Shown here: positions 1 through 64,000 of the stretch, piece after piece | Position numbering within the stretch: position 1 is the stretch's first letter | Layout of the letters: each line of letters begins with the position of its first letter | Assembly: GCA_000017645.1 (NCBI GenBank) | Contig: CP000781.1 | Location: 620,001 to 684,000 of the forward strand | Length of the DNA: 64,000 bases | Source: Xanthobacter autotrophicus Py2 | Lineage (GTDB): Bacteria; Pseudomonadota; Alphaproteobacteria; Rhizobiales; Xanthobacteraceae | Direction: 5' to 3' | Made by a program: the position numbers and the translations under genes | The notes under the pieces: generated by a model | Told to the model about the DNA's origin: nothing | What the model saw: the letters and a program-made list of their open reading frames with translations, nothing else | Databases searched by the model: none

Positions 1-104
1 ACGACGAAGCCGGGCGTACCTTCAGCCCTCTGTTCGTCCGGCAAGAGGACTGGGAGCAGTACAAGCCGGCCCGTTTCCACGATGCGATCGCCGCTCATCG
101 GTAA
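1..104 (+). CDS. C-terminal end of an unidentified protein (cut by window edge)
   Basis: Frame 3 is open from the left edge to a TAA at 102-104. It encodes about 33 residues ending in WEQYKPARFHDAIAAHR, which read like a real, charged C-terminus. Too little is present to name a family. It lies on the same strand as the following ParB-like gene, about 200 bases upstream of it, and could belong to the same transcription unit. Confidence 0.45.
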   Translation, partial: DEAGRTFSPLFVRQEDWEQYKPARFHDAIAAHR

Positions 105-311
105 AGTCCGCCGGTTCCTGTTCCTTTCCGTCGTCGGCTCAATCCATGACGCCATTGCGGCCGGGCGCGCCGCCCGGTCAACGGCCTGCCCGCGCCACCC
201 CGGCGCTGCCGGGCCGTGTTGACCGTAGCCGCGTGCCGCGGTGACCGCGCGTCTCTCCGCCCGTCCTTTCTCCCTGGCGTCTTGAGCCAACCGACAACAA
301 AGGAGAAAGTC

Positions 312-2159
312 ATGACCGAGACGCACAATATCCCTCTGAACAAGCTGATCCAGTGGGACGGCAATGTCCGTCGTACAGGCGCCGATGACGGCATCGAAGA
401 ACTTGCCGCCTCCATAGGGGCGCACGGCCTGTTGCAGGCGCTGATCGTCCGCAAGGCGAAGGGCGGCCAATTCGCCGTTGTCGCCGGGCAACGGCGCCTG
501 AAGGCGCTGAAGCTGCTGGCCTCACGGAAGACGTTGACCGCATCCGCACCCATCCGGTGCGAACTCGTATCGGAAGAGACCGATGCCGGGGAATTGTCCC
601 TCGCGGAAAACGTCATGCGCGTCGCCATGCATCCGGCAGATCAGTTTGAGGCCTTCCGGGACCTGGTCGATCGCGGACTCGATATCGCGGCAGTGGCGCG
701 GCGCTTCGGTATAAGCGAGACTTTGGTCGTGAAACGGCTGAAGCTGGGCCGGCTGAGCCCTGTCATTCTCGATGCCTATCGCAACGGCGACATTGACCTC
801 GAAGAGACTCAGGCATTTGCGATCACAGACGACCATGCGGCCCAAGAGCGGGTTCTGGCCGATTTGCCGGAATGGAACCGTTCGGCAGCGCTCATCCGCC
901 GCCATCTGACTGAAGATGAAATTTCCGCTACCGACAAGCGGGTGTGCTTCATCGGCCTCGATGCCTACGAGCAGGCGGGCGGCGCGGTGCGGCGCGACCT
1001 GTTCGACGACGCGCACAGCGGAACTATCCTTGATCCGGCATTGCTGGACCGGCTGGTTGACGCGAAGCTGACCGCCTTTGCGGAAGGTGTGCGCGCGGAA
1101 GGCTGGGCTTGGGTCGATCTGGCCGGCATGCTGGATCGTTCGGTCATGGCCGGCTACCGCCGCGTTTGCCCGGAACAGGTGCCTCTCACCGACGCGCAAC
1201 AGGCCGAACTTGAAGCGTTGTCCGCAGAGTATGACACGCTTGCTGACTCGCCGGGGGCCGACGCTGGCGAGGAGGCGGTTCTGGCGCGGCTAGATTTCAT
1301 CCAGCACCGTCTGGACGAGCTTGACGCCGCACAAGAGCGCTGGAGCGCCGAAACGCTGTCATCCGCCGGAGCCATAGTCGGCATCGGCTGGGACGGGGCC
1401 GCTGTGATCGAGCGTGGGCTCGCCCGGCGCGACGCGGTGCCGGACATCGACATCGGTGACGACGAGAAACCTGTCCGGACTGCGGCGGGGATTTCAGCGA
1501 CGCTCGTCACCGAGTTGACGGCCCGGAAGACCGTGGCGTTGCGGAAGGTGGCCGCTGACAACGTGCCGGTCATGCTGGCGGCCGTGGTCCATGCGCTGGC
1601 CCTGCCGTGCTTCTATAGCGGCGCGCAGAGCCGGTCCTGCCTGCAACTCTCGCTCCGGGAAGCATGCCCGGAGCGGCATTTGCGCGACCAGGAACCGATG
1701 GAGACCGCGCAGGCCTTCGGTACAGCAGAAGCGCGCTGGACGGCGCTTCTGCCCGAAGACCCTTCCGCCCTCTGGACGTGGTGCCTGGCGCAGCCGCAGG
1801 ACACATTGCTGGCGCTGCTAGCCCATATCGGCGCGCGTGCCATCGACGCCGTGCGTCTCAAGGCCGACCGGCCCGAAGCCGGGCGGTTCGTTCATGCGGA
1901 ACAGCTCGCTCAAACGGTTGGTTTCGACATGGCGGCGCACTTCACGCCCGATTGTGACAGCTATTTCGGGCGCGTTACCGGCACGCAGATCATCGCGGCG
2001 CTGTGCGAGGCAAAGGGCGTATCGCCCGCCCCCGCATGGACGCGAATGAAGAAATCGGACCTTGCGACCTTCGCGGCCCGCGAGCTTGCCGGCACCGGCT
2101 GGTTGCCGGCGGTCCTGCGCTGTCAAGACGAGGTCGAACCTCTCGCGGACGCCGCCTGA
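312..2159 (+). CDS. ParB/RepB/Spo0J-family partition-like protein (first copy)
   Basis: A 615-residue protein starting at ATG 312, chosen because AAAGGAG lies 7 bases upstream; the longer reading has no ribosome site. The N-terminal 100 residues are a ParB nuclease-like fold (IPLNKLIQWDGNVRR, then AGQRRLKAL and LSLAENV), followed by a helix-turn-helix (VARRFGISETLVVKRLKLGRL). The long C-terminal half matches that of the second ParB-like gene at 24042-26105, with shared segments such as DKRxxFIGxxAYExAGG. Proteins of this kind accompany alphaproteobacterial mobile elements and are assumed to bind DNA in maintenance or regulation; the exact target is unknown. A strong hairpin terminator follows the stop. 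Confidence 0.85.
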   Translation: MTETHNIPLNKLIQWDGNVRRTGADDGIEELAASIGAHGLLQALIVRKAKGGQFAVVAGQRRLKALKLLASRKTLTASAPIRCELVSEETDAGELSLAENVMRVAMHPADQFEAFRDLVDRGLDIAAVARRFGISETLVVKRLKLGRLSPVILDAYRNGDIDLEETQAFAITDDHAAQERVLADLPEWNRSAALIRRHLTEDEISATDKRVCFIGLDAYEQAGGAVRRDLFDDAHSGTILDPALLDRLVDAKLTAFAEGVRAEGWAWVDLAGMLDRSVMAGYRRVCPEQVPLTDAQQAELEALSAEYDTLADSPGADAGEEAVLARLDFIQHRLDELDAAQERWSAETLSSAGAIVGIGWDGAAVIERGLARRDAVPDIDIGDDEKPVRTAAGISATLVTELTARKTVALRKVAADNVPVMLAAVVHALALPCFYSGAQSRSCLQLSLREACPERHLRDQEPMETAQAFGTAEARWTALLPEDPSALWTWCLAQPQDTLLALLAHIGARAIDAVRLKADRPEAGRFVHAEQLAQTVGFDMAAHFTPDCDSYFGRVTGTQIIAALCEAKGVSPAPAWTRMKKSDLATFAARELAGTGWLPAVLRCQDEVEPLADAA

Positions 2160-2172
2160 GCGGCCGTCTTCG

Positions 2173-2204
2173 CCGGCCGCGTTCGCAAGGGCGCGGCCGG
2201 TTTT
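2173..2204 (+). terminator. Rho-independent terminator after the ParB-like gene
   Basis: Perfect 9-bp stem CCGGCCGCG (2173-2181) / CGCGGCCGG (2192-2200) with a 10-base loop, followed directly by TTTT. It lies 13 bases after the ParB-like stop, between convergent genes. Confidence 0.7.
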
Positions 2205-2261
2205 CCTTGCTGACCCGGCATGCGGCTTTTGCGAATGGATCAACCCGATGCGCCAGCGCTT

Positions 2262-3146
2262 CTAGCGCCGGAAGCGGGGCGTCCAGCTCTCAATGAGGCT
2301 GTCTTCGTCGTCTTCCCTGTCATCGGGGTCGTCGTCCTGGCCGAGGCTGTTCGATGACAGGACTGTCAGGACCTTGCCGTAGCGCCCCAGGCCGACGGAT
2401 TCCTCAGCGATTGCGGCGCGCGTCGTGCCGCCAAGCCAGTCCCGCAGATCGGTCTCGTTACCCAGTCGGTCCCCGGCCGCGATACGTTCCGCATCGGCGG
2501 CGAGCTTTGCCGTGGCGGTGCCCGCCGGCAGCGGCATGCCTTTGCGAATCCAGTCCAGTTTCGGCAGCGACTTCATGGCGTCCGACATGAAGCAGTAATC
2601 AATGATGCCTCCCGTGCTGACGATGACGGCGACCGCGGCGTCGGACAGCTCCGCGAACCGAATGGCGGTCGCCGTGCGCGAGGTCACGCACATGTCGGCC
2701 ATCTGCTCGATTGCATCGAGGCCCGGATCGAACCGTTCCATCGCCTTGCGAAAAGGCGCTTCCGGCATCAGCAGACCGGCGGCGAAATGATCGGCCTCCA
2801 GCTCATAGGGGTCGTCGGTCACAAACCCCGCGCGGGAGACGTGCACGCCGTCCTTGATGACTTGGTCGATATGCCCCGGCAGGAAATAATGGCCGAGTTC
2901 ATGGCTGACGCTGAACCGTTGAAAGCCAGGGCTGGGGATATGGGTGGCAAAGACGATGCCGAAATCGTTGCCGTGCCGCAGCAGCATCCCGGATACGCCG
3001 TCATGCTCCTCCGGTTTGCCCTGAACCACGATGTCACGGCTCTCCGCGATCGCGAATGGGTCGACCGGAAGCCCTGAAATACCGTCATCCCGCAGGAGCG
3101 CTTCCGCCGTCTGCCGGGCGAGTTTCAGGCTGAATATCCGGCTCAC
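2262..3146 (-). CDS. ImmA/IrrE-family metallopeptidase, CapP-like
   Basis: A 294-residue zinc metallopeptidase. The signature HELGH is visible in SVSHELGHYFLPGH, followed by YELEADHFAAGLLMP, which supplies the third ligand typical of the ImmA/IrrE family. It starts with GTG at 3146, overlapping the stop of the upstream HTH gene by 4 bases, so the two are translationally coupled. Such peptidases cleave a partner HTH repressor on a damage or infection signal. In several CBASS loci a pair of exactly this kind, CapH (repressor) and CapP (peptidase), switches the operon on. Here the pair is divergent from a CBASS operon, so a CapP role is inferred from context and family. Substrate cleavage is not shown by sequence. 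Confidence 0.82.
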   Translation of the reverse strand: MSRIFSLKLARQTAEALLRDDGISGLPVDPFAIAESRDIVVQGKPEEHDGVSGMLLRHGNDFGIVFATHIPSPGFQRFSVSHELGHYFLPGHIDQVIKDGVHVSRAGFVTDDPYELEADHFAAGLLMPEAPFRKAMERFDPGLDAIEQMADMCVTSRTATAIRFAELSDAAVAVIVSTGGIIDYCFMSDAMKSLPKLDWIRKGMPLPAGTATAKLAADAERIAAGDRLGNETDLRDWLGGTTRAAIAEESVGLGRYGKVLTVLSSNSLGQDDDPDDREDDEDSLIESWTPRFRR

Positions 3147-3496
3147 GGGCCTTTGTCCTTCTTCGCGCTGCGCCTGGCGAGTATCTCCAGAAAGTCCTTC
3201 GCGATCTCGCGGTCGCTGCCGGTCAATTTGCCTATGTCGCGGAAAAGGGGGTCGCCCGCCTGCGCGAGTTCAGGGCTGTCCACGCGCCCGAGCAGGTAGT
3301 CCGTGGTAATCTCCAGCGCATTGGCGAGTCGCCGCAGCGAATCGAAGGACGGCTTACGTCCTGTTTCGAAATGGGCAATGGAGCTGGCCGGCATGCCGGC
3401 ACGCGCGCCCAGCTGCTCCTGACTGTAACCCCTTAATTCTCTGGCACTTTTCAGCCTTTCGCGGAAAATGTCGCTGGGGCTTTCATTGTCGGTCAT
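3143..3496 (-). CDS. XRE-type HTH repressor, CapH-like
   Basis: A 117-residue regulator from ATG 3496 (MTDNESPSD); an upstream ATG at 3541 is possible but would run across the promoter. An N-terminal XRE helix-turn-helix (LRGYSQEQLGARAGMPASSIAHFETGRKPSFDSLRRLANAL) is followed by a short tail that could be the peptidase-sensitive and oligomerising part. It is the first gene of a two-gene unit with the ImmA-type peptidase and is divergent from the CBASS operon, with about 130 bases between the start codons. A palindrome between them (3550-3566) is a plausible operator. The inferred role is repression of CBASS until the peptidase removes it. Confidence 0.8.
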   Translation of the reverse strand: MTDNESPSDIFRERLKSARELRGYSQEQLGARAGMPASSIAHFETGRKPSFDSLRRLANALEITTDYLLGRVDSPELAQAGDPLFRDIGKLTGSDREIAKDFLEILARRSAKKDKGP

Positions 3497-3549
3497 GTCT
3501 TCTCCGTCATGGAAAACTTGACGCTGATTTTCCAGCGCCATATTTTATA

Positions 3550-3566
3550 GACATGTATCTCATGTC
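3550..3566. promoter_or_regulatory. Palindromic operator between HTH gene and CBASS operon
   Basis: GACATG-N5-CATGTC, a perfect 6-bp inverted repeat with a 5-base spacer. Further copies of the half-site lie close by: CATGTC over the HTH start (3494-3499), GACATG at 3573-3578, and a full GACATGTC at 3624-3631 over the likely CD-NTase start. Position between divergent genes and repetition of the half-site suggest binding by the adjacent HTH protein. Confidence 0.55.
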
Positions 3567-3626
3567 GCCAAAGACATGGGCAAGCTAAATCCCGGTGGCC
3601 GCGCCACTCCAGAGGAACTTAAAGAC

Positions 3627-4925
3627 ATGTCCGCACCGGACCCTTTTCATAAGACTGACGCCCTCGACGAGGTGCTTCTCGATGTAGCGGCGCTGATCGA
3701 ACTCAGCCCGCACGACCGCAAGGTCGCCGAAAACCGCTATCGCCGCCTCAAGACTCATCTTGAGCGCCGCGGCAGCCCCCTCGCGCCTTACCTGATTGAC
3801 GGGATCAGCCTGATCTATGCCCAGGGCTCGATCGCCACGAGTACGACCATCCTCAGCGGGACGGATGACGACCGCTTCGACGTTGACGCCATTGTCGAGA
3901 TCGAGGTGCCCGCCGACTGGGACAACAGCCGGGCGCTCGACCTTCTGGAGGAGTCGTTGCAGGGATTTCCGGGCGCGAGCAAGATCGTGCGCTGCACCCG
4001 TTGCGTGCAGCTCCAGTTTCCCTTCATGCACATGGACGTCACGATTCTCGACCGGCGGCAGCGCCTCGCGGTGGAGAGGGCCGGCGAGATTTTCCATTCA
4101 CCCGACACCGGCCCGGCGTCGCGGGTGCCGTCCAACCCGTGGGGGTTCACCAACTGGTTTCGCGGCCAGGTCGGCATCGGCCAGGAACTCTTCGCGGAAG
4201 CCCTGCGGCGCCACCGCGGCGCGGTTTCCCGGAACCGCCTGCGCTATCTCGACGAGCAGGAGCGGCTGGTTGTCGCCGAGGCCGAGCAGCACGAATTGCC
4301 GCCCGTCATACCCAGCGCGATCGACGCGCAAGAGGCCGTCGCGCTCAAGCTGCTGAAGCGGTACCTCAACCTGCGCTACGACAATCTGCCCCTTTCGCGC
4401 CCGCCCTCCATCTATTTGACGAAGCGCGCCGGAAGCCTGGGATACGTCCCGCTTGGGCTTACCGCCCAGCTTTACGCCCTTGCCGATGACACGGCGAAGG
4501 TCATGCGCCAGCACCTTGCGGATGGCACCCGCCCGCGGGAAGAAAACCCGTCCTATCCGCCCGACCGCATCAATGACCGCTGGCCGCGGCCCGATGCCGC
4601 CGGTCTCGCCGATATGACGGCGCTGGCCGAAGCGCTGGAGCATCTTGCGTCACGGCTGGAATTCATGGCGACGGCGTCGCTGACGGATATCGCCAACACC
4701 ATCGACGAATTGTTCGGCGAGCGGATCGGCCGGGAGCAGCGCGCGATCCTGATGGAGCGCTACGACCGGCGGGATCGGGTGGAGTCGGTGCTGTCCGCGC
4801 CGCGCACCGGCGGCATTTATGCCCCGGCCGTCGCCGCCGCGCCGGAGCGTTTGCGCGAGGTGCCGCGCCACAACTTCCATCCCTTCATCCTCCGCGCGCC
4901 GACGGACGACGCGGATGAAGACTGA
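3627..4925 (+). CDS. CBASS cyclic oligonucleotide synthase (CD-NTase)
   Basis: A 432-residue nucleotidyltransferase that would make a cyclic di- or trinucleotide alarm signal on phage infection. The polymerase-beta-type active site is visible: G67-S68 in YAQGSIATSTTI, then D85-x-D87 in RFDVDAIVEIE. The N-terminus (DPFHKTDALDEVLLDVAALIEL) matches the usual start of these enzymes, which with GAGG about 11 bases upstream favours ATG 3627. An upstream ATG at 3576 would add 17 residues but has no ribosome site. The gene overlaps the E2 gene by 11 bases. Product nucleotide and clade cannot be read by eye. Confidence 0.88.
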   Translation: MSAPDPFHKTDALDEVLLDVAALIELSPHDRKVAENRYRRLKTHLERRGSPLAPYLIDGISLIYAQGSIATSTTILSGTDDDRFDVDAIVEIEVPADWDNSRALDLLEESLQGFPGASKIVRCTRCVQLQFPFMHMDVTILDRRQRLAVERAGEIFHSPDTGPASRVPSNPWGFTNWFRGQVGIGQELFAEALRRHRGAVSRNRLRYLDEQERLVVAEAEQHELPPVIPSAIDAQEAVALKLLKRYLNLRYDNLPLSRPPSIYLTKRAGSLGYVPLGLTAQLYALADDTAKVMRQHLADGTRPREENPSYPPDRINDRWPRPDAAGLADMTALAEALEHLASRLEFMATASLTDIANTIDELFGERIGREQRAILMERYDRRDRVESVLSAPRTGGIYAPAVAAAPERLREVPRHNFHPFILRAPTDDADED

Positions 4926-5409
4926 CGGCGCGCGCTCGCCCGACGCCCAGCTCAAGGCGATGGCCACCCAGTGGCCGGACTTCCTGGGAAAGAGGCTGGG
5001 GGACGGCACATTGGTTTGGCGGGGGCCGCTGCGGCCGAAGGCCAGGCTGTATGAAGTATTCCTCTTCTGGAAGCCCAGCGCGATGACGCTGCCCTACGTG
5101 ATGGTCATCGACCCGCCGCTGGAGCCGCGCCCCGGCGGCACCTTCGCCGAAATCCCGCACCTGATCTATGACGCGAGCAATCCGTCCAGCTCTGGCCTGT
5201 GTCTGTTTGATCCCCAAGGCGGCGAGTGGTCCGCCGCGCGTTTGATCGCGGAAACGACGATTCCCTGGACCGCCGAATGGCTTGCCTATTACGAGCTATG
5301 GCACCTGACCGGCCAATGGCTCGCGCCCGGCGTCGGTTATGAGAGCGTGGCGCGCATGCACGCGGCGGACGAGGAGATCATCCGGATGGTGAAAGCCGAT
5401 GTTCACTGA
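4915..5409 (+). CDS. E2-like conjugating protein of short type II CBASS
   Basis: A 164-residue protein whose core SSGLCLFDPQGGEWSAA followed by TTIPWTAEWLAYYELW and LTGQW is typical of the E2-like proteins of short type II CBASS. The likely catalytic cysteine is C96. In this subtype an E2-like protein without E1 or JAB partners acts on the CD-NTase C-terminus to prime it. No E1 or JAB gene is present here, as expected. The start is ATG 4915; the gene overlaps both neighbours by 11 bases, which indicates tight translational coupling of a three-gene operon. Subtype assignment rests on gene content and motifs. Confidence 0.83.
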   Translation: MKTDGARSPDAQLKAMATQWPDFLGKRLGDGTLVWRGPLRPKARLYEVFLFWKPSAMTLPYVMVIDPPLEPRPGGTFAEIPHLIYDASNPSSSGLCLFDPQGGEWSAARLIAETTIPWTAEWLAYYELWHLTGQWLAPGVGYESVARMHAADEEIIRMVKADVH

Positions 5410-6430
5410 CCGCCGTGCGAACAGCCTGCCAACCCGCCGCGTGCGCCAACCCTGGCCGGCGGACAGGCCCTTCAAAATCCTCTCGCTCGACGGCGGGGGG
5501 ATCAGGGGCATCTACACCGCTGAAATCCTGCGGCGTTGTGAAGAGAGTTTTTGCGGCGGCGCGCCTGTGGCGCAGCATTTCGACATGATCGCCGGCACAT
5601 CGACCGGCGGCATCATCGCCCTCGGATTGGGCCTGGGCATACCGACCGCCGAGATAACCGGCTTCTATCACGATGATGGCCGGAAGATATTTCCGCCGCT
5701 GCCGGATGGATGGATCGGCCGGGTCCGCCGATTCCTGCGGTCCCTCACCGGGCCGAAGCTGATTCACGAAGAGCTGGAAGAGGCTCTGAAGCGCCGGTTC
5801 ACCGACCATCTTCTCGGCGACTCCATGACCCGGCTGGTCATTCCGGCCTTCATGATGCCGAAGACTGAAATCGCCGTCTTCAAGACCGATCATCACGCGG
5901 ATTTCCGGAACGATCACGCGACCCCGATGTGGAAGGTGGCGCGGGCGACCTCGGCCGCGCCGACCTATCTCAAGGGGCTTGAACACGAACCGAGCGGCCG
6001 GATTTTCATCGACGGCGGCGTATGGGCCAACAATCCGGTCATGGTCGCGCTCGTCGATGCCATCACCGCCTACGATATCAGTTTCGACCAGGTGGAAATT
6101 CTCAGCATCGGGACCGGCAATGCGCCCTTCGCCCTGCGTAAGCCCGCCGTATTCCGGGGTCTGATCGCGTGGCGGGAAGCAATTAAAGCGGCGATGTTCC
6201 TGACCACCGACAACGCGACAGCGCAGGCAAAGCTGCTGCTCGGGCCAGAGCGCTGCCTGCGTATCGAGCCCGCCGAAGCGGATGCGGGCATCGAGATGGA
6301 CGACTATGACGAGGCGTTTGCGCGCCTGCCGGACCGCGCAGCGGAACATTTCGAGGGCCGGCGCACCGAGATTTCCACGTTCTTCGGGCAGAAGGTGTTG
6401 CCACGCGAGCGGCAGTACTCCGGCAAGTAG
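5399..6430 (+). CDS. capV: Patatin-like phospholipase effector CapV
   Basis: A 343-residue patatin-fold lipase. It shows the oxyanion loop GGGIRG (32-37), the nucleophile elbow GTSTG (66-70, Ser68), and the catalytic DGG (205-207) in RIFIDGGVWANNP. CapV enzymes are activated by the cyclic nucleotide made by the CD-NTase and degrade the host inner membrane, killing the infected cell. It is the last gene of the CBASS operon and overlaps the E2 gene by 11 bases. All catalytic elements are present, so the effector appears intact. Confidence 0.88.
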   Translation: MFTDRRANSLPTRRVRQPWPADRPFKILSLDGGGIRGIYTAEILRRCEESFCGGAPVAQHFDMIAGTSTGGIIALGLGLGIPTAEITGFYHDDGRKIFPPLPDGWIGRVRRFLRSLTGPKLIHEELEEALKRRFTDHLLGDSMTRLVIPAFMMPKTEIAVFKTDHHADFRNDHATPMWKVARATSAAPTYLKGLEHEPSGRIFIDGGVWANNPVMVALVDAITAYDISFDQVEILSIGTGNAPFALRKPAVFRGLIAWREAIKAAMFLTTDNATAQAKLLLGPERCLRIEPAEADAGIEMDDYDEAFARLPDRAAEHFEGRRTEISTFFGQKVLPRERQYSGK

Positions 6431-6951
6431 GTCGTCCGTCTGATCGAGCCCCCGCGGCCACAGGATTCGAACGACCGAAAGGCCTGCCGGATCGCGGCGG
6501 AAAAAGCGATGGCTGCGTTTTGAGGTTCACGGCGCACCCTTGCGGGCCGGGCTCTAGGCGTTGCCCCGAGCCCCGGCAAAGCCGGGTCTCGTCCCTTGCG
6601 GGTGACGATCCCTTGCGGAAGAAGGAGGCTCAGGAACACACCACCAAAGCAGGGCTGCTTGTCCGGAGCGCCATCGCCCTCATCTGGTGAGGCGACGGAC
6701 GGCTCCAGACGAAGCAGGGCGAGATATCGGCACCTTCAATCGACTGAGCCTTCGTCACGGACCTAGCGTCTTTAGGCAGCACGGCGCCGCCTGCACTTTA
6801 TTCACGCTTCCGGCCCTGGAGAACTCGTCCCGAGCGGGACGAATTCCTGTGAAAACCGTTCGCCCGCTCTGCCAGCATCCCGATCGGTTCTTTTTCGGGA
6901 TTTTGAGGTGTCCAGGGCCCGCGATGCCTTTCTCAGGCGGCAGCCGGTGCT
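6431..6951. other. Intergenic region between convergent CapV and HipA-type genes
   Basis: No convincing gene. It holds two small hairpins, CCCGGC-AAA-GCCGGG (6572-6586) and TCGTCCCG-AG-CGGGACGA (6825-6842), either of which could end transcription from one side. A tRNA-like scrap near 6470 was examined and rejected. Confidence 0.4.
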
Positions 6952-8814
6952 TTACGACAGATTGTCGATGCGCTCCCTGACAAGGCGCTGCATTTCGGTG
7001 ACCGCTTCAACCGCCACCGGAGAGTTTGTCAGCAGCGCCGGAAGGGTGGCGGCGTCGAGAGTAGCCCCGAGCGCGCGGGTCATCTCGTCGATGGCCTCGT
7101 CGGCCGCCGCCGCCTTAACGCCGGCTGTCGCCGCAAAGGCCCTGAATTCGGATCGGCGCAGGCGGTCGTCCTTGCCGGCGAGCTTGAGCGCCATGCGGTC
7201 GCGCGCCAGCCGCGGGAATACGCGCGTTGTCACCGCGTCGTAAAGCGGGGCCATGCGGACGCTTGTAAAATGGTCGCTTCCGGGTTCGGCGATCTTTAGG
7301 AGCGCCAGATTTTTGAGATGCATGTCGCCGTCGGCGATCAGCCACGCGAACAGAGCGCGCCGGAAGACGATGAGCAGGTCTTCGTCAGGTGCGGTTGACA
7401 GCGGCCGCACGGCGCGGGCGACGCGCTCCATGGTCCCGTCATACTTGGCTTCGGTGGGCAGGCCGAGGACCGAGCAGAAATCCTCCAGCGCCAGCAGGCG
7501 CGTGTCGTTGGCGCCGCTCCTGATGTCGAAACGCTCGACGAGCAGCGCCGGGGGCATGCCGTCCGGCATGGGGACAAGCGCCATGGCCGGCGTCTCGAAG
7601 CCCGCCGCCGCGCCGAGGGCGAGCGCCTGCCATTCGACCACGGGGAGGATTTCAAAGCCACTGGTGCCGGCGGGTTTGAGAATATGCGTGAAGGGCTCTT
7701 TTGTGCTGGCCGTCAGGGTGCCGTCCGGGCCGAGGAACATCGGGGCTTTAATCTGGATGCCCGAAAGGCGCGGCGTTTCGCTGCTTGCGAAAATCGCGGC
7801 CAGATTGCGTTCGAAGCTCTCTTCGATCGGGCCGCGTCCGGGGCCGGCGTACCGCCCGGTGAAGACGCCGTCCTCTGAATAGCGCGCCAGCGGCGTTGTC
7901 AGGACGTCAGCCGGCAGGCTGGCAAGCTCGCTGGGGCGCTCGGCGATCGTGATATTCGACATGTAGCGCCTGCCGGATTTCAGGAGCGCGCGTTCGTCGC
8001 GGTCGTGAAGCACGGACTCAAGCCAGCCTTCCGGCAGCAGGGAGACGATAAAGGGCGGCAGCTTGCCGGGGGTCGTCTGCCGGATCAGGGGTGGACCGTG
8101 CCAGTCCTCATCGCGCCAGCGCCACTCGAAGCCGTCATGGGTCAGTTGCCCGACCGGCGCGCCGTGCCATGCGACCGTAAGATCGAGCGCAGCCTCGTTC
8201 CGCACCGGCGCGGCGGCTGGCCGGCGCAGGAGAAATCGTTCGGCGTGTTCGCCTTCGCGGTACCATTGATTCTCGCGGGCAAGAGTCCAAACCGCGTCGG
8301 CAGCGCCCTGCGGCGTTCCATATTCCTCGATCAGACGCTGCGCGATTTGCTCCCGCATCGTTTCGTCGAGCGCCGCGGCATGCTCGCTCCTGATCCGGAA
8401 AGCCTCCAGGAAACGCTGCCTGATCGAGGACACGTCGATCCGGAATTCGCCCATACCGTCATCGATAATGGCGGGCGCGACCGAAGGATGTTCAGGCGCA
8501 GCATTCTGGATGATTTCCAGCGACCGCAGACGGGTGCGCTGGATGCGTCGCCCGCTCAGGAAAAGGCGGCCATCGCGGGTCGGGCCGAGCAGCACGGCGC
8601 TTGCGCCGGACAGGTAGGCTCGTGGATAGAGATAGTGGGCAATGCGGACAGCGTGCCGCGTGACTGTCGCGTCAGCATCATCCCCGGCATCGACATAGAT
8701 ACCGCGCATGAGCTGCACCAGCCGGCCTGTCTCGGCCAGGTAGTGGCTCCGGGTCTTGTCGATGGTCTCGCCTACGAGGTGAAGGGGCAAAATTCTAACT
8801 TTCGCGTATGTCAC
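6952..8814 (-). CDS. AbiEi-like N-terminus fused to HipA-family kinase
   Basis: A 620-residue fusion. The first about 200 residues (LVQLMRGIYVDAGDD, then YLSGASAVLLGPTRDGRLFLSG) resemble the AbiEi-type antitoxin/winged-helix region of type IV systems. The rest is a HipA kinase: SGIQIKAPMFL near 352, HILKP with K380, LVERFD (425-430), catalytic DGDMHLKN (495-502) and PLYDAV with metal-binding D526. HipA kinases phosphorylate an aminoacyl-tRNA synthetase or another host protein and arrest growth. No separate hipB is adjacent, so the N-terminal domain may act as the built-in DNA-binding antitoxin. The annotated GTG start lies inside a palindrome; a TTG nine codons downstream is an alternative. 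Confidence 0.8.
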   Translation of the reverse strand: MTYAKVRILPLHLVGETIDKTRSHYLAETGRLVQLMRGIYVDAGDDADATVTRHAVRIAHYLYPRAYLSGASAVLLGPTRDGRLFLSGRRIQRTRLRSLEIIQNAAPEHPSVAPAIIDDGMGEFRIDVSSIRQRFLEAFRIRSEHAAALDETMREQIAQRLIEEYGTPQGAADAVWTLARENQWYREGEHAERFLLRRPAAAPVRNEAALDLTVAWHGAPVGQLTHDGFEWRWRDEDWHGPPLIRQTTPGKLPPFIVSLLPEGWLESVLHDRDERALLKSGRRYMSNITIAERPSELASLPADVLTTPLARYSEDGVFTGRYAGPGRGPIEESFERNLAAIFASSETPRLSGIQIKAPMFLGPDGTLTASTKEPFTHILKPAGTSGFEILPVVEWQALALGAAAGFETPAMALVPMPDGMPPALLVERFDIRSGANDTRLLALEDFCSVLGLPTEAKYDGTMERVARAVRPLSTAPDEDLLIVFRRALFAWLIADGDMHLKNLALLKIAEPGSDHFTSVRMAPLYDAVTTRVFPRLARDRMALKLAGKDDRLRRSEFRAFAATAGVKAAAADEAIDEMTRALGATLDAATLPALLTNSPVAVEAVTEMQRLVRERIDNLS

Positions 8815-8829
8815 ATACGATAAAGTTAG
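8795..8829. promoter_or_regulatory. Palindromic operator O1 over the HipA-fusion start
   Basis: A 35-bp near-perfect palindrome centred at 8812. The half-site CTAACTTT, two bases, then CGTATGT matches its inverted copy in 15 of 17 positions. It covers the proposed start codon, so binding would block transcription or translation start. It shares TAACTTT and CGTAT elements with a second palindrome 64 bp upstream. Confidence 0.65.
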
Positions 8830-8859
8830 CAGATTTAATGCGTGAATGTCAAGGAATTA

Positions 8860-8892
8860 TAACTTTCCCGTATTTCAAATATGGGAAAGTTA
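8860..8892. promoter_or_regulatory. Palindromic operator O2 upstream of the HipA-fusion gene
   Basis: A 33-bp palindrome centred at 8876. The half-site TAACTTTCCCGTATTT matches its inverted copy in 15 of 16 positions. The centre-to-centre distance to O1 is 64 bp, about six helical turns, suited to cooperative binding by one dimeric repressor on one face of the DNA. Confidence 0.65.
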
Positions 8893-9514
8893 GAAAGCGG
8901 GAATGAATCGGTCCCGGGGGCCTTTTCGGCAATCACGGCTCGTCAAGCGCTAATCTAAATATTATACAGCAAAAACAATCAGATAGTGGTGCCCAGTTTC
9001 ATCCTCCCCGGCGCACCATTTCAACTAATAGTTGTCTTGGCATTTGGGTGGGGGACGCCCGTTTTTGTCCTCGCGCTGAAAGCTGATTTGCCGCCTTGGC
9101 AGGGTTGTAAAGCGGCTCTCACTGCATACGAATCCCGTCTTCTCCAAAATTCGACAGCGTATGAGACGCTCGGCTTGGCGCCCCTGGCTCCCTCGGCCTC
9201 TGGCGTGCCACGAGGTCGGTAGCCCCCATGCCTCGCTGCGGCGATTAGGCCTTCCTTTCCAAGCGCCGGGACAGCTCCCGTCTTTCATCCTGCCGCCGAT
9301 CCCTCGCTTTCACTTCCCGCTCGTTGGCAACCGATCTGAACATGCCCTGCGACGGACGCGTCGTGCGATGGTGGCGCTATCTCACCGTTCTGAACCAGGG
9401 CACAGCAGCCGCAGCAGGCGCCGTATCTCCGCTTCCAACGGGACTGTGCTTCAGGGTTTATCGAGCCAAACAATCGGGCCGGGGTACCCCTGTTCGCAAA
9501 GGCAAAAGATGACC
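8893..9514. other. Region between HipA operators and IS1182-like element
   Basis: No intact gene. 8940-9000 is AT-rich. The segment 9285-9510 carries, on the minus strand, an open frame that continues in frame on the far side of the IS (see the interrupted reading frame). Another minus-strand frame includes VANEREVKARDRRQDERRELSRRLERKA ending near 9260, which could be a degraded gene tail; no family recognised. Confidence 0.3.
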
Positions 9515-11041
9515 GATTCCGTTGAAAAACCCTCCGCTGGGTGCGCGGCGAGATCGGTCTTTTTGCACGCAGAACGAGCCTCTCTCCTCAGGCCGCAGCC
9601 GCTCGTGCTCCACGCGGCATGAGCTTGGCGAGCTTCCTGAGGTTCTGGGCAGTGGCGGCGAGGTGGAACTCGTCCCGGGCGCCATTCGGGCCCCGCAGGC
9701 GGAGCCGGTCGAGCTTCAGGATGCGCTTGAGGTGGGCGAACAGCATCTCCACCTTCTTGCGCTGCCGCCGTGACGTGACGTAGGCCTCGGTGGCGGCGAT
9801 GTCCCGCGCCATGTCTCGGGCCCCTTCATGGATCGACCGCAAGACCTTGCGTGGCGGTTCGGCTGGGCAACACTGCGATTTCAACGCACAGGCACCGCAG
9901 TCGGACTTGGCCGCGCGGTAGCGCATGAAGCCGTGTGGATCGACGCTGTCGCGGGTCACACTGAAGTGGCGACGATACCGGCGCAGCTCCTTGCCGCCCG
10001 GACAGGTGTAGAGGTCCCGAACATGATCGTAGGCGAAGTCGGTGCGGCTGAATGTGCCGTCGCGGCGCGCCGACTTATCGAACACCGGGACGTGCGGCTC
10101 GATGCCGTGCTCGTGCACGAGCCAGGCGAGCATCTCGGCGGAGCCATAGGCGCTGTCGCCCATCAGCCGTGCCGGATAAAGATCGAAACGCTCCATCGAC
10201 CGTTCGATCATGCGTTTCGCCGCCAGGACCTCGGCCTGTCGGATCGCGGTGGTGGCCTCGACGTCGACGATGATCGCGTTGTCCACGTCGATCAGATAAT
10301 TGGTGGAATAGGCGAAGAAGGCTTGGCCGCCGTGCGCTCCGGTCCAGCGGGCGGCCGGATCCGCCGGCGAGAGGAACTTCGGGGTGACCTCGGTGGCCGC
10401 GCCGAAGGCCGCATCGTCGAGGACGGCGAGATATTCCTCAACCGCGCGGCCGGCCGCCTCGGGCGACAGCCCGGCTTTGCCATCGACACCCTTCTGCCGG
10501 CTGGCCTCGGCCTTGATCAGGCTGGCATCGACGGCGAAGCCTTCCCCGCCGACCAGCCCCTCAGCGATGCAACGCTGCAGCACCGTCTCGAACAGGTGCC
10601 TCAACAGGTCGCTGTCGCGGAAGCGGCCGTGCCGGTTCTTGGAGAAGGTGGAGTGGTCCGGCACGCGGCCGTCGAGGCCAAGCCGACAGAACCATCGATA
10701 GGCCAGGTTGAGGTGGACCTCCTCGCACAGCCGCCGCTCCGAGCGGATGCCGAAGCAATAGCCGACGAGCAGCATCCGGATCATCAGCTCGGGGTCGATC
10801 GAGGGCCGGCCGGTCTCGCTGTAGAAGGGCTTGAGGTGCGCCCGGATGCCGGCGAGGTCGACGAACCTATCGATGGCGCGCACGAGGTGGCCGGCAGGAA
10901 CGTGGCGCTCGAGGCTGAACTGGTAGAACAGCGCCTCCTGCGCCCCCGTCCGCTCGCCCATCATCGGCCTGCCCTCCATCCATGAGGACAACTGAATCAG
11001 GACTTCGAGCCCGCAGCAACACCGACTTTTTCAACGGAATC
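9515..11041 (-). mobile_element. IS1182-like insertion sequence with 4-bp target duplication
   Basis: A 1527-bp element bounded by inverted repeats GATTCCGTTGAAAAA (left, 9515-9529) and its complement (right, 11027-11041). It is flanked by a GACC duplication at 9511-9514 and 11042-11045. One long transposase gene fills it. Clean ends and an intact transposase suggest recent, still mobile insertion. Confidence 0.88.
9588..10991 (-). CDS. IS1182-family DDE transposase
   Basis: A 467-residue transposase. The N-terminal DUF772-type domain (RPSIDPELMIRMLLVGYCFGIRSERRLCEEVHLNLAYRWFCRLG) leads into the DDE catalytic core (GFAVDASLIKAEAS, later MGDSAYGSAEM). A cysteine cluster (CGACALKSQC) and the IS4/IS1182-type end KVEMLFAHLKRILKLDRLRLRG follow, the latter supplying the glutamate. 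The start lies 50 bases inside the right inverted repeat. Full length, no frameshift. Confidence 0.9.
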   Translation of the reverse strand: MSSWMEGRPMMGERTGAQEALFYQFSLERHVPAGHLVRAIDRFVDLAGIRAHLKPFYSETGRPSIDPELMIRMLLVGYCFGIRSERRLCEEVHLNLAYRWFCRLGLDGRVPDHSTFSKNRHGRFRDSDLLRHLFETVLQRCIAEGLVGGEGFAVDASLIKAEASRQKGVDGKAGLSPEAAGRAVEEYLAVLDDAAFGAATEVTPKFLSPADPAARWTGAHGGQAFFAYSTNYLIDVDNAIIVDVEATTAIRQAEVLAAKRMIERSMERFDLYPARLMGDSAYGSAEMLAWLVHEHGIEPHVPVFDKSARRDGTFSRTDFAYDHVRDLYTCPGGKELRRYRRHFSVTRDSVDPHGFMRYRAAKSDCGACALKSQCCPAEPPRKVLRSIHEGARDMARDIAATEAYVTSRRQRKKVEMLFAHLKRILKLDRLRLRGPNGARDEFHLAATAQNLRKLAKLMPRGARAAAA

Positions 11042-11045
11042 GACC

Positions 11046-11437
11046 CTCTGCAGACATTGAGAATGTCTGCTTCGGAGCGGGCAAGGCCGAACGACTGGGC
11101 CAGTGAGAAGGTCTGACCCTTCGCGGCCTTCGGAGCGTCCGCCGGCCAAGCCGGGGGTGCAGCGGCGCCGGTCAACTAGAGACTACGGACAAGTACAGCA
11201 ATTCGTCGCTTATCTTCAGGACTTCTGACGTGTAGTGCTGTTTTCTGCCCGAAAACTCCCCGATCGCGGCACCTCCTGGGGACCAACATAGCCACTCCTC
11301 CTTGTCCACGAGAAAAAATTGGTAGAGCCTTACGGCGGATGTTCCACCTCACTTATGAACGGTGCAGTTCACTCTGGACGCCTGGTGCGGGGGCGTGGCC
11401 AAATCCTACCTACGAATCGTTGGGAGGAGGGGGAGAA
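11046..11437. other. Region upstream of the GNAT-PUA gene
   Basis: Left part carries the minus-strand half of the interrupted frame. From about 11180 the composition falls in GC and no gene is visible. It presumably holds the promoter of the low-GC GNAT/ASCH/kinase cluster; no clear -35/-10 pair could be fixed. Confidence 0.35.
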
Positions 11438-12484
11438 ATGTCGAGACAGCTAAAACTAACGAAGTTTGCAAATCTCTCGATATCCGACCCTTTTTTCGAC
11501 AGCCTGAAGGAGGGATATGAGGAGTTCCCGGATTGGTTCGCAAGCAAGCGCGATGAGGATGTATATATAGTGCACGATGGTTCTGAGTTATCCGGAATGG
11601 TATACTTAAAACTAGAGGTCGGAGCGGTAAACGACGTCGTACCGAGTTTGCCCCCGAAGAGATGGCTGAAGGTGGGGACGCTGAAAATTATAGGTCGGGG
11701 GACAAAGTTAGGGGAGCGTGTTTTAAAGAAAATATTCGATACGGCATTATCTGTTGACGCGGACGGAATTTACGTCACCGTTTTCGAGCTGCACGCCACA
11801 TTGATTGAACTTTTTACAAATTATGGATTCGTTGAAGTAGGCTTAAAGGCCACCAGAAATGGCGTAGAACGGGTCTTTGCGCGGGACCTAAATAGCATAT
11901 CTGGAGATCTGAAAGCAGATTATCCCTTTATAAATTTGCACAATCAGAGTGCATGGTTATTGGCTATCTATCCGGAATTTCATACTCGCCTTCTTCCCGA
12001 TTCGATTTTGAATAATGAGCCCCTACAAATCATTCAGGACGTATCGCACAGCAATACGATACATAAAGTGTACATTGCTCGCTTGGCTCTGACGCGAATG
12101 CGCCGAGGAGATGTGGTTATATTTTACCGCACGACCGATCACGTGGCACCGGCGCGTTTCCGTTCAGTTGTAACGTCTGTCTGTGTGGTGGAGGAAGTGC
12201 GCCCGAAGCGAAGCTTCGCTTCGCTTGACGAGTTCCTTGCCTATACGCGGCCCAGAAGCGTGTTCGCCGACGACGAGCTACGTGATTGGTATGCCGAGCG
12301 GAGAATGGCAGTGGCAAAGTTGACATACAACGCAGCTTTTAATAGGCGCATCACGCGTGGACAGCTCATCGATGATGGGTTGATCTCAGAGCAGCCGAGG
12401 TGGGATCTCCGCGCTCTGACACATAGCCAACTGAGAGATATCCTGAGCCTTGGCGGGGTAAATGCGCGCCTAATTGTCGATTAA
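11438..12484 (+). CDS. GNAT acetyltransferase fused to a PUA-like (ASCH/EVE-type) domain
   Basis: A 348-residue protein from ATG 11438, chosen for the strong GGAGGAGGGGGAG just upstream. Residues about 1-155 are a GNAT fold: FDSLKEGYEEFPDWFASK, then WLKVGTLKIIGRGTKLGERVLKK, with RGTKLGE as the acetyl-CoA loop, and LIELFTNYGF. Residues about 165-345 form a PUA-like domain (NTIHKVYIARLALTRMRRGDVVIFYR, then SVVTSVCVVEEV). The whole aligns with the GNAT and C-terminal parts of the PIN-GNAT-PUA protein at 19930-21456 but lacks the PIN nuclease. GC content is clearly lower than the surroundings, a sign of transfer. Substrate unknown; tRNA, nucleotide or protein targets are all possible. Confidence 0.75.
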   Translation: MSRQLKLTKFANLSISDPFFDSLKEGYEEFPDWFASKRDEDVYIVHDGSELSGMVYLKLEVGAVNDVVPSLPPKRWLKVGTLKIIGRGTKLGERVLKKIFDTALSVDADGIYVTVFELHATLIELFTNYGFVEVGLKATRNGVERVFARDLNSISGDLKADYPFINLHNQSAWLLAIYPEFHTRLLPDSILNNEPLQIIQDVSHSNTIHKVYIARLALTRMRRGDVVIFYRTTDHVAPARFRSVVTSVCVVEEVRPKRSFASLDEFLAYTRPRSVFADDELRDWYAERRMAVAKLTYNAAFNRRITRGQLIDDGLISEQPRWDLRALTHSQLRDILSLGGVNARLIVD

Positions 12485-12881
12485 ATCGGTATACGTCGAG
12501 CGTATACTCGATGGAACGAAGCGTTTCGAATTTCATAGGCGGACTTTTAGGAGAACAGATGTCAAGTCTGTAGTGATATATGCCACCAATCCTGTTGGAA
12601 AGATCGTAACGGAGTTTGATATCGATGTGATTATAGCGTGTAGCCCGCTAAATTATGAGAGGAGACATGCAACTTTTCAGGAACCAGCAGGGATGTATTC
12701 GACGAGTATTCGAGGGTAGGGCACGGGGTTCGCCCTTCAAATTCCCGCGCTTGGTTGTCTTCCCGACCCAGTATCTCCCCGAGATCTTATCTCTGATTTT
12801 ACGGCGCCGCAGTCATATATGTATATGGAGAGATATTCTTATGCCAGCAGCCGACTTGACCAACTTTTTGAGGTGCAATAG
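12462..12881 (+). pseudogene. Decayed ASCH-domain gene
   Basis: From ATG 12462 the frame reads MRA, stop (TAA 12471-12473, one base from TTA), then LSIKSVYVERILDGTKRFEF and VVIYATNPVGKIVTEFDIDVI, a clear ASCH start. After 12646 one base is missing; the shifted frame reads AKL-stop-EETCNFSGTSRDVFDEY, where the stop TGA (12656-12658) replaces an expected TGG. Two further single-base losses near 12705 and 12718 restore the original frame, which ends FTAPQSYMYMERYSYASSR to TAG 12881. The protein would have been about 140 residues, without an HTH. It overlaps both neighbours, so it sat in a three-gene operon. Clustered lesions could also reflect assembly error. Confidence 0.7.
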
Positions 12882-13428
12882 CGTTTGTATTTTGGTATTT
12901 GGCATATCCGGATCAGGGAAAACGACCGCCTGCAGAAACGCTATGAGTGCTGTGGCGGGTTTGGAATACGTCAGCGCCAGTGAGCTCCTCCGAGGCGCCT
13001 CTAGGGCCTCGAGTGAGAGCTTTGGTGGCCGATCTGCGCGGGATGTGGCGGCAGACCAGTTCCTGCTCGCCGAGCTTTTGGCCGAGTTCCGGAGTGAGCA
13101 CGGCGGAAAGTCCATAATCATCGATGCTCACGCCACGATACCCAACCGGGAAGGGCTGCTGACCGTTCCCCTTGAAGTTATAGCTGCGCTCAAGCCCAGC
13201 GCGATAGCCTTGATCGAAAAAGACGCATTTCAGGTTCTCGCGCAGCGTAAAGGCGATGCGACACGGCAGAGACCCTCAATATCCCTGCAGCAGGTAGTCG
13301 CAGAAATGGCGGCTGAACGGTTCGCTGCTGAAAGTTATGCACACTCCCTGAACGTCCCGTTCGGCCTTGTGCGAACGGGCGCCCACGAGTCTCTATTAGA
13401 CTTTATTGAAACTGCGCTGGCAGTATAA
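12841..13428 (+). CDS. Adenylate-kinase-like P-loop nucleotide kinase (first copy)
   Basis: A 195-residue P-loop protein. Walker A is GISGSGKTT (21-29); the second motif is IIIDAHATIPN with D95 and H97. QVLAQRKGDATRQRP supplies the lid-type arginines. The same plan (P-loop, D-G/A-H-S/A, arginine-rich lid) recurs in the kinase at 19394-19933, so the two are paralogues. ATG 12841 overlaps the ASCH pseudogene; a TTG near 12868 is an alternative start closer to the P-loop. Likely a nucleoside or nucleotide kinase or a regulatory ATPase; substrate unknown. It is intact although its operon partner has decayed. Confidence 0.7.
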   Translation: MPAADLTNFLRCNSVCILVFGISGSGKTTACRNAMSAVAGLEYVSASELLRGASRASSESFGGRSARDVAADQFLLAELLAEFRSEHGGKSIIIDAHATIPNREGLLTVPLEVIAALKPSAIALIEKDAFQVLAQRKGDATRQRPSISLQQVVAEMAAERFAAESYAHSLNVPFGLVRTGAHESLLDFIETALAV

Positions 13429-13932
13429 AACACCCTGCGCTAAAATATTGGAAGGACTCTCGTTGTATCCCAATTCAGACATATACGGAGTGTAAACTCC
13501 AAATTTTTCAGAAGTCATTTCAAACCCGTAGTACTCAAATATCCGTTCAAACTGCGGGAGTTTGTCCTTGGAAACCGTTAGGTGAGGCTTGTCTACGTCG
13601 AGCCAGCGCAGCAGTCCATCAAAAAGGCGAACACCGATTCCTCGGCCATGGTGAGTGGGGGAGACACGAACAGTGCAGATCTTCCGTTCACCCAGCTCAT
13701 TTTTGGCGATACCAAGCCCAACAAGGCGTCCATCACGTTCCGCGCGGATGATATGTCGCGTGCCGTTGTGCAATCCGGGCACAACCCGCCGACGATACCA
13801 GTTCATGATATCAGGATAATCGTTGGAAAGGGGCAGGAGAAATTCCAGTGCTTCAGAATGCGCCACATGCGTCGAAGCTTCGACCGGAGCCGACAGCCGG
13901 GCTCGTTTTAAGGCGAAGTCACTGCTTGGCAT
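13396..13932 (-). CDS. Stand-alone GNAT acetyltransferase
   Basis: A 178-residue GNAT protein (ATG 13932; a longer start at 13980 would overlap more of the upstream gene). Visible core: YPDIMNWYRRRVVPGLHNG, RHIIRAERDGRLVGLGIAKNE, KICTVRVSPTHHGRGIGVRLFDGLL with the acetyl-CoA loop HHGRGIG, and FERIFEYYGF. It resembles the GNAT domains of the two PUA-fused proteins nearby (KICTF/KICTV, LLDYYGF/IFEYYGF), so three related acetyltransferases lie within 10 kb. It overlaps the stop of the membrane-protein gene by 14 bases and ends tail to tail with the kinase, overlapping it by 33 bases. Confidence 0.7.
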   Translation of the reverse strand: MPSSDFALKRARLSAPVEASTHVAHSEALEFLLPLSNDYPDIMNWYRRRVVPGLHNGTRHIIRAERDGRLVGLGIAKNELGERKICTVRVSPTHHGRGIGVRLFDGLLRWLDVDKPHLTVSKDKLPQFERIFEYYGFEMTSEKFGVYTPYMSELGYNESPSNILAQGVLYCQRSFNKV

Positions 13933-15082
13933 CACCGGCCCCTTCCGTGGGTGCAGCGGACCGCCTCGGCGACTGAGCATTTGATTCCTCTACGTGCCTT
14001 TGAGTATCTTGACTGCTCGAAAGCATATACTGCAACCCTGAAGCAGTCAAATTCCCGACCACTCCAAAAAGGAATGCAATAGCAAGATAGACAGCCAAAA
14101 TTTTGAAGCCAGTTCTACGCGTCTGAATGCGGACAAACGCAGAGAAATCCAGTATTTCGGAAACGTCATTTTTCTTCCAATGATACACCAGCATTCCACT
14201 TGGAATTCCTTCTTGTACATAATTATTCCATATATGATTCTCGAGAATTCGAAATTTGTGAAATTGCGCACTAGAAGTAGACAATTGAGATCGTATTGGA
14301 ATGGCAGTGAGAAATGCAACGGTAGTAAGCTTCACTTGTCCGCTGCCATTTCTGCCGTGCTTCATCATCCGTTCGACGGCATCGGGTAGCGTTCGTGCTT
14401 CGTTAAGTCGGAAATCAACATACTCTATTTCCTCGAATCCGCTTTGAAAAAACCTTTCTGGAGTTTCTATCGTTTGGATGAATGGATTGGATGGTGGAAT
14501 AATAAAACGCAATCGAAAGTACACGGGTACTGGAGGCCTGCTTTCATCGACGCAGGTGTCTCTCACCGCACTTTCTGAGATTTTGAATAATGTTCCCTCA
14601 TTCTCTGATGTTATCGTGAGTTCGGAACTGTGGATTCGTTCGCCATCTAACACAAATGTGTGTACACGGCAGAATGGCTCGTTGGTAGTTGCGTGTTGCA
14701 ACTCAATGCAGCGTGGGCCTCCAACGTCGGGGGCAATCGATCGCAAGGGCATGTTGAAGATACCCTGGCAAATTGCTGTATTTTTAAAATATTTTGAACA
14801 ATCTGAAACCGATTTTATGTTTAGATTCGCAGGAATGTATATGTTGACCGTTTCTACTAATTGAGGCGATTCGAGCATAACTCCCACTTCAACGAAGTCG
14901 TTTTCTGCCCGTTTATTCGTGGATGTACGCTCGCCCGAAAGGCGCCAATAATTAAAGTGTGCCTCCATTGAGGAGTTAGCGGCAGACTGTTGTCCAACAC
15001 ACCAGACAGCCATACTAACATTAGCGGCCATCACTCCCCCCGCGATGATGCTCATCTCCCAGACGGAAGGTGATATCTCCAT
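13919..15082 (-). CDS. Unidentified two-pass membrane protein
   Basis: A 387-residue protein from ATG 15082 (an upstream in-frame start at 15142 is also possible). A hydrophobic segment lies at about residues 9-28 (MSIIAGGVMAANVSMAVWCV) and a second near the C-terminus (ILAVYLAIAFLFGVVGNL). The 300 residues between would be on one side of the membrane. It contains several cysteines but no motif I recognise. GC content is low, like the flanking kinase cluster. It is translationally coupled to the following GNAT gene, and its place in a defence-rich region makes a membrane-acting partner conceivable, which is speculation. Confidence 0.55.
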   Translation of the reverse strand: MEISPSVWEMSIIAGGVMAANVSMAVWCVGQQSAANSSMEAHFNYWRLSGERTSTNKRAENDFVEVGVMLESPQLVETVNIYIPANLNIKSVSDCSKYFKNTAICQGIFNMPLRSIAPDVGGPRCIELQHATTNEPFCRVHTFVLDGERIHSSELTITSENEGTLFKISESAVRDTCVDESRPPVPVYFRLRFIIPPSNPFIQTIETPERFFQSGFEEIEYVDFRLNEARTLPDAVERMMKHGRNGSGQVKLTTVAFLTAIPIRSQLSTSSAQFHKFRILENHIWNNYVQEGIPSGMLVYHWKKNDVSEILDFSAFVRIQTRRTGFKILAVYLAIAFLFGVVGNLTASGLQYMLSSSQDTQRHVEESNAQSPRRSAAPTEGAGDAKQ

Positions 15083-15125
15083 TTGTGATGCGCGTCCAGA
15101 CGAAGGGGATTGGCGCCGTAACCAG

Positions 15126-15348
15126 CTACGAAAGCTCGTCATCCGAATGTTGCATCAGGCCAGCCCGGTGTTGCAATCGGCCATCGATGGAGAGGTGGTG
15201 ATTGAACCGTTTGTCGGCTGCGGCATTGATCCTGATCGTCCGCTCGCGCAGCCTGCAGCTGGGCGACCGCCACACCTTCGATCAGCTGGGACGCGATTGT
15301 CTCGGTCGGCAGCGCGATATCGAGATCGAATGAGGCGGCAATAGCCAT
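15126..15348 (-). pseudogene. Possible small frameshifted gene
   Basis: The frame starting at 15348 reads MAIAASFDLDIALPTETIA and SQLIEGVAVAQLQAA, protein-like, then turns implausible after about 15245. A neighbouring frame then reads RTIRINAAADKRFNHHLSID and ends at TAG 15126-15128. A single indel would join them into about 73 residues. It lies just downstream of the IS3-split gene on the same strand. Family unknown. Confidence 0.25.
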
Positions 15349-15394
15349 CGACAGTCGGCCTCAAGGCCCCGACCCTGCTGCGCTAAATCGTCTT

Positions 15395-15940
15395 TCATTC
15401 AAGCCGGAAGTTGCGGCCACCCGCGGGTATTTCCCCTGGCTGGCCAAACTCACGCTGTATCCAACTAGGCAGCTCAGAATGGTGGATCACGGGCCAACCA
15501 CCGGCCTCAGCCTGTCGCATTTGCACCGTGCTCAGCGACCTGTTTGTCACGACGATATCGACTTCCTGACAGACGTTGCGGTCTCGCCGCAGGATCGCGT
15601 CGAGCCGCACGGATGTGTCTGCCACCAGCATTGAGATCACGCCGCCCTGCTCTTCGAACAGCATCGCTTCGCCGTCACCTCCACGCAGATCCCAACCCCA
15701 TGCTGCCATGACCGTAGCGACATAGTCAGCATAGGCTTCGACTCCCGGGTGGGCTGCGCTTACACCAAAGGCCAAGCAGCGAACATCGGCGCGTGCGCTG
15801 GACCGTTCAAGCCCGATCATCTCGATCGAATATTGACAGCTGCCGAGCCGCACATGTTGGGACGATCCTTGAGGGAGAGGATGTGGCCAGAGACAGACAA
15901 GCTTCGCGTTGTCAGTGAATGTCCATTCCGGGCTTAGCAT
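15395..15940 (-). pseudogene. C-terminal part of IS3-split protein, restriction-endonuclease-like
   Basis: This segment (181 residues from its first ATG) is the downstream part of the gene starting at 18465. If the IS3 element and one CAG copy are removed, the frame continues without a break: VKDL, then LIRVIYS, then MLSPEWTFTDNAK. The C-terminal 100 residues (YADYVATVMAAWGW, GEAMLFEEQGGVISMLVA, DIVVTNRSLSTVQMRQAEAGGWPVIHHSELPSW) resemble an Mrr-type restriction-endonuclease fold, including the VTNxxxS-AEAxG-HxxxL pattern of that family. The usual D/ExK triad is not clear, so it may be a degenerate or binding-only version. Confidence 0.6.
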
Positions 15941-16024
15941 TGAATATATGACGCGAATGAGCAGTGAACCGCCCCTAGATTCCTGGACGCCTTCTTCCCT
16001 AAATTTTTAGGCAAGGAGGCCCCG

Positions 16025-16300
16025 ATGGGCAAAGCGAACTTCACCGAGGACTTTAAGCGCGACGCCGTCGTTCAGATCACCGAACGGGGCTATCCGGTTG
16101 CGGAGGTGGCGGCCCGGCTGGGGATCAGCAAGTACTCGCTCTACGAGTGGAGGAAACGGTACGGCAAGCCTGCTGCCGTGGCCCGCGATGACGATCAGGC
16201 CGCTGAGGTTCGCAGGCTGAAGCGCGAGTTGCAGCGCGTGACGGAGGAGCGCGACATCCTAAAAAAAGCGGCCGCGTACTTCGCCAAGGATGCAAAGTGA
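16025..16300 (+). CDS. IS3-family transposase OrfA
   Basis: A 91-residue HTH protein (FTEDFKRDAVVQITERGYPVAEVAARLGISKYSLYEWRKRYG) with a leucine-zipper-like coiled coil after it (EVRRLKRELQRVTEERDILKKA). An A7 run at 16261-16267 is the likely -1 slippery site that makes the OrfAB fusion transposase. Its stop overlaps the orfB start. Confidence 0.9.
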   Translation: MGKANFTEDFKRDAVVQITERGYPVAEVAARLGISKYSLYEWRKRYGKPAAVARDDDQAAEVRRLKRELQRVTEERDILKKAAAYFAKDAK

Positions 16301-17172
16301 AGTACGCGTTCATCGCCGAGCATCGCCTTCTGTTTTCGATCCGTGCCATGTGTCGGTGCCTGCGTGTCCAGCCTAGCGGCTTCTACGCTTGGCTGAAGGA
16401 CCCGCTGAGCAAGCGCGCGCAGGAAGACCAGCGACAGACCGAGCTGATCCGCGCGGCATGGAGCGAGAGCGGCAAGGTCTATGGCTATCGCAAGCTTCAC
16501 GACGATCTGGCGGACATGGGCGAGAGCTGCTGCCCCAACCGGGTTGCGCGGCTGACGCGGCTTGCCGGCATCCGGGCGCAGATCGGCTACAGGCGGCGCC
16601 CCGGCCAATATGGAGGCAAGCCATCCCTGGCGGTCGACAACACGCTCGATCGCCGGTTTGACGCGGAGGCGCCTGACAAGGCCTGGGTGACCGACATCAC
16701 CTACATCCGCACCCACGAAGGCTTCGCCTATCTGGCGGTCGTGATCGACCTCTTCTCCCGCCGCGTCGTCGGCTGGTCCATGCAGGCCCGGCAGACGACC
16801 AACGTCGTGCTTCAGGCGCTGCTGGCCGCCGTCTGGCGACGCAAGCCGAAGGGCCGTGTGCTGGTGCATTCGGATCAGGGGAGCCAGTTCACCAGCATGG
16901 AGTGGGCTTCGTTCCTGAAACACCACGATCTGCAGCCCTCGATGAGCCGTCGCGGGAACTGCCATGACAACGCTGTGGCCGAGAGCTTCTTCAACCTGCT
17001 CAAGCGCGAGCGCATCCGCCGCAAGGTCTACCGCACGCGAGACGAGGCACGCCGGGACGTGTTCGATTACATCGAGATGTTCTACAACCCCACCCGCAAA
17101 CACGCACGCAACGGGATGCTGTCGCCCATCGAGTTCGAACGGCAGCACAAAGCGACCCCCGAAGGCGTCTAG
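16297..17172 (+). CDS. IS3-family transposase OrfB (DDE integrase core)
   Basis: A 291-residue rve-type integrase. The N-terminal HTH_21 region (YGYRKLHDDL) is followed by the DDE core: first Asp in AWVTDITYIRT, second in HSDQGSQFTS, and Glu in NCHDNAVAESFFNLLKRE. It begins with GTG in the -1 frame relative to orfA. Full length, so the element is probably active. Confidence 0.92.
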   Translation: MKYAFIAEHRLLFSIRAMCRCLRVQPSGFYAWLKDPLSKRAQEDQRQTELIRAAWSESGKVYGYRKLHDDLADMGESCCPNRVARLTRLAGIRAQIGYRRRPGQYGGKPSLAVDNTLDRRFDAEAPDKAWVTDITYIRTHEGFAYLAVVIDLFSRRVVGWSMQARQTTNVVLQALLAAVWRRKPKGRVLVHSDQGSQFTSMEWASFLKHHDLQPSMSRRGNCHDNAVAESFFNLLKRERIRRKVYRTRDEARRDVFDYIEMFYNPTRKHARNGMLSPIEFERQHKATPEGV

Positions 17173-17187
17173 AAAACTCGGGGCGGT

Positions 17188-18465
17188 TCACAGATCCTTT
17201 ACGCTCATCTCTTTCAGATACCGGGTGGCGCCCACTAGACCCATAGCATGCGCGCCCGCTGTGTCCTGCAGGAGCGTTCGTCCGCGGGATGAACAACACA
17301 GGTCGGCAAGAGCGGATACGCTAGCGCGTGCGAACCGGCTGGCGGCGTCCGAGCGGGCAAGACCAATGTAATGCTTCCCAAATCGCATCGGTCTATGGTT
17401 GGCGATCACCCAGACATAATCGGGACCATGCCTGTCTTCGACGATGACCTGGGCTGGGACCGCTTGGCGGCGTTCCGGATCGCTGCCAAGGGGCCGGATG
17501 TTGACGAGATGCCGGATCACTCCATCCCGCTTATCGCCGAAGAGACGGCGGCCCGCCTCGATATCCTTTTGGGCACTGCCATGGATGACGACGTGCAGTT
17601 GCGGCGGCGCGGGGCTATCCCGCAGCTCGGCGCTAGGGATTGTCAATTGCCCTTCAAGGGCGTTGCTCTCGGAGCGCACCCGAACATCGGCATTGACGAG
17701 TGGTCCGACCGCGTTCCAGATGCGGCGCACAGTCCAGCGTCCGACGCCGCCATCGCCGGTGACCGTCCAGGTGCGGACGCGCTTCTTCACCTGGGAGCCA
17801 GATGCCTGCAGCGGATGAAGTCTGAAGGCGGTGATGCCCCATGCCGATGCGATTTTCGCGGTTGGAGATAGGTCAGGCTCACCCCTGCTGAGAAGCGGCG
17901 CCGGGCAAAATATATGGCAGGTCTCACCAACGCTCCGGGTCCAAATATCAGAAAGCATCTGCCGGTTCGCCGGACGGTCCAAACGACGTCCGAAATGCTG
18001 GCGGATCAGCGGCAGAAGCATATCGGTGTCGCGCCAGATGGCCGCGCCTGCCCCGATTTGCTTCGTCATCGCCGTATAGATCTCCTGAGTCTTTTCAAAC
18101 AGCACGTCTTCCAACTCACAAAGCCGAAGGAGATCCGCCGCACTAGCTGGCCACATCTCGATCAGATCAGAAGACAGAAGCACCGGCGCACTGCGGCGCA
18201 ACTCCTGCTTGGTGCCGACATGGATATCGCCAGCAGCGTCAAGAAATGCCCAGATCGCCGGATCACCAACTTCGGCGGTCACAGGCCGGTCTGCTTGTCG
18301 CTCCAGCCGCGGTTCCCGAGCAATGTCTTCGAAGCCTTCGATGCGCCAGAAGCCGTCCAGCAGTTGGACCTGACACAAATTTGCACCCGGGTGCCGGCTG
18401 AACAGCGGAACGACGAAACCGACAGCCGTGCCGGCTGGACAGGCGAAACGTTCAAGAAGTGGCAT
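17188..18465 (-). pseudogene. N-terminal part of IS3-split large protein of unknown function
   Basis: Reading starts at ATG 18465 (MPLLERFACP), overlapping the upstream gene by 14 bases. After 425 residues it ends at a TGA that lies inside the IS3 terminal repeat, so the stop is supplied by the IS. The frame resumes exactly on the other side, giving about 613 residues in the intact form. This part has no motif I recognise; it is rich in Trp, Arg and beta-like segments (WRIEGFEDIAREPRLERQ, WTVTGDGGVGRWTVRRIWN). With its upstream partner it forms a two-gene unit in a defence-rich region. Confidence 0.65.
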
Positions 18466-19264
18466 CGATCTCGCCCGATTCGAACAGCCCAATCTCGACA
18501 TAGTAGCGATAGCAGAGGTCGGTGATCGTGGTCACATATTCGCTGGGGCGGGTCCGACCATGGACCATGTAGGGAAGCGGCTGGATACCGAGCCCCTTGA
18601 GCTTTGCGCCAGTGGTTCCTTTGTCGATGAAGGGCGCAGGCAAAATGACCGCCCGCACATGATCGATCAGCGACACGGGAGACGCCGTCTGGAGCTCGAT
18701 CGCGGCCCCTCTGCTATCCAGCGAGTTGGCGTCGCGCGCGGCGATGATCGACTTGTAACTTATCGCCTCCATTTGCTCCGGTGGCACATCCCGCGATGCG
18801 GCAGGCTCTGCACGCAGATAGGCGACGGGATCGCCGAAAAAGGCAGAGATCAATTTGCCCGGGGTGCTGGTCCTCACATCCAATCCAAAGTCACCGATCG
18901 TCATTTGGTGGTGGAGATGCGTCGAATAGAAGCCGCGACTGAAGGCTCCGGAGTCGAAGGGAAACATTCGCCGAACCAAGCCTGCCAGATCGGTCTTGAG
19001 GATAAGCAGAATCGGCAAATAGTGCGCGAGCGATGTCGGCTCGGCATCCGCATTGGCGCGGTAGGAAGGCCGGCCATAGAAGAAATAAAGTAGAGACTCG
19101 CCAGTGAAGATATCGCAAGGATGCGGCTTTAGCTCGCCATCCTCGATTGCATTCAGCAACTTGAATGCGTCCGAGCCGTGAACCAAAGGCAACGCCGGCT
19201 TTGCCTCCAATGCGCCCGCGACCAACTCACGGAACCTAGTGCGTCCGACATCCAGCTTATGCAC
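18452..19264 (-). CDS. Unidentified protein with a LLYFFYGRPSYR motif
   Basis: A 270-residue protein. The most distinctive segment is CDIFTGESLLYFFYGRPSYR near residues 50-69. Later segments are FPFDSGAFSRGFY, SYKSIIAARDANSLDSR, AVILPAPFIDKG and TTITDLCYRYYVEIGLF. The Y-F-F-Y-G-R-P-x-Y-R string and the fold suggested by spaced Tyr/Arg/Glu residues recall ADP-ribosyltransferase-like proteins, but I cannot assign it. It overlaps the IS3-split gene by 14 bases, so the two were one operon; loss of the partner may leave it without function. About 130 bases separate it from the kinase operon upstream. Confidence 0.6.
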   Translation of the reverse strand: MHKLDVGRTRFRELVAGALEAKPALPLVHGSDAFKLLNAIEDGELKPHPCDIFTGESLLYFFYGRPSYRANADAEPTSLAHYLPILLILKTDLAGLVRRMFPFDSGAFSRGFYSTHLHHQMTIGDFGLDVRTSTPGKLISAFFGDPVAYLRAEPAASRDVPPEQMEAISYKSIIAARDANSLDSRGAAIELQTASPVSLIDHVRAVILPAPFIDKGTTGAKLKGLGIQPLPYMVHGRTRPSEYVTTITDLCYRYYVEIGLFESGEIDATS

Positions 19265-19393
19265 GCTCGCTCTCCCCGCCCCGCGTCAACGCTTTGGTGC
19301 GATGAGAGGACTTAGCCTGGAGTATATGCATAAGGAAACCCCCTTTTGAGCTGCACAAGGCCGTCGAAGGTAATGAGTGAGGGTCCCTGGAGG

Positions 19394-19933
19394 TCATCCG
19401 ATCAGCTCTAGTATCCGATCGATCCTGCTGTCCGCGACATAGATAAATGGGCGTTCGATATCTTTGGCTATGCGCCGGGCCGCCGCCTCGGCTATCTCTT
19501 GATGGCCCTGCAAGGTTGCGACATCGCGATACGGTCTTTCTCGCCCAACATCGGCTCGACGCCTCTTCGCCACTTGATAAGGATCGGCTGCTAGAAAGCA
19601 GATTGCATCGAGTTCAAGGGCGCCGAAGACCGAAGACGGGATCTCGATGAGCCCGTCGCGTCCGTCAATGACGCTGTGTCCGTCGAAGACAATTGGAAGA
19701 TCTGTCATCGCCGCCTCCCGCTGGAAGGCAGCGATCATGAGGGCCTGATTGTCAATCACGGCCCCAGTGCGCAGCGCCTCCGAACTGTCCGGATTCTGCG
19801 CCCTGTAGGCTTGCTCAGCCTTAATCAGGCTACTCGCCTGAAGGTGAATCAGCGGTAGGGTCTCACGGATCCTGCCGATGAGTGTGGACTTCCCCACACC
19901 AGAAAGACCAAGGACGGCTATTCGCCTGCTCAT
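19394..19933 (-). CDS. Adenylate-kinase-like P-loop nucleotide kinase (second copy)
   Basis: A 179-residue P-loop protein. Walker A is GLSGVGKST (9-17); the second motif is IVFDGHSVIDG with D84 and H86. KRRRADVGRERPYRD is a lid-like arginine stretch. It aligns along its length with the kinase at 12841-13428. ATG 19933 overlaps the stop of the PIN-GNAT-PUA gene in an ATGA, so it is the third gene of a coupled operon. The D-x-H motif in place of a plain Walker B suggests a nucleoside/nucleotide kinase or a sensor ATPase; the substrate cannot be told. Confidence 0.75.
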   Translation of the reverse strand: MSRRIAVLGLSGVGKSTLIGRIRETLPLIHLQASSLIKAEQAYRAQNPDSSEALRTGAVIDNQALMIAAFQREAAMTDLPIVFDGHSVIDGRDGLIEIPSSVFGALELDAICFLAADPYQVAKRRRADVGRERPYRDVATLQGHQEIAEAAARRIAKDIERPFIYVADSRIDRILELIG

Positions 19934-21456
19934 ACCGTGAATCCGAAGGCACCCTGCCGCAGGACCGACATTTGCTGAGCCGGCAGAAGACTCTTGATGG
20001 ACTGGGGCGGACGCGCTGCGAAGACGCCGCTGCTTGTGAGTGCAGCCAGGGACATAGGAGGCTCCAGATGCCCAGCAAGAAGAAAGTTTATCACTTTGAC
20101 CGGGTTGCTCGCGGTCGCGGCCATGTGCCTAAGCTGCGTGTCGCTGTAGACGGATCGGCCACCAGCAAGTTGACGCAGCTCTTCAGTAGAGTGCGCGAGC
20201 TTCATCTCCTCGAACACTCCAACCGTCGTAATGGCCTGCGAGGGTTGAATCTCAGACTTGCCCTTGTAAAACAACAGCAGTGCGCCAGGTTGTGAAATGT
20301 TTGCAGGCGCCCGACACAGATAGACTTTACGGATCGTGTTGCCGGGCCTAAGGAACCCGGTATCGCCGAACAGGCTAAGCTGGGTGCGGCTCATTAGTTC
20401 CGGGAATAGGATTTCATGAAATTCCTCCTGGATCGGGATCGCGTAAGCGGCGACACCATCGCCGGTTGCGAACCTTGGATAGTTTTCACGCGCAAGGTCG
20501 AATAGCGAGATGCCGGGAACCGGCATGAGCCGTCCGCGACTGATTGCCTTTTCGTAAACCCGCTCACCATTCGACTTGTCATAGGTATGGCGGAAACCAT
20601 AGTAATCTAGGAGCGCTATCAGAGTCTCTTGCCCAGAAAACGTCGTGATATAGACAACATCATGGCTATTTGATTGAGCATACCACAAAACCTGTTTGAG
20701 CAGGAGTTCTCCGAGCTTCACACCCCGACTTTCGGCACGCACCTTAAAGGTGCAGATCTTGAGGATCTTTTTTCCTGGGAGCGTGGCGTCAGTGTCGGCC
20801 GGCTTTTCATCCTTGCGTACGACAAGGCCGGCGATCCGACCCTCGTCCATCACAACCCAGCACTTTCTCATCGGCTTGACACATTTCTCGCGCCACCAGT
20901 CGTCGAAGGGTGGATAGTTTCTGCGTAGGGTCACAAAAATAGGGTCATCCTGCGAGATGGTGTTTGCCTCCACCTCCTCCACAGCCGGGAAGACGACGGC
21001 AACCGCTTCGTAAGTTGTCAGCAGGAAGGAGACGGCATCAGCAACGTATAGAACGCGAGCGCCGAACGTCGAAGAGATCCGTTGCGCGCGTTCATGAAGG
21101 CCTTGATCCTCGGTCACGAGGAAGTCGGCTACGCCGATCTCCAGAGCATGGAGCAACGTCGCGTCGACGAGATCATTGGGGCGGCGGATACGACCGTACT
21201 TGGCTTCGAGCACGGCCTGATCGATCCCCGCCATCTTCTTCACAACCGGGAATTTGTGAATCTTGCTCAGCGAGACGCGGCGACGTGCCTCGTCCTTGTC
21301 CCGCCGGATGTCGTCGATCGCCGCCTCATGCACGAAAATCTCAACGCCGTGCCGCCCCGCAAGCTGTTGTAGGGAAGCAAAGTGCGGCGCCACCTCGGCA
21401 TGGTCTTCCAGGCAGATGAAGACATTGGTGTCAATCAGGAGTCTGGGCGCGCTCAT
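19930..21456 (-). CDS. PIN nuclease - GNAT acetyltransferase - PUA-like domain fusion
   Basis: A 508-residue three-domain protein from ATG 21456 (MSAPRLLIDTNVFI); a longer start would cover more of the upstream gene. Residues 5-150 are a PIN domain with acidic positions D9, E44, D95/D98 and D112/D117, so it should cut RNA. Residues 170-310 are a GNAT fold (FDDWWREK, ILKICTFKVRAESRGVKLGE, LIALLDYYGF). Residues 320-508 are a PUA-like domain of ASCH/EVE type (NTIRKVYLCRA, GALLLFYKGKSEIQP, ITTVGVFEEM). It overlaps the HTH-ASCH gene by 26 bases and the kinase by 4. The fusion suggests recognition of a modified nucleotide or RNA coupled to RNA cleavage or acetylation. Confidence 0.82.
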   Translation of the reverse strand: MSAPRLLIDTNVFICLEDHAEVAPHFASLQQLAGRHGVEIFVHEAAIDDIRRDKDEARRRVSLSKIHKFPVVKKMAGIDQAVLEAKYGRIRRPNDLVDATLLHALEIGVADFLVTEDQGLHERAQRISSTFGARVLYVADAVSFLLTTYEAVAVVFPAVEEVEANTISQDDPIFVTLRRNYPPFDDWWREKCVKPMRKCWVVMDEGRIAGLVVRKDEKPADTDATLPGKKILKICTFKVRAESRGVKLGELLLKQVLWYAQSNSHDVVYITTFSGQETLIALLDYYGFRHTYDKSNGERVYEKAISRGRLMPVPGISLFDLARENYPRFATGDGVAAYAIPIQEEFHEILFPELMSRTQLSLFGDTGFLRPGNTIRKVYLCRAPANISQPGALLLFYKGKSEIQPSQAITTVGVFEEMKLAHSTEELRQLAGGRSVYSDTQLRHMAATASNPVKVINFLLAGHLEPPMSLAALTSSGVFAARPPQSIKSLLPAQQMSVLRQGAFGFTV

Positions 21457-22222
21457 ACAGAAGGGCTTCCTGCATCTTGGGCGTCGCGTAGAGGAAGGAT
21501 TGCGGTGGTTCGAAGCTAAATCGATCTCTGAGTTCGCTGAGGCCCAAAGGACGAGGCAGTGGCCTGCCACGCCTTAGCTCGATGGCGAAAGCGCGGTCAA
21601 CGCCGCCAAAATAGGCGTCGAAATGTTTTCGGGTAATGCATGCGCGATCGCCAAAGGCCTTCCATATCTCCAGCGGCGTCCGCTGGTGCACTTCGCCAAT
21701 CTCGGCGATGCCCGACAGGGCGCGCGTCGGGCTCGTCTCATAGATGAGGGCCGTCGTGCCGGCGGGCACCGACATGGGGAAGCGGCGACGCAACTCGACC
21801 GTTTTCTCTCCGCTTGCGATCTTCCGGCTGTATTCCGGTTTGACACTGAAAACGACGTCCGGGTGGGGTGGAAGCAGGTTGTCGCCGATAATCGGTAGCA
21901 GAAGCTGCTTCTCGTCGATATTATCGAAGAGATAGCCAGCCTCGCGCAGGCTGTTGATCATCGTAGCCGCGCAGTCGAACTGAGCGTGAATTCGCAGCGT
22001 CGCGCCCATTGCGCCTAGGTAGTCGCGAAGCGTCGACACGTGGATGTCCTTGCGGCTTTCAAGCCGAGTCACCGCGGATTGAACGATTTGAAGGCGCTCA
22101 GCGACTTGGGCTTGGGTCAGTCCCGCTAGTTTCCGGATCTCACGAAGGCGATGACCAATGTGACCATCCGTGGCATCGGGGCCGCCCGTGAGCGGTTCAA
22201 ATACCTTGCCAACGACCTTCAT
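21431..22222 (-). CDS. XRE helix-turn-helix fused to an ASCH domain
   Basis: A 263-residue regulator-like protein from ATG 22222, preferred over 22234 because GAGG sits just upstream. Residues 24-75 are an XRE HTH (LREIRKLAGLTQAQVAERLQIVQSAVTRLESRKDIHVSTLRDYL). Residues 123-245 are an ASCH domain (FSVKPEYSRKIASGEKTVELRRRF, ALIYETSPTRALSGIAEI, FEPPQSFLYATP). It leads an operon with the PIN-GNAT-PUA and kinase genes and probably autoregulates it, with the ASCH domain sensing a nucleotide or RNA ligand; that role is inferred. The ASCH part is homologous to the decayed gene at 12462-12881, which lacks the HTH. Confidence 0.82.
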   Translation of the reverse strand: MKVVGKVFEPLTGGPDATDGHIGHRLREIRKLAGLTQAQVAERLQIVQSAVTRLESRKDIHVSTLRDYLGAMGATLRIHAQFDCAATMINSLREAGYLFDNIDEKQLLLPIIGDNLLPPHPDVVFSVKPEYSRKIASGEKTVELRRRFPMSVPAGTTALIYETSPTRALSGIAEIGEVHQRTPLEIWKAFGDRACITRKHFDAYFGGVDRAFAIELRRGRPLPRPLGLSELRDRFSFEPPQSFLYATPKMQEALLYERAQTPD

Positions 22223-22678
22223 TTTTCCTCGCACGCATATGAAACTGCGAATCTATAATATTACACTAAAGGCATATGCGTCCATGGATTTTGTGCGCCG
22301 CACGATAGATCACCTCTCCCGACGTGATATGCGGGAGAAGCCTACCTCGAGCGAGAGCATGGACCTACGTGTGCTCCAGCGAATGATAGGATTCGCGATT
22401 AGTTGTTGATCCATCGAGCGATGACAAAGGGGTGCGAGGCAATATGTCCGCTATCGAGCAACAAGCCAGCTTCTGCTCTTGGCGCACTCCAGAGGTAATG
22501 GTAGCGTCGCCTCCTCTTGGGTCAATGCGGCGGGATACCATCCATCGGAGCGAGAAGTTCATCGGGATTCCGGTGGTATTCCGTCCGCGCGATCGAGAGT
22601 GAGAGGTTGGACCAGATTTCCGTGACGGGTTGAGGGCAGGGAGAGAGGCTCCCGGCGCCCGTCGTGGAGTTTGGTCCC
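22223..22678. other. Boundary between accessory island and ICE core
   Basis: No gene. 22223-22290 is AT-rich and should hold the promoter of the HTH-ASCH operon (TATTAT/TATAGATT near 22250 on the minus strand). The rest has no coding signal until the leader hairpin at 22624. Base composition and gene content change here. Confidence 0.4.
22624..22663 (+). promoter_or_regulatory. Leader hairpin upstream of the DUF932 gene
   Basis: Nested inverted repeat: outer stem GACGGG (22624-22629) with CCCGTC (22658-22663), inner GGGAG with CTCCC. It lies 15 bases before the start codon. A closely similar leader with the same outer stem stands before the ParB-like gene at 24042, so it is probably a shared regulatory RNA or protein site. 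Confidence 0.5.
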
Positions 22679-23875
22679 ATGACTGAGGTTGAGGTTTTAG
22701 ATGCGGGCCGGGAAGCGGCCGGCGGTTACAAGGTGGATGCGAGCCGCGGCGAGCGGAACGGCCGTGTGTCCTCCGAGTGGTTTTCCCGGCCGGCGGACGA
22801 GCGTTATCTGTCCCTGTCTGAGCTGTATGGCGCGGTGCGCGGTCGGTCCGACCGGAGCCGGACGCGCACCGTGGAGAGCGCCGCCATCCGCGTCGAGGCG
22901 AGCCGCGAGGTGCCAGACCGGCTGACGCTCACGCTGCCCGGGGCGGAGGCTCCGGTTGCGCCGACCCACTGGAGCTTCGGCCAGCTTGCGAGCCTCATCG
23001 GCGCGCCGGCCTCCTATCTGCGCCAGCTTCCGGCGCCGCTCGCCGGCATCAACCTGCAGCACGGCCTGCTCACGCACCGCGCCGAACAGGTGAAGACACT
23101 GGAGGTGGAGGACGGCCGCGTCGAGCTCCGGGCTGTGACCGGCCCCGACTATGGCCGCATCTATGACCATGAGCTGGTGGACGCCGTGCGCCGTATCGCC
23201 GGCAACGGCACCGGGGACACCCGTTGGAAAGTGCCTGGCGTGCTCGACTGGTCGACCGGCATCTACAATCCCCGCGTCGATATCACGAAGGACACGACCA
23301 CGCTCTACGCCTCCGACCGGGACGTCTTCCTCTTCCTGGTGGACGATCTCAACCCCATCGAGGCCGGGCGGCTCCCGGACGGCTCCCCCGACCTGTTCTT
23401 CCGCGGCTTCTATTGCTGGAACTCAGAGGTGGGCGCCAAGACGTTGGGCATCGCGAGCTTCTATCTCAGGGCGGTCTGCCAGAACCGGAACCTGTGGGGC
23501 GTGGAGGATTTCGAGGAGATCACCATCCGCCACTCGAAGTATGCCGCATCCCGCTTCGCCCATCAGGCCGCGCCGGCCCTGGAGCGCTTTGCCAACTCCT
23601 CCCCCATGCCCTTCGTCAACGGCATCAGGGCGGCCCGCGAGCGCATCGTAGCGCGCAGCGACGAGGACCGCACCAAGTTCCTGCGCCGCAAGGGCTTCTC
23701 CAAGGCGGAGACGCAGAAGGTGATCGAGACCGTGCTCGCCGAGGAGGGGCGCAAGCCCGAGAGCATCTTCGACTTCGTGCAGGGCATCACCGCCGTGGCG
23801 CGGGACAAGCCGCACCAGGACGCCCGTCTCGATCTGGAGGCGCGGGCGAAGAAGCTCCTCGATCGCGCTCCCTGA
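22679..23875 (+). CDS. DUF932 domain-containing protein
   Basis: A 398-residue protein from ATG 22679 (MTEVEVLDAG). It follows the DUF932 pattern: LPAPLAGINLQHGLLTHR, VTGPDYGRIYDHELVDAVRRI, LYASDRDVFLFLVDDLNPIE, FRGFYCWNSEVGAKTLGIASFYLRAVCQNRNLWG and a C-terminal helical tail. DUF932 proteins are common on plasmids, phages and ICEs; their role is unknown, with DNA metabolism or anti-defence suggested. It begins the ICE core in this window. A strong hairpin separates it from the ParB-like gene downstream, and the two share a leader element. Confidence 0.85.
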   Translation: MTEVEVLDAGREAAGGYKVDASRGERNGRVSSEWFSRPADERYLSLSELYGAVRGRSDRSRTRTVESAAIRVEASREVPDRLTLTLPGAEAPVAPTHWSFGQLASLIGAPASYLRQLPAPLAGINLQHGLLTHRAEQVKTLEVEDGRVELRAVTGPDYGRIYDHELVDAVRRIAGNGTGDTRWKVPGVLDWSTGIYNPRVDITKDTTTLYASDRDVFLFLVDDLNPIEAGRLPDGSPDLFFRGFYCWNSEVGAKTLGIASFYLRAVCQNRNLWGVEDFEEITIRHSKYAASRFAHQAAPALERFANSSPMPFVNGIRAARERIVARSDEDRTKFLRRKGFSKAETQKVIETVLAEEGRKPESIFDFVQGITAVARDKPHQDARLDLEARAKKLLDRAP

Positions 23876-23880
23876 GATCC

Positions 23881-23920
23881 GCAAAGCCGGAGATGGGGAT
23901 TGCCGTGTCTCCGGCTTTGC
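23881..23920 (+). terminator. Hairpin between DUF932 and ParB-like genes
   Basis: Perfect 13-bp stem GCAAAGCCGGAGA (23881-23893) / TCTCCGGCTTTGC (23908-23920) with a 14-base loop, followed by GTTGTT. The weak T run suggests partial termination or RNA protection rather than a full stop. Confidence 0.6.
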
Positions 23921-23984
23921 GTTGTTCCGGATCATCGGCTTTGCGGCGCTGCCCTCAGAGGAAGAGGGTGGCGCCGTGCTTCGT

Positions 23985-24026
23985 GACGGGTTCGAGGTTG
24001 AGAGAGAGGTTCTCCGGCCGCCCGTC
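23985..24026 (+). promoter_or_regulatory. Leader hairpin upstream of the ParB-like gene
   Basis: Outer stem GACGGG (23985-23990) with CCCGTC (24021-24026) around a GAGA/TCTC inner stem, 15 bases before ATG 24042. It is the second copy of the leader at 22624-22663. Stems are kept while loop bases differ, which points to a conserved structure. Confidence 0.5.
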
Positions 24027-24041
24027 GCGGAGAAGCATCCC

Positions 24042-26105
24042 ATGGCCACGTCCGTTCAGAAGATCACCCTTTCGTCCTCGCGGGACATCCCCTTCAACAA
24101 GCTGGTGCTCAGCCAGTCCAACGTCCGCCGGGTGAAGGCCGGCGTCTCCATCGAGGAACTCGCCGAGGACATCGCCCGGCGCGGCCTGCTCCAGGGCCTC
24201 AATGTCCGCACCGTGATCGATGCTGATGGCGTCGAGACCGGCATGTACGAGATCCCGGCCGGCGGCCGGCGCTACCGGGCGCTGGAGTTGCTGGTGAAGC
24301 GCAAGCGCCTCGCCCGGACGGCTCCCGTGCCCTGCATCCTGCGCGAAGGCGGCATTGCCGAGGAGGATTCCCTTGCCGAGAATGTCCAGCGCGCACCGCT
24401 GCACCCGCTCGACCAGTTCAGGGCGTTCCTTGCGTTGCGGGAGAAGGGCCAGTCCGAGGAGGAGATCGCGGCCGCCTTCTTCGTCTCGGTCGCAGTGGTG
24501 AAGCAGCGGTTGAAGCTCGCCTCCGTCTCGCCGAAGCTGCTCGACGTCTATGCCGAGGATGGCCTCACCCTCGACCAGCTCATGGCCTTCACCGTGTCGG
24601 GTGATCATGAGCGGCAGGAGCAGGTGCTGGAGCGTCTCGCCCAGGCTTACGACAAGCAACCCCATGCGATCCGGCGCATGATGACGGAGGGTGCGGTGCG
24701 GGCATCCGACAAGCGGGCCCGCTTCATCGGCATCGGGGCCTATGAGACGGCTGGCGGCACCGTGCTGCGCGACCTGTTCCAGGGGGACGACGGCGGCTGG
24801 CTGCAGGATGTCACCCTCGTCGATCGCATGGTGGCGGCAAAGCTCGCCATTGAGGCCGACGGGATCCGCGGCGAAGGCTGGAAGTGGATCGAGGTGGCGC
24901 CGGACTTTGCCTATGGCCACACCTACGGCCTGCGCCAGCTGCGGGGTGAGCCGACGCCCCTGACCGAGGAGGAGGAGGCAGCTCGGGCGAGGGCCCAGGC
25001 CGCATATGATCGCCTCTCCGAAGAATATGCCGATGCCGACGAGCTTCCCGAGGAGGTCGATGCGCGGCTCGGTGAGCTCGAGGCGGTGCTGGAGGCCTTT
25101 GAGACGCGCCCCCTCGCGTTCGATCCGGCGGAGGTCGGCCGCGCCGGCGCCTTCGTCAGCATCGCCCAGGACGGCAAGCTCCGGGTGGAGCGGGGATATG
25201 TCTGCCCGGAGGACGAGGTGCCGGTCGTGCAGGACGATGAAGCTCCCGCCGGGACCGATGGAGAAGACCATGCGGCCTCGGCCCCTCGTCAGGAAGCAGC
25301 CGTAGGTGATGCACCTGCGGAGCCCGAGGAAGAAGACGGCCTCGCGCCGATCTCCGATCGGCTACTTACGGAGCTGACCACCCATCGCACCCTCGGCCTG
25401 CGCCATGCCCTGGGCGAGCAGCCCGATGTCGCCTTCCTCGCTGCGGTCCACGCTCTGACGCTGAAGGCCTTCTACGTCTACGGCTCGGACAGCTGCCTTG
25501 AGCTCGACCTCAAGAGCGTGTCCTTCAACGCCCAGGCGCCGGGCCTCAACGACAGCGTTTCGGCCGAGGCCATTCGTGTCCGGCACGAAAACTGGGCCAA
25601 GGCTCTGCCCAAGGAGCCGGGCACGCTCTGGGACACCTTGAGCGGGTGGGAGCGTGACAGCCAGGCCGCCTTGTTCGCCCATGTGGTGAGCCTCTCGGTC
25701 AATGCGGTGCATGAAGCATGGAACCGCCGTCCCCGCGCCTTCGCCCATGCCGACCGGTTGGCGCAGGCGGTAGGGCTCGACATGGCGGCGGCGGGATGGA
25801 GGCCCACTGTTGACACCTTCCTCGGCCGGGTCACCAAGGCCCGCATCCTGCAGGCGGTGACCGAGGCGAAGGGGGAACGTGCAGCTGAGCGGATCGCCCA
25901 CCTCAAGAAGGGCGACATGGCACGGGAGGCAGAAGCCCTCCTTGCCGACAGCGGCTGGCTCCCGGAGGCGCTGCGGAACCAGCCCTCCGACACCGCCGGC
26001 GAAGAGACGGCGGAGACCGACGGCGAAACGGCCATGGGCGAAGGGGAAGACCTCGCCGACACTGAGGAGCCCGAAGTGATCTCCTCCTCGATTGCTGCCG
26101 AATAA
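24042..26105 (+). CDS. ParB/RepB/Spo0J-family partition-like protein (second copy)
   Basis: A 687-residue protein from ATG 24042. The ParB N-terminal fold is plain: DIPFNKLVLSQSNVRRV, IPAGGRRYRALELL, DSLAENVQRAPLHPLDQFRAF. An HTH follows (IAAAFFVSVAVVKQRLKLASVSPKLL). The long C-terminal part has an acidic linker (near residues 400-440) and a helical end shared with the first copy at 312-2159. It belongs to the ICE core set next to the DUF932 and toprim genes. Probable role: maintenance or regulation of the element; the DNA site is not identified. Confidence 0.88.
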   Translation: MATSVQKITLSSSRDIPFNKLVLSQSNVRRVKAGVSIEELAEDIARRGLLQGLNVRTVIDADGVETGMYEIPAGGRRYRALELLVKRKRLARTAPVPCILREGGIAEEDSLAENVQRAPLHPLDQFRAFLALREKGQSEEEIAAAFFVSVAVVKQRLKLASVSPKLLDVYAEDGLTLDQLMAFTVSGDHERQEQVLERLAQAYDKQPHAIRRMMTEGAVRASDKRARFIGIGAYETAGGTVLRDLFQGDDGGWLQDVTLVDRMVAAKLAIEADGIRGEGWKWIEVAPDFAYGHTYGLRQLRGEPTPLTEEEEAARARAQAAYDRLSEEYADADELPEEVDARLGELEAVLEAFETRPLAFDPAEVGRAGAFVSIAQDGKLRVERGYVCPEDEVPVVQDDEAPAGTDGEDHAASAPRQEAAVGDAPAEPEEEDGLAPISDRLLTELTTHRTLGLRHALGEQPDVAFLAAVHALTLKAFYVYGSDSCLELDLKSVSFNAQAPGLNDSVSAEAIRVRHENWAKALPKEPGTLWDTLSGWERDSQAALFAHVVSLSVNAVHEAWNRRPRAFAHADRLAQAVGLDMAAAGWRPTVDTFLGRVTKARILQAVTEAKGERAAERIAHLKKGDMAREAEALLADSGWLPEALRNQPSDTAGEETAETDGETAMGEGEDLADTEEPEVISSSIAAE

Positions 26106-26123
26106 TCCTCCCCGGGCAACCTG

Positions 26124-26179
26124 GCCCGCCGTCCGTGGCTCCGCGATCCCCCCATCGCGTGGCCGGACGGCGGGCTTTT
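26124..26179 (+). terminator. Rho-independent terminator after second ParB-like gene
   Basis: Perfect 12-bp stem GCCCGCCGTCCG (26124-26135) / CGGACGGCGGGC (26164-26175) followed by TTTT. The 28-base loop contains its own small stem CGCGAT/ATCGCG. It sits 18 bases after the stop and 20 before the toprim start. Confidence 0.72.
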
Positions 26180-26195
26180 CTCTTGGAGCGTCCCT

Positions 26196-27233
26196 ATGAC
26201 GGATGCTGCGCACGATCTCGCACGGCGGCTGGGGCGGCAGGCGGAGGCAGTTTGCCGCCATTATCTCTCCGCGGGTCGGCGGCAGGGGCACTATTGGCAG
26301 GTGGGCGATGCTCGCAACTCGCCCGGCCGCTCCATGTTCGTGCGGCTGACGGACAGCGTGAAAGGCCATGCCGGCAAATGGACCGATGCGGCGACGGGAG
26401 AACACGGCGATCTCCTCGACGTCATCCGGGAAAGCCGAGGTCTGCCCAACTTCAGCGACGTGGTGGCCGAGGCTCAAGCCTTTCTGCACATGCCCCGATC
26501 CTGGCAGGTCGCGGAAGCTCCCGTGTTCAGGACGAACAGCCCTTCACGTGACCCTGTCACCTCGGCATGTCGTCTCTTTGCGGCCGCAAAGCCGATTCCG
26601 GGCACAATCGTGGAGACGTATCTGCGGAAGCGCGGCATCACGGCTCTGCACGAAACCGGAAGCATGCGCTTTCACCCGCGCTGCTATTACCGCCCGGATC
26701 CACGCGAGCCCATTCAACCCCGGCCGGCCATGATCGCCGCCGTCACCGATCTCAGACAACGAGTCATGGGCATCCACCGGACATGGCTCGCTCCCGACGG
26801 ATCGGACAAGGCAAGCATCGCCACGCCCCGACGTGCCATGGGCCACCTGCTGGAACATGCCGTTCGCTTCGGCAGGCCTGACAACGTTCTGGCCACCGGC
26901 GAGGGCATCGAGACCATCCTTTCCGTGCGGACCGTGCTGCCCAGCCTCCCGATGGCAGCGGCGCTCTCGGCCGCTCACCTTGCCGTCGTCGCATTCCCAC
27001 CCGACCTGCGGCGGCTCTACATCGTCCGCGACAACGATCCTGCCGGCGACAGGGCACGGGACAGCCTTATCGCACGAGCGGCTTCTGCCGGGATCGAGGC
27101 CATCGTGCTCTCACCAGCTCTCGGAGACTTCAACGAGGATCTGCGCGCCTTTGGCGTCGACGCGTTGCGAGCGGGACTCCGATGTCAGCTTGCACCTGAT
27201 GACGTCGGCCGCTTCATGGTGCTGAGCCCGTGA
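26196..27233 (+). CDS. Toprim-domain (primase-like) protein, DUF7146 type
   Basis: A 345-residue protein with GGAG seven bases upstream of ATG 26196. The N-terminal half has a zinc-free primase-like region (GRSMFVRL, GKWTDAATGEHGDLLDVI). The C-terminal half is a Toprim domain: VLATGEGIETILSV carries the catalytic Glu, and LYIVRDNDPAGDRARDSL the D-x-D pair. Such proteins are standard in alphaproteobacterial ICEs and plasmids and probably help start replication or process DNA after transfer. It follows directly after the ParB-like gene's terminator. Confidence 0.85.
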   Translation: MTDAAHDLARRLGRQAEAVCRHYLSAGRRQGHYWQVGDARNSPGRSMFVRLTDSVKGHAGKWTDAATGEHGDLLDVIRESRGLPNFSDVVAEAQAFLHMPRSWQVAEAPVFRTNSPSRDPVTSACRLFAAAKPIPGTIVETYLRKRGITALHETGSMRFHPRCYYRPDPREPIQPRPAMIAAVTDLRQRVMGIHRTWLAPDGSDKASIATPRRAMGHLLEHAVRFGRPDNVLATGEGIETILSVRTVLPSLPMAAALSAAHLAVVAFPPDLRRLYIVRDNDPAGDRARDSLIARAASAGIEAIVLSPALGDFNEDLRAFGVDALRAGLRCQLAPDDVGRFMVLSP

Positions 27234-27571
27234 GCTGGAGCGACAGGGAGCGGGAATGCTCTGACGTCACGCTCTGATGCCCACCGTTGCTAGAGGATCC
27301 GCAGCCAGGCCTTCCAGAGGGCGATCGGCCGGCAGTCGTTCCGGACCGGCAATGGCTCCGGCCGGTGATTTTCCGGCGGCGGTGTTTCCCCACGACGCAA
27401 GCGTCGCGGGTCCCGACACACGCCTTTCCATCGCGAAGCAAAATCGCCGGCCTCCGCCATCCTCCGCTGCCGCTCCGGCCCCGCGTTTCCCGCGGGGTGC
27501 AGGTCCGTCCCGCCCGCCGGCTTCGTCGCCATGAAGGCCGCAAGGCTGCGGTCCAATCGACGGAGCCTCCC
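27234..27571. other. Spacer between toprim and DUF2493 genes
   Basis: Frames are open through this GC-rich stretch but the predicted peptides are unlike proteins. No gene or strong hairpin identified; a leader for the DUF2493 gene is possible. Confidence 0.3.
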
Positions 27572-28492
27572 ATGAGCACCGAGCACGACGAACCCCACGC
27601 CTCTTCTCCCACTGATCACCTGCTGCAGGAACTTCAGCTCTACGGCTACCGTCCCTTCGGGGACGAGCCCGATTCCCGGCCGCTTCCCGAAACTGACCGT
27701 ATCACCGGCGCAATCGCCGATATCTTCGATGCGCTGATCGCGACACTGCAGGACACCCGCCTGGAGCCCGACCTTCCCGACCTCCTTTGGTCGACCGTCC
27801 ATCTCTTCCACCGTGCCGCCGGCCGCATCTCCGGTACCCTCGACGACAATGAGCAGGGCCAGCGCCGTAGCCAGCAGGAGCAGGACGGCAGCGAGGTGCG
27901 CTCGGTGGAACTGGAACGTCTGATCGTCGAGGGGCAGAGCCTCATGGAGCGCCGCGATGCCTTCGAGCTGATGCGGGATGAAGCCGCCGATGCCTTCGAG
28001 CGGCACACCGGCTCAGCCTGGCGCCCACGCGCCGGATCCCTAGTGAACCATCGGCACCTGACCTCAGCTCTTATCGACAGCCGCGACTTCCTCGCCGCCC
28101 GCAGGCGGGCGCAGACCGAGGTGCTGATGCCCGCAGGTCCGAAGATCGCCTTCTCCGGCGGCGACACGGTGGACCACAGGCTCATCTGGACCAAGCTCGA
28201 CCAGATCCACGCCAAGCACCCGGACATGGTGCTGCTGCACGGCGGTTCGGCCAAAGGTACCGAGCGGATCGCCGCCTGCTGGGCCGATGCGCGAAAGGTG
28301 CCGCAGGTCGCCTTCAAGCCCGACTGGACACGGCACGCTAAGGCCGCCCCCTTCAAGCGCAACGACCAGATGCTCTCGGTCATGCCCATCGGGGTCATCA
28401 TCTTCCCCGGCACCGGCATCCAGGACAATCTCGCCGACAAGGCCCGCAAGCTCGGCATCCCGGTCTATCGCTTCGGGGCGGGTGGCGCATGA
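27572..28492 (+). CDS. DUF2493 (SLOG-like) domain protein
   Basis: A 306-residue protein from ATG 27572. The first 180 residues are mostly helical and family-specific. The C-terminal 120 residues are a DUF2493/YspA Rossmann-type domain: KIAFSGGDTVDH, MVLLHGGSAKGTERIAACWADARKV, FKRNDQMLSVMPIGVIIFPGTGIQDNLADKARKLGIPVYRF. That domain belongs to the SLOG superfamily, which binds nucleotides or nucleotide-derived signals and is also found in defence genes. In ICEs of this type it is a fixed neighbour of the toprim gene. Ligand unknown. Confidence 0.82.
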   Translation: MSTEHDEPHASSPTDHLLQELQLYGYRPFGDEPDSRPLPETDRITGAIADIFDALIATLQDTRLEPDLPDLLWSTVHLFHRAAGRISGTLDDNEQGQRRSQQEQDGSEVRSVELERLIVEGQSLMERRDAFELMRDEAADAFERHTGSAWRPRAGSLVNHRHLTSALIDSRDFLAARRRAQTEVLMPAGPKIAFSGGDTVDHRLIWTKLDQIHAKHPDMVLLHGGSAKGTERIAACWADARKVPQVAFKPDWTRHAKAAPFKRNDQMLSVMPIGVIIFPGTGIQDNLADKARKLGIPVYRFGAGGA

Positions 28493-28877
28493 GCGCTGCC
28501 TTCCTCCACCTTCGGAATCGGATTTCACGGTGCGTCGCCGCTTTTCACGAGATTGCGGTTCCCATCATCGATTTTCCGCGGACAGGCGAGCGGGACCAGC
28601 ACTCATCACGGGTGGAGCTCAACGCGCCTTCCCGAGCCTGACCATGCAGGCAAATGGCTGCACCCGGTGCTCTTCGAGCAAGAGACCACCCCCGCTTTCC
28701 TGCGCAGATCCTTTGGTGCCGGCCGAGGGCCTGGTGCTATCAACCCGCAAGGGGTCGGCTACGCACAGCGTGCCGCCACTCCCGCTTTGCCGCCACGGTG
28801 ATTGCGGCCCGCGGCCGGACCCATCGGGCGCCTGTCAGCGGGGGATGGTCCTCCGCTTCGAGCAGGAGCCGGACCCC
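28493..28877. other. Spacer after the DUF2493 gene
   Basis: No supported gene. A phrase near 28785 (CCGCTTTGCCGCCACGGTGATTG) resembles one near 32330 (CCCTTCGCCACCGTGATCG), both a little upstream of small ICE genes, hinting at a repeated leader element. Confidence 0.3.
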
Positions 28878-29045
28878 ATGTCGTCCACCGATGCACAGGC
28901 CTTCGCCCTCAGCCTCGCCAAGACCTTGATGGTCGTCATCGTGATCTTCCGTGCGCGCGACGGCACCCTGTCCGTCGTGCCTGCCGACGAGTTCGACGGC
29001 GACGCCTCCCAGATCATCCGTGAGATCGACCCCTTCGGGTCCTAA
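28878..29045 (+). CDS. Small conserved-looking protein
   Basis: A 55-residue protein (MSSTDAQAFALSLAKTLMVV, then IVIFRARDGTLSVVPADEFDGDAS). ATG 28878 has GGAG nine bases upstream; ATG 28845 would add 11 residues. The hydrophobic stretch is short and the acidic end ordered, so it is probably soluble. I do not recognise a family. It is the last plus-strand gene before the minus-strand ATPase. Confidence 0.5.
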   Translation: MSSTDAQAFALSLAKTLMVVIVIFRARDGTLSVVPADEFDGDASQIIREIDPFGS

Positions 29046-29065
29046 CAGGAGTGAAACGAGACGCC

Positions 29066-29611
29066 TCAATCTACTTGGTTCAGGGCTTCCAACTGGCCGA
29101 TGATGAAATCAGCGCGGTCCGCAACCGATACCCTGGGCAGGATCGTCACCTCATAGCCGAGCTTCGGATAGGCCGCGATCAGGCGCTCATATTCGGCAAT
29201 CGCCGCCGACAAATCGTGCTGGCGCGCGTCATCGCCGCTGAAGATCTCTGGCCATGGGGGTGTCATAAAGACAGTGCGATTGTAGCGATGGGCATTGCAG
29301 AGCGTCTCGGAAATGGGCTCCCCGGTTGCGTATTCAAGCGCAACGGCCGCATCGACAAGCCCGCGGTCAAAAAAGACCCATCCGCTCTGGGCAAAAGCCG
29401 TGGACCTGTCGTCCAGCGCCATGGCGATCGCACGTCGCGCAAAAGCGGCCAGATCCACCCAAGGCAGATCCGATCCGCCGCTGCGGATCTGCTCGGCGAC
29501 AATGCGCCGCCCTGGCTCCTCGACCGCGGCAAAGCCACGGCGTGCAAGCTCGGCGATCAGTGTCGACTTGCCCCCGCCGGAGCAACCCGAAATGACGACA
29601 TAACGATCCAT
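29066..29611 (-). CDS. AAA-type ATP-binding protein (AAA_28 type)
   Basis: A 181-residue P-loop protein; ATG 29611 is chosen as nearest to the P-loop, with 29620 and 29629 as alternatives. YVVISGCSGGGKSTLIAELARRGFAAVEEPGRRIV carries Walker A and the EEPGR motif typical of AAA_28 proteins. WVFFDRGLVDAAVALEY gives the Walker-B-like Asp, and RYNRTVFMTPPWPEIF follows. These small ATPases resemble thymidylate-kinase-like NTPases, and their role is undefined. It is transcribed against the surrounding ICE genes, so it is probably a single-gene insertion. Confidence 0.75.
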   Translation of the reverse strand: MDRYVVISGCSGGGKSTLIAELARRGFAAVEEPGRRIVAEQIRSGGSDLPWVDLAAFARRAIAMALDDRSTAFAQSGWVFFDRGLVDAAVALEYATGEPISETLCNAHRYNRTVFMTPPWPEIFSGDDARQHDLSAAIAEYERLIAAYPKLGYEVTILPRVSVADRADFIIGQLEALNQVD

Positions 29612-30327
29612 ACCCACCATCTCATTCATCTCGGGAGCGCGGCGTTTGAACTGACCCGCGGCGCACACGATCTCGGCCTTCGATCCTTGCCTCATGGGGA
29701 CATCAGGCTGGCCAGTGCAGCCTCGCCATACGCTCTGTCCAGCCCCTGACGCGGGGCTCGGATCGACACGACCCGATCAGGCAAGAGCAAATCAGCGGGG
29801 CGACATTTCCCATGTCGTCGAGGATGCGATGGCGACCGTGAGAGGATCGAGTCACGAGGCCCCGATTGTGCGAGCATGGCAGGGCTTGGTGACAAGCTTC
29901 GCGCGGTTGCGCGCGAATCCTCGCATGGCCGGTGAGGAAAGCGTTCCACCCGTTGGTCCTGTCAGTTCGACGCACACGCAATGGCCGGAAAATGAAGAGG
30001 TCAACACCGGTGAAGGTTGGGCCGCCTTCGTGCAGGGCCCGTGAGAAATCACCATCATCTCCTTATCTCCAACCGTTGATCGCGCGCACCAGCTGGCCTC
30101 TTCCATGGCCTGATCTGGCCGAAGGCCGGCTGCGCCTCGACCGCCTCTGCCGCAATGGCGGCGTCGGGCTTTCTTCCCCTGGGCGTTCCGCCCATTCCTC
30201 GCGCGACAAGAAAGTCCTCCTTGGCCATCAAGCCCCGGCCGGGGTGCGGCGGCAGTCGCCTTCGGCCCTTCGATCGCCATCGAGGCCGCAACGGGGCGGG
30301 CTCGGAAACGGAAGACGGAGATCGACA
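29612..30327. other. Spacer between AAA ATPase and DUF736 gene
   Basis: About 700 bases without a convincing gene on either strand; open frames give Arg/Pro-rich peptides typical of GC-rich noncoding DNA. It should hold the promoters of both divergent neighbours. A ribosome site GACGGAG precedes the DUF736 start. Confidence 0.35.
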
Positions 30328-30654
30328 ATGGCCACCATCGGTACTTTCAAGAAGACCGGCACGAACGAATTCACCGGCGAGATCGTCACCCTCAGCGTCC
30401 AGGCCAAAGGCGTGCGCATCGTCCCCGACCTGCGCGCCAATGGCGAGAACGCCCCCAGCCACCGGGTCCTGGTGGGCCGGATCGAGATCGGCGCCGCTTG
30501 GTCCAAGCGCTCCAGCGAGGGCCGCGACTATCTGGGCCTCAAGCTCGACGATCCGAGCTTCAACGCCCCCATCTACGCCAACCTCTTCGACGACGAGGAT
30601 GCCGACACCTTCTCGCTGATCTGGTCCCGCCCCAGCGGGCGACGCGGCGAGTGA
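30328..30654 (+). CDS. DUF736 family protein
   Basis: A 108-residue protein (MATIGTFKKTGTNEFTGEIV at the start, AAWSKRSSEGRDYLGLKLDD and IYANLF later), a textbook DUF736 member of normal length. DUF736 genes are nearly universal markers of alphaproteobacterial ICEs and plasmids; the biochemical role is not known. A compact GC hairpin follows the stop. Confidence 0.9.
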   Translation: MATIGTFKKTGTNEFTGEIVTLSVQAKGVRIVPDLRANGENAPSHRVLVGRIEIGAAWSKRSSEGRDYLGLKLDDPSFNAPIYANLFDDEDADTFSLIWSRPSGRRGE

Positions 30655-30664
30655 GGCGCTCAAG

Positions 30665-30688
30665 GCCCCGGCCGGCTCCGGCCGGGGC
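30665..30688. terminator. Hairpin between convergent DUF736 and XRE genes
   Basis: Perfect 11-bp stem GCCCCGGCCGG / CCGGCCGGGGC with a 2-base loop. No T run, but its place between convergent genes suits a bidirectional stop. Confidence 0.5.
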
Positions 30689-30728
30689 TCTCACTTCGAA
30701 GTCAGCAGTTGCCAGCCGGTCCCGCGCT

Positions 30729-30977
30729 TCACTCGACCGTGTTTTCGGGTCCGCTCGGCACGTCCGCGGCGGGTCTCTTCAGCAAGGCGGCGGCGTCGAG
30801 CTCAAGGGCGCAGGCCAAGCGATCTACGACATCGATGCTGGCGTTGTAGACGCTGCGCTCCAACGAGCTGATATAGGTGCGGTCGATCCCGGCGCGATGG
30901 GCGAGCTCTTCCTGCGACAGGCCTTTGGCGAGCCTCGCAGCCTTCAAATTCCGGGCGAACACCTCTCGGATCTCCAT
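30729..30977 (-). CDS. XRE-family regulator
   Basis: An 82-residue single-domain HTH protein (REVFARNLKAARLAKGLSQEELAHRAGIDRTYISSLERSVYNASIDVVDRLACAL). Its normal place in these ICEs is divergent from the DUF2285 genes, and it is a likely repressor of transfer or excision functions. The short C-terminal tail has no sensor domain. Confidence 0.88.
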   Translation of the reverse strand: MEIREVFARNLKAARLAKGLSQEELAHRAGIDRTYISSLERSVYNASIDVVDRLACALELDAAALLKRPAADVPSGPENTVE

Positions 30978-31111
30978 GGTCGAGAGAGCATCGCCTTGAT
31001 GAGTATTTCACCACGGAGTATTCTCTACAAACGCGACCGTGGCAGTGGTGTCATTGGAAGTCGTGTAGGATTTAGGGAAGAACCCGATCTTGAGAGAAGT
31101 GGCAGGCAGAC

Positions 31112-31372
31112 ATGGTGACTGCGGCGTTCGAGGACACTGCACCGACGGGTCCCGAACTGACGGACTATGACCGGGCGCACATCAGGCTCTATGCCCGCCT
31201 GCTTGATGCAACGGCGGATGGCGCCGGCTGGGAGGAGATCGCCGCGGTGCTGTTCGGCATCGACGCGGCTCGAGAGCCCGAACGCGCCCGTCATGTCCAT
31301 GACAGCCATCTTGCCCGCGCCCGTTGGATGGCCGCCGGCGGCTATAAAGACCTTCTCCGCCGCCCCGCCTGA
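31112..31372 (+). CDS. DUF2285-type small protein
   Basis: An 86-residue protein (LTDYDRAHIRLYARLLDATADGAGWEEIAAVLFGIDA, then HDSHLARARWMAAGGYKDLL). The DGAGW-ExxxxxLFG and ARWMxxxGYxxLL pattern is that of the DUF2285 C-terminal unit. Its partner at 31703-32260 has the same ending. Likely DNA-binding; function unknown. Confidence 0.75.
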   Translation: MVTAAFEDTAPTGPELTDYDRAHIRLYARLLDATADGAGWEEIAAVLFGIDAAREPERARHVHDSHLARARWMAAGGYKDLLRRPA

Positions 31373-31491
31373 GTCGACAGGGGTGATGCCGCAAGCGCAT
31401 CACGCGATGCCTTTTAGCCGGCTTCTCACGCCCCTCTCAATCCCCGATTGTCTTTGCTCAATGCGCACGCCTCTGATGCGGAGACGAGTGA

Positions 31492-31836
31492 ATGAAGCCG
31501 GACACATCGCGCTGGCGGGATAACGCCAGCTACGATTACTTCGACGACCTGTCGGTCGAAGGCCTCGCCTGGGAATGCCTGCGCCGGGACGAAGCCTATC
31601 AAGGTCATTACCAGTCCATCGTGACCACCGGCGCCGACGCCGAGCCGCTCCCCCGGGAGGTGGAGCAGCGATGGGGGCTGCGATTTCGCAGCACGCCCTT
31701 CCATGAGCGCCGTCGAGCAGACCGTTTTGTGGTCCCCCATCGTCGACCCGGCCGTCGTGCTTCTTGGTCCATCTCCGGATTTCTTGGCCGGCGCACGCAT
31801 GAACGTCCTCGACAGCGCTTCCGTGGTGCAAAGTAG
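31492..31836 (+). CDS. Small transcriptional-regulator-like protein
   Basis: A 114-residue protein whose first about 65 residues (MKPDTSRWRDNASYDYFDDL, LAWECLRRDEAYQGHY, LPREVEQRWGLRF) match the short domain often found just before DUF2285 proteins in these ICEs. The rest is Arg-rich and overlaps the DUF2285 gene by 134 bases, so a shorter coding region or a frameshift-linked product is possible. Confidence 0.65.
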   Translation: MKPDTSRWRDNASYDYFDDLSVEGLAWECLRRDEAYQGHYQSIVTTGADAEPLPREVEQRWGLRFRSTPFHERRRADRFVVPHRRPGRRASWSISGFLGRRTHERPRQRFRGAK

Positions 31837-32260
31837 CCCTGAGGGGAAGCTTGCCATCCTTGGCTTTGCCGCGCGTTCGTCCCAACTCCTTTCCTTGCCG
31901 GGTTCTGATCCTGACGCGCCTATCGCTGCAATCATTCCGTTGGACACCGATATCGTGGGCCGCGTGGAAGCTTTATCCCGCTTTTGGCGCACCATCGAAG
32001 GTCGCCCGGCGCTCCCCGACACGCGGATGACCACACAGCAGCGGCGGCGCCTGCGCGCCATGATGCTGGCAGCCGACGGCCGCGCTGACGGCGCCAGCTA
32101 TCGCGACATCGCATTCGCGCTCTATGGCCAGAGGCGCATCGCCGCCGAGCCTTGGAAGACCTCGTCGCTGCGGGATCGCGTCATCGGTCTCGTCAAGGGT
32201 GGCCGAGCGCTGATCGCCGGCGGCTATCTCAAGCTTCTGCGTCATCGCCGGCGACCATAA
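31703..32260 (+). CDS. DUF2285 domain-containing protein
   Basis: A 185-residue protein. The first half (VLWSPIVDPAVVLLGPSPDF) is beta-rich. The second half is the DUF2285 unit (TTQQRRRLRAMMLAADGRADGASYRDIAFALYG, then GGRALIAGGYLKLL). It is a fixed ICE gene next to the HTH and RepA genes. It overlaps the preceding regulator-like gene in another frame. Probably DNA-binding; no enzymatic motif. Confidence 0.8.
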   Translation: MSAVEQTVLWSPIVDPAVVLLGPSPDFLAGARMNVLDSASVVQSSPEGKLAILGFAARSSQLLSLPGSDPDAPIAAIIPLDTDIVGRVEALSRFWRTIEGRPALPDTRMTTQQRRRLRAMMLAADGRADGASYRDIAFALYGQRRIAAEPWKTSSLRDRVIGLVKGGRALIAGGYLKLLRHRRRP

Positions 32261-32399
32261 CCGCATCGCCGAGACGTTCGGGGTGGGCATTTTACGCCCC
32301 TCAACTTCCCCATCCCCCACGACGGCCGCCCTTCGCCACCGTGATCGCCATCCGCCGCTGATGATCAGTGGCCCGATAGCGCCCACGGAGGTTCGATCC

Positions 32400-32678
32400 A
32401 TGCGCCCCGATGCTGTCCCGCTGCCGCCGCGCTATCTGCGCACCAAGGAAGCCGCGGTCTTCCTCAGCCTCTCGCCCCGAACGCTCGAGAAGCACCGCAC
32501 CTACGGAACTGGTCCCGCCTATCGCAAGCTCGGCGGACGGGTCGTCTATTCCGTCGAGGATTTGCAGGCCTGGGTGGCCCGAGGCGCCGTCACCTCCACC
32601 TCCGATCCGCGCGGCTCCATCCTGCCGGCCAAGCGTCATTCCATGCCTGGCGTCCTGCCGGGCAGCCCCGCGCGCTGA
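32400..32678 (+). CDS. Helix-turn-helix (excisionase/AlpA-like) protein
   Basis: A 92-residue protein with a MerR-like winged helix (YLRTKEAAVFLSLSPRTLEKHRTYGTGPAYRKLGGRVVYSVEDLQAWVARG), the domain used by excisionases and AlpA-type regulators. GGAG lies eight bases upstream of ATG 32400. It directly precedes the replication initiator and probably controls excision or repA. Confidence 0.85.
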   Translation: MRPDAVPLPPRYLRTKEAAVFLSLSPRTLEKHRTYGTGPAYRKLGGRVVYSVEDLQAWVARGAVTSTSDPRGSILPAKRHSMPGVLPGSPAR

Positions 32679-32692
32679 GCGGCCATTTCATC

Positions 32693-33832
32693 ATGGCAGC
32701 ACAGCACCGCTCTCCGCAACCCGGCAGACAGCTTGAGCTGTTCCGCGCGCTCCCTGGCGCATTCGCGCCCCGCGATGCGCAGGATCTCATGGCCTATCCC
32801 TTCTTCTCCCTCGCCAAAACCCACCGTGTCGCCCCCATCGATTTTATCTCCGGCGACATCGCGATCCGGGTCGAGGCGGTGCCCGACCATGGCATGGCCA
32901 CCATCTGGGATGCGGATATCCTGATCTGGGCGGCCAGCCAGATCGTCGAGGCCCGTGATGCGGGACTGCGCACCTCCCGCTTCATGGCGGCAACGCCCTA
33001 TGAGATCCTCCGGTTCGTGGGCCGGGGCACCTCGCTCAGGGACTATCAGCGCCTGAAGGCCGCCCTGGACCGCCTGCAGTCCACCACGGTCTCCACATCC
33101 ATCCGCCAGAGAACGGAGGGCCGGCGCCACCGCTTCTCCTGGATCAATGAATGGAAGGAGCGCACGGACCGGGATGGCAAGCCCGCCGGGATCGAGCTCA
33201 TCGTCCCCGACTGGTTCTATTGCGCCATCGTCGAGGACGCGCTCGTCCTCACCATCGACCGGGCGTATTTCGACCTCACGGGCGGGCTGGAGCGCTGGCT
33301 CTACCGGATTGTGCGCAAGCATGGCGGGCGGCAGCGCCGGGGCTGGCGCTTCGATTTCCGCCACCTCCACCTTAAATCCGGCAGCCTCTCGCCCTTCAAG
33401 CGCTTCGCCTTCGAACTGCGCGACATCGTCCGCCGTCAGCCGTTGCCGGGCTACACCCTGTTCACGGAGGTGGAGATTGGCGGGCGGGTGCTTCTCACCT
33501 TCGAGCCGTCGGCGTCCTGTGGAAAAGCTGTGAAAGCCTTCGTGCCATCCGGAACCCGGACTGGCGTGCCATCGGGAACGGGCCTCCCGTGCCATCGGGA
33601 ACCGAAACAGGTCTCAAGCCCAGGTGATGAAAATGAAAATTGCGCCCCTAACTTAGAATCTAACATAGAGTCTAACCTTAAAAGGCGCGCAGGCGATGTG
33701 GATAACTGCCATCTCCCGTACACTTCTCAAGATGATGGTCTTCCGTCTTTCCGTAAAGACGGATTTCACGCTCCCGATCCTTTGACAGCAGGCGAAACGA
33801 TGCCTGCCGACACATCGGGAGCATCCCGATGA
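32693..33832 (+). CDS. repA: RepA-type replication initiator protein A
   Basis: A 379-residue protein of the replication-initiator-A family: QDLMAYPFFSLAKTHRVAPIDF, ATIWDADILIWAASQI, TPYEILRFVGRGTSLRDYQRL, YFDLTGGLERWLYRIVRKHGG. The C-terminal third is Ser/Pro-rich and contains the repeat VPSGT, encoded by DNA iterons (33541-33602), so the origin probably lies inside the gene. In ICEs this gives limited replication of the excised circle. It overlaps parA by 4 bases. Confidence 0.88.
   Translation: MAAQHRSPQPGRQLELFRALPGAFAPRDAQDLMAYPFFSLAKTHRVAPIDFISGDIAIRVEAVPDHGMATIWDADILIWAASQIVEARDAGLRTSRFMAATPYEILRFVGRGTSLRDYQRLKAALDRLQSTTVSTSIRQRTEGRRHRFSWINEWKERTDRDGKPAGIELIVPDWFYCAIVEDALVLTIDRAYFDLTGGLERWLYRIVRKHGGRQRRGWRFDFRHLHLKSGSLSPFKRFAFELRDIVRRQPLPGYTLFTEVEIGGRVLLTFEPSASCGKAVKAFVPSGTRTGVPSGTGLPCHREPKQVSSPGDENENCAPNLESNIESNLKRRAGDVDNCHLPYTSQDDGLPSFRKDGFHAPDPLTAGETMPADTSGASR
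33541..33602 (+). repeat. Three iterons inside the repA gene
   Basis: CGTGCCATCSGGAAC repeated at 33541-33555, 33565-33579 and 33588-33602, spaced 24 and 23 bases apart, about two helical turns. The first copy has C where the others have G. They encode part of the RepA tail. Regular helical spacing suggests RepA binding sites and an origin. Confidence 0.65.
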
Positions 33833-34482
33833 TCGTCGCGCTGCTCAACCAGAAGGGCGGCGTCGGCAAGACGACGCTCGCCCTTCATCTCGCCGGCGCG
33901 TGGGCGAGCCGCGGCCAACGTGTCACGCTCATTGACGCGGACCCGCAGGGCTCGGCCCTGGACTGGTCGCAGCAGCGCAGCCGCGAGGGTCTTCCGCGCC
34001 TGTTCGGCGTCGTCGGCCTCGCCCGCGATACGCTGCACCGGGAAGCACCCGAGCTGGCACGCGATGCCGACATGGTCGTCATCGACGGACCGCCCCGCGT
34101 CGCCGGCCTGATGCGCTCAGCCTTGCTCGCCGCCGATCTGGTCCTGATCCCGGTTCAGCCATCACCGCTCGATGGATGGGCGTCCGCGGAGATGCTCGCC
34201 CTCCTGAACGAGGCGCGCATCTATCGACCAGAGCTTGTCGCGCGCTTCGTGCTGAATCGATGCGGCGCCCGCACCGTGCTCGCCCGCGAGACCGCCGAGA
34301 CGCTGGCGGATCACGATCCGCCCGTGCTCGCGAGCACTGTCGGCCAGCGCGTCGCCTTCGCCATGTCCGCCCAGTCCGGACGGCTCGTCGGCGAGTTCGA
34401 CGAGGGTGGGCCAGCAGCGCGGGAGATCATTGCGCTCTCCGCCGAGATCGCCGGCCTCGCCGGTTCGAGATCTACGCCATGA
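33829..34482 (+). CDS. parA: ParA-family partition ATPase
   Basis: A 217-residue ParA/MinD ATPase. Deviant Walker A KGGVGKTT with preceding LLNQ, Walker A' TLIDADPQGSALDW and Walker B MVVIDGPP are all present. The short length, with no N-terminal HTH, is that of the ParA type linked to small RHH partners. It overlaps repA and the next gene by 4 bases each. It should position or segregate the excised element. Confidence 0.92.
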   Translation: MIVALLNQKGGVGKTTLALHLAGAWASRGQRVTLIDADPQGSALDWSQQRSREGLPRLFGVVGLARDTLHREAPELARDADMVVIDGPPRVAGLMRSALLAADLVLIPVQPSPLDGWASAEMLALLNEARIYRPELVARFVLNRCGARTVLARETAETLADHDPPVLASTVGQRVAFAMSAQSGRLVGEFDEGGPAAREIIALSAEIAGLAGSRSTP

Positions 34483-34733
34483 CCCGGCAACGAACACGCA
34501 AGGGCTTTGCCGCGCGTCCGGCCGATCCAGAGCACTGGATCAAGGCGGCCGACACGAGGCCGGTTGGCCATGGATCAGCCGAAGCCTTCACCGCGCGGCT
34601 CACCATCGACATCACGGCCGACCTGCGCGGGCGCATCAAGATCGCCGCCTTCGGACGCGGCCAGACCGTCGCGGACATGCTCCGCGAGCTCCTCACCCGT
34701 GAATTTCCTCCCACCTCAGGAGAGGCGTCATGA
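34479..34733 (+). CDS. Small ribbon-helix-helix-like partner of ParA
   Basis: An 84-residue basic protein (FTARLTIDITADLRGRIKIA followed by AFGRGQTVADMLRELLTREF), a ribbon-helix-helix pattern: a beta strand then two helices. It overlaps parA by 4 bases (ATGA). By position it is the likely DNA-binding partner of the ParA ATPase. Confidence 0.75.
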   Translation: MTRQRTRKGFAARPADPEHWIKAADTRPVGHGSAEAFTARLTIDITADLRGRIKIAAFGRGQTVADMLRELLTREFPPTSGEAS

Positions 34734-35260
34734 TCAGTTCGTCGGTGTCACCCTCCATTGCGAAGCAGGTCGCTCCGTCACCGGCCGCGCCGACCGCAGA
34801 TCCGCTCACCCATGTGGAGCTGACCTGGATCGAGAAACGGATCGAGAACTGGATCCGCTTCGGCCGGCCGGTCCATGCGCAGACCCTCGACCGCAGCCGC
34901 CGCATCGTTTCCTTCGCTCCAGGCGCCATCTTCGCGTTCGTCCGATGGGCGGCGAACGACTTCGGCACCGTGGTGTCGCGCATCGACATCGTGCGGGCCG
35001 TGGCGCCGGGCGAGGCCTATCAGACGCTGCCCTTCGTGCGCCCCGGCGGGGAGATCCTGTTGCGCGCCGATGGCTGGCTGAAGGTCGAGAAGGTGCTCCA
35101 GCACATGGATGCCGTCGATGCCCTCGGCATCCATGGGGCCGACGTGGCCCCGGATCACTGGCGGCATGTCCACAATCGCGTGGCGGCCGGCCACGCGCTC
35201 CGAACCTACACGGTCGAGCGCCATCAGGCCTGGCTCAAGCGGCGGGAGTGCGAACAATGA
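34730..35260 (+). CDS. DUF2840 protein
   Basis: A 176-residue protein (LTHVELTWIEKRIENWIRFG, RIVSFAPGAIFAFVRWAANDFGT, RADGWLKVEKVLQHMDAVDALGI), a typical DUF2840 member. It is always found between parA-type genes and traF in these ICEs, overlapping both by 4 bases here. Function unknown; a role in transfer is implied by the linkage. Confidence 0.88.
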   Translation: MISSSVSPSIAKQVAPSPAAPTADPLTHVELTWIEKRIENWIRFGRPVHAQTLDRSRRIVSFAPGAIFAFVRWAANDFGTVVSRIDIVRAVAPGEAYQTLPFVRPGGEILLRADGWLKVEKVLQHMDAVDALGIHGADVAPDHWRHVHNRVAAGHALRTYTVERHQAWLKRRECEQ

Positions 35261-35802
35261 CCCGCTTCGGCACTGTGATGGTGACGTATTTCTCCGTGAT
35301 GGGGGTCGCGGCGGCCTCCTTCGTTCCGACACCGCTGAAGCTGGTGTGGAACGTCTCCGCCAGCGCACCCATCGGGCTCTATGCCATCGAGCCGGCGCGC
35401 AGGCTCGAGGTCACGGATCTCCTCGCCATTACGCCCCCGGCGGCACTCGACCGCTTCCTGGTGGCGCGCGGCTATGTGGGGGCTGGTGTGCCGCTGATGA
35501 AGCGCGTGGCGGCGCTTCCCGGCCAGGAGGTCTGCCGCACAAACCGCACCATCACGGTCGATGGCGTCGCCTATGGCGAAGCGGTGGAGCGCGACCGCAT
35601 GGGACGACCCCTACCAGTCTGGCGCGGCTGCCGGCGCATCGCCGCAGGCGAGCTCTTCCTCATGAATTTCAACGTGCCCGACAGCCTCGACGGACGCTAC
35701 TTCGGGCCGCTGCCGGCCAGCACCGTGATCGGCCACGCTGTGCCGCTCTACACCGATGAGGCCGGAGACGGACACTTCGTCTGGCGCGCACCGACGCGCT
35801 GA
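35257..35802 (+). CDS. traF: TraF, signal-peptidase-like S26 protease
   Basis: A 181-residue protein with an N-terminal membrane segment (MVTYFSVMGVAAASFV). The S26 catalytic Ser is in SASAPIGLYAI, and the Lys in PLMKRVAALPGQEVC; FLMNFNVPDSLDGRYFGPLP follows. TraF matures and cyclises TrbC-type pilin in Trb systems. The pilin gene itself lies 15 kb away at 50236. It is coupled to the DUF2840 gene by an ATGA overlap. Confidence 0.9.
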   Translation: MTRFGTVMVTYFSVMGVAAASFVPTPLKLVWNVSASAPIGLYAIEPARRLEVTDLLAITPPAALDRFLVARGYVGAGVPLMKRVAALPGQEVCRTNRTITVDGVAYGEAVERDRMGRPLPVWRGCRRIAAGELFLMNFNVPDSLDGRYFGPLPASTVIGHAVPLYTDEAGDGHFVWRAPTR

Positions 35803-35843
35803 GCGCGGCCGAGCAAAACCACCATCAGCTTCGAGAGGCCATC

Positions 35844-36629
35844 ATGCTGCAGGCGGATTTGTTCCTGCGTGTCCGTCCCCCGACGGACAAATCAAAAAGA
35901 GCGCGCGCCCACCGCGGCGCGATCGTCTTTATTCTCCTTTCCGGAATGCCTTTCGGCTGGGCGAGTGCTGCCCTGTCGGCAGAGGCTTCGGCAACACACA
36001 AGCTGCCGGTACCGAGCGAACCCTACGCGGATCTCATCGCGGAAGCGGCGGAGCGCTTCGACATTCCCTCCGTCTGGATCCGAAGCGTGATGCGCGCGGA
36101 AAGCGATGGCGCTGCGCGCGCGACATCGCCGAAGGGCGCCATGGGGCTGATGCAGATCATGCCCGAGACCTGGGCCGAACTGCGCATTCATTACGGCCTC
36201 GGCGACGATCCCTATGACCCGTACGACAACATAATGGCCGGTGCGGCTCATCTGCGGGAGCTGTTCGACCGCTACGGCAACCCCGGCTTCCTCGCCGCCT
36301 ACAATGCCGGGGCAGGACGCTATGATGCAGCTCGGAAGGAGCGACCCCTGCCGGTGGAGACGCGCGCCTATGTCGACAAGCTGGCGTCGGACATCGCGCA
36401 CCGTGAAACCGAGCACGACGCGCGGAAGCTGTCCGCTCCTCCGGCGGTCGAAGCGGCATCCTGGGCCCGGTCTTCGATCTTCGCCGTGCCGCCGATCCGG
36501 GTGCCGGCTGCCGATCCGGTGTCACCCGATCGTGCACAGCCGGTGCCTGACGTGCGCGATGTCTCAGCCATCGTTCCGCAGTCTGATGGGCTGTTCGTCG
36601 CTCGCGGCGGCACGGGAGGCACGCCATGA
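35844..36629 (+). CDS. Lytic transglycosylase (SLT family)
   Basis: A 261-residue secreted muramidase. An N-terminal signal segment (GAIVFILLSGMPFGWASAAL) precedes the SLT domain: WIRSVMRAESDGAA with catalytic Glu, SPKGAMGLMQIMPETWAEL, DPYDNIMAGAAHLRELFDRYG, FLAAYNAGAGRY. It opens peptidoglycan for the conjugation channel. The C-terminal 80 residues are Pro/Ala-rich. Its stop overlaps the next small frame by 4 bases. Confidence 0.9.
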   Translation: MLQADLFLRVRPPTDKSKRARAHRGAIVFILLSGMPFGWASAALSAEASATHKLPVPSEPYADLIAEAAERFDIPSVWIRSVMRAESDGAARATSPKGAMGLMQIMPETWAELRIHYGLGDDPYDPYDNIMAGAAHLRELFDRYGNPGFLAAYNAGAGRYDAARKERPLPVETRAYVDKLASDIAHRETEHDARKLSAPPAVEAASWARSSIFAVPPIRVPAADPVSPDRAQPVPDVRDVSAIVPQSDGLFVARGGTGGTP

Positions 36630-36820
36630 CGACGATCGGGCGTATTCGCACCCTGTCGGGCTCTCTCGTGGTCGGTCGCAGGTCCGGAGGGGAGACGCAG
36701 GAAACAACCGATCGATTGCCGCCCGTAATCGGCAGGACGGTTCCCCGCCGAAGAGCGCGCCACCAACAGCTTCGCCGCCCGGTAAAATCTCCCGCGTTAC
36801 GCAACGCAGGAGGCGGGTGA
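36626..36820 (+). CDS. Small frame coupled to the transglycosylase, probably truncated
   Basis: A 64-residue frame beginning MTTIGRIRTLSGSLVVGRRS in an ATGA overlap with the transglycosylase stop. The first 20 residues look genuine and the rest is Arg-rich. It runs into the IS110-type transposase start, so a longer gene may have been cut by that insertion. No family recognised. Confidence 0.3.
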   Translation: MTTIGRIRTLSGSLVVGRRSGGETQETTDRLPPVIGRTVPRRRARHQQLRRPVKSPALRNAGGG

Positions 36821-37908
36821 TGGACTTCTTTTGCGGGCTGGACGTGGCCATCGAGGAGACGGCGGTGTGCGTCGTCGATGATCGCGGTGAAGTACATCTG
36901 ACGGTGAAGGTGGCGACCGAGCCGGAGGCGTTGCTGGCGGTGCTGAAGCCCTTCGTTGGGCGATTGAAGCGTGTCGGCCACGAGGCCGGCTCGCTGTCGC
37001 CCTGGCTCCATCCCGAGCTCAAGAAGCTCGGCCTGCCGGCGATCTGCCTGGAGACGCAGCATGTGCGGGCCGCGATGTCGGCCCAGCGCAACAAGACCGA
37101 CGCAGCGGACGCCCTCGGGATCGCCCACATCATGCGCACAGGCTGGTTCCGCCAGGCGCACGTGAAGACGGAAAGCTGCTACCGGATGCGCCTGCTGCTG
37201 ACGCATCGACGCAACCTGAAGCGCAAGTTCCTCGATCTCGAGAACGCCATCCGCCACTCGCTGAAGAGCTTCGGGATCAAGCTCGGTGGCACCTCGCGCG
37301 GCAAGTTCGACCAGGCGGTGCGGGAGGCGGTGGCCGACGATCCGCTGTCCTGCGAGCTCATGGACGCCATGCTGTCGGCGCGCGCCGCGCTGTGGAAGGA
37401 GTATTGCCGGCTGCACGATCTCGTCGTGAAGCTGGTGGCGCAAAGCGAGCTGTGCCGGCGCTTCATGGCGATCCCAGGCGTCGGGCCGGTGACGGCGCTC
37501 AGCTTCATGACGGCGATCGACGACCCGTCCCGCTTCCGCCGCTCGCGCGACGTTGCCGCCTATTTCGGGCTGACGTCCAGGCGATGGCAGTCGGGCACAT
37601 CGATCGACGTGCAGGGGCGTATCTCAAAGGCTGGGGACTCTGATGTGCGCCGCGCGCTCTACGAGGCGGCATCGGGACTGCTGACCCGCTTCAAGGGCAA
37701 GGACAAGGTGAAGGCCTGGGGCCAGGAGATCGCCAAGCGCTCCTGCCATCGCAAGGCGTGCGTCGCCGTGGCCCGCAAACTGGCCGTCATCATGCACGCC
37801 ATGTGGAGCGACGGCACCTTCTATCTCGGCGATCCGGCAGCGAGCACTGCCGACGCCGCGCAGCGGGCGCACACCAAGGATCGCAAGCTCCTGGGAGCCC
37901 ACCGATGA
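36820..37908 (+). mobile_element. IS110-family transposase gene
   Basis: A 362-residue DEDD transposase. The N-terminal RuvC-like domain starts MDFFCGLDVAIEETAVCVVD with the first Asp; later HEAGSLSPWL and NKTDAADALGIA give the remaining acidic residues. The C-terminal Transposase_20 domain carries IPGVGPVTALSFMTAI and SRDVAAYFGLTSRRWQSG, which hold the catalytic Ser region. IS110 elements lack clear inverted repeats and target duplications, so its ends are not set. It separates the transglycosylase from the relaxase region. Confidence 0.88.
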
Positions 37909-38463
37909 GCAACTTGCTGACACGAGACATGCAGCGCGCCCGCAACTGACGGACGCCATTCTGAACATGGAGATCCGCCCTCGGCGGATGAGGACCGATG
38001 CAGACCAGGACCGACGGAACGCACGTTATCTTGCCTGCGGCTGTGCCGATCGGAAGACGGCCGGACCGCGCTCGATTGCCTGTGACGATGCTCCGTCAAT
38101 CCGATGGAAAAGTGCGCCGCGACGGTTCGAGCGCTGCCGACGTGCAGCCGGAACACCCCGTCGCAGAGCGCGGAGGAGTGCAAGGCGCATCGGAACTCGA
38201 AGCCCGCGAGCGGAGGCGTGCCGTGGCGAACAGCATAGTATATTCTCGCATCGGGAAGGATGAACGACGATGTCCGCAAGAGCAGTGGAAATACGACCGA
38301 TTAGGAGGGCGAGATAAAAGGGCGCAGGGTGCGCTGCGGTCGGGCGGTTGTTTTTGCGCGGGAATTTTCAGCCAAACGCACCTTGCGCCGCTGCTTGGCA
38401 ATGTGCGCAGAACACTCAAGCCCTTGGTCCTGTTTGCCTTTTCGCACCCTACAGGGGCGCGCC
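37909..38463. other. Noncoding region between IS110 and relaxase, candidate oriT
   Basis: Open frames here give Arg-rich peptides and none is convincing. The first part includes the IS110 right end. An inverted repeat GGCGCAGGGTGCG (38321-38333) / CGCACCTTGCGCC (38377-38389), 12 of 13 matches, stands about 75 bases before the relaxase start, the usual place of an oriT. The segment between is T-rich (TTGTTTTT at about 38348). Confidence 0.45.
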
Positions 38464-40203
38464 ATGGCCGATGACCGGGAATTCCGCGTCCGACCGGGTC
38501 GTATCCGCTCGACCCGCGCCCAGCGCGCCCGCCCCTTCATCGCCCAGGCCCTCGCGGCGGCCCAGAAGGCCGGCGGGCACGTGTCTCGATCCGGCCGCAT
38601 CTCCTCCGGTGCCCGCTCGCGATTCGGCCGGGGCAGGGCGGCGAGCATCGTCGCCAATCGCCTGCTCACTGGGCGCTCACGCGTCGTCGTCATCAAGACC
38701 CGCGTGGTTCGGCACACGGCGCGGGCAGCACCGCTGACCGCGCACCTCAGCTACCTGCGCCGGGAGGGCGTGACCCGGGACGGGGAGAAGGCGCGCCTGT
38801 TCGGGCCGGGCACCGAGGAGGGGGACGGCCGCGCCTTCGCCGAGCGATGCGCCGACGATCGGCACCACTTCCGCTTCATCGTGTCTCCCGAGGATGCGGC
38901 GGACATGGCCGACCTCCGGTCCTTCGCCGACGACCTCGTGGGGCGGATGGAGAAGGACCTCGGCACGAAGCTGGATTGGGTCGGGGTCGACCACTGGAAC
39001 ACGGATAATCCCCACCTCCACATATTGGTGCGGGGCCGGACCGATGACGGCCAGGACCTCGTCATCTCCCGTGACTACATCAAGGAGGGCATGCGCGCCC
39101 GTGCGCAGGCTCTCGTCACCCAGGAGCTGGGGCCGCGCACCGACCTCGACATCCACCGCGCCGTCGAGCGGCAGGTGGAGGCGGAGGGCTGGACCCAGCT
39201 CGACCGCCAATTGCTCCGGGACCAGCGCGAGGCCGGCATCATCGACGTGGCGCGCGACGCCGATGGCGGGCCGGACGCTTTCCTGCCGATGAAGGTGGGC
39301 CGGCTGCGCAAGCTCGAGACCCTCGGCCTCGCGGACGAGATCGGCCCCGGCCAATGGGTCATCGACGAGAAGGCTGAGGCGACACTGCGCGCTCTTGACG
39401 ACCGCGGCGACATCATCAAGCGGATACACCGGGCTCTCACCGCCCAGGGGATCGAGCGGGGCCCCGCAAGCTATGTGCTTGCCGGCGAGAGCCTGGATGC
39501 TCCCGTCATCGGCCGTCTCGTCGATCGCGGCCTCGATGATGAGTTGAAGGGCACGGCCTATGCCGTCGTCGACGGCGTGGATGGGCGTACCCACCACATC
39601 CGGCTGCCCGACCTCGATGCGGCAGGCGACGGCGCGCCCGGCGCCATCGTGGAGCTTCGGCGGTTCGAGGACGGGCGCGGCCAGCAGCGGGTCGCGCTGG
39701 CCGTCCGCTCCGACCTTGACATCGAACGCCAGGTCACGGCTTCGGGCGCCACCTGGCTCGACCGGCAGGCGCTCAGCCGCGCGCCGGCATCGCTCTCCGA
39801 AGGCGGCTTCGGCGCCGAGGTGCGTGAGGCTATGGAACGCCGCGCCGACCATCTGGTCCGGGAGGGGTTGGCCGAGCGCCACGGCCAGCGTGTCACCTTC
39901 GCCCGGGACCTGATCGAGACTTTGCGCCGGCGGGAAGTGGACGCGCTGGGCGAGAAGCTCTCCGGGGAGACGGGGCAGCCTTTCAACCGATCAGGATCGG
40001 GACACTATGTCTCCGGCACCTATCGCCAGCGCTTCGCGCTCGCCTCTGGCCGCTTCGCCATGATCGACGACGGCCTCGGCTTCCAGCTCGTGCCCTGGAC
40101 GCCGTCCCTCGAGAAGCAGCTCGGCAAGCACATCTCCGGCGTCGCCCGCTCAGACGGCGGCATCGACTGGTCCTTCGGCCGCAAGCGCGGCCTCGGCCTC
40201 TAA
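38464..40203 (+). CDS. rlxS: Relaxase/mobilization nuclease, DUF3363 (RlxS type)
   Basis: A 579-residue relaxase. A basic N-terminus (RVRPGRIRSTRAQRARPFI) leads to HHFRFIVSPEDAADM and WVGVDHWNTDNPHLHILVRG, which carries the HxH metal site (H and H of PHLHILV), and then VISRDYIKEGMRARAQALV. The C-terminal half is DUF3363 with ATWLDRQ and GRFAMIDDGLGFQLVPW. It would nick the element at oriT and lead the strand through the TraG/Trb channel. It is followed 23 bases later by traG. Confidence 0.9.
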   Translation: MADDREFRVRPGRIRSTRAQRARPFIAQALAAAQKAGGHVSRSGRISSGARSRFGRGRAASIVANRLLTGRSRVVVIKTRVVRHTARAAPLTAHLSYLRREGVTRDGEKARLFGPGTEEGDGRAFAERCADDRHHFRFIVSPEDAADMADLRSFADDLVGRMEKDLGTKLDWVGVDHWNTDNPHLHILVRGRTDDGQDLVISRDYIKEGMRARAQALVTQELGPRTDLDIHRAVERQVEAEGWTQLDRQLLRDQREAGIIDVARDADGGPDAFLPMKVGRLRKLETLGLADEIGPGQWVIDEKAEATLRALDDRGDIIKRIHRALTAQGIERGPASYVLAGESLDAPVIGRLVDRGLDDELKGTAYAVVDGVDGRTHHIRLPDLDAAGDGAPGAIVELRRFEDGRGQQRVALAVRSDLDIERQVTASGATWLDRQALSRAPASLSEGGFGAEVREAMERRADHLVREGLAERHGQRVTFARDLIETLRRREVDALGEKLSGETGQPFNRSGSGHYVSGTYRQRFALASGRFAMIDDGLGFQLVPWTPSLEKQLGKHISGVARSDGGIDWSFGRKRGLGL

Positions 40204-40226
40204 CTTGCTAATCACTGGAGCACCGC

Positions 40227-42206
40227 ATGTCCGCGACCAAGATCCTTTGGGGCCAGATCCTCCTTGTCCTCGCCATCGTGCTCGCCACCACCTGGGGCGC
40301 CACGCAGGTCGTGGCCTGGCGGCTGGGCTTCCAGGACCAACTGGGACCGCCCTGGTTCCTGATGGGGCCCTGGGCCGTCTACCCTCCGCCCGCTTTCTTC
40401 TGGTGGTGGTATTTTTACGACGCCTATGCGCCGGCCATCTTCGTTGAGGGGGCGATCATCGCCGCCTCGGGTGGGTTCCTGTCCATCGCCGCCGCCATCG
40501 GGCTTTCGGTGTGGCGGGCGCGGGAAGCGAAGCGCGTCGAGACCTATGGCTCCGCCCGCTGGGCCGAGCCGGACGAGATCCGGTCAGCCGGACTGCTCGG
40601 GCCCGATGGCGTGGTGCTGGGGCGCCATGGTCGGGACTATCTGCGCCATGACGGACCGGAGCACGTTTTGTGCTTCGCACCGACCCGGTCGGGCAAGGGC
40701 GTCGGCCTCGTCGTACCCTCGCTGCTCACCTGGCCCGGCTCGGCCATCGTCCACGACATCAAGGGCGAGAACTGGCAGCTCACCGCAGGCTTCCGGGCGC
40801 GGCACGGGCGGGTGTTGCTGTTCGACCCCACCAATGTGCGGTCCTCCGCCTACAATCCCCTGCTGGAGGTCCGCCGCGGGGAATGGGAGGTGCGGGACGT
40901 CCAGAACATTGCCGACATCCTGGTGGACCCGGAAGGCTCCCTGGAAAAGCGCAACCACTGGGAGAAGACCAGCCACGCCCTCCTCGTGGGCGCCATCCTC
41001 CATGTGCTCTATGCCGAGCGGGACAAGACCCTGGCCGGTGTCGCCGCCTTCCTCTCCGATCCCCGGCGGCCCATCGAGACGACGCTCGCGGCCATGATGA
41101 CGACGGCGCACCTCGGGGAGGCGGGTCCCCATCCGGTGATCGCCAGCGCCGCCCGCGAGCTGCTCAACAAGTCCGAGAACGAGCGGTCCGGCGTGCTCTC
41201 CACCGCCATGTCCTTCCTCGGGCTTTATCGTGATCCCGTGGTCGCGGAGGTGACCCGATGCTGCGACTGGCGTATCACCGACCTTGTGGCAGGTGCCCGG
41301 CCGACCACACTCTACCTCGTCGTGCCGCCGTCTGACATCAACCGGACCAAGCCGCTTATTCGGCTGATCCTGAACCAGGTTGGTCGCCGCCTCACTGAGG
41401 ACCTGCAGGCGAAGGCCGGTCGCCACCGGCTTCTCCTGATGCTGGACGAGTTCCCCGCGCTCGGGCGGCTCGACTTCTTCGAGAGCGCGCTCGCCTTCAT
41501 GGCGGGCTACGGGCTGAAGAGCTTCCTCATCGCCCAATCTCTGAACCAGATCGAGAAGGCCTACGGGCCGAACAACTCCATCCTCGACAACTGCCATGTG
41601 CGGGTGAGCTTCGCCACCAATGACGAGCGCACCGCCAAGCGCGTCTCCGATGCCCTCGGCACTGCCACCGAAATGAAGGCCATGAAGAACTATGCTGGCC
41701 ACCGACTCTCCCCCTGGCTTGGTCACCTCATGGTCTCCCGCTCGGAGACAGCCCGTCCGCTTCTGACGCCGGGCGAAGTGATGCAGCTTCCGCCCGCCGA
41801 CGAGATCGTCATGGTGGCCGGCACGCCGCCGATCCGGGCGAAGAAGGCGCGCTACTATGAGGATGAGCGGTTCAGGGAGCGGGTACTGCATCCGCCGGAG
41901 CTCTCGGCTCCTTGCGATCGCCAGACCGACGACTGGACGGTACTTCCGTTGCCCGCGCCATCGCAACTGAGCCTGATGGTCGAGGAAAGTGACGATGAGG
42001 ACACAACCGGCTCGGAGCAACGGCGCCAGCCGGAGCTTGCACGAGTAGAGACGGTGGAGACGTCGCAGCAAGTGCGGAACGAGTTCGAGATCGATCTGGT
42101 CGATGAGACTGAAGACGACGTGGCCCGGACCAGTCGCATGACGGGCGTCATGCAGGGCGTCGCGCGTCAGGTCTCGCTCGATCCCAATGATGGCATGGAG
42201 CTGTGA
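40227..42206 (+). CDS. traG: TraG/VirD4-type coupling protein
   Basis: A 659-residue type IV coupling ATPase. Two N-terminal membrane segments (ILLVLAIVLATTWGATQVVAW and AIIAASGGFLSIAAAIGLSVW) flank a short Trp-rich periplasmic loop. Walker A is APTRSGKGVGLVVP, Walker B LLLMLDEFPALG, with SFLIAQSLNQIEKAYG after it. It recruits the RlxS-DNA complex to the Trb channel. The last 90 residues are acidic and variable. Overlaps the small regulator gene region downstream. Confidence 0.93.
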   Translation: MSATKILWGQILLVLAIVLATTWGATQVVAWRLGFQDQLGPPWFLMGPWAVYPPPAFFWWWYFYDAYAPAIFVEGAIIAASGGFLSIAAAIGLSVWRAREAKRVETYGSARWAEPDEIRSAGLLGPDGVVLGRHGRDYLRHDGPEHVLCFAPTRSGKGVGLVVPSLLTWPGSAIVHDIKGENWQLTAGFRARHGRVLLFDPTNVRSSAYNPLLEVRRGEWEVRDVQNIADILVDPEGSLEKRNHWEKTSHALLVGAILHVLYAERDKTLAGVAAFLSDPRRPIETTLAAMMTTAHLGEAGPHPVIASAARELLNKSENERSGVLSTAMSFLGLYRDPVVAEVTRCCDWRITDLVAGARPTTLYLVVPPSDINRTKPLIRLILNQVGRRLTEDLQAKAGRHRLLLMLDEFPALGRLDFFESALAFMAGYGLKSFLIAQSLNQIEKAYGPNNSILDNCHVRVSFATNDERTAKRVSDALGTATEMKAMKNYAGHRLSPWLGHLMVSRSETARPLLTPGEVMQLPPADEIVMVAGTPPIRAKKARYYEDERFRERVLHPPELSAPCDRQTDDWTVLPLPAPSQLSLMVEESDDEDTTGSEQRRQPELARVETVETSQQVRNEFEIDLVDETEDDVARTSRMTGVMQGVARQVSLDPNDGMEL

Positions 42207-42211
42207 TAGCG

Positions 42212-42640
42212 ATGACCCCACGCAAGAAGAAGGCTCAGATCTCGGTCTATCTGGATCCCGCGACGATGGGGCTGCTGGCCGACTATGCCGCGCGGCGCGG
42301 CCAGCCTCAGTCCCTGATCGCCGAGGCAGCCATCGCGTCCTTCCTGTCGCCGGACGCCGCGGAGCAGCGGGAAGCTGCAATCGCCAAGCGCCTCGATCAG
42401 TTGGACCGACGGATGGCCCGGCTGGAGCGGGACCTCGGCATCTCGGTCGAGACGCTGGCAGTGTTCGTGCGGTTCTGGCTGGCCACCACGCCGGCATTGC
42501 CGGAGCCGGCGGCCCAGGCAGCCCGAGCCAAGGCGGGGGAGCGATATGAGGCGTTCGTCGCGGCGCTGGGGCGCCGGCTCGCGAAGGGGCCGAGGCTGGC
42601 GCATGAGGTTTCTGAGGACAGCGGCGCTTATAAAACGTGA
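42212..42640 (+). CDS. Ribbon-helix-helix (CopG-like) protein
   Basis: A 142-residue protein. KKAQISVYLDPATMGLLADYAARRGQPQSLIAEAAIASFL is a ribbon-helix-helix DNA-binding domain. A coiled-coil segment follows (RLDQLDRRMARLERDLGISVETLAVFVRFWL). ATG 42212 is preferred, with GTG 42203 as an alternative. It normally stands between traG and trbB and probably regulates the trb operon; here 6.6 kb of cargo separates it from trbB. Confidence 0.8.
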   Translation: MTPRKKKAQISVYLDPATMGLLADYAARRGQPQSLIAEAAIASFLSPDAAEQREAAIAKRLDQLDRRMARLERDLGISVETLAVFVRFWLATTPALPEPAAQAARAKAGERYEAFVAALGRRLAKGPRLAHEVSEDSGAYKT

Positions 42641-43003
42641 GAAAGGGGCCATCCGCCAGATACAGACATTGGCAAGGTGTTCGCAGCCGGACGTTGTGGG
42701 TCGATCCAATCGAGCGCAACCGCACGTTCGTCCACGCTCCGGTCAGATCGCAGGCCACTATCGCAATTCGCTTAATCGATCAGTGGATCAATGACTTGAA
42801 GGGCTTTCGCGAACGATCTCCGTTGTCGAGAAATGCTGCCCGATCCGTGCCATCCTATTGCGTTTTCGGCGCCAAGGAGGAGAAAGTCGCCCCCTTCGTT
42901 CCACAATGCACTTCGGCCCCGTGGGTCGCGTGAGCCATAGGACGGCTTTCTATAAATCAGATATTTGCTAATATGCGAGCTATAGAGAGGGACTCTATCG
43001 CTC
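42641..43003. other. Left junction of the cargo segment
   Basis: No gene. An AT-rich stretch at 42935-42985 (CTATAAATCAGATATTTGCTAATATG) should hold the promoter of the Fic gene. No inverted repeat or transposase marks the junction. Confidence 0.35.
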
Positions 43004-44125
43004 ATGGCATGGAATTGGACGCAGCCTCATTGGCCGCATTTGACATATGATCCGGCCGCCCTTGAACCGCTGGAGCGGCACTTCCTGCTGCTCTCCGGAG
43101 AGGTGATCGGCGCGGTCCGCCACGTGGGCGACGATGACCGCGACCTGCTGCGGATCGAGCTCCTCAGCGAAGAGGCGGTCAAGACCAGCGCGATCGAGGG
43201 TGAGGCCCTGGATCGCCTGAGCGTGCAATCTTCCCTGCGCCGGCAATTCGGCCTCGACACCGACGATCGCACCGTGAAGCCGAGGGAACGCGGCATCGCG
43301 GAGATGATGGCTGATCTATACCGGAGTTGGGCGGATCCGCTGGACGACGATACCCTGTTCCGCTGGCACCGCATGCTCATGGCGGATAGCCGGCATCTGG
43401 AGACGATCGGCGGCTACCGTCGTCATGAAGCCGCGATGCAGATCGTATCCGGCCGCTACGATCGACCGACAGTGCATTTCGAGGCGCCGCCTTCGTCCCA
43501 GGTCCCCAAGGAGATGACGGCCTATCTCACTTGGTTCAACGGCTCGGCACCGAACGGCAGCACGCCGCTACCCGCCCTCACTCGTGCCGGGATGGGACAT
43601 CTCTATTTCGAGAGCATCCACCCCTTCGAGGATGGCAACGGTCGGATCGGTCGCGCCGTCGCGGAAAAGTCCCTCGCGCAGAACATCGGACAACCGACGC
43701 TGATCGCACTCGCCCATACCATCGAGCAGCACCGCAAGGCCTATTATGAACAGCTGGAGGTCTATCAGCGGACGCTCGAGATCACCGGCTGGTTGATCTA
43801 CTTCGCCGAAACGATCATCGCGGCTCAGCAGACGACGCTGGGCCGCGTCGCCTTCCATATCGCTAAGACGCACTTCTACGATCGTTTCCGCGACAAGATG
43901 AACGAACGCCAGGAGAAGGTGATCACCCGGCTATTTCGTGAAGGCCCGGGCGGATTCACGGGTGGCCTGAGTGCAGAGAATTACATCGCGATCACCGGCA
44001 CCTCGCGTCCGACCGCCACGCGTGACCTCCACGATTTGGTCGCGAAAGGCGCCCTGATGCGAACCGGTGAGCGCCGCTACACGCGCTACCACCTGAATCT
44101 GCCGGGAACCGCTTCGAAGCCATAG
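43004..44125 (+). CDS. Fic-family AMP-transferase
   Basis: A 373-residue Fic protein. The catalytic motif HPFEDGNGRIGR (206-217) is complete, with the flap region before it (ETIGGYRRHEAAMQIVSGRY). An N-terminal inhibitory helix TSAIEG (T61, E65, G66) marks the self-inhibited class with built-in control. The C-terminal 90 residues are a winged-helix domain (GLSAENYIAITGTSRPTATRDLHDLVAKGAL). It would AMPylate or de-AMPylate a host protein. It stands alone in the cargo with its own AT-rich promoter. Confidence 0.9.
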   Translation: MAWNWTQPHWPHLTYDPAALEPLERHFLLLSGEVIGAVRHVGDDDRDLLRIELLSEEAVKTSAIEGEALDRLSVQSSLRRQFGLDTDDRTVKPRERGIAEMMADLYRSWADPLDDDTLFRWHRMLMADSRHLETIGGYRRHEAAMQIVSGRYDRPTVHFEAPPSSQVPKEMTAYLTWFNGSAPNGSTPLPALTRAGMGHLYFESIHPFEDGNGRIGRAVAEKSLAQNIGQPTLIALAHTIEQHRKAYYEQLEVYQRTLEITGWLIYFAETIIAAQQTTLGRVAFHIAKTHFYDRFRDKMNERQEKVITRLFREGPGGFTGGLSAENYIAITGTSRPTATRDLHDLVAKGALMRTGERRYTRYHLNLPGTASKP

Positions 44126-44601
44126 CGCCAATTCGGCTCACGCCACTCACGCGATCCAGGCATAGGCTGGCTCTTTGCTGTGCCGAGCCAGAAGCAGAAG
44201 CTCGCTGCGACCACGACGAATGGCCGGTCTGGGGCCGGTACCGGACTATCAGCTAATGGGGACTTCAAACGAGAAGCGGACATATCGCCGATCAATGTCC
44301 GGCCGAAACTGACCCAACGCGGAAGTTTCGAAGGCTCGCTCTCCGCTAGGGTGCCGCCACACAGGGAATGACAGGGGGCAAGCGAGGGACATTGAACAGC
44401 CTTGTCTTGACTCGACAGGGCGGATGTTGAGCGAGAAGAGGCCGTCCGGCGGGCCATGGTCAGCACCAGAAGACCGGTAAGGGCGCAACGCGATACCTCG
44501 CGGGGCGTAAGCGATTTCAGCGGCATGAGGTGGCACCTCGGCCGGCTCACCGAGCCGGCCGTTCCAGCGTGAGCACCTGGGCGGATGCCAGAGCATATGA
44601 C
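44126..44601. other. Region between Fic and first DUF1254 gene
   Basis: A minus-strand frame (about 155 residues, Ser/Arg-rich, containing ALTGLLVLTMARRTASS) spans much of it, but its composition is not protein-like and I do not call a gene. No clear terminator seen. Confidence 0.3.
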
Positions 44602-46137
44602 TCACGGAAGCTTCTCGAAGTCGCCCGGCGTCCAGCTGTAGTTGATGGCGGCCTCCGTCGGTCCATAGAGGCGCAGTATGGCGAAGAAGCCGCGCTCCGG
44701 CGCCGTCGGCAGCCAGTTCGCCTCCTTGCCTTCCGGAGCCCTCGGGCCGACGTAGAGGTCTGTCGAGCCGTCCGCGTTCTGCACCGGCTTGTCGCGCGAG
44801 CCCAGTGAGGGGAAGCGCCGCTGCTCGGTGGCGAGCCCCGACGCATTCGCCGCCTCGTACAGCGTCACGGACCAGAACATCTCTGCCGGGATATCGGCCG
44901 GCAGGGTGAGCTTGTAGGTGTCCTTGCCGATCAGCGGTTTGCCCATGGCATCATTGAAAGCGATAGCGTAGGCCGCGCCGCGTCCCGGAATCTGGGATAC
45001 CATGCCGGGGCTGATCGAATAGTAGTTGGTGAAGAACCAGAAGCGCGGTTCGAAGGCATAGTAGCCTTTGGCCTTATTGCGAAAGTCGAGATCAAGAGAC
45101 TTTTCGGCACCCGGCTCCGACATGTTGTTGACCGGGTTGATCCACTGGCGGTCCTTCCAGACGTGATAATTCACGCCATCGAGACCCGGCAGGAAGCCGA
45201 TGGTGCGGCTCATGTCGTACCCCGTCTTCGCCGCGGCGTTCAGCAGGGCACGGCGTTCCGCATCGGGCTTGAAGGGCTTACCGGCGACGAGGCCGACGCT
45301 GGCGAGGATACCCAGCCCGTTCGGGCCGGCGAGAGTCTTCCCTTCCTTGTCGATCAGCCATTTGAGCTGGTCGAACGCCTTGATATCGGTGCGCGGCAGC
45401 ATGTTCGCCGGCACGCCGGAGGCGTCCGGGAACTGCATCGGCTTGCGTTCGGCCTCTGGCAGGTTGAGCGGGTAGATTCTGGTTTTTTCCAGGCGCTCGA
45501 CCGCAGGCGTGAGATTGTTCGGGTCTTCATAGAAGCCGCGCAGGAAGATGAAGAGGTTGTTGGTGCCGGAGCGGTAGACGTAGTAGCCGTCCGGTACCCC
45601 ACCGTCATAGCCGGGAGGCAGGACGAGAAACTTTCCGCCCTTGCCTTGATCCGGGCCGGGCATGCCGACATCACCGAAATACTTGCCGCCATCGACAGGG
45701 ATTGGACGCTGCCAGAAGTCGAGCAGGATGCCCTGAAGGCCGGGAGGCGCGTCCATCACGATCGGCCCAGTCTCGCTCATGTCGATATAGCTCATCGCAT
45801 AGAGCACGTCGGAATTGGGCGTCGTGACCAGCGTCTTCGGGTCGAGCCGCTGCTTCCAGATCGGCAGCACGTTGTAGCCGGTGCCGAACTCCTTGTCGGA
45901 ACCGAACTTCATGCCAAGCGTGTTGATCAGCGGCATGGCCCACAGATAGGCCTGCGTCGCCTGCTGGAAGGCAAGCGCCTCCTTCAGCGTCTTCGCCGTT
46001 TCGGGCGTCGGGCGATTGAACGCGAAGGGAAGATCGGCGAGCTCATCGAACCGCGCCTGCTGCGCGAAGGCCGGGCTGAAAGCGCCCAGCACGACAGCAA
46101 GGGCGGCCGCCGATGAAAGAAACGTGTTGCGGAGCAT
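44602..46137 (-). CDS. Secreted DUF1254/DUF1214 protein (first)
   Basis: A 511-residue exported protein from ATG 46137 (MLRNTFLSSAAALAVVLGAF, cleavage after AFA). It has the DUF1254 part (AFQQATQAYLWAMPLINTLGMKFG, TLVTTPNSDVLYAMSYIDMSETGPIV, LLDFWQRPI, GPDQGKGGKFLVLPPGY) and the DUF1214 part (YKLTLPADIPAEMFWSVTLYE, then PSLGSRDKP and DLYVGPRAPEGKEANWLPT). Such periplasmic proteins occur in many proteobacteria without known activity. It lies 84 bases after a second member and shares its strand, so both probably form one operon controlled by the AraC gene. Confidence 0.88.
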   Translation of the reverse strand: MLRNTFLSSAAALAVVLGAFSPAFAQQARFDELADLPFAFNRPTPETAKTLKEALAFQQATQAYLWAMPLINTLGMKFGSDKEFGTGYNVLPIWKQRLDPKTLVTTPNSDVLYAMSYIDMSETGPIVMDAPPGLQGILLDFWQRPIPVDGGKYFGDVGMPGPDQGKGGKFLVLPPGYDGGVPDGYYVYRSGTNNLFIFLRGFYEDPNNLTPAVERLEKTRIYPLNLPEAERKPMQFPDASGVPANMLPRTDIKAFDQLKWLIDKEGKTLAGPNGLGILASVGLVAGKPFKPDAERRALLNAAAKTGYDMSRTIGFLPGLDGVNYHVWKDRQWINPVNNMSEPGAEKSLDLDFRNKAKGYYAFEPRFWFFTNYYSISPGMVSQIPGRGAAYAIAFNDAMGKPLIGKDTYKLTLPADIPAEMFWSVTLYEAANASGLATEQRRFPSLGSRDKPVQNADGSTDLYVGPRAPEGKEANWLPTAPERGFFAILRLYGPTEAAINYSWTPGDFEKLP

Positions 46138-46220
46138 GAGAGCCTCTTCTTCTGGAAATGTCGCCTCGGATATAGGCGCAGACGGAGGCGACACGGCCGG
46201 AAAGACCGTGTCGCACTTCG

Positions 46221-47720
46221 TCACTTCGCGACTTCGAAATCGGAGAGCGTGAAGGATTTGTCGAAGAACTCCTTCTTCGGCGCATAGAGGCGGAAGTAAA
46301 CGAACCAGCCCTCGCCGGGGACGGACTTCAGGTAGTTGGCATTCTTGTCGGCCGGTGCCTCCGGTCCGATGATGATGTCGATGCTGCCGTCAGTGTTGAA
46401 GTTGAGGCCCTTCATCCGGCTGTCGATGCTGGCATCACGGGGCTCGGTCCCACCATTGTCGTAGGTCGTGCGGGTATCCTCACTGTAGAGCGTGAGCGAC
46501 CAGAACTGCTCGACCGGCACATTGGCGGGCACATGCAGCTTGTAGGTGCGGTCGCCGCGGACGGTGTTGCCGTCCTTGTCATGCTTGGTGGTCATGTAGA
46601 CTTGGCCCGAGCCGACCTCGGGATCGACCATGCCCTTGCTAGTGGCCACCGCCTCGTAGAACCAGGTTGCTCGCTGGTCGATCTGCTGGATGTCCGCCGT
46701 CTCCTGCGGAATGACGAAATCGACGCTCTTGAACCAGTTGGTGCCTGGCCAATAGGGCTCGGTGTAGCGCGGATAGACCTGGAGGTTGCGCGCCATCAGC
46801 TCGCCCATGGCGCCGCCCTTGAGGAGGATGCCAGTCAGGCGCTCGTCAGGCTTGAACTCCTTGCCCTTGGCGATACCCAGCGGTTCGATGAGTGCCATCC
46901 AGGCCTTGTCGATCTCACGTACCGGCTCGTCCTGAATGACCTCCGAAAGCGTCTTCCAATAATCGAGGCCGTTCGGCGGTGTCGCCAGCCACTTCACGTC
47001 CTTGCCTTTGATGAAGCGGCTCGGTTTCATTTCACCGCCAGCGGGACCCATGCGGAACTCGGAGGTGAACGTGTCGAAGTAGCCCGGCTCCTCGCTCAGG
47101 ATCCGCACGCCGATGAAGATGTTGTTGGTCGCGCTCTGCACAACATACACGCCATCTTTCTGGTACTTGGCTGGATCGTCCTGCGGGCCGACCACGATAT
47201 AGGTGGCACCCTTGCCCTGATCCGGGCCGGTAAGGCCGAGGTCGGTGATCGGGCGCTGCCAGAAGTCGAGGATGCCGCTCGCTGTCTGGCCCGGCGGGTA
47301 ATAGATTTCGAGCGCGCCGTCCTTCAGGTTACTGAAGTTGAAGATATAGGGTGTGGTCAGGTTCGGCGTCAGGATGCCGCTCTTCTCGCGCACGGTCTCA
47401 AGAACGACGAAGTCCGTCGGGCTGTCGACCCCGAATGCGGCATCCTGCGTGTCGCGCCACGTCTGCGAACTGACAAGCGGCAGGCTCCAGATATAGGCCT
47501 GTGCCGCGCGCTGATAGTCCATCTCGTCGAACAGCCGTTTGGAAGTGGCTGCATCGAAATAGGTGTCGGTCAGCGTGATCTCGCCGATCGGCGTCTTGAT
47601 CACCTCGTTGCCGTGAAGTGTGGCGTCCTTGAGCGTAACCGGCCCGGCAAGGGCGGTCGAACTCAGCAGGGTGGTCAGAAGGAGCGGGGCAAAGCTCCGG
47701 AGTACGGTTTTGGTAGCCAC
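46221..47720 (-). CDS. Secreted DUF1254/DUF1214 protein (second)
   Basis: A 499-residue exported protein with signal peptide (LRSFAPLLLTTLLSSTALAG). It follows the same plan as its neighbour: YQRAAQAYIWSLPLVSSQTW, LTPNLTTPYIFNFSNLKDG, ILDFWQRPITDLGLTGPDQGKGATYIVV, then YKLHVPANVPVEQFWSLTLYS and IIIGPEAPADKNANYLKSVPG. The two are diverged paralogues in tandem. Function unknown; a role in handling an organic substrate in the periplasm is only a guess. Confidence 0.88.
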   Translation of the reverse strand: MATKTVLRSFAPLLLTTLLSSTALAGPVTLKDATLHGNEVIKTPIGEITLTDTYFDAATSKRLFDEMDYQRAAQAYIWSLPLVSSQTWRDTQDAAFGVDSPTDFVVLETVREKSGILTPNLTTPYIFNFSNLKDGALEIYYPPGQTASGILDFWQRPITDLGLTGPDQGKGATYIVVGPQDDPAKYQKDGVYVVQSATNNIFIGVRILSEEPGYFDTFTSEFRMGPAGGEMKPSRFIKGKDVKWLATPPNGLDYWKTLSEVIQDEPVREIDKAWMALIEPLGIAKGKEFKPDERLTGILLKGGAMGELMARNLQVYPRYTEPYWPGTNWFKSVDFVIPQETADIQQIDQRATWFYEAVATSKGMVDPEVGSGQVYMTTKHDKDGNTVRGDRTYKLHVPANVPVEQFWSLTLYSEDTRTTYDNGGTEPRDASIDSRMKGLNFNTDGSIDIIIGPEAPADKNANYLKSVPGEGWFVYFRLYAPKKEFFDKSFTLSDFEVAK

Positions 47721-47829
47721 TTGGCGCCTCCCTGAAGATTCAGCTGCTTGAAGAAGCAGCGGGTGCTTCCAATTTCAGCGCCGCATGATCTTCAAGCGAC
47801 CTGTGGATGGCTATGCGATTCCTGCCAAA

Positions 47830-48810
47830 TCAGTGCAGCCTCGGGGGATCGCCTTCCCGCGCAAGCCGTCTACGCGTCTGCGAGGGCAATTCCCCGAATA
47901 GTTCACGATACCAGCCCGACAGCCGGCCCAGTTCGCTGATTCCCCAATGGTTTGCGATGGTAGCGAGAGTGGTTGTCCGCTCGGTGTCTGAGATGACGTC
48001 GTAACGTATGCGATGGAGCCGGAGCTTCAGGACGTAGGAATAGGGTGTTTCGTCCAGCAGCATCTGGAACGCGCGGTGCAGGGTGCGCGGCGAAGTGGCG
48101 GCGGCGGTCGCGATACGTTCTACCGACAGCGGCGATCCGAGGTTCTCGTGGATGAATGCACGCGCGCGCCTGACGATACGCTCATGGCCGCGAGGATCCA
48201 GAACGCCGATCGATGCTCGTGGCGGGCGGCCGACATGTTCGACGAGAGCGTTGAGGAAATACGCTGCCGGATCCATTCGGGAGACGGCGCCGTCGCCTAG
48301 CGGGGCATGGATCGACTGGAACAGATTTTTGATGAGAGCAAGTTGGGAAGCCGCCAGCCGTTGGCCATGAATGCCGCTGCCACCCAGTTCTTTGGGCGTA
48401 AGGACAAGCTCGCGTTGGGCTGCTTCCTCCTCAAGCACGTCGCCGCTGAGAGAAAGAACCGCGTAGAGCGATCCCGGCGCATAAAGAGCGTCGTGTTCGT
48501 CCCCCGGCATAAACACGCCAACATTGCCGGAGGTCACATCGTTGAGCCAGTGACGCGTTCCAGGGGGCAGGTCGATGCCGAGGCCCAAAGTAATCATATC
48601 TTCTGATAGCGGTCCGCTGAGCGACACCTGGTTGTCGATGATCCCAGTCGTGAATCGGATGCTGCGCCTCTCGGTGAAGGCCAGGCTGGCGGTAACCGGC
48701 GTTGCGGACAACTGTACGGCATTGAGGCCGGCACCGTGCACCGCCTCGCTCAGATTCTCGATGCCCGACAGACGAAGGACGGACCATTGCGATGCGTGGA
48801 AAAGCGTCAA
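47830..48810 (-). CDS. AraC-family transcriptional regulator
   Basis: A 326-residue regulator. The N-terminal 200 residues resemble the AraC-binding-like region (LPPGTRHWLNDVTSGNVGVFMPGDEHDALYAPGS). The C-terminal 100 residues are the double HTH (RARAFIHENLGSPLSVERIATAAATSPRTLHRAFQMLLDETPYSYVLKLRLHRIRYDVI, then IANHWGISELGRLSGWYRELFGELPSQ). It is upstream of the DUF1254 genes on the same strand and probably activates them. Confidence 0.9.
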   Translation of the reverse strand: MTLFHASQWSVLRLSGIENLSEAVHGAGLNAVQLSATPVTASLAFTERRSIRFTTGIIDNQVSLSGPLSEDMITLGLGIDLPPGTRHWLNDVTSGNVGVFMPGDEHDALYAPGSLYAVLSLSGDVLEEEAAQRELVLTPKELGGSGIHGQRLAASQLALIKNLFQSIHAPLGDGAVSRMDPAAYFLNALVEHVGRPPRASIGVLDPRGHERIVRRARAFIHENLGSPLSVERIATAAATSPRTLHRAFQMLLDETPYSYVLKLRLHRIRYDVISDTERTTTLATIANHWGISELGRLSGWYRELFGELPSQTRRRLAREGDPPRLH

Positions 48811-49252
48811 CTCGTCGAGTCCATTGCAGCGTCGATGGGGTAGCTTCGGGAGGCTATAACACCGTCACCCTCCTTCCAAATGCCTCTAACGGAATCTGCC
48901 GATGACATTGATGGCCAGCTTGTTGGAAGCGATCGATGGGCGGCGACTGGAACAAAAGTGTCTACATTCCCCACCTCGCGAATGTCCACTTTTGGGCCGC
49001 GGCCGTTGCCAGATCAATGACCGCAATGGGGGCGCAAAGCGGACGTCTCTGAAAGGGCAGTCGAGGGTTGGCAAAGGGTCAACGGCGCCGATTTCTGGTA
49101 GCCGCGAGATCTGAGCGAATCGCCGTTCTCCTGTCTTTGCACGCCACACTGCGATAACTCATTCCCCTTGTTGAAACTCCTCCGTTTCCCCCTTCTTTAA
49201 TCATCTCCGTCCGGGAAGCCCCTGCATCCTTCCCGGTGTGAGCGGGGATGAT
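48811..49252. other. Right junction of the cargo segment, upstream of trbB
   Basis: No gene supported. The last 100 bases lose GC (TTGTTGAAACTCCTCCGTTTCC) and should contain the trb operon promoter. No inverted repeats or direct repeats matching the left junction were noticed. Confidence 0.35.
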
Positions 49253-50239
49253 ATGGCGGGTTCAGTTCACAATCCGGAGGGCCTGACGCGCGGCGTACGT
49301 ATGTTGCGCACCGCGCTCGGCCCGGTGATTTCCCGCCTTCTCGATGAGCCGGCCGTCGTCGAGGTCATGCTCAACCCCGATGGCCGCCTCTGGGTCGACC
49401 GGCTGTCCGAAGGCCTCTCAAGCACGGGCGAGCGGCTGGCGGCTGGAGACGGCGAGCGGATCATCCGCCTCGTCGCGCACCATATCGGCGCCGAGGTCCA
49501 TGCCGGTGCCCCGCGGCTCTCCGCCGAGCTTCCTGGGACCGGTGAGCGCTTCGAAGGTCTTCTCCCGCCCGTCGTCGCAGCTCCGACCTTTGCGATCCGC
49601 AAGCCCGCCGTCGCGGTGTTCACGCTCGACGACTATGTGGCCTCGGGCATCATGTTGGCAGCGCAGGCCGACGCCCTGCGCGAGGGCGTCGCTTCCCGCG
49701 CCAACATTCTGGTGGCCGGCGGCACCTCCACCGGCAAGACCACCCTCACCAATGCCCTCCTCGCCGAAATCACTAAGACCTCCGAGCGGGTCATCCTGAT
49801 CGAGGACACCCGCGAGCTCCAGTGCGCCGCGCCCAATCTCGTGGCCTTGCGCACCAAGGACGGCATCGCCTCGCTCTCAAACCTCGTACGTTCTTCGCTC
49901 CGCCTGCGGCCCGACCGCATCCCGATCGGCGAGGTGCGCGGCGCGGAGGCCCTTGACCTCCTGAAAGCGTGGGGGACGGGCCACCCTGGCGGCATCAGCA
50001 CCATCCACGCCGGCAGCGCCATGGGCGCCCTGCGACGCCTGGAGCAGCTCATCCAGGAAGCCGTCGTCACCGTCCCACGCGCTCTGATCGCCGAGACCAT
50101 CGACCTGATCGCTGTGCTCTCCGGTCGTGGCACCGCCCGCCGGCTAACCGAACTCGCCCGCGTCGAAGGCCTCGGTCCCGACGGCGACTACCGGATCTCT
50201 CCCGCTGTCCCTCCTGCTGAAGAAGGAACCTCCCCGTGA
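49253..50239 (+). CDS. trbB: TrbB conjugation ATPase (VirB11 family)
   Basis: A 328-residue hexameric secretion ATPase. ATG 49253 has a GGGG site upstream; GTG 49238 is an alternative. Motifs: Walker [16 protein letters not shown], Asp box [10 protein letters not shown], Walker B-like [25 protein letters not shown], His box ISTIHAGSA. It powers pilus assembly and substrate transfer at the inner membrane. First gene of a ten-gene operon with mostly overlapping stops and starts. Confidence 0.94.
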
Positions 50240-50568
50240 CTCCGAACCGCGTTTCCTTTGATCGCCGCCTGCTGCGAACCGCTGCTGCAATCGCCGCCTT
50301 CGCCTGCGCTGTGTCTGCCGCCCACGCCTCCGGCTCCTCCATGCCCTGGGAGACGCCGCTGCAGTCCATCCTGGAGTCCATCCAGGGGCCCGTCGCCAAG
50401 ATCATCGCGGTGATCGTCATCATCTCGACCGGCCTCGCGCTCGCCTTCGGCGACACGTCGGGTGGGTTCCGGCGGCTGATCCAGATCGTGTTCGGCCTCT
50501 CCATCGCCTTCGCCGCCTCCAGCTTCTTCCTCTCCTTCTTCTCCTTCAGCGGCGGAGCGCTGGTCTGA
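50236..50568 (+). CDS. trbC: TrbC pilin subunit
   Basis: A 110-residue prepilin with GTG start overlapping trbB by 4 bases. It has a signal segment (LLRTAAAIAAFACAVSAAHASG) and two hydrophobic helices (PVAKIIAVIVIISTGLALAFGD and LIQIVFGLSIAFAASSFFLSFFSF). Matured by TraF, it forms the pilus shaft. Confidence 0.92.
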   Translation: MTPNRVSFDRRLLRTAAAIAAFACAVSAAHASGSSMPWETPLQSILESIQGPVAKIIAVIVIISTGLALAFGDTSGGFRRLIQIVFGLSIAFAASSFFLSFFSFSGGALV

Positions 50569-50840
50569 TGGCGGGCGATGCCGGCGAGGTGCCGGGCTTC
50601 TCCGTCCCGATCCATCGGGTTCTGAGCGAACCGATCCTGCTCGGCGGGGCGCCGCGGGCGCTCGCCATCTTCAACGGCACGCTCGCCGGTGCTGTCGGGC
50701 TGGGCCTGAGGCTGTGGCTCGTGGGCCTGGCGCTCTGGGCGATTGGTCATCTCACCGCCGTCTGGGCGGCCAAGCGCGATCCGCTCTTCGTCGACGTGGT
50801 GCGTCGGCATCTGCGCATCTCCTCCCACCTATCGGTCTGA
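50568..50840 (+). CDS. trbD: TrbD inner-membrane protein (VirB3-like)
   Basis: A 90-residue protein overlapping trbC by one base (TGATG). It begins EVPGFSVPIHRVLSEPILLGGAPRAL and has one or two membrane segments (AGAVGLGLRLWLVGLALWAIGHLTAVW). The VirB3-type partner of TrbE. Confidence 0.92.
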   Translation: MAGDAGEVPGFSVPIHRVLSEPILLGGAPRALAIFNGTLAGAVGLGLRLWLVGLALWAIGHLTAVWAAKRDPLFVDVVRRHLRISSHLSV

Positions 50841-50852
50841 GGGGCGCGCAAT

Positions 50853-53282
50853 ATGATGAACCTCGCCGAGTATCGCCGACACGGGAGCCGGCTCGCGGAC
50901 TATTTGCCGTGGGCGGCCCTGGTCGGTCCTGGCCTCGTCCTCAACAAGGATGGCAGCTTCCAGCGCACCGCGTGCTTCCGTGGGCCAGACCTCGAATCCG
51001 CGGTGCCAGCTGAGCTGGTGGCGGTGGCGGGTCGCCTCAACAGCACCTTCCGCCGCCTCGGCTCCGGCTGGGCACTGTTCGTGGAAGCCCAGCGGCACGA
51101 GGCGGGAGCCTATCCCGAGAGCCTGTTTCCCGATCCTGCTTCCGCGTTGGTGGATGCCGAGCGGAAGGCCGGGTTCGCCGAGGCGGGCAGTCATTTCGAG
51201 TCGAGCTATTTCCTCACCTTCTGTTGGCTCCCCCCAGCGGAGGATGCCGCACGGGCGGAGAGCTGGCTCTATGAGGGGCGTGGGCGCGAGGGTGTCGATC
51301 CTCATGAAGCATTGGATGGCTTCGCCGATCGGACAGACCGGGTGCTTCGGCTGGTCGAGAGCTTCATGCCGGAGTGCCACTGGCTCGATGACGCCGAGAC
51401 CCTGACCTATCTCCACGGCTGCGTCTCGATCCGGCGCCAGCGGGTCCGTGTCCCCGAGACGCCCATGTATCTCGATGCGCTCCTCGCCGACCAGCCGCTC
51501 ACCGGCGGGCTGGAGCCGATGCTCGGGGACCAGCACCTGCGCGTGCTGACCATCGTGGGCTTTCCCACGGCAACGACGCCGGGGATCCTCGACGATCTCA
51601 ACCGGCTGGCGTTTCCCTATCGCTGGTCGACCCGCGCCATCCTCCTCGACAAGACCGACGCCACCCGGCTCCTCACGAAGATCCGCCGGCAGTGGTTCGC
51701 CAAGCGCAAGTCCATTGCCGCCATCCTCAAGGAGGTGATGACCAACGAAGCTTCGGTGCTGGTGGATTCGGATGCCGACAACAAGGCGGAGGACGCCGAC
51801 CTCGCCTTGCAGGAGCTCGGCGCCGACCATGCCGGCATCGCCTATATCACCGCCATGGTGACAGTCTGGGACGCCGATCCCCGCGTCGCCGACGAGAAGC
51901 TCCGGCTGGTGGAGAAGGTGATCCAGGGCCGGGACTTCACCGCCATGGCGGAGACCATCAATGCAGTGGATGCCTGGCTGGGCAGCCTGCCCGGGCACGT
52001 CTACGCCAATGTCCGCCAGCCTCCCGTCTCCACCCTGAACCTCGCGCACATGATCCCGCTCTCCGCGGTCTGGGCGGGCGATGCGCAGGACGCGCATTTT
52101 GCGGCGCCGCCCTTGTTCTACGGCAAGACGGAAGGCTCGACCCCGTTCCGCTTCACGCTCCACGTGGGGGATGTGGGGCACACGCTGGTGGTGGGGCCGA
52201 CCGGTGCTGGCAAGTCCGTGCTGCTGGCGCTCATGGCCTTGCAGTTCCGGCGCTATGCCGGCTCGCAGGTGTTCGCCTTCGATTTCGGCGGCAGCATCCG
52301 GGCGGCGGCCCTCGCCATGGGTGGCGACTGGCACGATCTGGGCGGAAGCCTCGCCGAGGAGAGCATCGCGCTCCAGCCGCTTTCCCGTGTGGACGAACTG
52401 CCCGAGCGGACATGGGCTGCCGACTGGATCGTAACGATCCTGACCCGCGAAGGCCTCTCGGTTACGCCGGAGGTGAAGGAGCATGTCTGGTCAGCGCTCA
52501 CCTCGCTGGCCTCGGCCCCGGTAGACGAGCGCACCCTGACCGGTCTCGCTGTCCTCCTCCAGTCTAATGCCCTCAAGCAGGCCCTGCGGCCCTATTGCAT
52601 CGGTGGCGCCCATGGCCAGCTGCTCGACGCCGAGGCCGAGCATCTGGGGCAGGCGTCCGTCCAGGCCTTTGAGACCGAGGGGCTGATCGGCACTAGCGCC
52701 GCGCCGGCGGTGTTGTCCTATCTGTTCCACCGCATCGAGGACCGGCTCGACGGATCGCCGACCCTCCTCATCATCGACGAGGGATGGCTCGCCCTTGATG
52801 ACCCGGGCTTCGCCGGACAGCTCCGGGAATGGCTCAAGACCCTGCGTAAGAAGAACGCCAGCGTGGTGTTCGCCACCCAGTCCCTCTCGGACATCGACGG
52901 CTCCGCCATCGCCCCCGCCATCATCGAGAGCTGCCAGACGCGGCTACTGCTCCCCAACGAGCGGGCCATCGAGCCCCAGATCACCGCTATCTACCGGCGC
53001 TTCGGCCTCAACGACCGGAAGATCGAGATCCTCGCACGGGCCACCCCGAAGCGGGACTATTACTGCCAGTCCCGACGCGGCAACCGCCTGTTCGAGCTCG
53101 GGCTCTCGCAGGTGGCGCTCGCCTTGTGCGCCGCCGGGTCCAAGACCGATCAGGCTGCGCTCTCGCAGATCCTCGCCGAGCATGGGCGCGACGGCTTCTT
53201 CGCCCCCTGGCTGCGGCATCGCGGCCTCGGCTGGGCCGCCGATCTCATCCTCACCCTCGACAATCTGGAGCCACGCTCATGA
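50853..53282 (+). CDS. trbE: TrbE conjugation ATPase (VirB4 family)
   Basis: An 809-residue VirB4-type ATPase of normal length. N-terminal CagE/TrbE region: LNLAHMIPLSAVWAG and PFRFTLHVGDVGHTLVVGPTGAGKSVLLALMA with Walker A. Walker B is TLLIIDEGWLALDDP, followed by KKNASVVFATQSLSDI. It drives assembly and transfer at the inner membrane with TrbB and TraG. Its stop overlaps trbJ in an ATGA. Confidence 0.95.
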   Translation: MMNLAEYRRHGSRLADYLPWAALVGPGLVLNKDGSFQRTACFRGPDLESAVPAELVAVAGRLNSTFRRLGSGWALFVEAQRHEAGAYPESLFPDPASALVDAERKAGFAEAGSHFESSYFLTFCWLPPAEDAARAESWLYEGRGREGVDPHEALDGFADRTDRVLRLVESFMPECHWLDDAETLTYLHGCVSIRRQRVRVPETPMYLDALLADQPLTGGLEPMLGDQHLRVLTIVGFPTATTPGILDDLNRLAFPYRWSTRAILLDKTDATRLLTKIRRQWFAKRKSIAAILKEVMTNEASVLVDSDADNKAEDADLALQELGADHAGIAYITAMVTVWDADPRVADEKLRLVEKVIQGRDFTAMAETINAVDAWLGSLPGHVYANVRQPPVSTLNLAHMIPLSAVWAGDAQDAHFAAPPLFYGKTEGSTPFRFTLHVGDVGHTLVVGPTGAGKSVLLALMALQFRRYAGSQVFAFDFGGSIRAAALAMGGDWHDLGGSLAEESIALQPLSRVDELPERTWAADWIVTILTREGLSVTPEVKEHVWSALTSLASAPVDERTLTGLAVLLQSNALKQALRPYCIGGAHGQLLDAEAEHLGQASVQAFETEGLIGTSAAPAVLSYLFHRIEDRLDGSPTLLIIDEGWLALDDPGFAGQLREWLKTLRKKNASVVFATQSLSDIDGSAIAPAIIESCQTRLLLPNERAIEPQITAIYRRFGLNDRKIEILARATPKRDYYCQSRRGNRLFELGLSQVALALCAAGSKTDQAALSQILAEHGRDGFFAPWLRHRGLGWAADLILTLDNLEPRS

Positions 53283-54013
53283 TCCGCCGTTCATTGCGGG
53301 CGGTGCTCGTCGCCGCGCCGCTTCTTTTCTGCCCGTTCGCGCCGGCCGTGGCGCAGTACGTGGTCTACGACCCCTCCAACTATGCCCAGAACGTCCTTCA
53401 AGCTGCTCGGGCGCTACAGCAGGTCACCAACCAGATCACCTCGCTTCAGAACGAAGCGCAGATGCTGATCAATCAGACCCGCAATCTTGCGAACCTGCCT
53501 TATTCCTCTATCAGCGCATTCCAGCAGGCGGCCCAGCGCACCCAGCAATTGCTCGGTCAGGCCCAGAAGATCGCCTATGACGTCACCGCCATCGACCGGG
53601 CGTTTCAGGGCCAGTATGGCTCGGTCTCCCTGAGCAGTTCGGATGCCGCCCTTGTCACCCAGGCGAAGAGCCGCTGGGAGACCACGGTCGCCGGCCTCCA
53701 GGATGCGCTGCGGGTGCAGGCGGGCGTCGTCGGCAATCTCGACACCGGCCGCTCGCAGGCCTCGACACTGGTCGGCCAGAGCCAGGCGGCGAGCGGCGCG
53801 CTGCAGGCCATGCAGGCGGGCAACCAGCTTCAGGCGCTCCAGGCCCAGCAGCTCTCCGACCTCACCGCCGTGATCACGGCGAACGGCCGCGCACAGGCCC
53901 TGTCCGAAGCTGAGCGGGCGACGGCGGTGTCGGAAGGGCAGGAGCGCTACCGGCGCTTCTCCACCCGGTCGAGCTACCAGCCTGCCGCCGTCACCATGTT
54001 CCACGGCAAGTGA
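53279..54013 (+). CDS. trbJ: TrbJ (VirB5-like) protein
   Basis: A 244-residue secreted protein from ATG 53279. Signal peptide (AVLVAAPLLFCPFAPAVAQ), then the TrbJ start YVVYDPSNYAQNVLQAARAL and long coiled helices (QQVTNQITSLQNEAQMLINQTRNLANL). VirB5-type minor pilus component acting at the tip. Overlaps trbE by 4 bases. Confidence 0.92.
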   Translation: MIRRSLRAVLVAAPLLFCPFAPAVAQYVVYDPSNYAQNVLQAARALQQVTNQITSLQNEAQMLINQTRNLANLPYSSISAFQQAAQRTQQLLGQAQKIAYDVTAIDRAFQGQYGSVSLSSSDAALVTQAKSRWETTVAGLQDALRVQAGVVGNLDTGRSQASTLVGQSQAASGALQAMQAGNQLQALQAQQLSDLTAVITANGRAQALSEAERATAVSEGQERYRRFSTRSSYQPAAVTMFHGK

Positions 54014-54016
54014 GGC

Positions 54017-54283
54017 GTGGCCGTGGACCGGGACACCACGCTTCGAACCCTCCTCGTCGCCGGCCTGGTGGGCACGGTGATCGCAGCCCTTGCCGTCTCC
54101 TCAGGCCGGGAAACGGAGGCGGTCACTGCGATCAGCGTGAAGGGAGGAAACGTCTCCTCGGTCGACCTGAAGAGCTGCGCCACGCTGGAGCAGGCCGATC
54201 CCATCGATTCGCATTGCGCGGCGCTCTGGGAGGCGAACCGCCGCCGCTTCTTCGGCAAGCCCACGGAAGGAGTGGCGCCGTGA
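54017..54283 (+). CDS. trbK: TrbK-like entry-exclusion protein
   Basis: An 88-residue protein with GTG start, one N-terminal membrane segment (TLLVAGLVGTVIAALAVSSG) and a short exported tail with two Cys (SCATLEQADPIDSHCAALW). This matches the alternative TrbK proteins of alphaproteobacterial ICEs, thought to block redundant transfer into cells that already hold the element. Overlaps trbL by 4 bases. Confidence 0.82.
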   Translation: MAVDRDTTLRTLLVAGLVGTVIAALAVSSGRETEAVTAISVKGGNVSSVDLKSCATLEQADPIDSHCAALWEANRRRFFGKPTEGVAP

Positions 54284-55503
54284 ACGACGTGGGCGTCATC
54301 GACACCTTCCTCAACACCTTCACCAGCTACATCGATTCCGGCTTCGGCCTGATCAAGGGCGAGGTGACGGGCCTCTCCTCCCTCCTGATCGCTCTCGACA
54401 TCACGCTTGCCGGCCTGTTCTGGGCCTGGGGCGCCGACGAGGACGTGATGCGCCGGCTGGTGAGGAAGACGCTGGCCATCGGCTTCTTCGCCTGGATCAT
54501 CGGCAACTTCAACGCGCTCGCCAAGATCGTATTCGAGAGCTTCGCTGGCCTCGGCCTCAAGGCCGGCGGGTCGACCATCAGCACGGCGGAGTTCCTGCGG
54601 CCGGGGCGCCTTGCAGAAGTCGGGCTCACCGCGGGCCAGCCGCTGCTCGATGCGGCGAGCCAGCTCACCGGGCCGGTAGCGCTCTTCGTCAATGCCGTGC
54701 AGATCGCCGTGCTGCTGGTCTCCTGGCTCCTGATCCTGATCGCCTTCTTCATCCTGGCGGTGCAGCTCTTCGTCACCCTCATCGAGTTCAAGCTGACGAC
54801 GCTCGCCGGCTTTGTGCTCATCCCCTTCGCTTTCTTCGGCAAGACCGCCTTCCTCGCCGAGAAGGTGCTCGGCAACATCGTCGCGTCGGGCGTCAAGGTG
54901 ATGGTCCTTGCCGTCATCGTCGGCATCGGCTCAGGGCTGTTCTCGCAATTCACCACCTCCTATGGCGATGCCCAGCCGACCATCAGCCAGGCCCTGTCCG
55001 CCGTGCTGGCGGCCCTGGCGCTCCTCGGCCTCGGTATCTTCGGGCCGGGGATCGCCACGGGACTGCTTACCGGTGCGCCACAGCTGGGTGCAGGCGCCGC
55101 CGTCGGGACCGGCCTTGCTGCGGGAGGTGTTGCGCTCGCGGGCGCCGGCGCCACTGGCCTCACGGTACGTGGGGCAGCTGCTGCGCTCGCCGGAACAGCC
55201 GCTGCGGCTCGTGCTGGCGTGAGCCTCGCCGGAGGAGCCGCATCCGCGTACAGCGCGGGAGCTGCCGGCCAATCCGGGGGGGCTGGCGTCGCGGGTGGAC
55301 TTGGTGTTGTCGCGCGCGCCGGGGCCGCTGCCACCGCGTCGAGCGCCCCGGCTTCTTCTGGTGATGTTCCCGACTGGGCCCAACGCATGCGGCGCTCCCA
55401 GCAGGTCGCCCACGGCATCCAGACCGCGACCCACGCGGTGCGGTCCGGCGACAGCCATGGCGGCGGCTCCTCCATCTCCCTCTCCGAAAGCGATCGTCCA
55501 TGA
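54280..55503 (+). CDS. trbL: TrbL (VirB6-like) membrane protein
   Basis: A 407-residue polytopic protein with GTG start at 54280, taken because the upstream extension covers trbK in another frame. Starts VIDTFLNTFTSYIDSGFGLI; about six membrane segments follow, e.g. LLVSWLLILIAFFILAVQLFV and LAALALLGLGIFGPGIATGLL. The C-terminal 130 residues are Gly/Ala/Ser-rich and end GGGSSISLSESDRP. Forms the inner-membrane channel. Confidence 0.93.
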   Translation: MNDVGVIDTFLNTFTSYIDSGFGLIKGEVTGLSSLLIALDITLAGLFWAWGADEDVMRRLVRKTLAIGFFAWIIGNFNALAKIVFESFAGLGLKAGGSTISTAEFLRPGRLAEVGLTAGQPLLDAASQLTGPVALFVNAVQIAVLLVSWLLILIAFFILAVQLFVTLIEFKLTTLAGFVLIPFAFFGKTAFLAEKVLGNIVASGVKVMVLAVIVGIGSGLFSQFTTSYGDAQPTISQALSAVLAALALLGLGIFGPGIATGLLTGAPQLGAGAAVGTGLAAGGVALAGAGATGLTVRGAAAALAGTAAAARAGVSLAGGAASAYSAGAAGQSGGAGVAGGLGVVARAGAAATASSAPASSGDVPDWAQRMRRSQQVAHGIQTATHAVRSGDSHGGGSSISLSESDRP

Positions 55504-56189
55504 CCCCGTTCAAGCGACCTGCGGTTCATTACGGCCGCGCACCCGAGCCCGAGACGCCGTATCATCGCGCGGCCCAGGTCTGGGACGATCGCATCGGCTC
55601 GGCCCGCGTCCAGGCGAAGAACTGGCGCCTCATGGCGTTCGGCTGCCTGGCGCTTTCGGCCGGCCTCTCCGGGGCCCTGGCCTGGCAGGCCCTGAGCGGC
55701 TCGGTGGTGCCGTGGGTCGTCCAGGTGGACAAGCTGGGGCTGGCGCAGGCCGTGGCACCTGCATCGTCAGATTATCGCCCCTCCGATCCCCAGATCGCCT
55801 TCCACCTCGCTCGCTTCATCGAGGAGGTGCGCAGCATCTCCGCCGATCCCGTCATCGTCCGGCAGAACTGGCTCAGGGCCTATGCCTACACGACGCAAGC
55901 CGGAGCGGTTGCCCTCAACGACTATGCCCGGGCCAACGATCCCTTCGCCCGGGTCGGCAAGCAGCAGGTGGCGGTGGAGGTCTCGAGCGTCATCCGTGCC
56001 TCGCCGGACTCCTTCCGCATCGCCTGGACCGAACGCCGCTACCAGGACGGCAGCCTCGCCGACAACGCACGCTGGAGCGCCATCCTCACCGTCGTGGTGC
56101 AGGCGCCGCGGGACGCCGAGCGCCTCCGGGCCAATCCCCTCGGGATCTACGTCAACGCCATCAACTGGTCGAAGGAGCTCGCACAATGA
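55500..56189 (+). CDS. trbF: TrbF (VirB8-like) protein
   Basis: A 229-residue protein overlapping trbL by 4 bases. Starts FKRPAVHYGRAPEPETPYHRAAQVWDDRIGSARVQAKNWR; one membrane segment (FGCLALSAGLSGALAWQAL); then a periplasmic NTF2-like domain (FRIAWTERRYQDGSLADNARWSAILTVVVQ). Scaffold protein between inner and outer membrane parts. Confidence 0.94.
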   Translation: MTPFKRPAVHYGRAPEPETPYHRAAQVWDDRIGSARVQAKNWRLMAFGCLALSAGLSGALAWQALSGSVVPWVVQVDKLGLAQAVAPASSDYRPSDPQIAFHLARFIEEVRSISADPVIVRQNWLRAYAYTTQAGAVALNDYARANDPFARVGKQQVAVEVSSVIRASPDSFRIAWTERRYQDGSLADNARWSAILTVVVQAPRDAERLRANPLGIYVNAINWSKELAQ

Positions 56190-57238
56190 CACCGGCCATC
56201 CGCACATCCGGGAGGCCGGCGCGCCGTGTCCTCGCCTTTCCAGCTTTACGGAAATCTGGCTTGCCGCTTCTGCTCATTTGCACCTCCACGCTCGCTGGCT
56301 GCGCCACCTTCGAGAAGCCGCCGGAGATCGAGTATGACGATGCACCGCCCGCCGTCTTCAAGGCCGAGCCGCCGGGGCCGGTGCGCATCGTCGAGCTGCC
56401 GAAGCCTTTGCCGCTGCCGGGCCAGCTGAAGCCGGTGGGCAAGGACGGCAAAGCTGAGCCCGAAGCCGCTGACCCTGCCTCTCGGGTGAACCAGGCCAAT
56501 GCCGCAGCCCGGGTCCAGCCGGTGCGCAATGGCTTCATCAACTCCATGCAGGTCTACCCCTTCGTGGAAGGCGCCCTCTATCAGGTCTATGCCGCGCCCG
56601 GGCAGGTCACCGACATTGCGCTGCAGCCGGGTGAGCAACTGGTGGGCACGGGGCCCGTAGCCGCCGGCGACACGGTGCGCTGGATCATCGGTGATACCGA
56701 GAGTGGGGCCGGCGGAGCGAAGCAGGTCCACATCCTGGTGAAGCCCACGCGGCCCGACCTCATCACCAACCTCGTCATCAACACCAATCTGCGCACCTAT
56801 CACATGGAGCTGCGCTCTACCGAGAAGACCTACATGGCCTCGGTTTCCTGGCAGTACCCGCAGGACCAGCTCATCGCCTTGCGGCGCCAGAATGCCGAGG
56901 CGCTGGCGGTGCAGCCGGTCGCCACAGGCGTCGACCTCACCAAGGTGAACTTCCGCTATGAGGTGACCGGTGACCGGACGCCGTGGCGACCGCTGCGCGC
57001 CTTCGACGATGGCCAGCAGGTGTTCATCGAGTTCCCCAGGGGCATCGCCCAGGGCGAGATGCCGCCGCTCTTTGTCGTAGGCCCGCAGGGCGACACCTCC
57101 GAGCTTGTGAACTATCGCGTGCGCGGCAGCTACATGATCGTGGACCGGCTGTTCGCGGCGGCCGAGCTGCGCTTCGGTGCCGACAAGGATCAGAAGCGCG
57201 TGCGCATCTCCCGCACCAACGGGAGGTCGGTCCTATGA
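56186..57238 (+). CDS. trbG: TrbG (VirB9-like) outer-membrane-associated protein
   Basis: A 350-residue protein from ATG 56186. Lipoprotein-like signal ending in LAGC (GLPLLLICTSTLAGC). VirB9/CagX domain: MQVYPFVEGALYQVYAAPGQVTDIALQPGEQL, KPTRPDLITNLVINTNLRTYHMEL, FRYEVTGDRTPWRPLRAFDDGQQVFIEFP, YMIVDRLFAAAELRFG. Part of the outer-membrane core ring with TrbI. Confidence 0.94.
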   Translation: MTPAIRTSGRPARRVLAFPALRKSGLPLLLICTSTLAGCATFEKPPEIEYDDAPPAVFKAEPPGPVRIVELPKPLPLPGQLKPVGKDGKAEPEAADPASRVNQANAAARVQPVRNGFINSMQVYPFVEGALYQVYAAPGQVTDIALQPGEQLVGTGPVAAGDTVRWIIGDTESGAGGAKQVHILVKPTRPDLITNLVINTNLRTYHMELRSTEKTYMASVSWQYPQDQLIALRRQNAEALAVQPVATGVDLTKVNFRYEVTGDRTPWRPLRAFDDGQQVFIEFPRGIAQGEMPPLFVVGPQGDTSELVNYRVRGSYMIVDRLFAAAELRFGADKDQKRVRISRTNGRSVL

Positions 57239-58482
57239 ACGGCATGGACCCCGGAAAGAAGAAAGGGCTGGGTTCGGCTGGCGATGGCGGCTCCCCGCCG
57301 CTGACGGGGGAGGCTACGGCGGCCATGCGGTTGCGGCCGGAGCCGCCCCGGGTGACACGCCTGTCGCGCAAGGTACTGGCCGGGCTGGGGCTCGTCGCTG
57401 GCCTCGGGATCGGCGGAGCGCTGATCTTCGCTCTCCAGACGCGAAAGGACCACGGTCTGGGCCAGGAACTCTACGCCACCGACATCAAGGCGACGCCGGA
57501 CGGACTTGCCGGCTTGCCGAAGGACTATACCGGCATCCCTAAGCTCGGGCCTCCGCTGCCCGGCGACCTCGGCCGGCCCATCCTCAATGCGCAGACGGTA
57601 GCGCAGCCGCCACTGCCGTCAATGGCTGGCATGCCTAATCCCGCTCTGAGCCCTGAGGAGCAGCGCCAGCAGCAGGAGAGCGAGGCCGCGCGGACCGGGC
57701 GGCTGTTCGCCCAAACCATCACGCGGCCGGCAAGCTCTGTCGTGGCGCAACAGGTGGGCGCAGCGTCTATTACGACGGCGGCACCTGTCCCGGATCTGAC
57801 TTCCCTCGGCCTCGCCCCGCCGGCGGCAACACCCACGGCCCAGGAGCGGCAGGTAGCCTTCCTCAACCTGGCCGTCGACCGCCGCACCGTGTCCCCTGAC
57901 CGTGTGGCGGCGCCCGCTTCAGTCAACATCCTGCAGGCGGGCGCCGTCATCCCCGCTGCGCTGATCACCGGCATCCGCTCCGACCTACCGGGTCAAATCA
58001 CCGCCCAGGTGACCGAGAATGTCCATGACAGCCCGACCGGCCGGATTCTCCTGATCCCCCAGGGCACGCGCATCATCGGTCAGTACGACAACGGCGTCGG
58101 CTTCGGGCAGCGACGGATTCTTCTGGTTTGGAACCGGCTGATCTTCCCCAATGGCCGCTCCATCGTGCTGGAGCGCCAGCCTGGAGCCGATGCCGAAGGC
58201 TATGCCGGTCTCGAAGATGGTGTCGACTATCACTGGGGCGAGCTCTTCAAGACCGCGGTGCTCTCCACCATCCTGAGCGTCGGGGCGAGCGCCGGTTCAT
58301 CCGGCAGCAACAGCGACCTTGCGAGCGCTCTGCGGGAAGGGGCTTCCGACAGTATCAGCCAGACCGGACGCCAGATCGTCCAGCGTCAGCTCAACATCGC
58401 GCCGACGCTCACGATACGGCCGGGATACCCGGTGCGGGTCATCGTCACGCGCGACCTCGTTCTCGAACCCTATGGAGGCTGA
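57235..58482 (+). CDS. trbI: TrbI (VirB10-like) protein
   Basis: A 415-residue envelope-spanning protein from ATG 57235, overlapping trbG by 4 bases. A cytoplasmic N-terminus with Pro, one membrane segment (VLAGLGLVAGLGIGGALIFAL), a long Pro/Gln linker and the VirB10 C-terminal domain (ILQAGAVIPAALITGIRSDLPGQITAQVTENVHDSPTGRILLIPQGTRIIGQYD, GYPVRVIVTRDLVLEPY). Links the inner ATPases to the outer core. Confidence 0.95.
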   Translation: MNGMDPGKKKGLGSAGDGGSPPLTGEATAAMRLRPEPPRVTRLSRKVLAGLGLVAGLGIGGALIFALQTRKDHGLGQELYATDIKATPDGLAGLPKDYTGIPKLGPPLPGDLGRPILNAQTVAQPPLPSMAGMPNPALSPEEQRQQQESEAARTGRLFAQTITRPASSVVAQQVGAASITTAAPVPDLTSLGLAPPAATPTAQERQVAFLNLAVDRRTVSPDRVAAPASVNILQAGAVIPAALITGIRSDLPGQITAQVTENVHDSPTGRILLIPQGTRIIGQYDNGVGFGQRRILLVWNRLIFPNGRSIVLERQPGADAEGYAGLEDGVDYHWGELFKTAVLSTILSVGASAGSSGSNSDLASALREGASDSISQTGRQIVQRQLNIAPTLTIRPGYPVRVIVTRDLVLEPYGG

Positions 58483-58483
58483 C

Positions 58484-58705
58484 ATGCCGAAGCTGAAGCT
58501 CAGCGAGATCCTCGACGAGAAGCCGGTGAAGGTGACCGTCGAACTGCCGGCGAAGCTGCATCGCGATCTTGTCGCCTATGCACGGGTGCTGGGCGGAGAG
58601 ACAGGAAGCCCAATCGCAGACCCGCTCAAGCTGATCGTGCCCATGCTGGAGCGCTTCATTGTGACGGACCGCGGCTTTATGAGAGTACGTCGCGCAGCCC
58701 GGTGA
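58484..58705 (+). CDS. DUF2274 protein
   Basis: A 73-residue protein (MPKLKLSEILDEKPVKVTVE, then LPAKLHRDLVAYARVLGGETG), the standard DUF2274 gene that ends trb operons of this ICE type, one base after the trbI stop. RHH-like pattern; probably DNA-binding or a small regulator. Normal length. Confidence 0.9.
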   Translation: MPKLKLSEILDEKPVKVTVELPAKLHRDLVAYARVLGGETGSPIADPLKLIVPMLERFIVTDRGFMRVRRAAR

Positions 58706-58727
58706 AGCATTGTGTTTTTCATTTCAG

Positions 58728-59645
58728 TCAGCTTCGATCCGAGTGCTGAGCCATGCTTCGAGCAAGACTGAGCAGCGCCCGAAATGCGGGATTGTCGTTT
58801 CGTCGCGAGAAGAGCACCGAGAAGGGTAGAGTTTCGCCCGCGATAGGACGGTAGACGACACCTGGGACCGAGATCACGGTTTCAGACTGGGTGGCGGGCG
58901 CCACCCCGCGCCCCGACGCCACAAGTCCCAACAAGCTGGAGCGGCCTATCCGTTGTGCATTGATGAGCGGGCGACGCCCGAGAACAGCTAAGCGCCTTCT
59001 GAGATATTCCCGCACCTCGCCCCCTGAACCTTCGATCCGCACAAGAAATCTCTCATCAACGAGATCCTGCCATGTGACCTCTTCATTGCGAGTCAATGGA
59101 TGGCCTTCCGGAAAGGCGATAAAGACCGTCTCGGTCCAAAGATGAAGAGAGTCGCATTCCGCCCACTGGAATCGACCGATGACGAATGCCGCGTCGATGT
59201 CAAAGCTCCGAATGGAGGCAGCGTGTTCATTGGCCTCGGCGTCAACAAATTCGATATGTACGCTTGAATGATGTACATCATACGCGCGAAACAGATCTCC
59301 CATAAAACCAGAAGCCAGGGTTGAGAAAATGCCTATCCTTAAGATCCCGTTTTCCGAACGTCCAATTGCCGCGACCTCTTCCCAGCCTTTCTGAAGTTGC
59401 ACAAGTGCCTGACGTGCGCGGTGAAGAAAGCATTGTCCTGCCAACGTAAGAGTCACACCACTGGGGTGCCGGAGAAATAACGAGGCCCCGAGCTGATCCT
59501 CCAGGTCTCGCACCGATCGGCTGACCGTCGATTCCTGCAAACCCAGCACCTCCGCAGCGCGCCGAAGGCTTCCTGCCTCTGCAGCGGTGATAAAATGACG
59601 TAAATGTCTCATGCTCCCGGAGGTTTTTGGCGGATTATTATTCAT
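58728..59645 (-). CDS. LysR-family transcriptional regulator
   Basis: A 305-residue LysR protein. N-terminal winged HTH (MRHLRHFITAAEAGSLRRAAEVLGLQESTVSRSVRDLEDQLGASLFLRH) and a type 2 periplasmic-binding-like effector domain (ILRIGIFSTLASGFMGDLFRAYDVHH). It lies downstream of the metal ATPase on the same strand, separated by 118 very AT-rich bases, and may or may not control it. It marks the end of the trb module and is of the kind often found there. Confidence 0.9.
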   Translation of the reverse strand: MNNNPPKTSGSMRHLRHFITAAEAGSLRRAAEVLGLQESTVSRSVRDLEDQLGASLFLRHPSGVTLTLAGQCFLHRARQALVQLQKGWEEVAAIGRSENGILRIGIFSTLASGFMGDLFRAYDVHHSSVHIEFVDAEANEHAASIRSFDIDAAFVIGRFQWAECDSLHLWTETVFIAFPEGHPLTRNEEVTWQDLVDERFLVRIEGSGGEVREYLRRRLAVLGRRPLINAQRIGRSSLLGLVASGRGVAPATQSETVISVPGVVYRPIAGETLPFSVLFSRRNDNPAFRALLSLARSMAQHSDRS

Positions 59646-59763
59646 TGATCAGACATCCACAAAAATTACTATATAATATAATTTTACATATCCCTGTTTT
59701 CCACGCGATTCGCGTATAATTTTATCACTTTAATTATATTATTTCAATATTTGATATACGTAT
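59646..59763. promoter_or_regulatory. AT-rich promoter region of the LysR gene
   Basis: 118 bases of marked AT-rich sequence (TATATAATATAATTTTACATATC and similar) between the ATPase stop and LysR start. Composition differs sharply from both genes; likely promoter and LysR binding region. Confidence 0.45.
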
Positions 59764-62271
59764 TCAGTCCACTGGATCGCTGTATCTCAACAGGCGCAAG
59801 GCATTGAATACGACCACAAGCGTGGAGCCTTCGTGCGCTGCGACGGCAGGTCCGATGCCCAGGCCGAAAATAGTTGCGGGAACCAGCAAGGCCACAACGC
59901 CGAGGCTGATGAACACGTTTTGCAGGATGATCGCGCGGGTGTGGCGGCTGAGCCCGACCGCAAAAGGCAGGTGCCTCAGATCATCGGCCATGAGCGCGAC
60001 ATCTGCTGTTTCCAAGGCTACGTCGGAGCCGGCGGCACCCATTGCGATACCGACTGTGGCATTGGCCATGGCCGGTGCGTCGTTCACTCCGTCGCCGACC
60101 ATCGCGACCTTCGCCTCATCTCGCAGCGCCTGGACGGCCTTGACCTTGTCTTCGGGCATCAGGTCGCCCCAAGCTTCGTCCACGCCCACATCCCGGCCGA
60201 TGGCTTGCGCCACCTTCTGGTGGTCGCCGGATATCATGATCATCCGCGTCATGCCGAGTTTGCGGAGACGCTTCAGCGCGAACTTTGCTTCAGGCCTCAG
60301 GGCATCCATCAGGCCGATAGCGCCCAGGTCCCGGTCTCCAAGCCGCACGATCATCGTGGTGCGGCCTTCTTCCCTTAGCTTCTCAATCGCCTGAGCCATC
60401 ACGGGGCTCAGAGGTGCCACGCCTTCGCCCCCGAACATCTCCGCTTTGCCGATCCATGCGCGCTGGCCAGCGAACGTCGCGGTCACCCCACGTCCGATCA
60501 GGTTTTCGAGATCACTCGCCTCACCGATGTCACGCCCTTCGAGCCGCTTGCGCCCGTCGCGGGCGATGGCAGCGGCGAGAGGATGGTCGCTGAGAGCCTC
60601 TACTGCCACGGCCACAATGAGTAGGTCCTCAACGGAAACACCGGGGGCAGGGATCACGTCGGTGATCTGCGGTCTGCCTTCCGTCAATGTTCCGGTCTTG
60701 TCGAAAGCGATGGCTTGGAGGGAGCCGAGATTCTCCAACGGCGCGCCTCCCTTCACCAGCACGCCGCCGCGTGCGGCCCGTGCAACACCCGAGAGCACGG
60801 CACTCGGGGTGGCAATGGCGAGTGCGCAGGGGCTCGCCGCAACCAGGACAGCCATCGCACGGTAGAAGCTGGCACTGAAGGGTTCGTCCACCACCACCCA
60901 CGCAAACAGCAGCAGGACGGCAAGTCCCAGGACTATTGGCACGAAGACCCGCTCAAACTTCTCGGTGAAGCGTTGTGTCGGGGATTTTTGGGTCTCCGCC
61001 TCACTCACCATTTTCACGACCTTGGCGAGCGCCGTGTCTTCCGACAGGCGAGTGACCTCTACCTCAATCGCTCCCGCGCCGTTGATTGTTCCAGCGAAGA
61101 CGCGCGAGCTGGCCCCAACAGCATCCGGGCGCTCGCGTGCTTCCGCCACATCCTCTACCGGGCGCTTGTCCACGGGAATGCTCTCACCCGTGACCGGGGC
61201 CTGGTTGATGGCGGAGGAGCCCGTCACGACAAAGCCGTCGGCTGGCAACCGCGCGTTGGGTCGCACGATCACCACATCGCCGATCAGGAGATCCGCGACA
61301 GGCAGTTCGATGCTTCCCCCATCGCGCCGGACGATTGCGGTTCGCGGCGCAAGTTCCGCCAGCGCAGCGATGGCCTGCTTCGCGCGGCCCATGGCATAAT
61401 GCTCCAGCGCATGGCCGAGACTGAACAGGAAGAGCAGCAGCGCACCTTCAGCAAATGCCCCGAGCGACGCCGCGCCTGCGGCTGCCACGAGCATGAGGGT
61501 ATCGATCTCGAACTTGCGCAGGCGCAGGTTGTCCACAGCCTCCCGCACCGTGTAGAAGCCGCCGAAGACGTATGCTGCGATGAAACAGGCGTCGGGAAGC
61601 CAGCCCGGAGCAGCGGTAATCAGGTTTGCAATGGCAACACCGATCGCCAGCAGCGCGCCGCAGGCCAGGGAAAAGATCAACTCTGTATTGGGCCCGAGAA
61701 AGCCGCCATGAGCATGGTCATGCTCAGCCTCTGCGTCCCCATGCTTAGCGTTGGCATGCTCATGACTGCCTGCACCGTGTTCGTGGTCAGGGCGGGAATC
61801 CAGCTTTGCATGCTGGCTCCCCGCGGCAGGGTCTCCCACTACGGTGACTTCCATTTCAGCGAGGGCTTTTCTGATCTCATCCTCTGTTGCCGTCTCGCGG
61901 TCGAATTCAATACGCACGACGCCGGAAGCGCTCGCTTCCACTTCCAGCACGCCGGGCAGCCTGCGCAGGATTTCGGCAACGGTGCGCGCGCGCCGTTCGT
62001 GGGTAATCCCGTCCACCTGCCAGCTCGCGTGGCCGAACCGTGCGGTAAGGCGCGCTCCGGCACCTTCGGCCAATTCCCGAATGCGGGACAAAGCTATGAC
62101 CGCCGCGTCGTAGTGAACGCAAAGCTGGGCCGGTTCTCCGGCAGCGACATGCACATACGCAATGCCCTCGCGTCCCTGCAGCTCGGAAATCAGCCGGGCC
62201 ACACAAGCGTCGGCAGCATCGCGCACCTTCGGCAGCAGGATCGGAATGTCCAATCGAAGCTTTTCAGTCAT
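59764..62271 (-). CDS. P1B-type heavy-metal-translocating ATPase, SPC/HEGST type
   Basis: An 835-residue metal pump. The TM6 motif is SPCALAIATPSA and the TM8 motif HEGST, a combination typical of the P1B-4 class (Co/Zn/Ni/Cd/Fe exporters such as CoaT, CtpD and CzcP). Other P-type signatures: phosphorylated DKTGTLTEG, VTGESIPVDK, GDGVNDAPAMANATVG. The N-terminus is unusual for P1B-4: two HMA-like ferredoxin folds without CxxC (residues about 1-145), then a His-rich stretch (HEHGAGSHEHANAKHGDAE). It should export a divalent metal from the cytoplasm. Upstream DNA is very AT-rich. Confidence 0.88.
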   Translation of the reverse strand: MTEKLRLDIPILLPKVRDAADACVARLISELQGREGIAYVHVAAGEPAQLCVHYDAAVIALSRIRELAEGAGARLTARFGHASWQVDGITHERRARTVAEILRRLPGVLEVEASASGVVRIEFDRETATEDEIRKALAEMEVTVVGDPAAGSQHAKLDSRPDHEHGAGSHEHANAKHGDAEAEHDHAHGGFLGPNTELIFSLACGALLAIGVAIANLITAAPGWLPDACFIAAYVFGGFYTVREAVDNLRLRKFEIDTLMLVAAAGAASLGAFAEGALLLFLFSLGHALEHYAMGRAKQAIAALAELAPRTAIVRRDGGSIELPVADLLIGDVVIVRPNARLPADGFVVTGSSAINQAPVTGESIPVDKRPVEDVAEARERPDAVGASSRVFAGTINGAGAIEVEVTRLSEDTALAKVVKMVSEAETQKSPTQRFTEKFERVFVPIVLGLAVLLLFAWVVVDEPFSASFYRAMAVLVAASPCALAIATPSAVLSGVARAARGGVLVKGGAPLENLGSLQAIAFDKTGTLTEGRPQITDVIPAPGVSVEDLLIVAVAVEALSDHPLAAAIARDGRKRLEGRDIGEASDLENLIGRGVTATFAGQRAWIGKAEMFGGEGVAPLSPVMAQAIEKLREEGRTTMIVRLGDRDLGAIGLMDALRPEAKFALKRLRKLGMTRMIMISGDHQKVAQAIGRDVGVDEAWGDLMPEDKVKAVQALRDEAKVAMVGDGVNDAPAMANATVGIAMGAAGSDVALETADVALMADDLRHLPFAVGLSRHTRAIILQNVFISLGVVALLVPATIFGLGIGPAVAAHEGSTLVVVFNALRLLRYSDPVD

Positions 62272-62545
62272 GCTCTTGAGACCTCAGATTTTTCCGTATA
62301 TATTTCATATCTCAAAGACAAGTAAGTGTCGCATCATATTTATTTTCATAATTTTATATAAATTCTTATTTTTCTGGTGAGATGGATTTTAAAAAATATA
62401 AATTAAAATGTTATTAAATAGTGGATCTGCCGTTACATTATGACGAATGCTCGTGAGCGATATCGTTATTCAGATTGATTGTGAAAATAATTGAATGTGG
62501 CGGATCGACGATCATTCTGCCGTTCTGAATATATATCGTATGTTG
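62272..62545. other. AT-rich region upstream of the metal ATPase
   Basis: About 270 bases with runs such as TTTTTAAAAAATATAAATTAAAATG, unlike the surrounding GC-rich DNA. It contains the ATPase promoter. Its right end cuts into a glycosyltransferase fragment, suggesting that this DNA arrived by insertion or recombination. Confidence 0.45.
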
Positions 62546-62786
62546 TAATACAGTTCACTCGCGTCTCGCGCGACCTCGCGAGGGCGGCTCGTATTGGTCC
62601 GTCAAGGGGGCGGTTATCGACGAAGCTCACTTCCCAAACCAAGTCCTCCAACACCGCGTCGAGTTCGTAGGAGAGCGTTTCCACGCTCTCCTGCTCGTTA
62701 AAGGTTGGCACGACGGCCCGCAGCTCCGGCGCCACATACGCCGGCAAGTGCTTGGAAATGCACGACAGGGCGCGTTGCCCACGCAT
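62546..62786 (-). pseudogene. Truncated family 2 glycosyltransferase (N-terminal fragment)
   Basis: The frame reads ELRAVVPTFNEQESVETLSYEL, DLVWEVSFVDNRPLDGPIRA and LARSRETRVNCI, the start of a dolichol-phosphate-mannose-synthase-like GT2 enzyme. The expected VDDxSxDGT has changed to VDNRPLDGP, so the catalytic Asp is lost. After about 80 residues homology stops at the AT-rich boundary, and the rest of the enzyme is missing. Remnant. Confidence 0.6.
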
Positions 62787-62792
62787 CGTACG

Positions 62793-63164
62793 CTAATCGA
62801 AGAGGCGGCCAAGAAAACCACGCTTGTGCCCGCCGTGCTCGCGCGAACTGCCGTGTGAATCGTGACTCGAACCGTGATGCTTCGAACCGTGAGCGCCTGG
62901 GGCTGGCGAATAGCCGCCTGGGGTCTGCCCCCACGGCATCGGCGCGCTGGGCTGCCCGGCCGTCGAACTCGGAGGCGCATTGGTGGGCGTGCTCGACGTC
63001 ACCGTCGCAATGCTTCTTTCTACAATCCTGTCCAATTCTCCACGATCAAGCCAGATTCCGCGGCATCTCGGGCAATAGTCGATCTCGACGTTCTGCCGCT
63101 CGGTCATGACAAGATCGGTGCGGCAGACAGGGCAAAGTAGCCCCTGAGCTGAAGGTTCAATCAT
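62793..63164 (-). CDS. TFIIB-type zinc-ribbon protein
   Basis: A 123-residue protein with one zinc ribbon formed by LLCPVCRTDLVM and IDYCPRCRGIWLDRGELDRI (zf-TFIIB family). A Ser/His/Gly-rich tail (KHHGSSHDSHGSSREHGGHK) and GFLGRLFD end follow. Such proteins are small and widespread; role unknown. The His tail might bind metal, notable beside a metal ATPase, but this is common in the family. Confidence 0.85.
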   Translation of the reverse strand: MIEPSAQGLLCPVCRTDLVMTERQNVEIDYCPRCRGIWLDRGELDRIVERSIATVTSSTPTNAPPSSTAGQPSAPMPWGQTPGGYSPAPGAHGSKHHGSSHDSHGSSREHGGHKRGFLGRLFD

Positions 63165-63620
63165 TGTTACGCTCCGCAGTTTGTCTTCCGGTTTTCGGGG
63201 GGCGCCGGAGCCTGACCCATCTAGTTACTAGAGAGGCAAGACAGATCGTCGCCGAATTGAACCAATTCGCAGCGTCTTCGTGATGGGGTCCTCTGCTGGA
63301 GAAGAACTGCATCGTGAGTGTTTCGTGGAGAGGGAGAGGGAGTGGGAGTGGGAGAAATGAAGTCGTTGCGTCCCCGCGAGTCCCCGAGCCGTGGCGCTAT
63401 CCAGGCGCAGATCGGATCGGCCAAGTTTTGCAAAGAGATCGGAATGTCCAGACGATGCCTCAGTGTCATCATCTGGGATCTCTCTCTCACGCTGCCCCTC
63501 CAAAGCGGAGCAGGCCTTTCCGGCGTGACGGGCGCGAAATCTCCAGCTCTTGACGTGTAGACGGTTAGAGCTTCCGAAGCGGATTGCGAGGCGGCGAAGC
63601 CACCCATAATCGAAGACACA
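63165..63620. other. Spacer with a purine-rich GGGAGN run
   Basis: No gene supported. A simple repeat GGAGAGGGAGAGGGAGTGGG (from about 63328) is present. Other open frames are shadows of low-complexity sequence. Confidence 0.4.
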
Positions 63621-64000
63621 TCAAAAATCCTTCTCGATCAAAGGAATCGATCCCTTGAGCTGGCTGATCGCCATTTGCAGCTTTGATGTAATCGTCCTGA
63701 AAAACATTCCGCTCTGTCGGCACTTTTGGAAATTTTCTTCGGTTTTATGTTTCAGCGCCTCGCCAGTCGCCTGTCCGATGGAACTCATCTCGAGCCACGC
63801 CTGATCTATATCGATGCCGACCGAACGGGCGGAAGCGTCCGCCGCGCGCAGGACCTTCTGGGCTTCCGCGAAGCTGAGCGTCGGCTTAAATCTGGGGTCC
63901 GACTGCTCCTCAGCTGCCTCCGTGCAGGCCCGGATGGCAAAATACATTGCGTAGAGGAACTTCAGGTGCGCCGTGGCCTGCGCCCGTAGGTCCGCAGGAG
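63621..64000 (-). CDS. Helical protein running off the right edge
   Basis: The minus-strand frame is open from the window edge to a stop at 63621, at least 126 residues: ADLRAQATAHLKFLYAMYFA, PRFKPTLSFAEAQKVLRAAD, IDIDQAWLEMSSIGQATGEA. Codons upstream of the first ATG (63947) remain protein-like, so the true start lies beyond the window. No family recognised; mainly helical, possibly coiled. Confidence 0.55.
   Translation of the reverse strand, partial: PADLRAQATAHLKFLYAMYFAIRACTEAAEEQSDPRFKPTLSFAEAQKVLRAADASARSVGIDIDQAWLEMSSIGQATGEALKHKTEENFQKCRQSGMFFRTITSKLQMAISQLKGSIPLIEKDF

What the first reader, a model, noticed from the sequence alone, without database searches (positions are those of the whole stretch)
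19394..22222. Operon HTH-ASCH / PIN-GNAT-PUA / P-loop kinase: candidate undescribed defence or stress system
Three coupled genes (overlaps of 26 and 4 bases) combine a DNA-binding ligand sensor (XRE-ASCH), a three-domain protein with RNase (PIN), acetyltransferase (GNAT) and PUA-like nucleotide/RNA-binding parts, and an adenylate-kinase-like P-loop protein with a D-x-H motif. This set does not match a toxin-antitoxin or phage-defence family I know by name. PIN plus HTH is toxin-antitoxin logic; the ASCH and PUA domains suggest a modified base or tRNA as the signal; the kinase could make or remove that signal. The operon sits in a defence-rich island and a decayed sister copy lies 6 kb away.
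Basis: partly seen in the sequence, partly recalled or inferred. Interest (0 to 1): 0.85.

Follow-up and report, generated by a model that had tools for sequence, protein, structure and literature searches.

The report
Self-regulated toxin-like defence operon pair
A three-gene bacterial operon of a type predicted in 2020 as a toxin-antitoxin-like defence system seems to carry its own dedicated DNA switch, and a neighbouring cassette reveals two companion genes, one coding a likely membrane protein, that travel with this kind of system in distant bacteria.

Summary
The operon is real and at the stated place. It is not undescribed: PIN-GNAT-EVE plus XRE-ASCH plus an AAA_17 P-loop protein is the architecture predicted by Bell et al. 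2020, PADLOC holds the first two as candidate PDC-M11, and a GenBank phage record names the PIN-less pair GevT toxin/GevA antitoxin. My searches found no experimental paper. New here: (1) a palindromic operator (AATATTCC-N6-GGAATATT or variant) at a near-fixed place before HTH-ASCH in 48 of 59 relatives at 12/16 or better, in 0 of 69 non-HTH systems, with a recognition-helix residue that switches with the half-site; in this genome it occurs once. (2) The toxin's EVE and its partner's ASCH domains are end-to-end homologues. (3) The 'decayed sister copy' is another deep clade and part of a five-gene cassette with a separate GNAT and an unnamed membrane-type protein, seen in 8 loci from four bacterial classes and viral contigs. 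Most likely: an autorepressed toxin-antitoxin-like defence module; a nucleotide signal acting on a membrane protein is possible but unproven.

The parts
21431..22222 (-). HTH-ASCH protein (263 aa): XRE/HigA-like DNA-binding domain plus ASCH domain; proposed antitoxin and autorepressor
   Evidence: PDC-M11B 1.1e-27; ZmASCH 6.5e-20; HigA3 2.1e-6
19930..21456 (-). PIN-GNAT-EVE protein (508 aa); proposed toxin/effector. PIN about 1-150, GNAT about 155-307, EVE about 330-508
   Evidence: PDC-M11A 1e-117; model pLDDT 87.3
19394..19933 (-). AAA_17 P-loop protein (179 aa) with the fold of archaeal adenylate kinases
22257..22278 (-). Operator-like imperfect palindrome CATATGCCTTTAGTGTAATATT before HTH-ASCH; its core 22258-22277 is the only match with up to 1 mismatch in the 5.6 Mb genome
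22255..22284 (-). Promoter-like site (TGGACG, 18 nt, TATTAT) whose spacer is filled by the operator
   Evidence: 3 such sites found in the region against 1.2 +- 1.1 in shuffles, so weak alone
11438..12484 (+). PIN-less GNAT-EVE gene of the second cassette (348 aa), other deep clade
   Evidence: PDLC04419 2.2e-124; phrog_6345 4.3e-123
12474..12719 (+). ASCH gene of the second cassette, short frame (81 aa; 133-139 residues matched in 7 related loci)
12793..13428 (+). AAA_17 P-loop protein of the second cassette (start uncertain)
13396..13980 (-). Separate GNAT protein (179-194 aa, start uncertain); best PHROG match phrog_13728, which the GNAT domains of both GNAT-EVE proteins also match
13919..15142 (-). 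Unnamed membrane-type protein (conserved part starts near 15034), hydrophobic segment in its C-terminal part; linked to GNAT-EVE systems

Best explanation
The operon is a toxin-antitoxin-like, probably anti-phage module. HTH-ASCH represses its own promoter by binding the palindrome between the -35 and -10 boxes, and holds PIN-GNAT-EVE in check. PIN-GNAT-EVE is the toxic arm: the EVE domain docks it on a modified nucleoside in RNA (most likely tRNA), GNAT acetylates the bound target (most likely the amino group of an aminoacyl-tRNA) and PIN cuts RNA. Since EVE and ASCH are homologues that share the tyrosine known to matter in ZmASCH, the antitoxin may read the same kind of ligand as the toxin; a change of that ligand in infection would shift HTH-ASCH off the toxin and off the operator. 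The adenylate-kinase-like protein sets the level of the nucleotide ligand. Shown by computation: gene set, coupling, operator, helix/half-site covariation, EVE-ASCH homology, conserved active-site residues. Inferred: repression, toxicity, tRNA as target, ligand, kinase substrate, defence.
For: PADLOC PDC-M11A/B. GevT toxin/GevA antitoxin labels on the PIN-less pair in phage PhiR47_2. Operator scoring 12/16 or more in 48 of 59 HTH-ASCH upstreams, all 48 starting at -42 to -74 (54 of 59 at 11 or more), against 3.6% of random 200-base windows of the same loci at 11 or more, and 0 of 69 non-HTH systems at 12 or more (9 of 69 at 11). Lys in 35 of 36 HTHs with TTCC-class sites, Arg in 12 of 14 with TG[AC]C-class sites (Fisher p 9e-9, not corrected for relatedness). 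Single site in the genome. HTH resembles antitoxins HigA3/HigA2. EVE against ASCH profile: prob 94.8, E 5e-8, 134 columns; other domains at most 3.3, 20 column shuffles at most 1.0. PIN D9, D98, D117 60 of 60 and position 49 acidic 60 of 60; GNAT K233, T236, G245, G249 68 of 68; EVE Y397 68 of 68, aligned with ASCH Y161 129 of 129. Foldseek hits of the toxin model include a GNAT entry titled 'bacterial toxin' (7byy, rank 6, E 2.0e-6). Kinase in one open frame with ASCH in L004 and with PIN-GNAT in L060 and L069. Defence neighbours in the window.
Confidence: 0.55

Rival explanations
1. Signal-and-membrane-effector system: kinase and GNAT make or remove a modified nucleotide that EVE/ASCH read, and the membrane-type protein is the executioner, in the manner of CBASS. 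The three-gene operon is then a version that has lost, or shares with its neighbour cassette, the membrane arm.
For: Searches seeded with the membrane-type protein gave 11 distinct records (7 plasmids, 3 genomes including this one, 1 viral contig): all 11 have ASCH and/or kinase beside it and 10 of 11 a GNAT-EVE gene. It directly follows the kinase in four PIN/HTH operons (L027, shortened there, L032, L034, L167). AdkA-like fold of the kinase.
Against: Most (PIN)-GNAT-EVE loci fetched lack it: found in 10 of the 137 loci (L027, L031-L034, L038, L039, L041, L104, L130), though many loci have short flanks. Seeds came from GNAT-EVE-linked members, which favours linked relatives. No signal is known. 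No match in Pfam, PADLOC or NCBIfam for the window's protein nor in PDB; PHROGs none for three members and phrog_8760 at 0.006 for one.
Confidence: 0.2
2. Counter-toxin: PIN-GNAT-EVE removes tRNAs acetylated by phage-borne GNAT-EVE (proposal of Bell et al. 2020).
For: PIN-less GNAT-EVE occur in viral contigs and phage records; both kinds lie close together in the window and in L031, L033, L038, L039, L041, L055, L078 (the second copies in L055 and L078 are diverged) and L200.
Against: In the window, in five of those loci (L031, L033, L038, L039, L041) and in L200 the PIN-less copy has its own membrane-type gene beside it, so it looks like a resident system; PIN-GNAT-EVE keeps its own GNAT residues, not needed for mere removal.
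Confidence: 0.1
3. DNA-base acetylation/modification system read by EVE and ASCH (view of Iyer et al. 2013 as reported in Bell et al. 2020).
For: HTH-ASCH looks like a DNA binder; Bell et al. report ASCH fused to HsdS in Methanohalophilus.
Against: The DNA site found is the operon's own operator, once in this genome; PIN domains are RNases (recalled; also Bell et al.); ZmASCH cleaves ssRNA (abstract of PMC5615036).
Confidence: 0.1
4. Housekeeping stress or metabolic genes without defence role.
For: Closest kinase relatives are metabolic adenylate kinases; ZmASCH is a stand-alone gene kept across its genus.
Against: Patchy: 10 of 398 genomes of the phylum have an M11A match, this one included; found on plasmids and in viral contigs and phage records; in the window near CBASS.
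Confidence: 0.05

Closest known systems
(PIN)-GNAT-EVE / ASCH / AAA_17 operons of Bell et al. 2020 (PMC7641849; passages read)
   Same: Same domains, same gene set, XRE-ASCH mostly in alphaproteobacteria, AAA_17 companion, defence neighbourhood
   Different: The passages read give no operator, no EVE-ASCH relation closer than the superfamily, no separate GNAT and no membrane protein ('transmembrane' occurs 0 times in the main text); figures and supplements not seen
PADLOC candidate PDC-M11 (A+B)
   Same: A = PIN-GNAT-EVE, B = ASCH match strongly
   Different: The kinase matches no PDC-M11 model in that search
GevT/GevA of Escherichia phage PhiR47_2 (PV340567.1)
   Same: GNAT-EVE (46% identical to the window's PIN-less copy) followed by ASCH, 23-base overlap
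   Different: No PIN, no HTH fusion, no kinase found beside it on its strand; the toxin/antitoxin labels are the depositor's
ZmASCH (PDB 5guq; PMC5615036: abstract, passages and one section read)
   Same: ASCH domain of the antitoxin matches at 6.5e-20; the residue equivalent to Tyr47 is invariant
   Different: Stand-alone, no HTH, no PIN-GNAT-EVE within 1.5 kb; the Lys53 position is basic in only 71 of 129
YqfB, ac4C amidohydrolase (PMC6972931; passages read)
   Same: ASCH fold, Lys21 and Arg26 equivalents kept (K140 128 of 128, R145 127 of 129; aligned by eye)
   Different: Nucleophile Thr24 position is Glu in 128 of 129
Archaeal adenylate kinase (AdkA)
   Different: 17-23% identity; NCBIfam PRK04040 48.8 bits against a cut-off of 155

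Membership tests
(PIN)-GNAT-EVE operons (Bell et al. 2020) | GNAT fused to a C-terminal EVE domain, with N-terminal PIN | tested here: met
   Pfam EVE itself gives no hit in this protein
(PIN)-GNAT-EVE operons (Bell et al. 2020) | ASCH gene in the operon, XRE-fused mostly in alphaproteobacteria | tested here: met
(PIN)-GNAT-EVE operons (Bell et al. 2020) | AAA_17 companion gene (often present) | tested here: met
   AAA_17 1.9e-18
PADLOC PDC-M11 | PDC-M11A and PDC-M11B adjacent | tested here: met
Type II toxin-antitoxin | Antitoxin binds its own promoter | tested here: inconclusive
   Conserved operator and helix covariation; binding itself not measured
Type II toxin-antitoxin | Toxin is toxic and is neutralised by the antitoxin | not testable with these tools
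   needs expression tests
YqfB-type ac4C amidohydrolase | Thr-Lys-Glu catalytic triad | tested here: not met
   Thr24 position is Glu143 in 128 of 129; the alignment to YqfB is by the GxKxxxxR motif, by eye, from passages of PMC6972931
Canonical EVE (PF01878) | Pfam gathering score | tested here: not met
   no hit for PIN-GNAT-EVE; 18.9 against 23 bits for the PIN-less copy
Archaeal adenylate kinase | Fold and P-loop | tested here: met
Archaeal adenylate kinase | Equivalog score (PRK04040) | tested here: not met
   48.8 against 155 bits; AMP kinase activity itself is not testable here

The most novel reading that the evidence does not exclude
Probability: 0.12. Interest if true: 0.9.

Novelty: new variant of a known kind. 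Interest (0 to 1): 0.6.

Why it matters
The architecture has stood as an untested prediction (Bell et al. 2020, after Iyer et al. 2013). The operator gives a direct binding assay, the EVE-ASCH homology suggests how one ligand could set both toxin and repressor, and the membrane-type protein and separate GNAT widen the system to five genes in Alpha- and Gammaproteobacteria, Campylobacterota and Bacillota, each with a clear gene-removal test.

Tried and rejected
Rejected: (a) 'undescribed set' - described in PMC7641849. (b) Sister copy as decayed duplicate - different deep clade (quick tree with long-branch warnings, some of which touch the large groups that hold the window's copies; rooted at the midpoint only). 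(c) ASCH as YqfB-like ac4C eraser - nucleophile not kept. (d) ZmASCH as a member of such an operon - stand-alone. (e) Plain BLAST of EVE against ASCH, and of the separate GNAT against GNAT-EVE, found nothing significant; profile comparison (EVE/ASCH) and a shared PHROG (GNATs) are the support. (f) Defence enrichment of flanks: 109 PADLOC families (E 1e-10) hit among 89 flank ORFs, chosen one or so per side from 191 candidates at 48 loci, against 22 families among 79 of 80 ORFs from 20 stretches of this genome. These count families, not proteins, only the first 25 of the 109 are shown, and the control is one genome: suggestive only. Pfam on the same 89 showed no dominant defence family (Fic 3, the rest of the shown list 1-2). 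(g) PDB profile search with the membrane family found nothing at E 1. (h) Literature: PDC-M11 0 papers, GNAT-EVE 1 paper, GevT and GevA no relevant listing (one search matched 16,016 papers, 30 seen), three wider listings without an experimental paper on this system as far as titles and abstracts show; 0 mentions of ASCH, EVE domain, acetyltransferase or GNAT in the main text of PMC9519451.

Fold search notes: the pdb_via list for the 508-residue model is filled by GNAT folds; absence of PIN folds there is not evidence. The 5guq match (rank 48, TMt 0.72) prints no range; that it lies on the C-terminal domain is inferred.
Full report
OBSERVATION. The three coupled minus-strand genes are present at 22222-19394 with 26- and 4-base overlaps. 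Of 8 plasmid regions opened, the 5 that annotate HTH-ASCH, PIN-GNAT-EVE and kinase show exactly the same overlaps; one with a plain ASCH has other spacing. PADLOC models call the second gene PDC-M11A (E 1e-117) and the first PDC-M11B (1.1e-27); Pfam calls the third AAA_17 (1.9e-18). The window is defence-rich: a CBASS-like set with CapH, CapP, cyclase, E2 and patatin effector (2265-6430), a HipA-like gene, and a conjugative coupling protein.

WHAT IS ALREADY KNOWN. Bell et al. 2020 (passages read) describe (PIN)-GNAT-EVE proteins with ASCH, often AAA_17, and XRE-fused ASCH mostly in alphaproteobacteria, near restriction-modification and CRISPR systems, and state that none of the modules had been tested; they refer to Iyer et al. 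2013, which is not held. A GenBank record of Escherichia phage PhiR47_2 labels the PIN-less pair GevT toxin and GevA antitoxin; no paper for it was found. So the three-gene operon itself is a new member of a predicted kind.

EVE AND ASCH ARE HOMOLOGUES. Profile comparison of the toxin's EVE domain (68 sequences) with the partner's ASCH domain (129 sequences) gives probability 94.8, E 5e-8 over 134 columns; EVE against the PIN, GNAT, kinase and HTH profiles gives at most 3.3, and 20 column-shuffled ASCH alignments at most 1.0. Plain BLAST sees nothing. [quoted passage not shown] Against a simple carry-over, the Lys53 position is Arg 48, Gly 37, Lys 23 and others in 129. The YqfB nucleophile Thr24 position is Glu in 128 of 129, so ac4C hydrolysis by that mechanism is unlikely.

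OPERATOR. Upstream of HTH-ASCH there is a palindrome AATATTCC-N6-GGAATATT, or AATATG[AC]C-N6-GT[AC]ATATT in the window's clade. Scored against the first form, of 59 upstream stretches (identical ones removed, near-identical ones kept) 48 reach 12/16, all starting at -42 to -74, and 54 reach 11; random 200-base windows of the same loci reach 11 in 3.6%, letter shuffles in 4.4%; of 69 non-HTH systems none reaches 12 and 9 reach 11. Two of the six at 11 lie elsewhere (-84, -121). Of the five at 9-10, two (L023, L099) have a site of the second form at the usual place; three (L071, L068, L025) have none that convinces. Among 52 different HTH sequences, TTCC-class sites (by one base of the site) go with Lys at one recognition-helix position in 35 of 36 and TG[AC]C-class sites with Arg in 12 of 14; two have other sites. 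This split largely follows the tree, so it is not independent evidence per sequence. In this genome the core occurs once with up to one mismatch, between the boxes of a promoter-like site: this suggests a private autoregulatory switch.

THE SECOND CASSETTE. The GNAT-EVE at 11438-12484 belongs to a different deep clade from the operon's: nearest rows are a viral contig (77% identity), a genome of the same family and rhizobial second copies; the operon's nearest row is Sphingobium sp. AP50 (83% over 351 columns). Beside it lie a short ASCH frame, an AAA_17 gene, a separate GNAT (13396-13980) and a membrane-type protein (13919-15142) without hits in PADLOC, NCBIfam or PDB and with nothing but one hit at E 0.15 in Pfam; PHROGs give nothing for three members and phrog_8760 at 0.006 for a fourth. 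The five gene types recur together in 8 loci: the window, viral contigs L104 and L130, genome G035 (L202), and plasmids of Methylobacterium bullatum (L198), Pseudomonas sp. CIP-10 (L196), Paenibacillus cellulosilyticus (L197) and Nitrosophilus labii (L205, its separate GNAT from the annotation). Searches seeded with the membrane-type protein gave 7 plasmid records, 3 genomes including this one (3 of 385; the 2 of 398 are among them) and 1 viral contig; 10 of these 11 have a GNAT-EVE gene next to it, and the eleventh (G896) has ASCH, kinase and separate GNAT but no GNAT-EVE found. The protein also follows the kinase directly in four PIN/HTH operons (L027, shortened there, L032, L034, L167), follows a PIN-less GNAT-EVE in five rhizobial loci, and follows GNAT-EVE and ASCH in L199 and L200. 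A hydropathy peak of 1.6 or more lies in the C-terminal part (starting at residues 303-417) in 17 of 17 aligned members; that it is a membrane anchor is inferred. All these searches started from GNAT-EVE-linked members, a bias in favour of linkage, and only 10 of the 137 loci carry the protein (many have short flanks).

CO-LOCATION OF THE TWO KINDS. PIN and PIN-less copies lie within 10 kb of one another in the window and in L031, L033, L038, L039, L041, L055 and L078 (the last two second copies are long-branched), and side by side in Rhizobium anhuiense (L200), although an M11A match was found in only 10 of 398 genomes of the phylum.

MECHANISM. I favour an autorepressed toxin-antitoxin-like defence module as stated in Best explanation. 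The step from homology to shared ligand, the tRNA target and the kinase's role are inference. CENSUS NOTE: the 127 genes came from searches led by the window's protein, so their proportions (86 with PIN, 75 with kinase, 125 with an ASCH hit) are not population frequencies; where two systems adjoin, a neighbour's ASCH can be counted for both.

Noticed in passing
window 15395-19264: A two-gene unit of unknown function (about 600-650 aa and about 270 aa proteins) lies convergent to or beyond the kinase end of the operon; homologous pairs follow the kinase in L041 and L200. In the window the larger gene appears as two pieces (437 and 181 aa) on either side of an IS3-like element at 16025-17172 (the IS reading is by eye).
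   Followed up: partly
window 2265-6430: CBASS-like set with CapH/CapP regulators, cyclase (SMODS), E2 and patatin phospholipase.
   Followed up: no
window 6955-8814: 620-aa protein with a HipA-like C-terminal domain (1.1e-39) and a weak AbiEi-like N-terminus (0.0034).
   Followed up: no
L156 and L157: ASCH genes in two genomes of the family of G223 lie directly after about 496-aa frames with only faint GNAT-EVE similarity (20-25 bits): perhaps a diverged partner.
   Followed up: no
L201 7355-15918: Genome G896 keeps membrane-type protein, separate GNAT, kinase and ASCH but has an open frame of 1970 codons instead of GNAT-EVE beside them.
   Followed up: no
L152-L155: ZmASCH, whose RNase activity was published, is a stand-alone gene kept in 4 genomes of one genus (62-100% identity; by the 100% match taken to be Zymomonas) between the same two neighbours.
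   Followed up: partly
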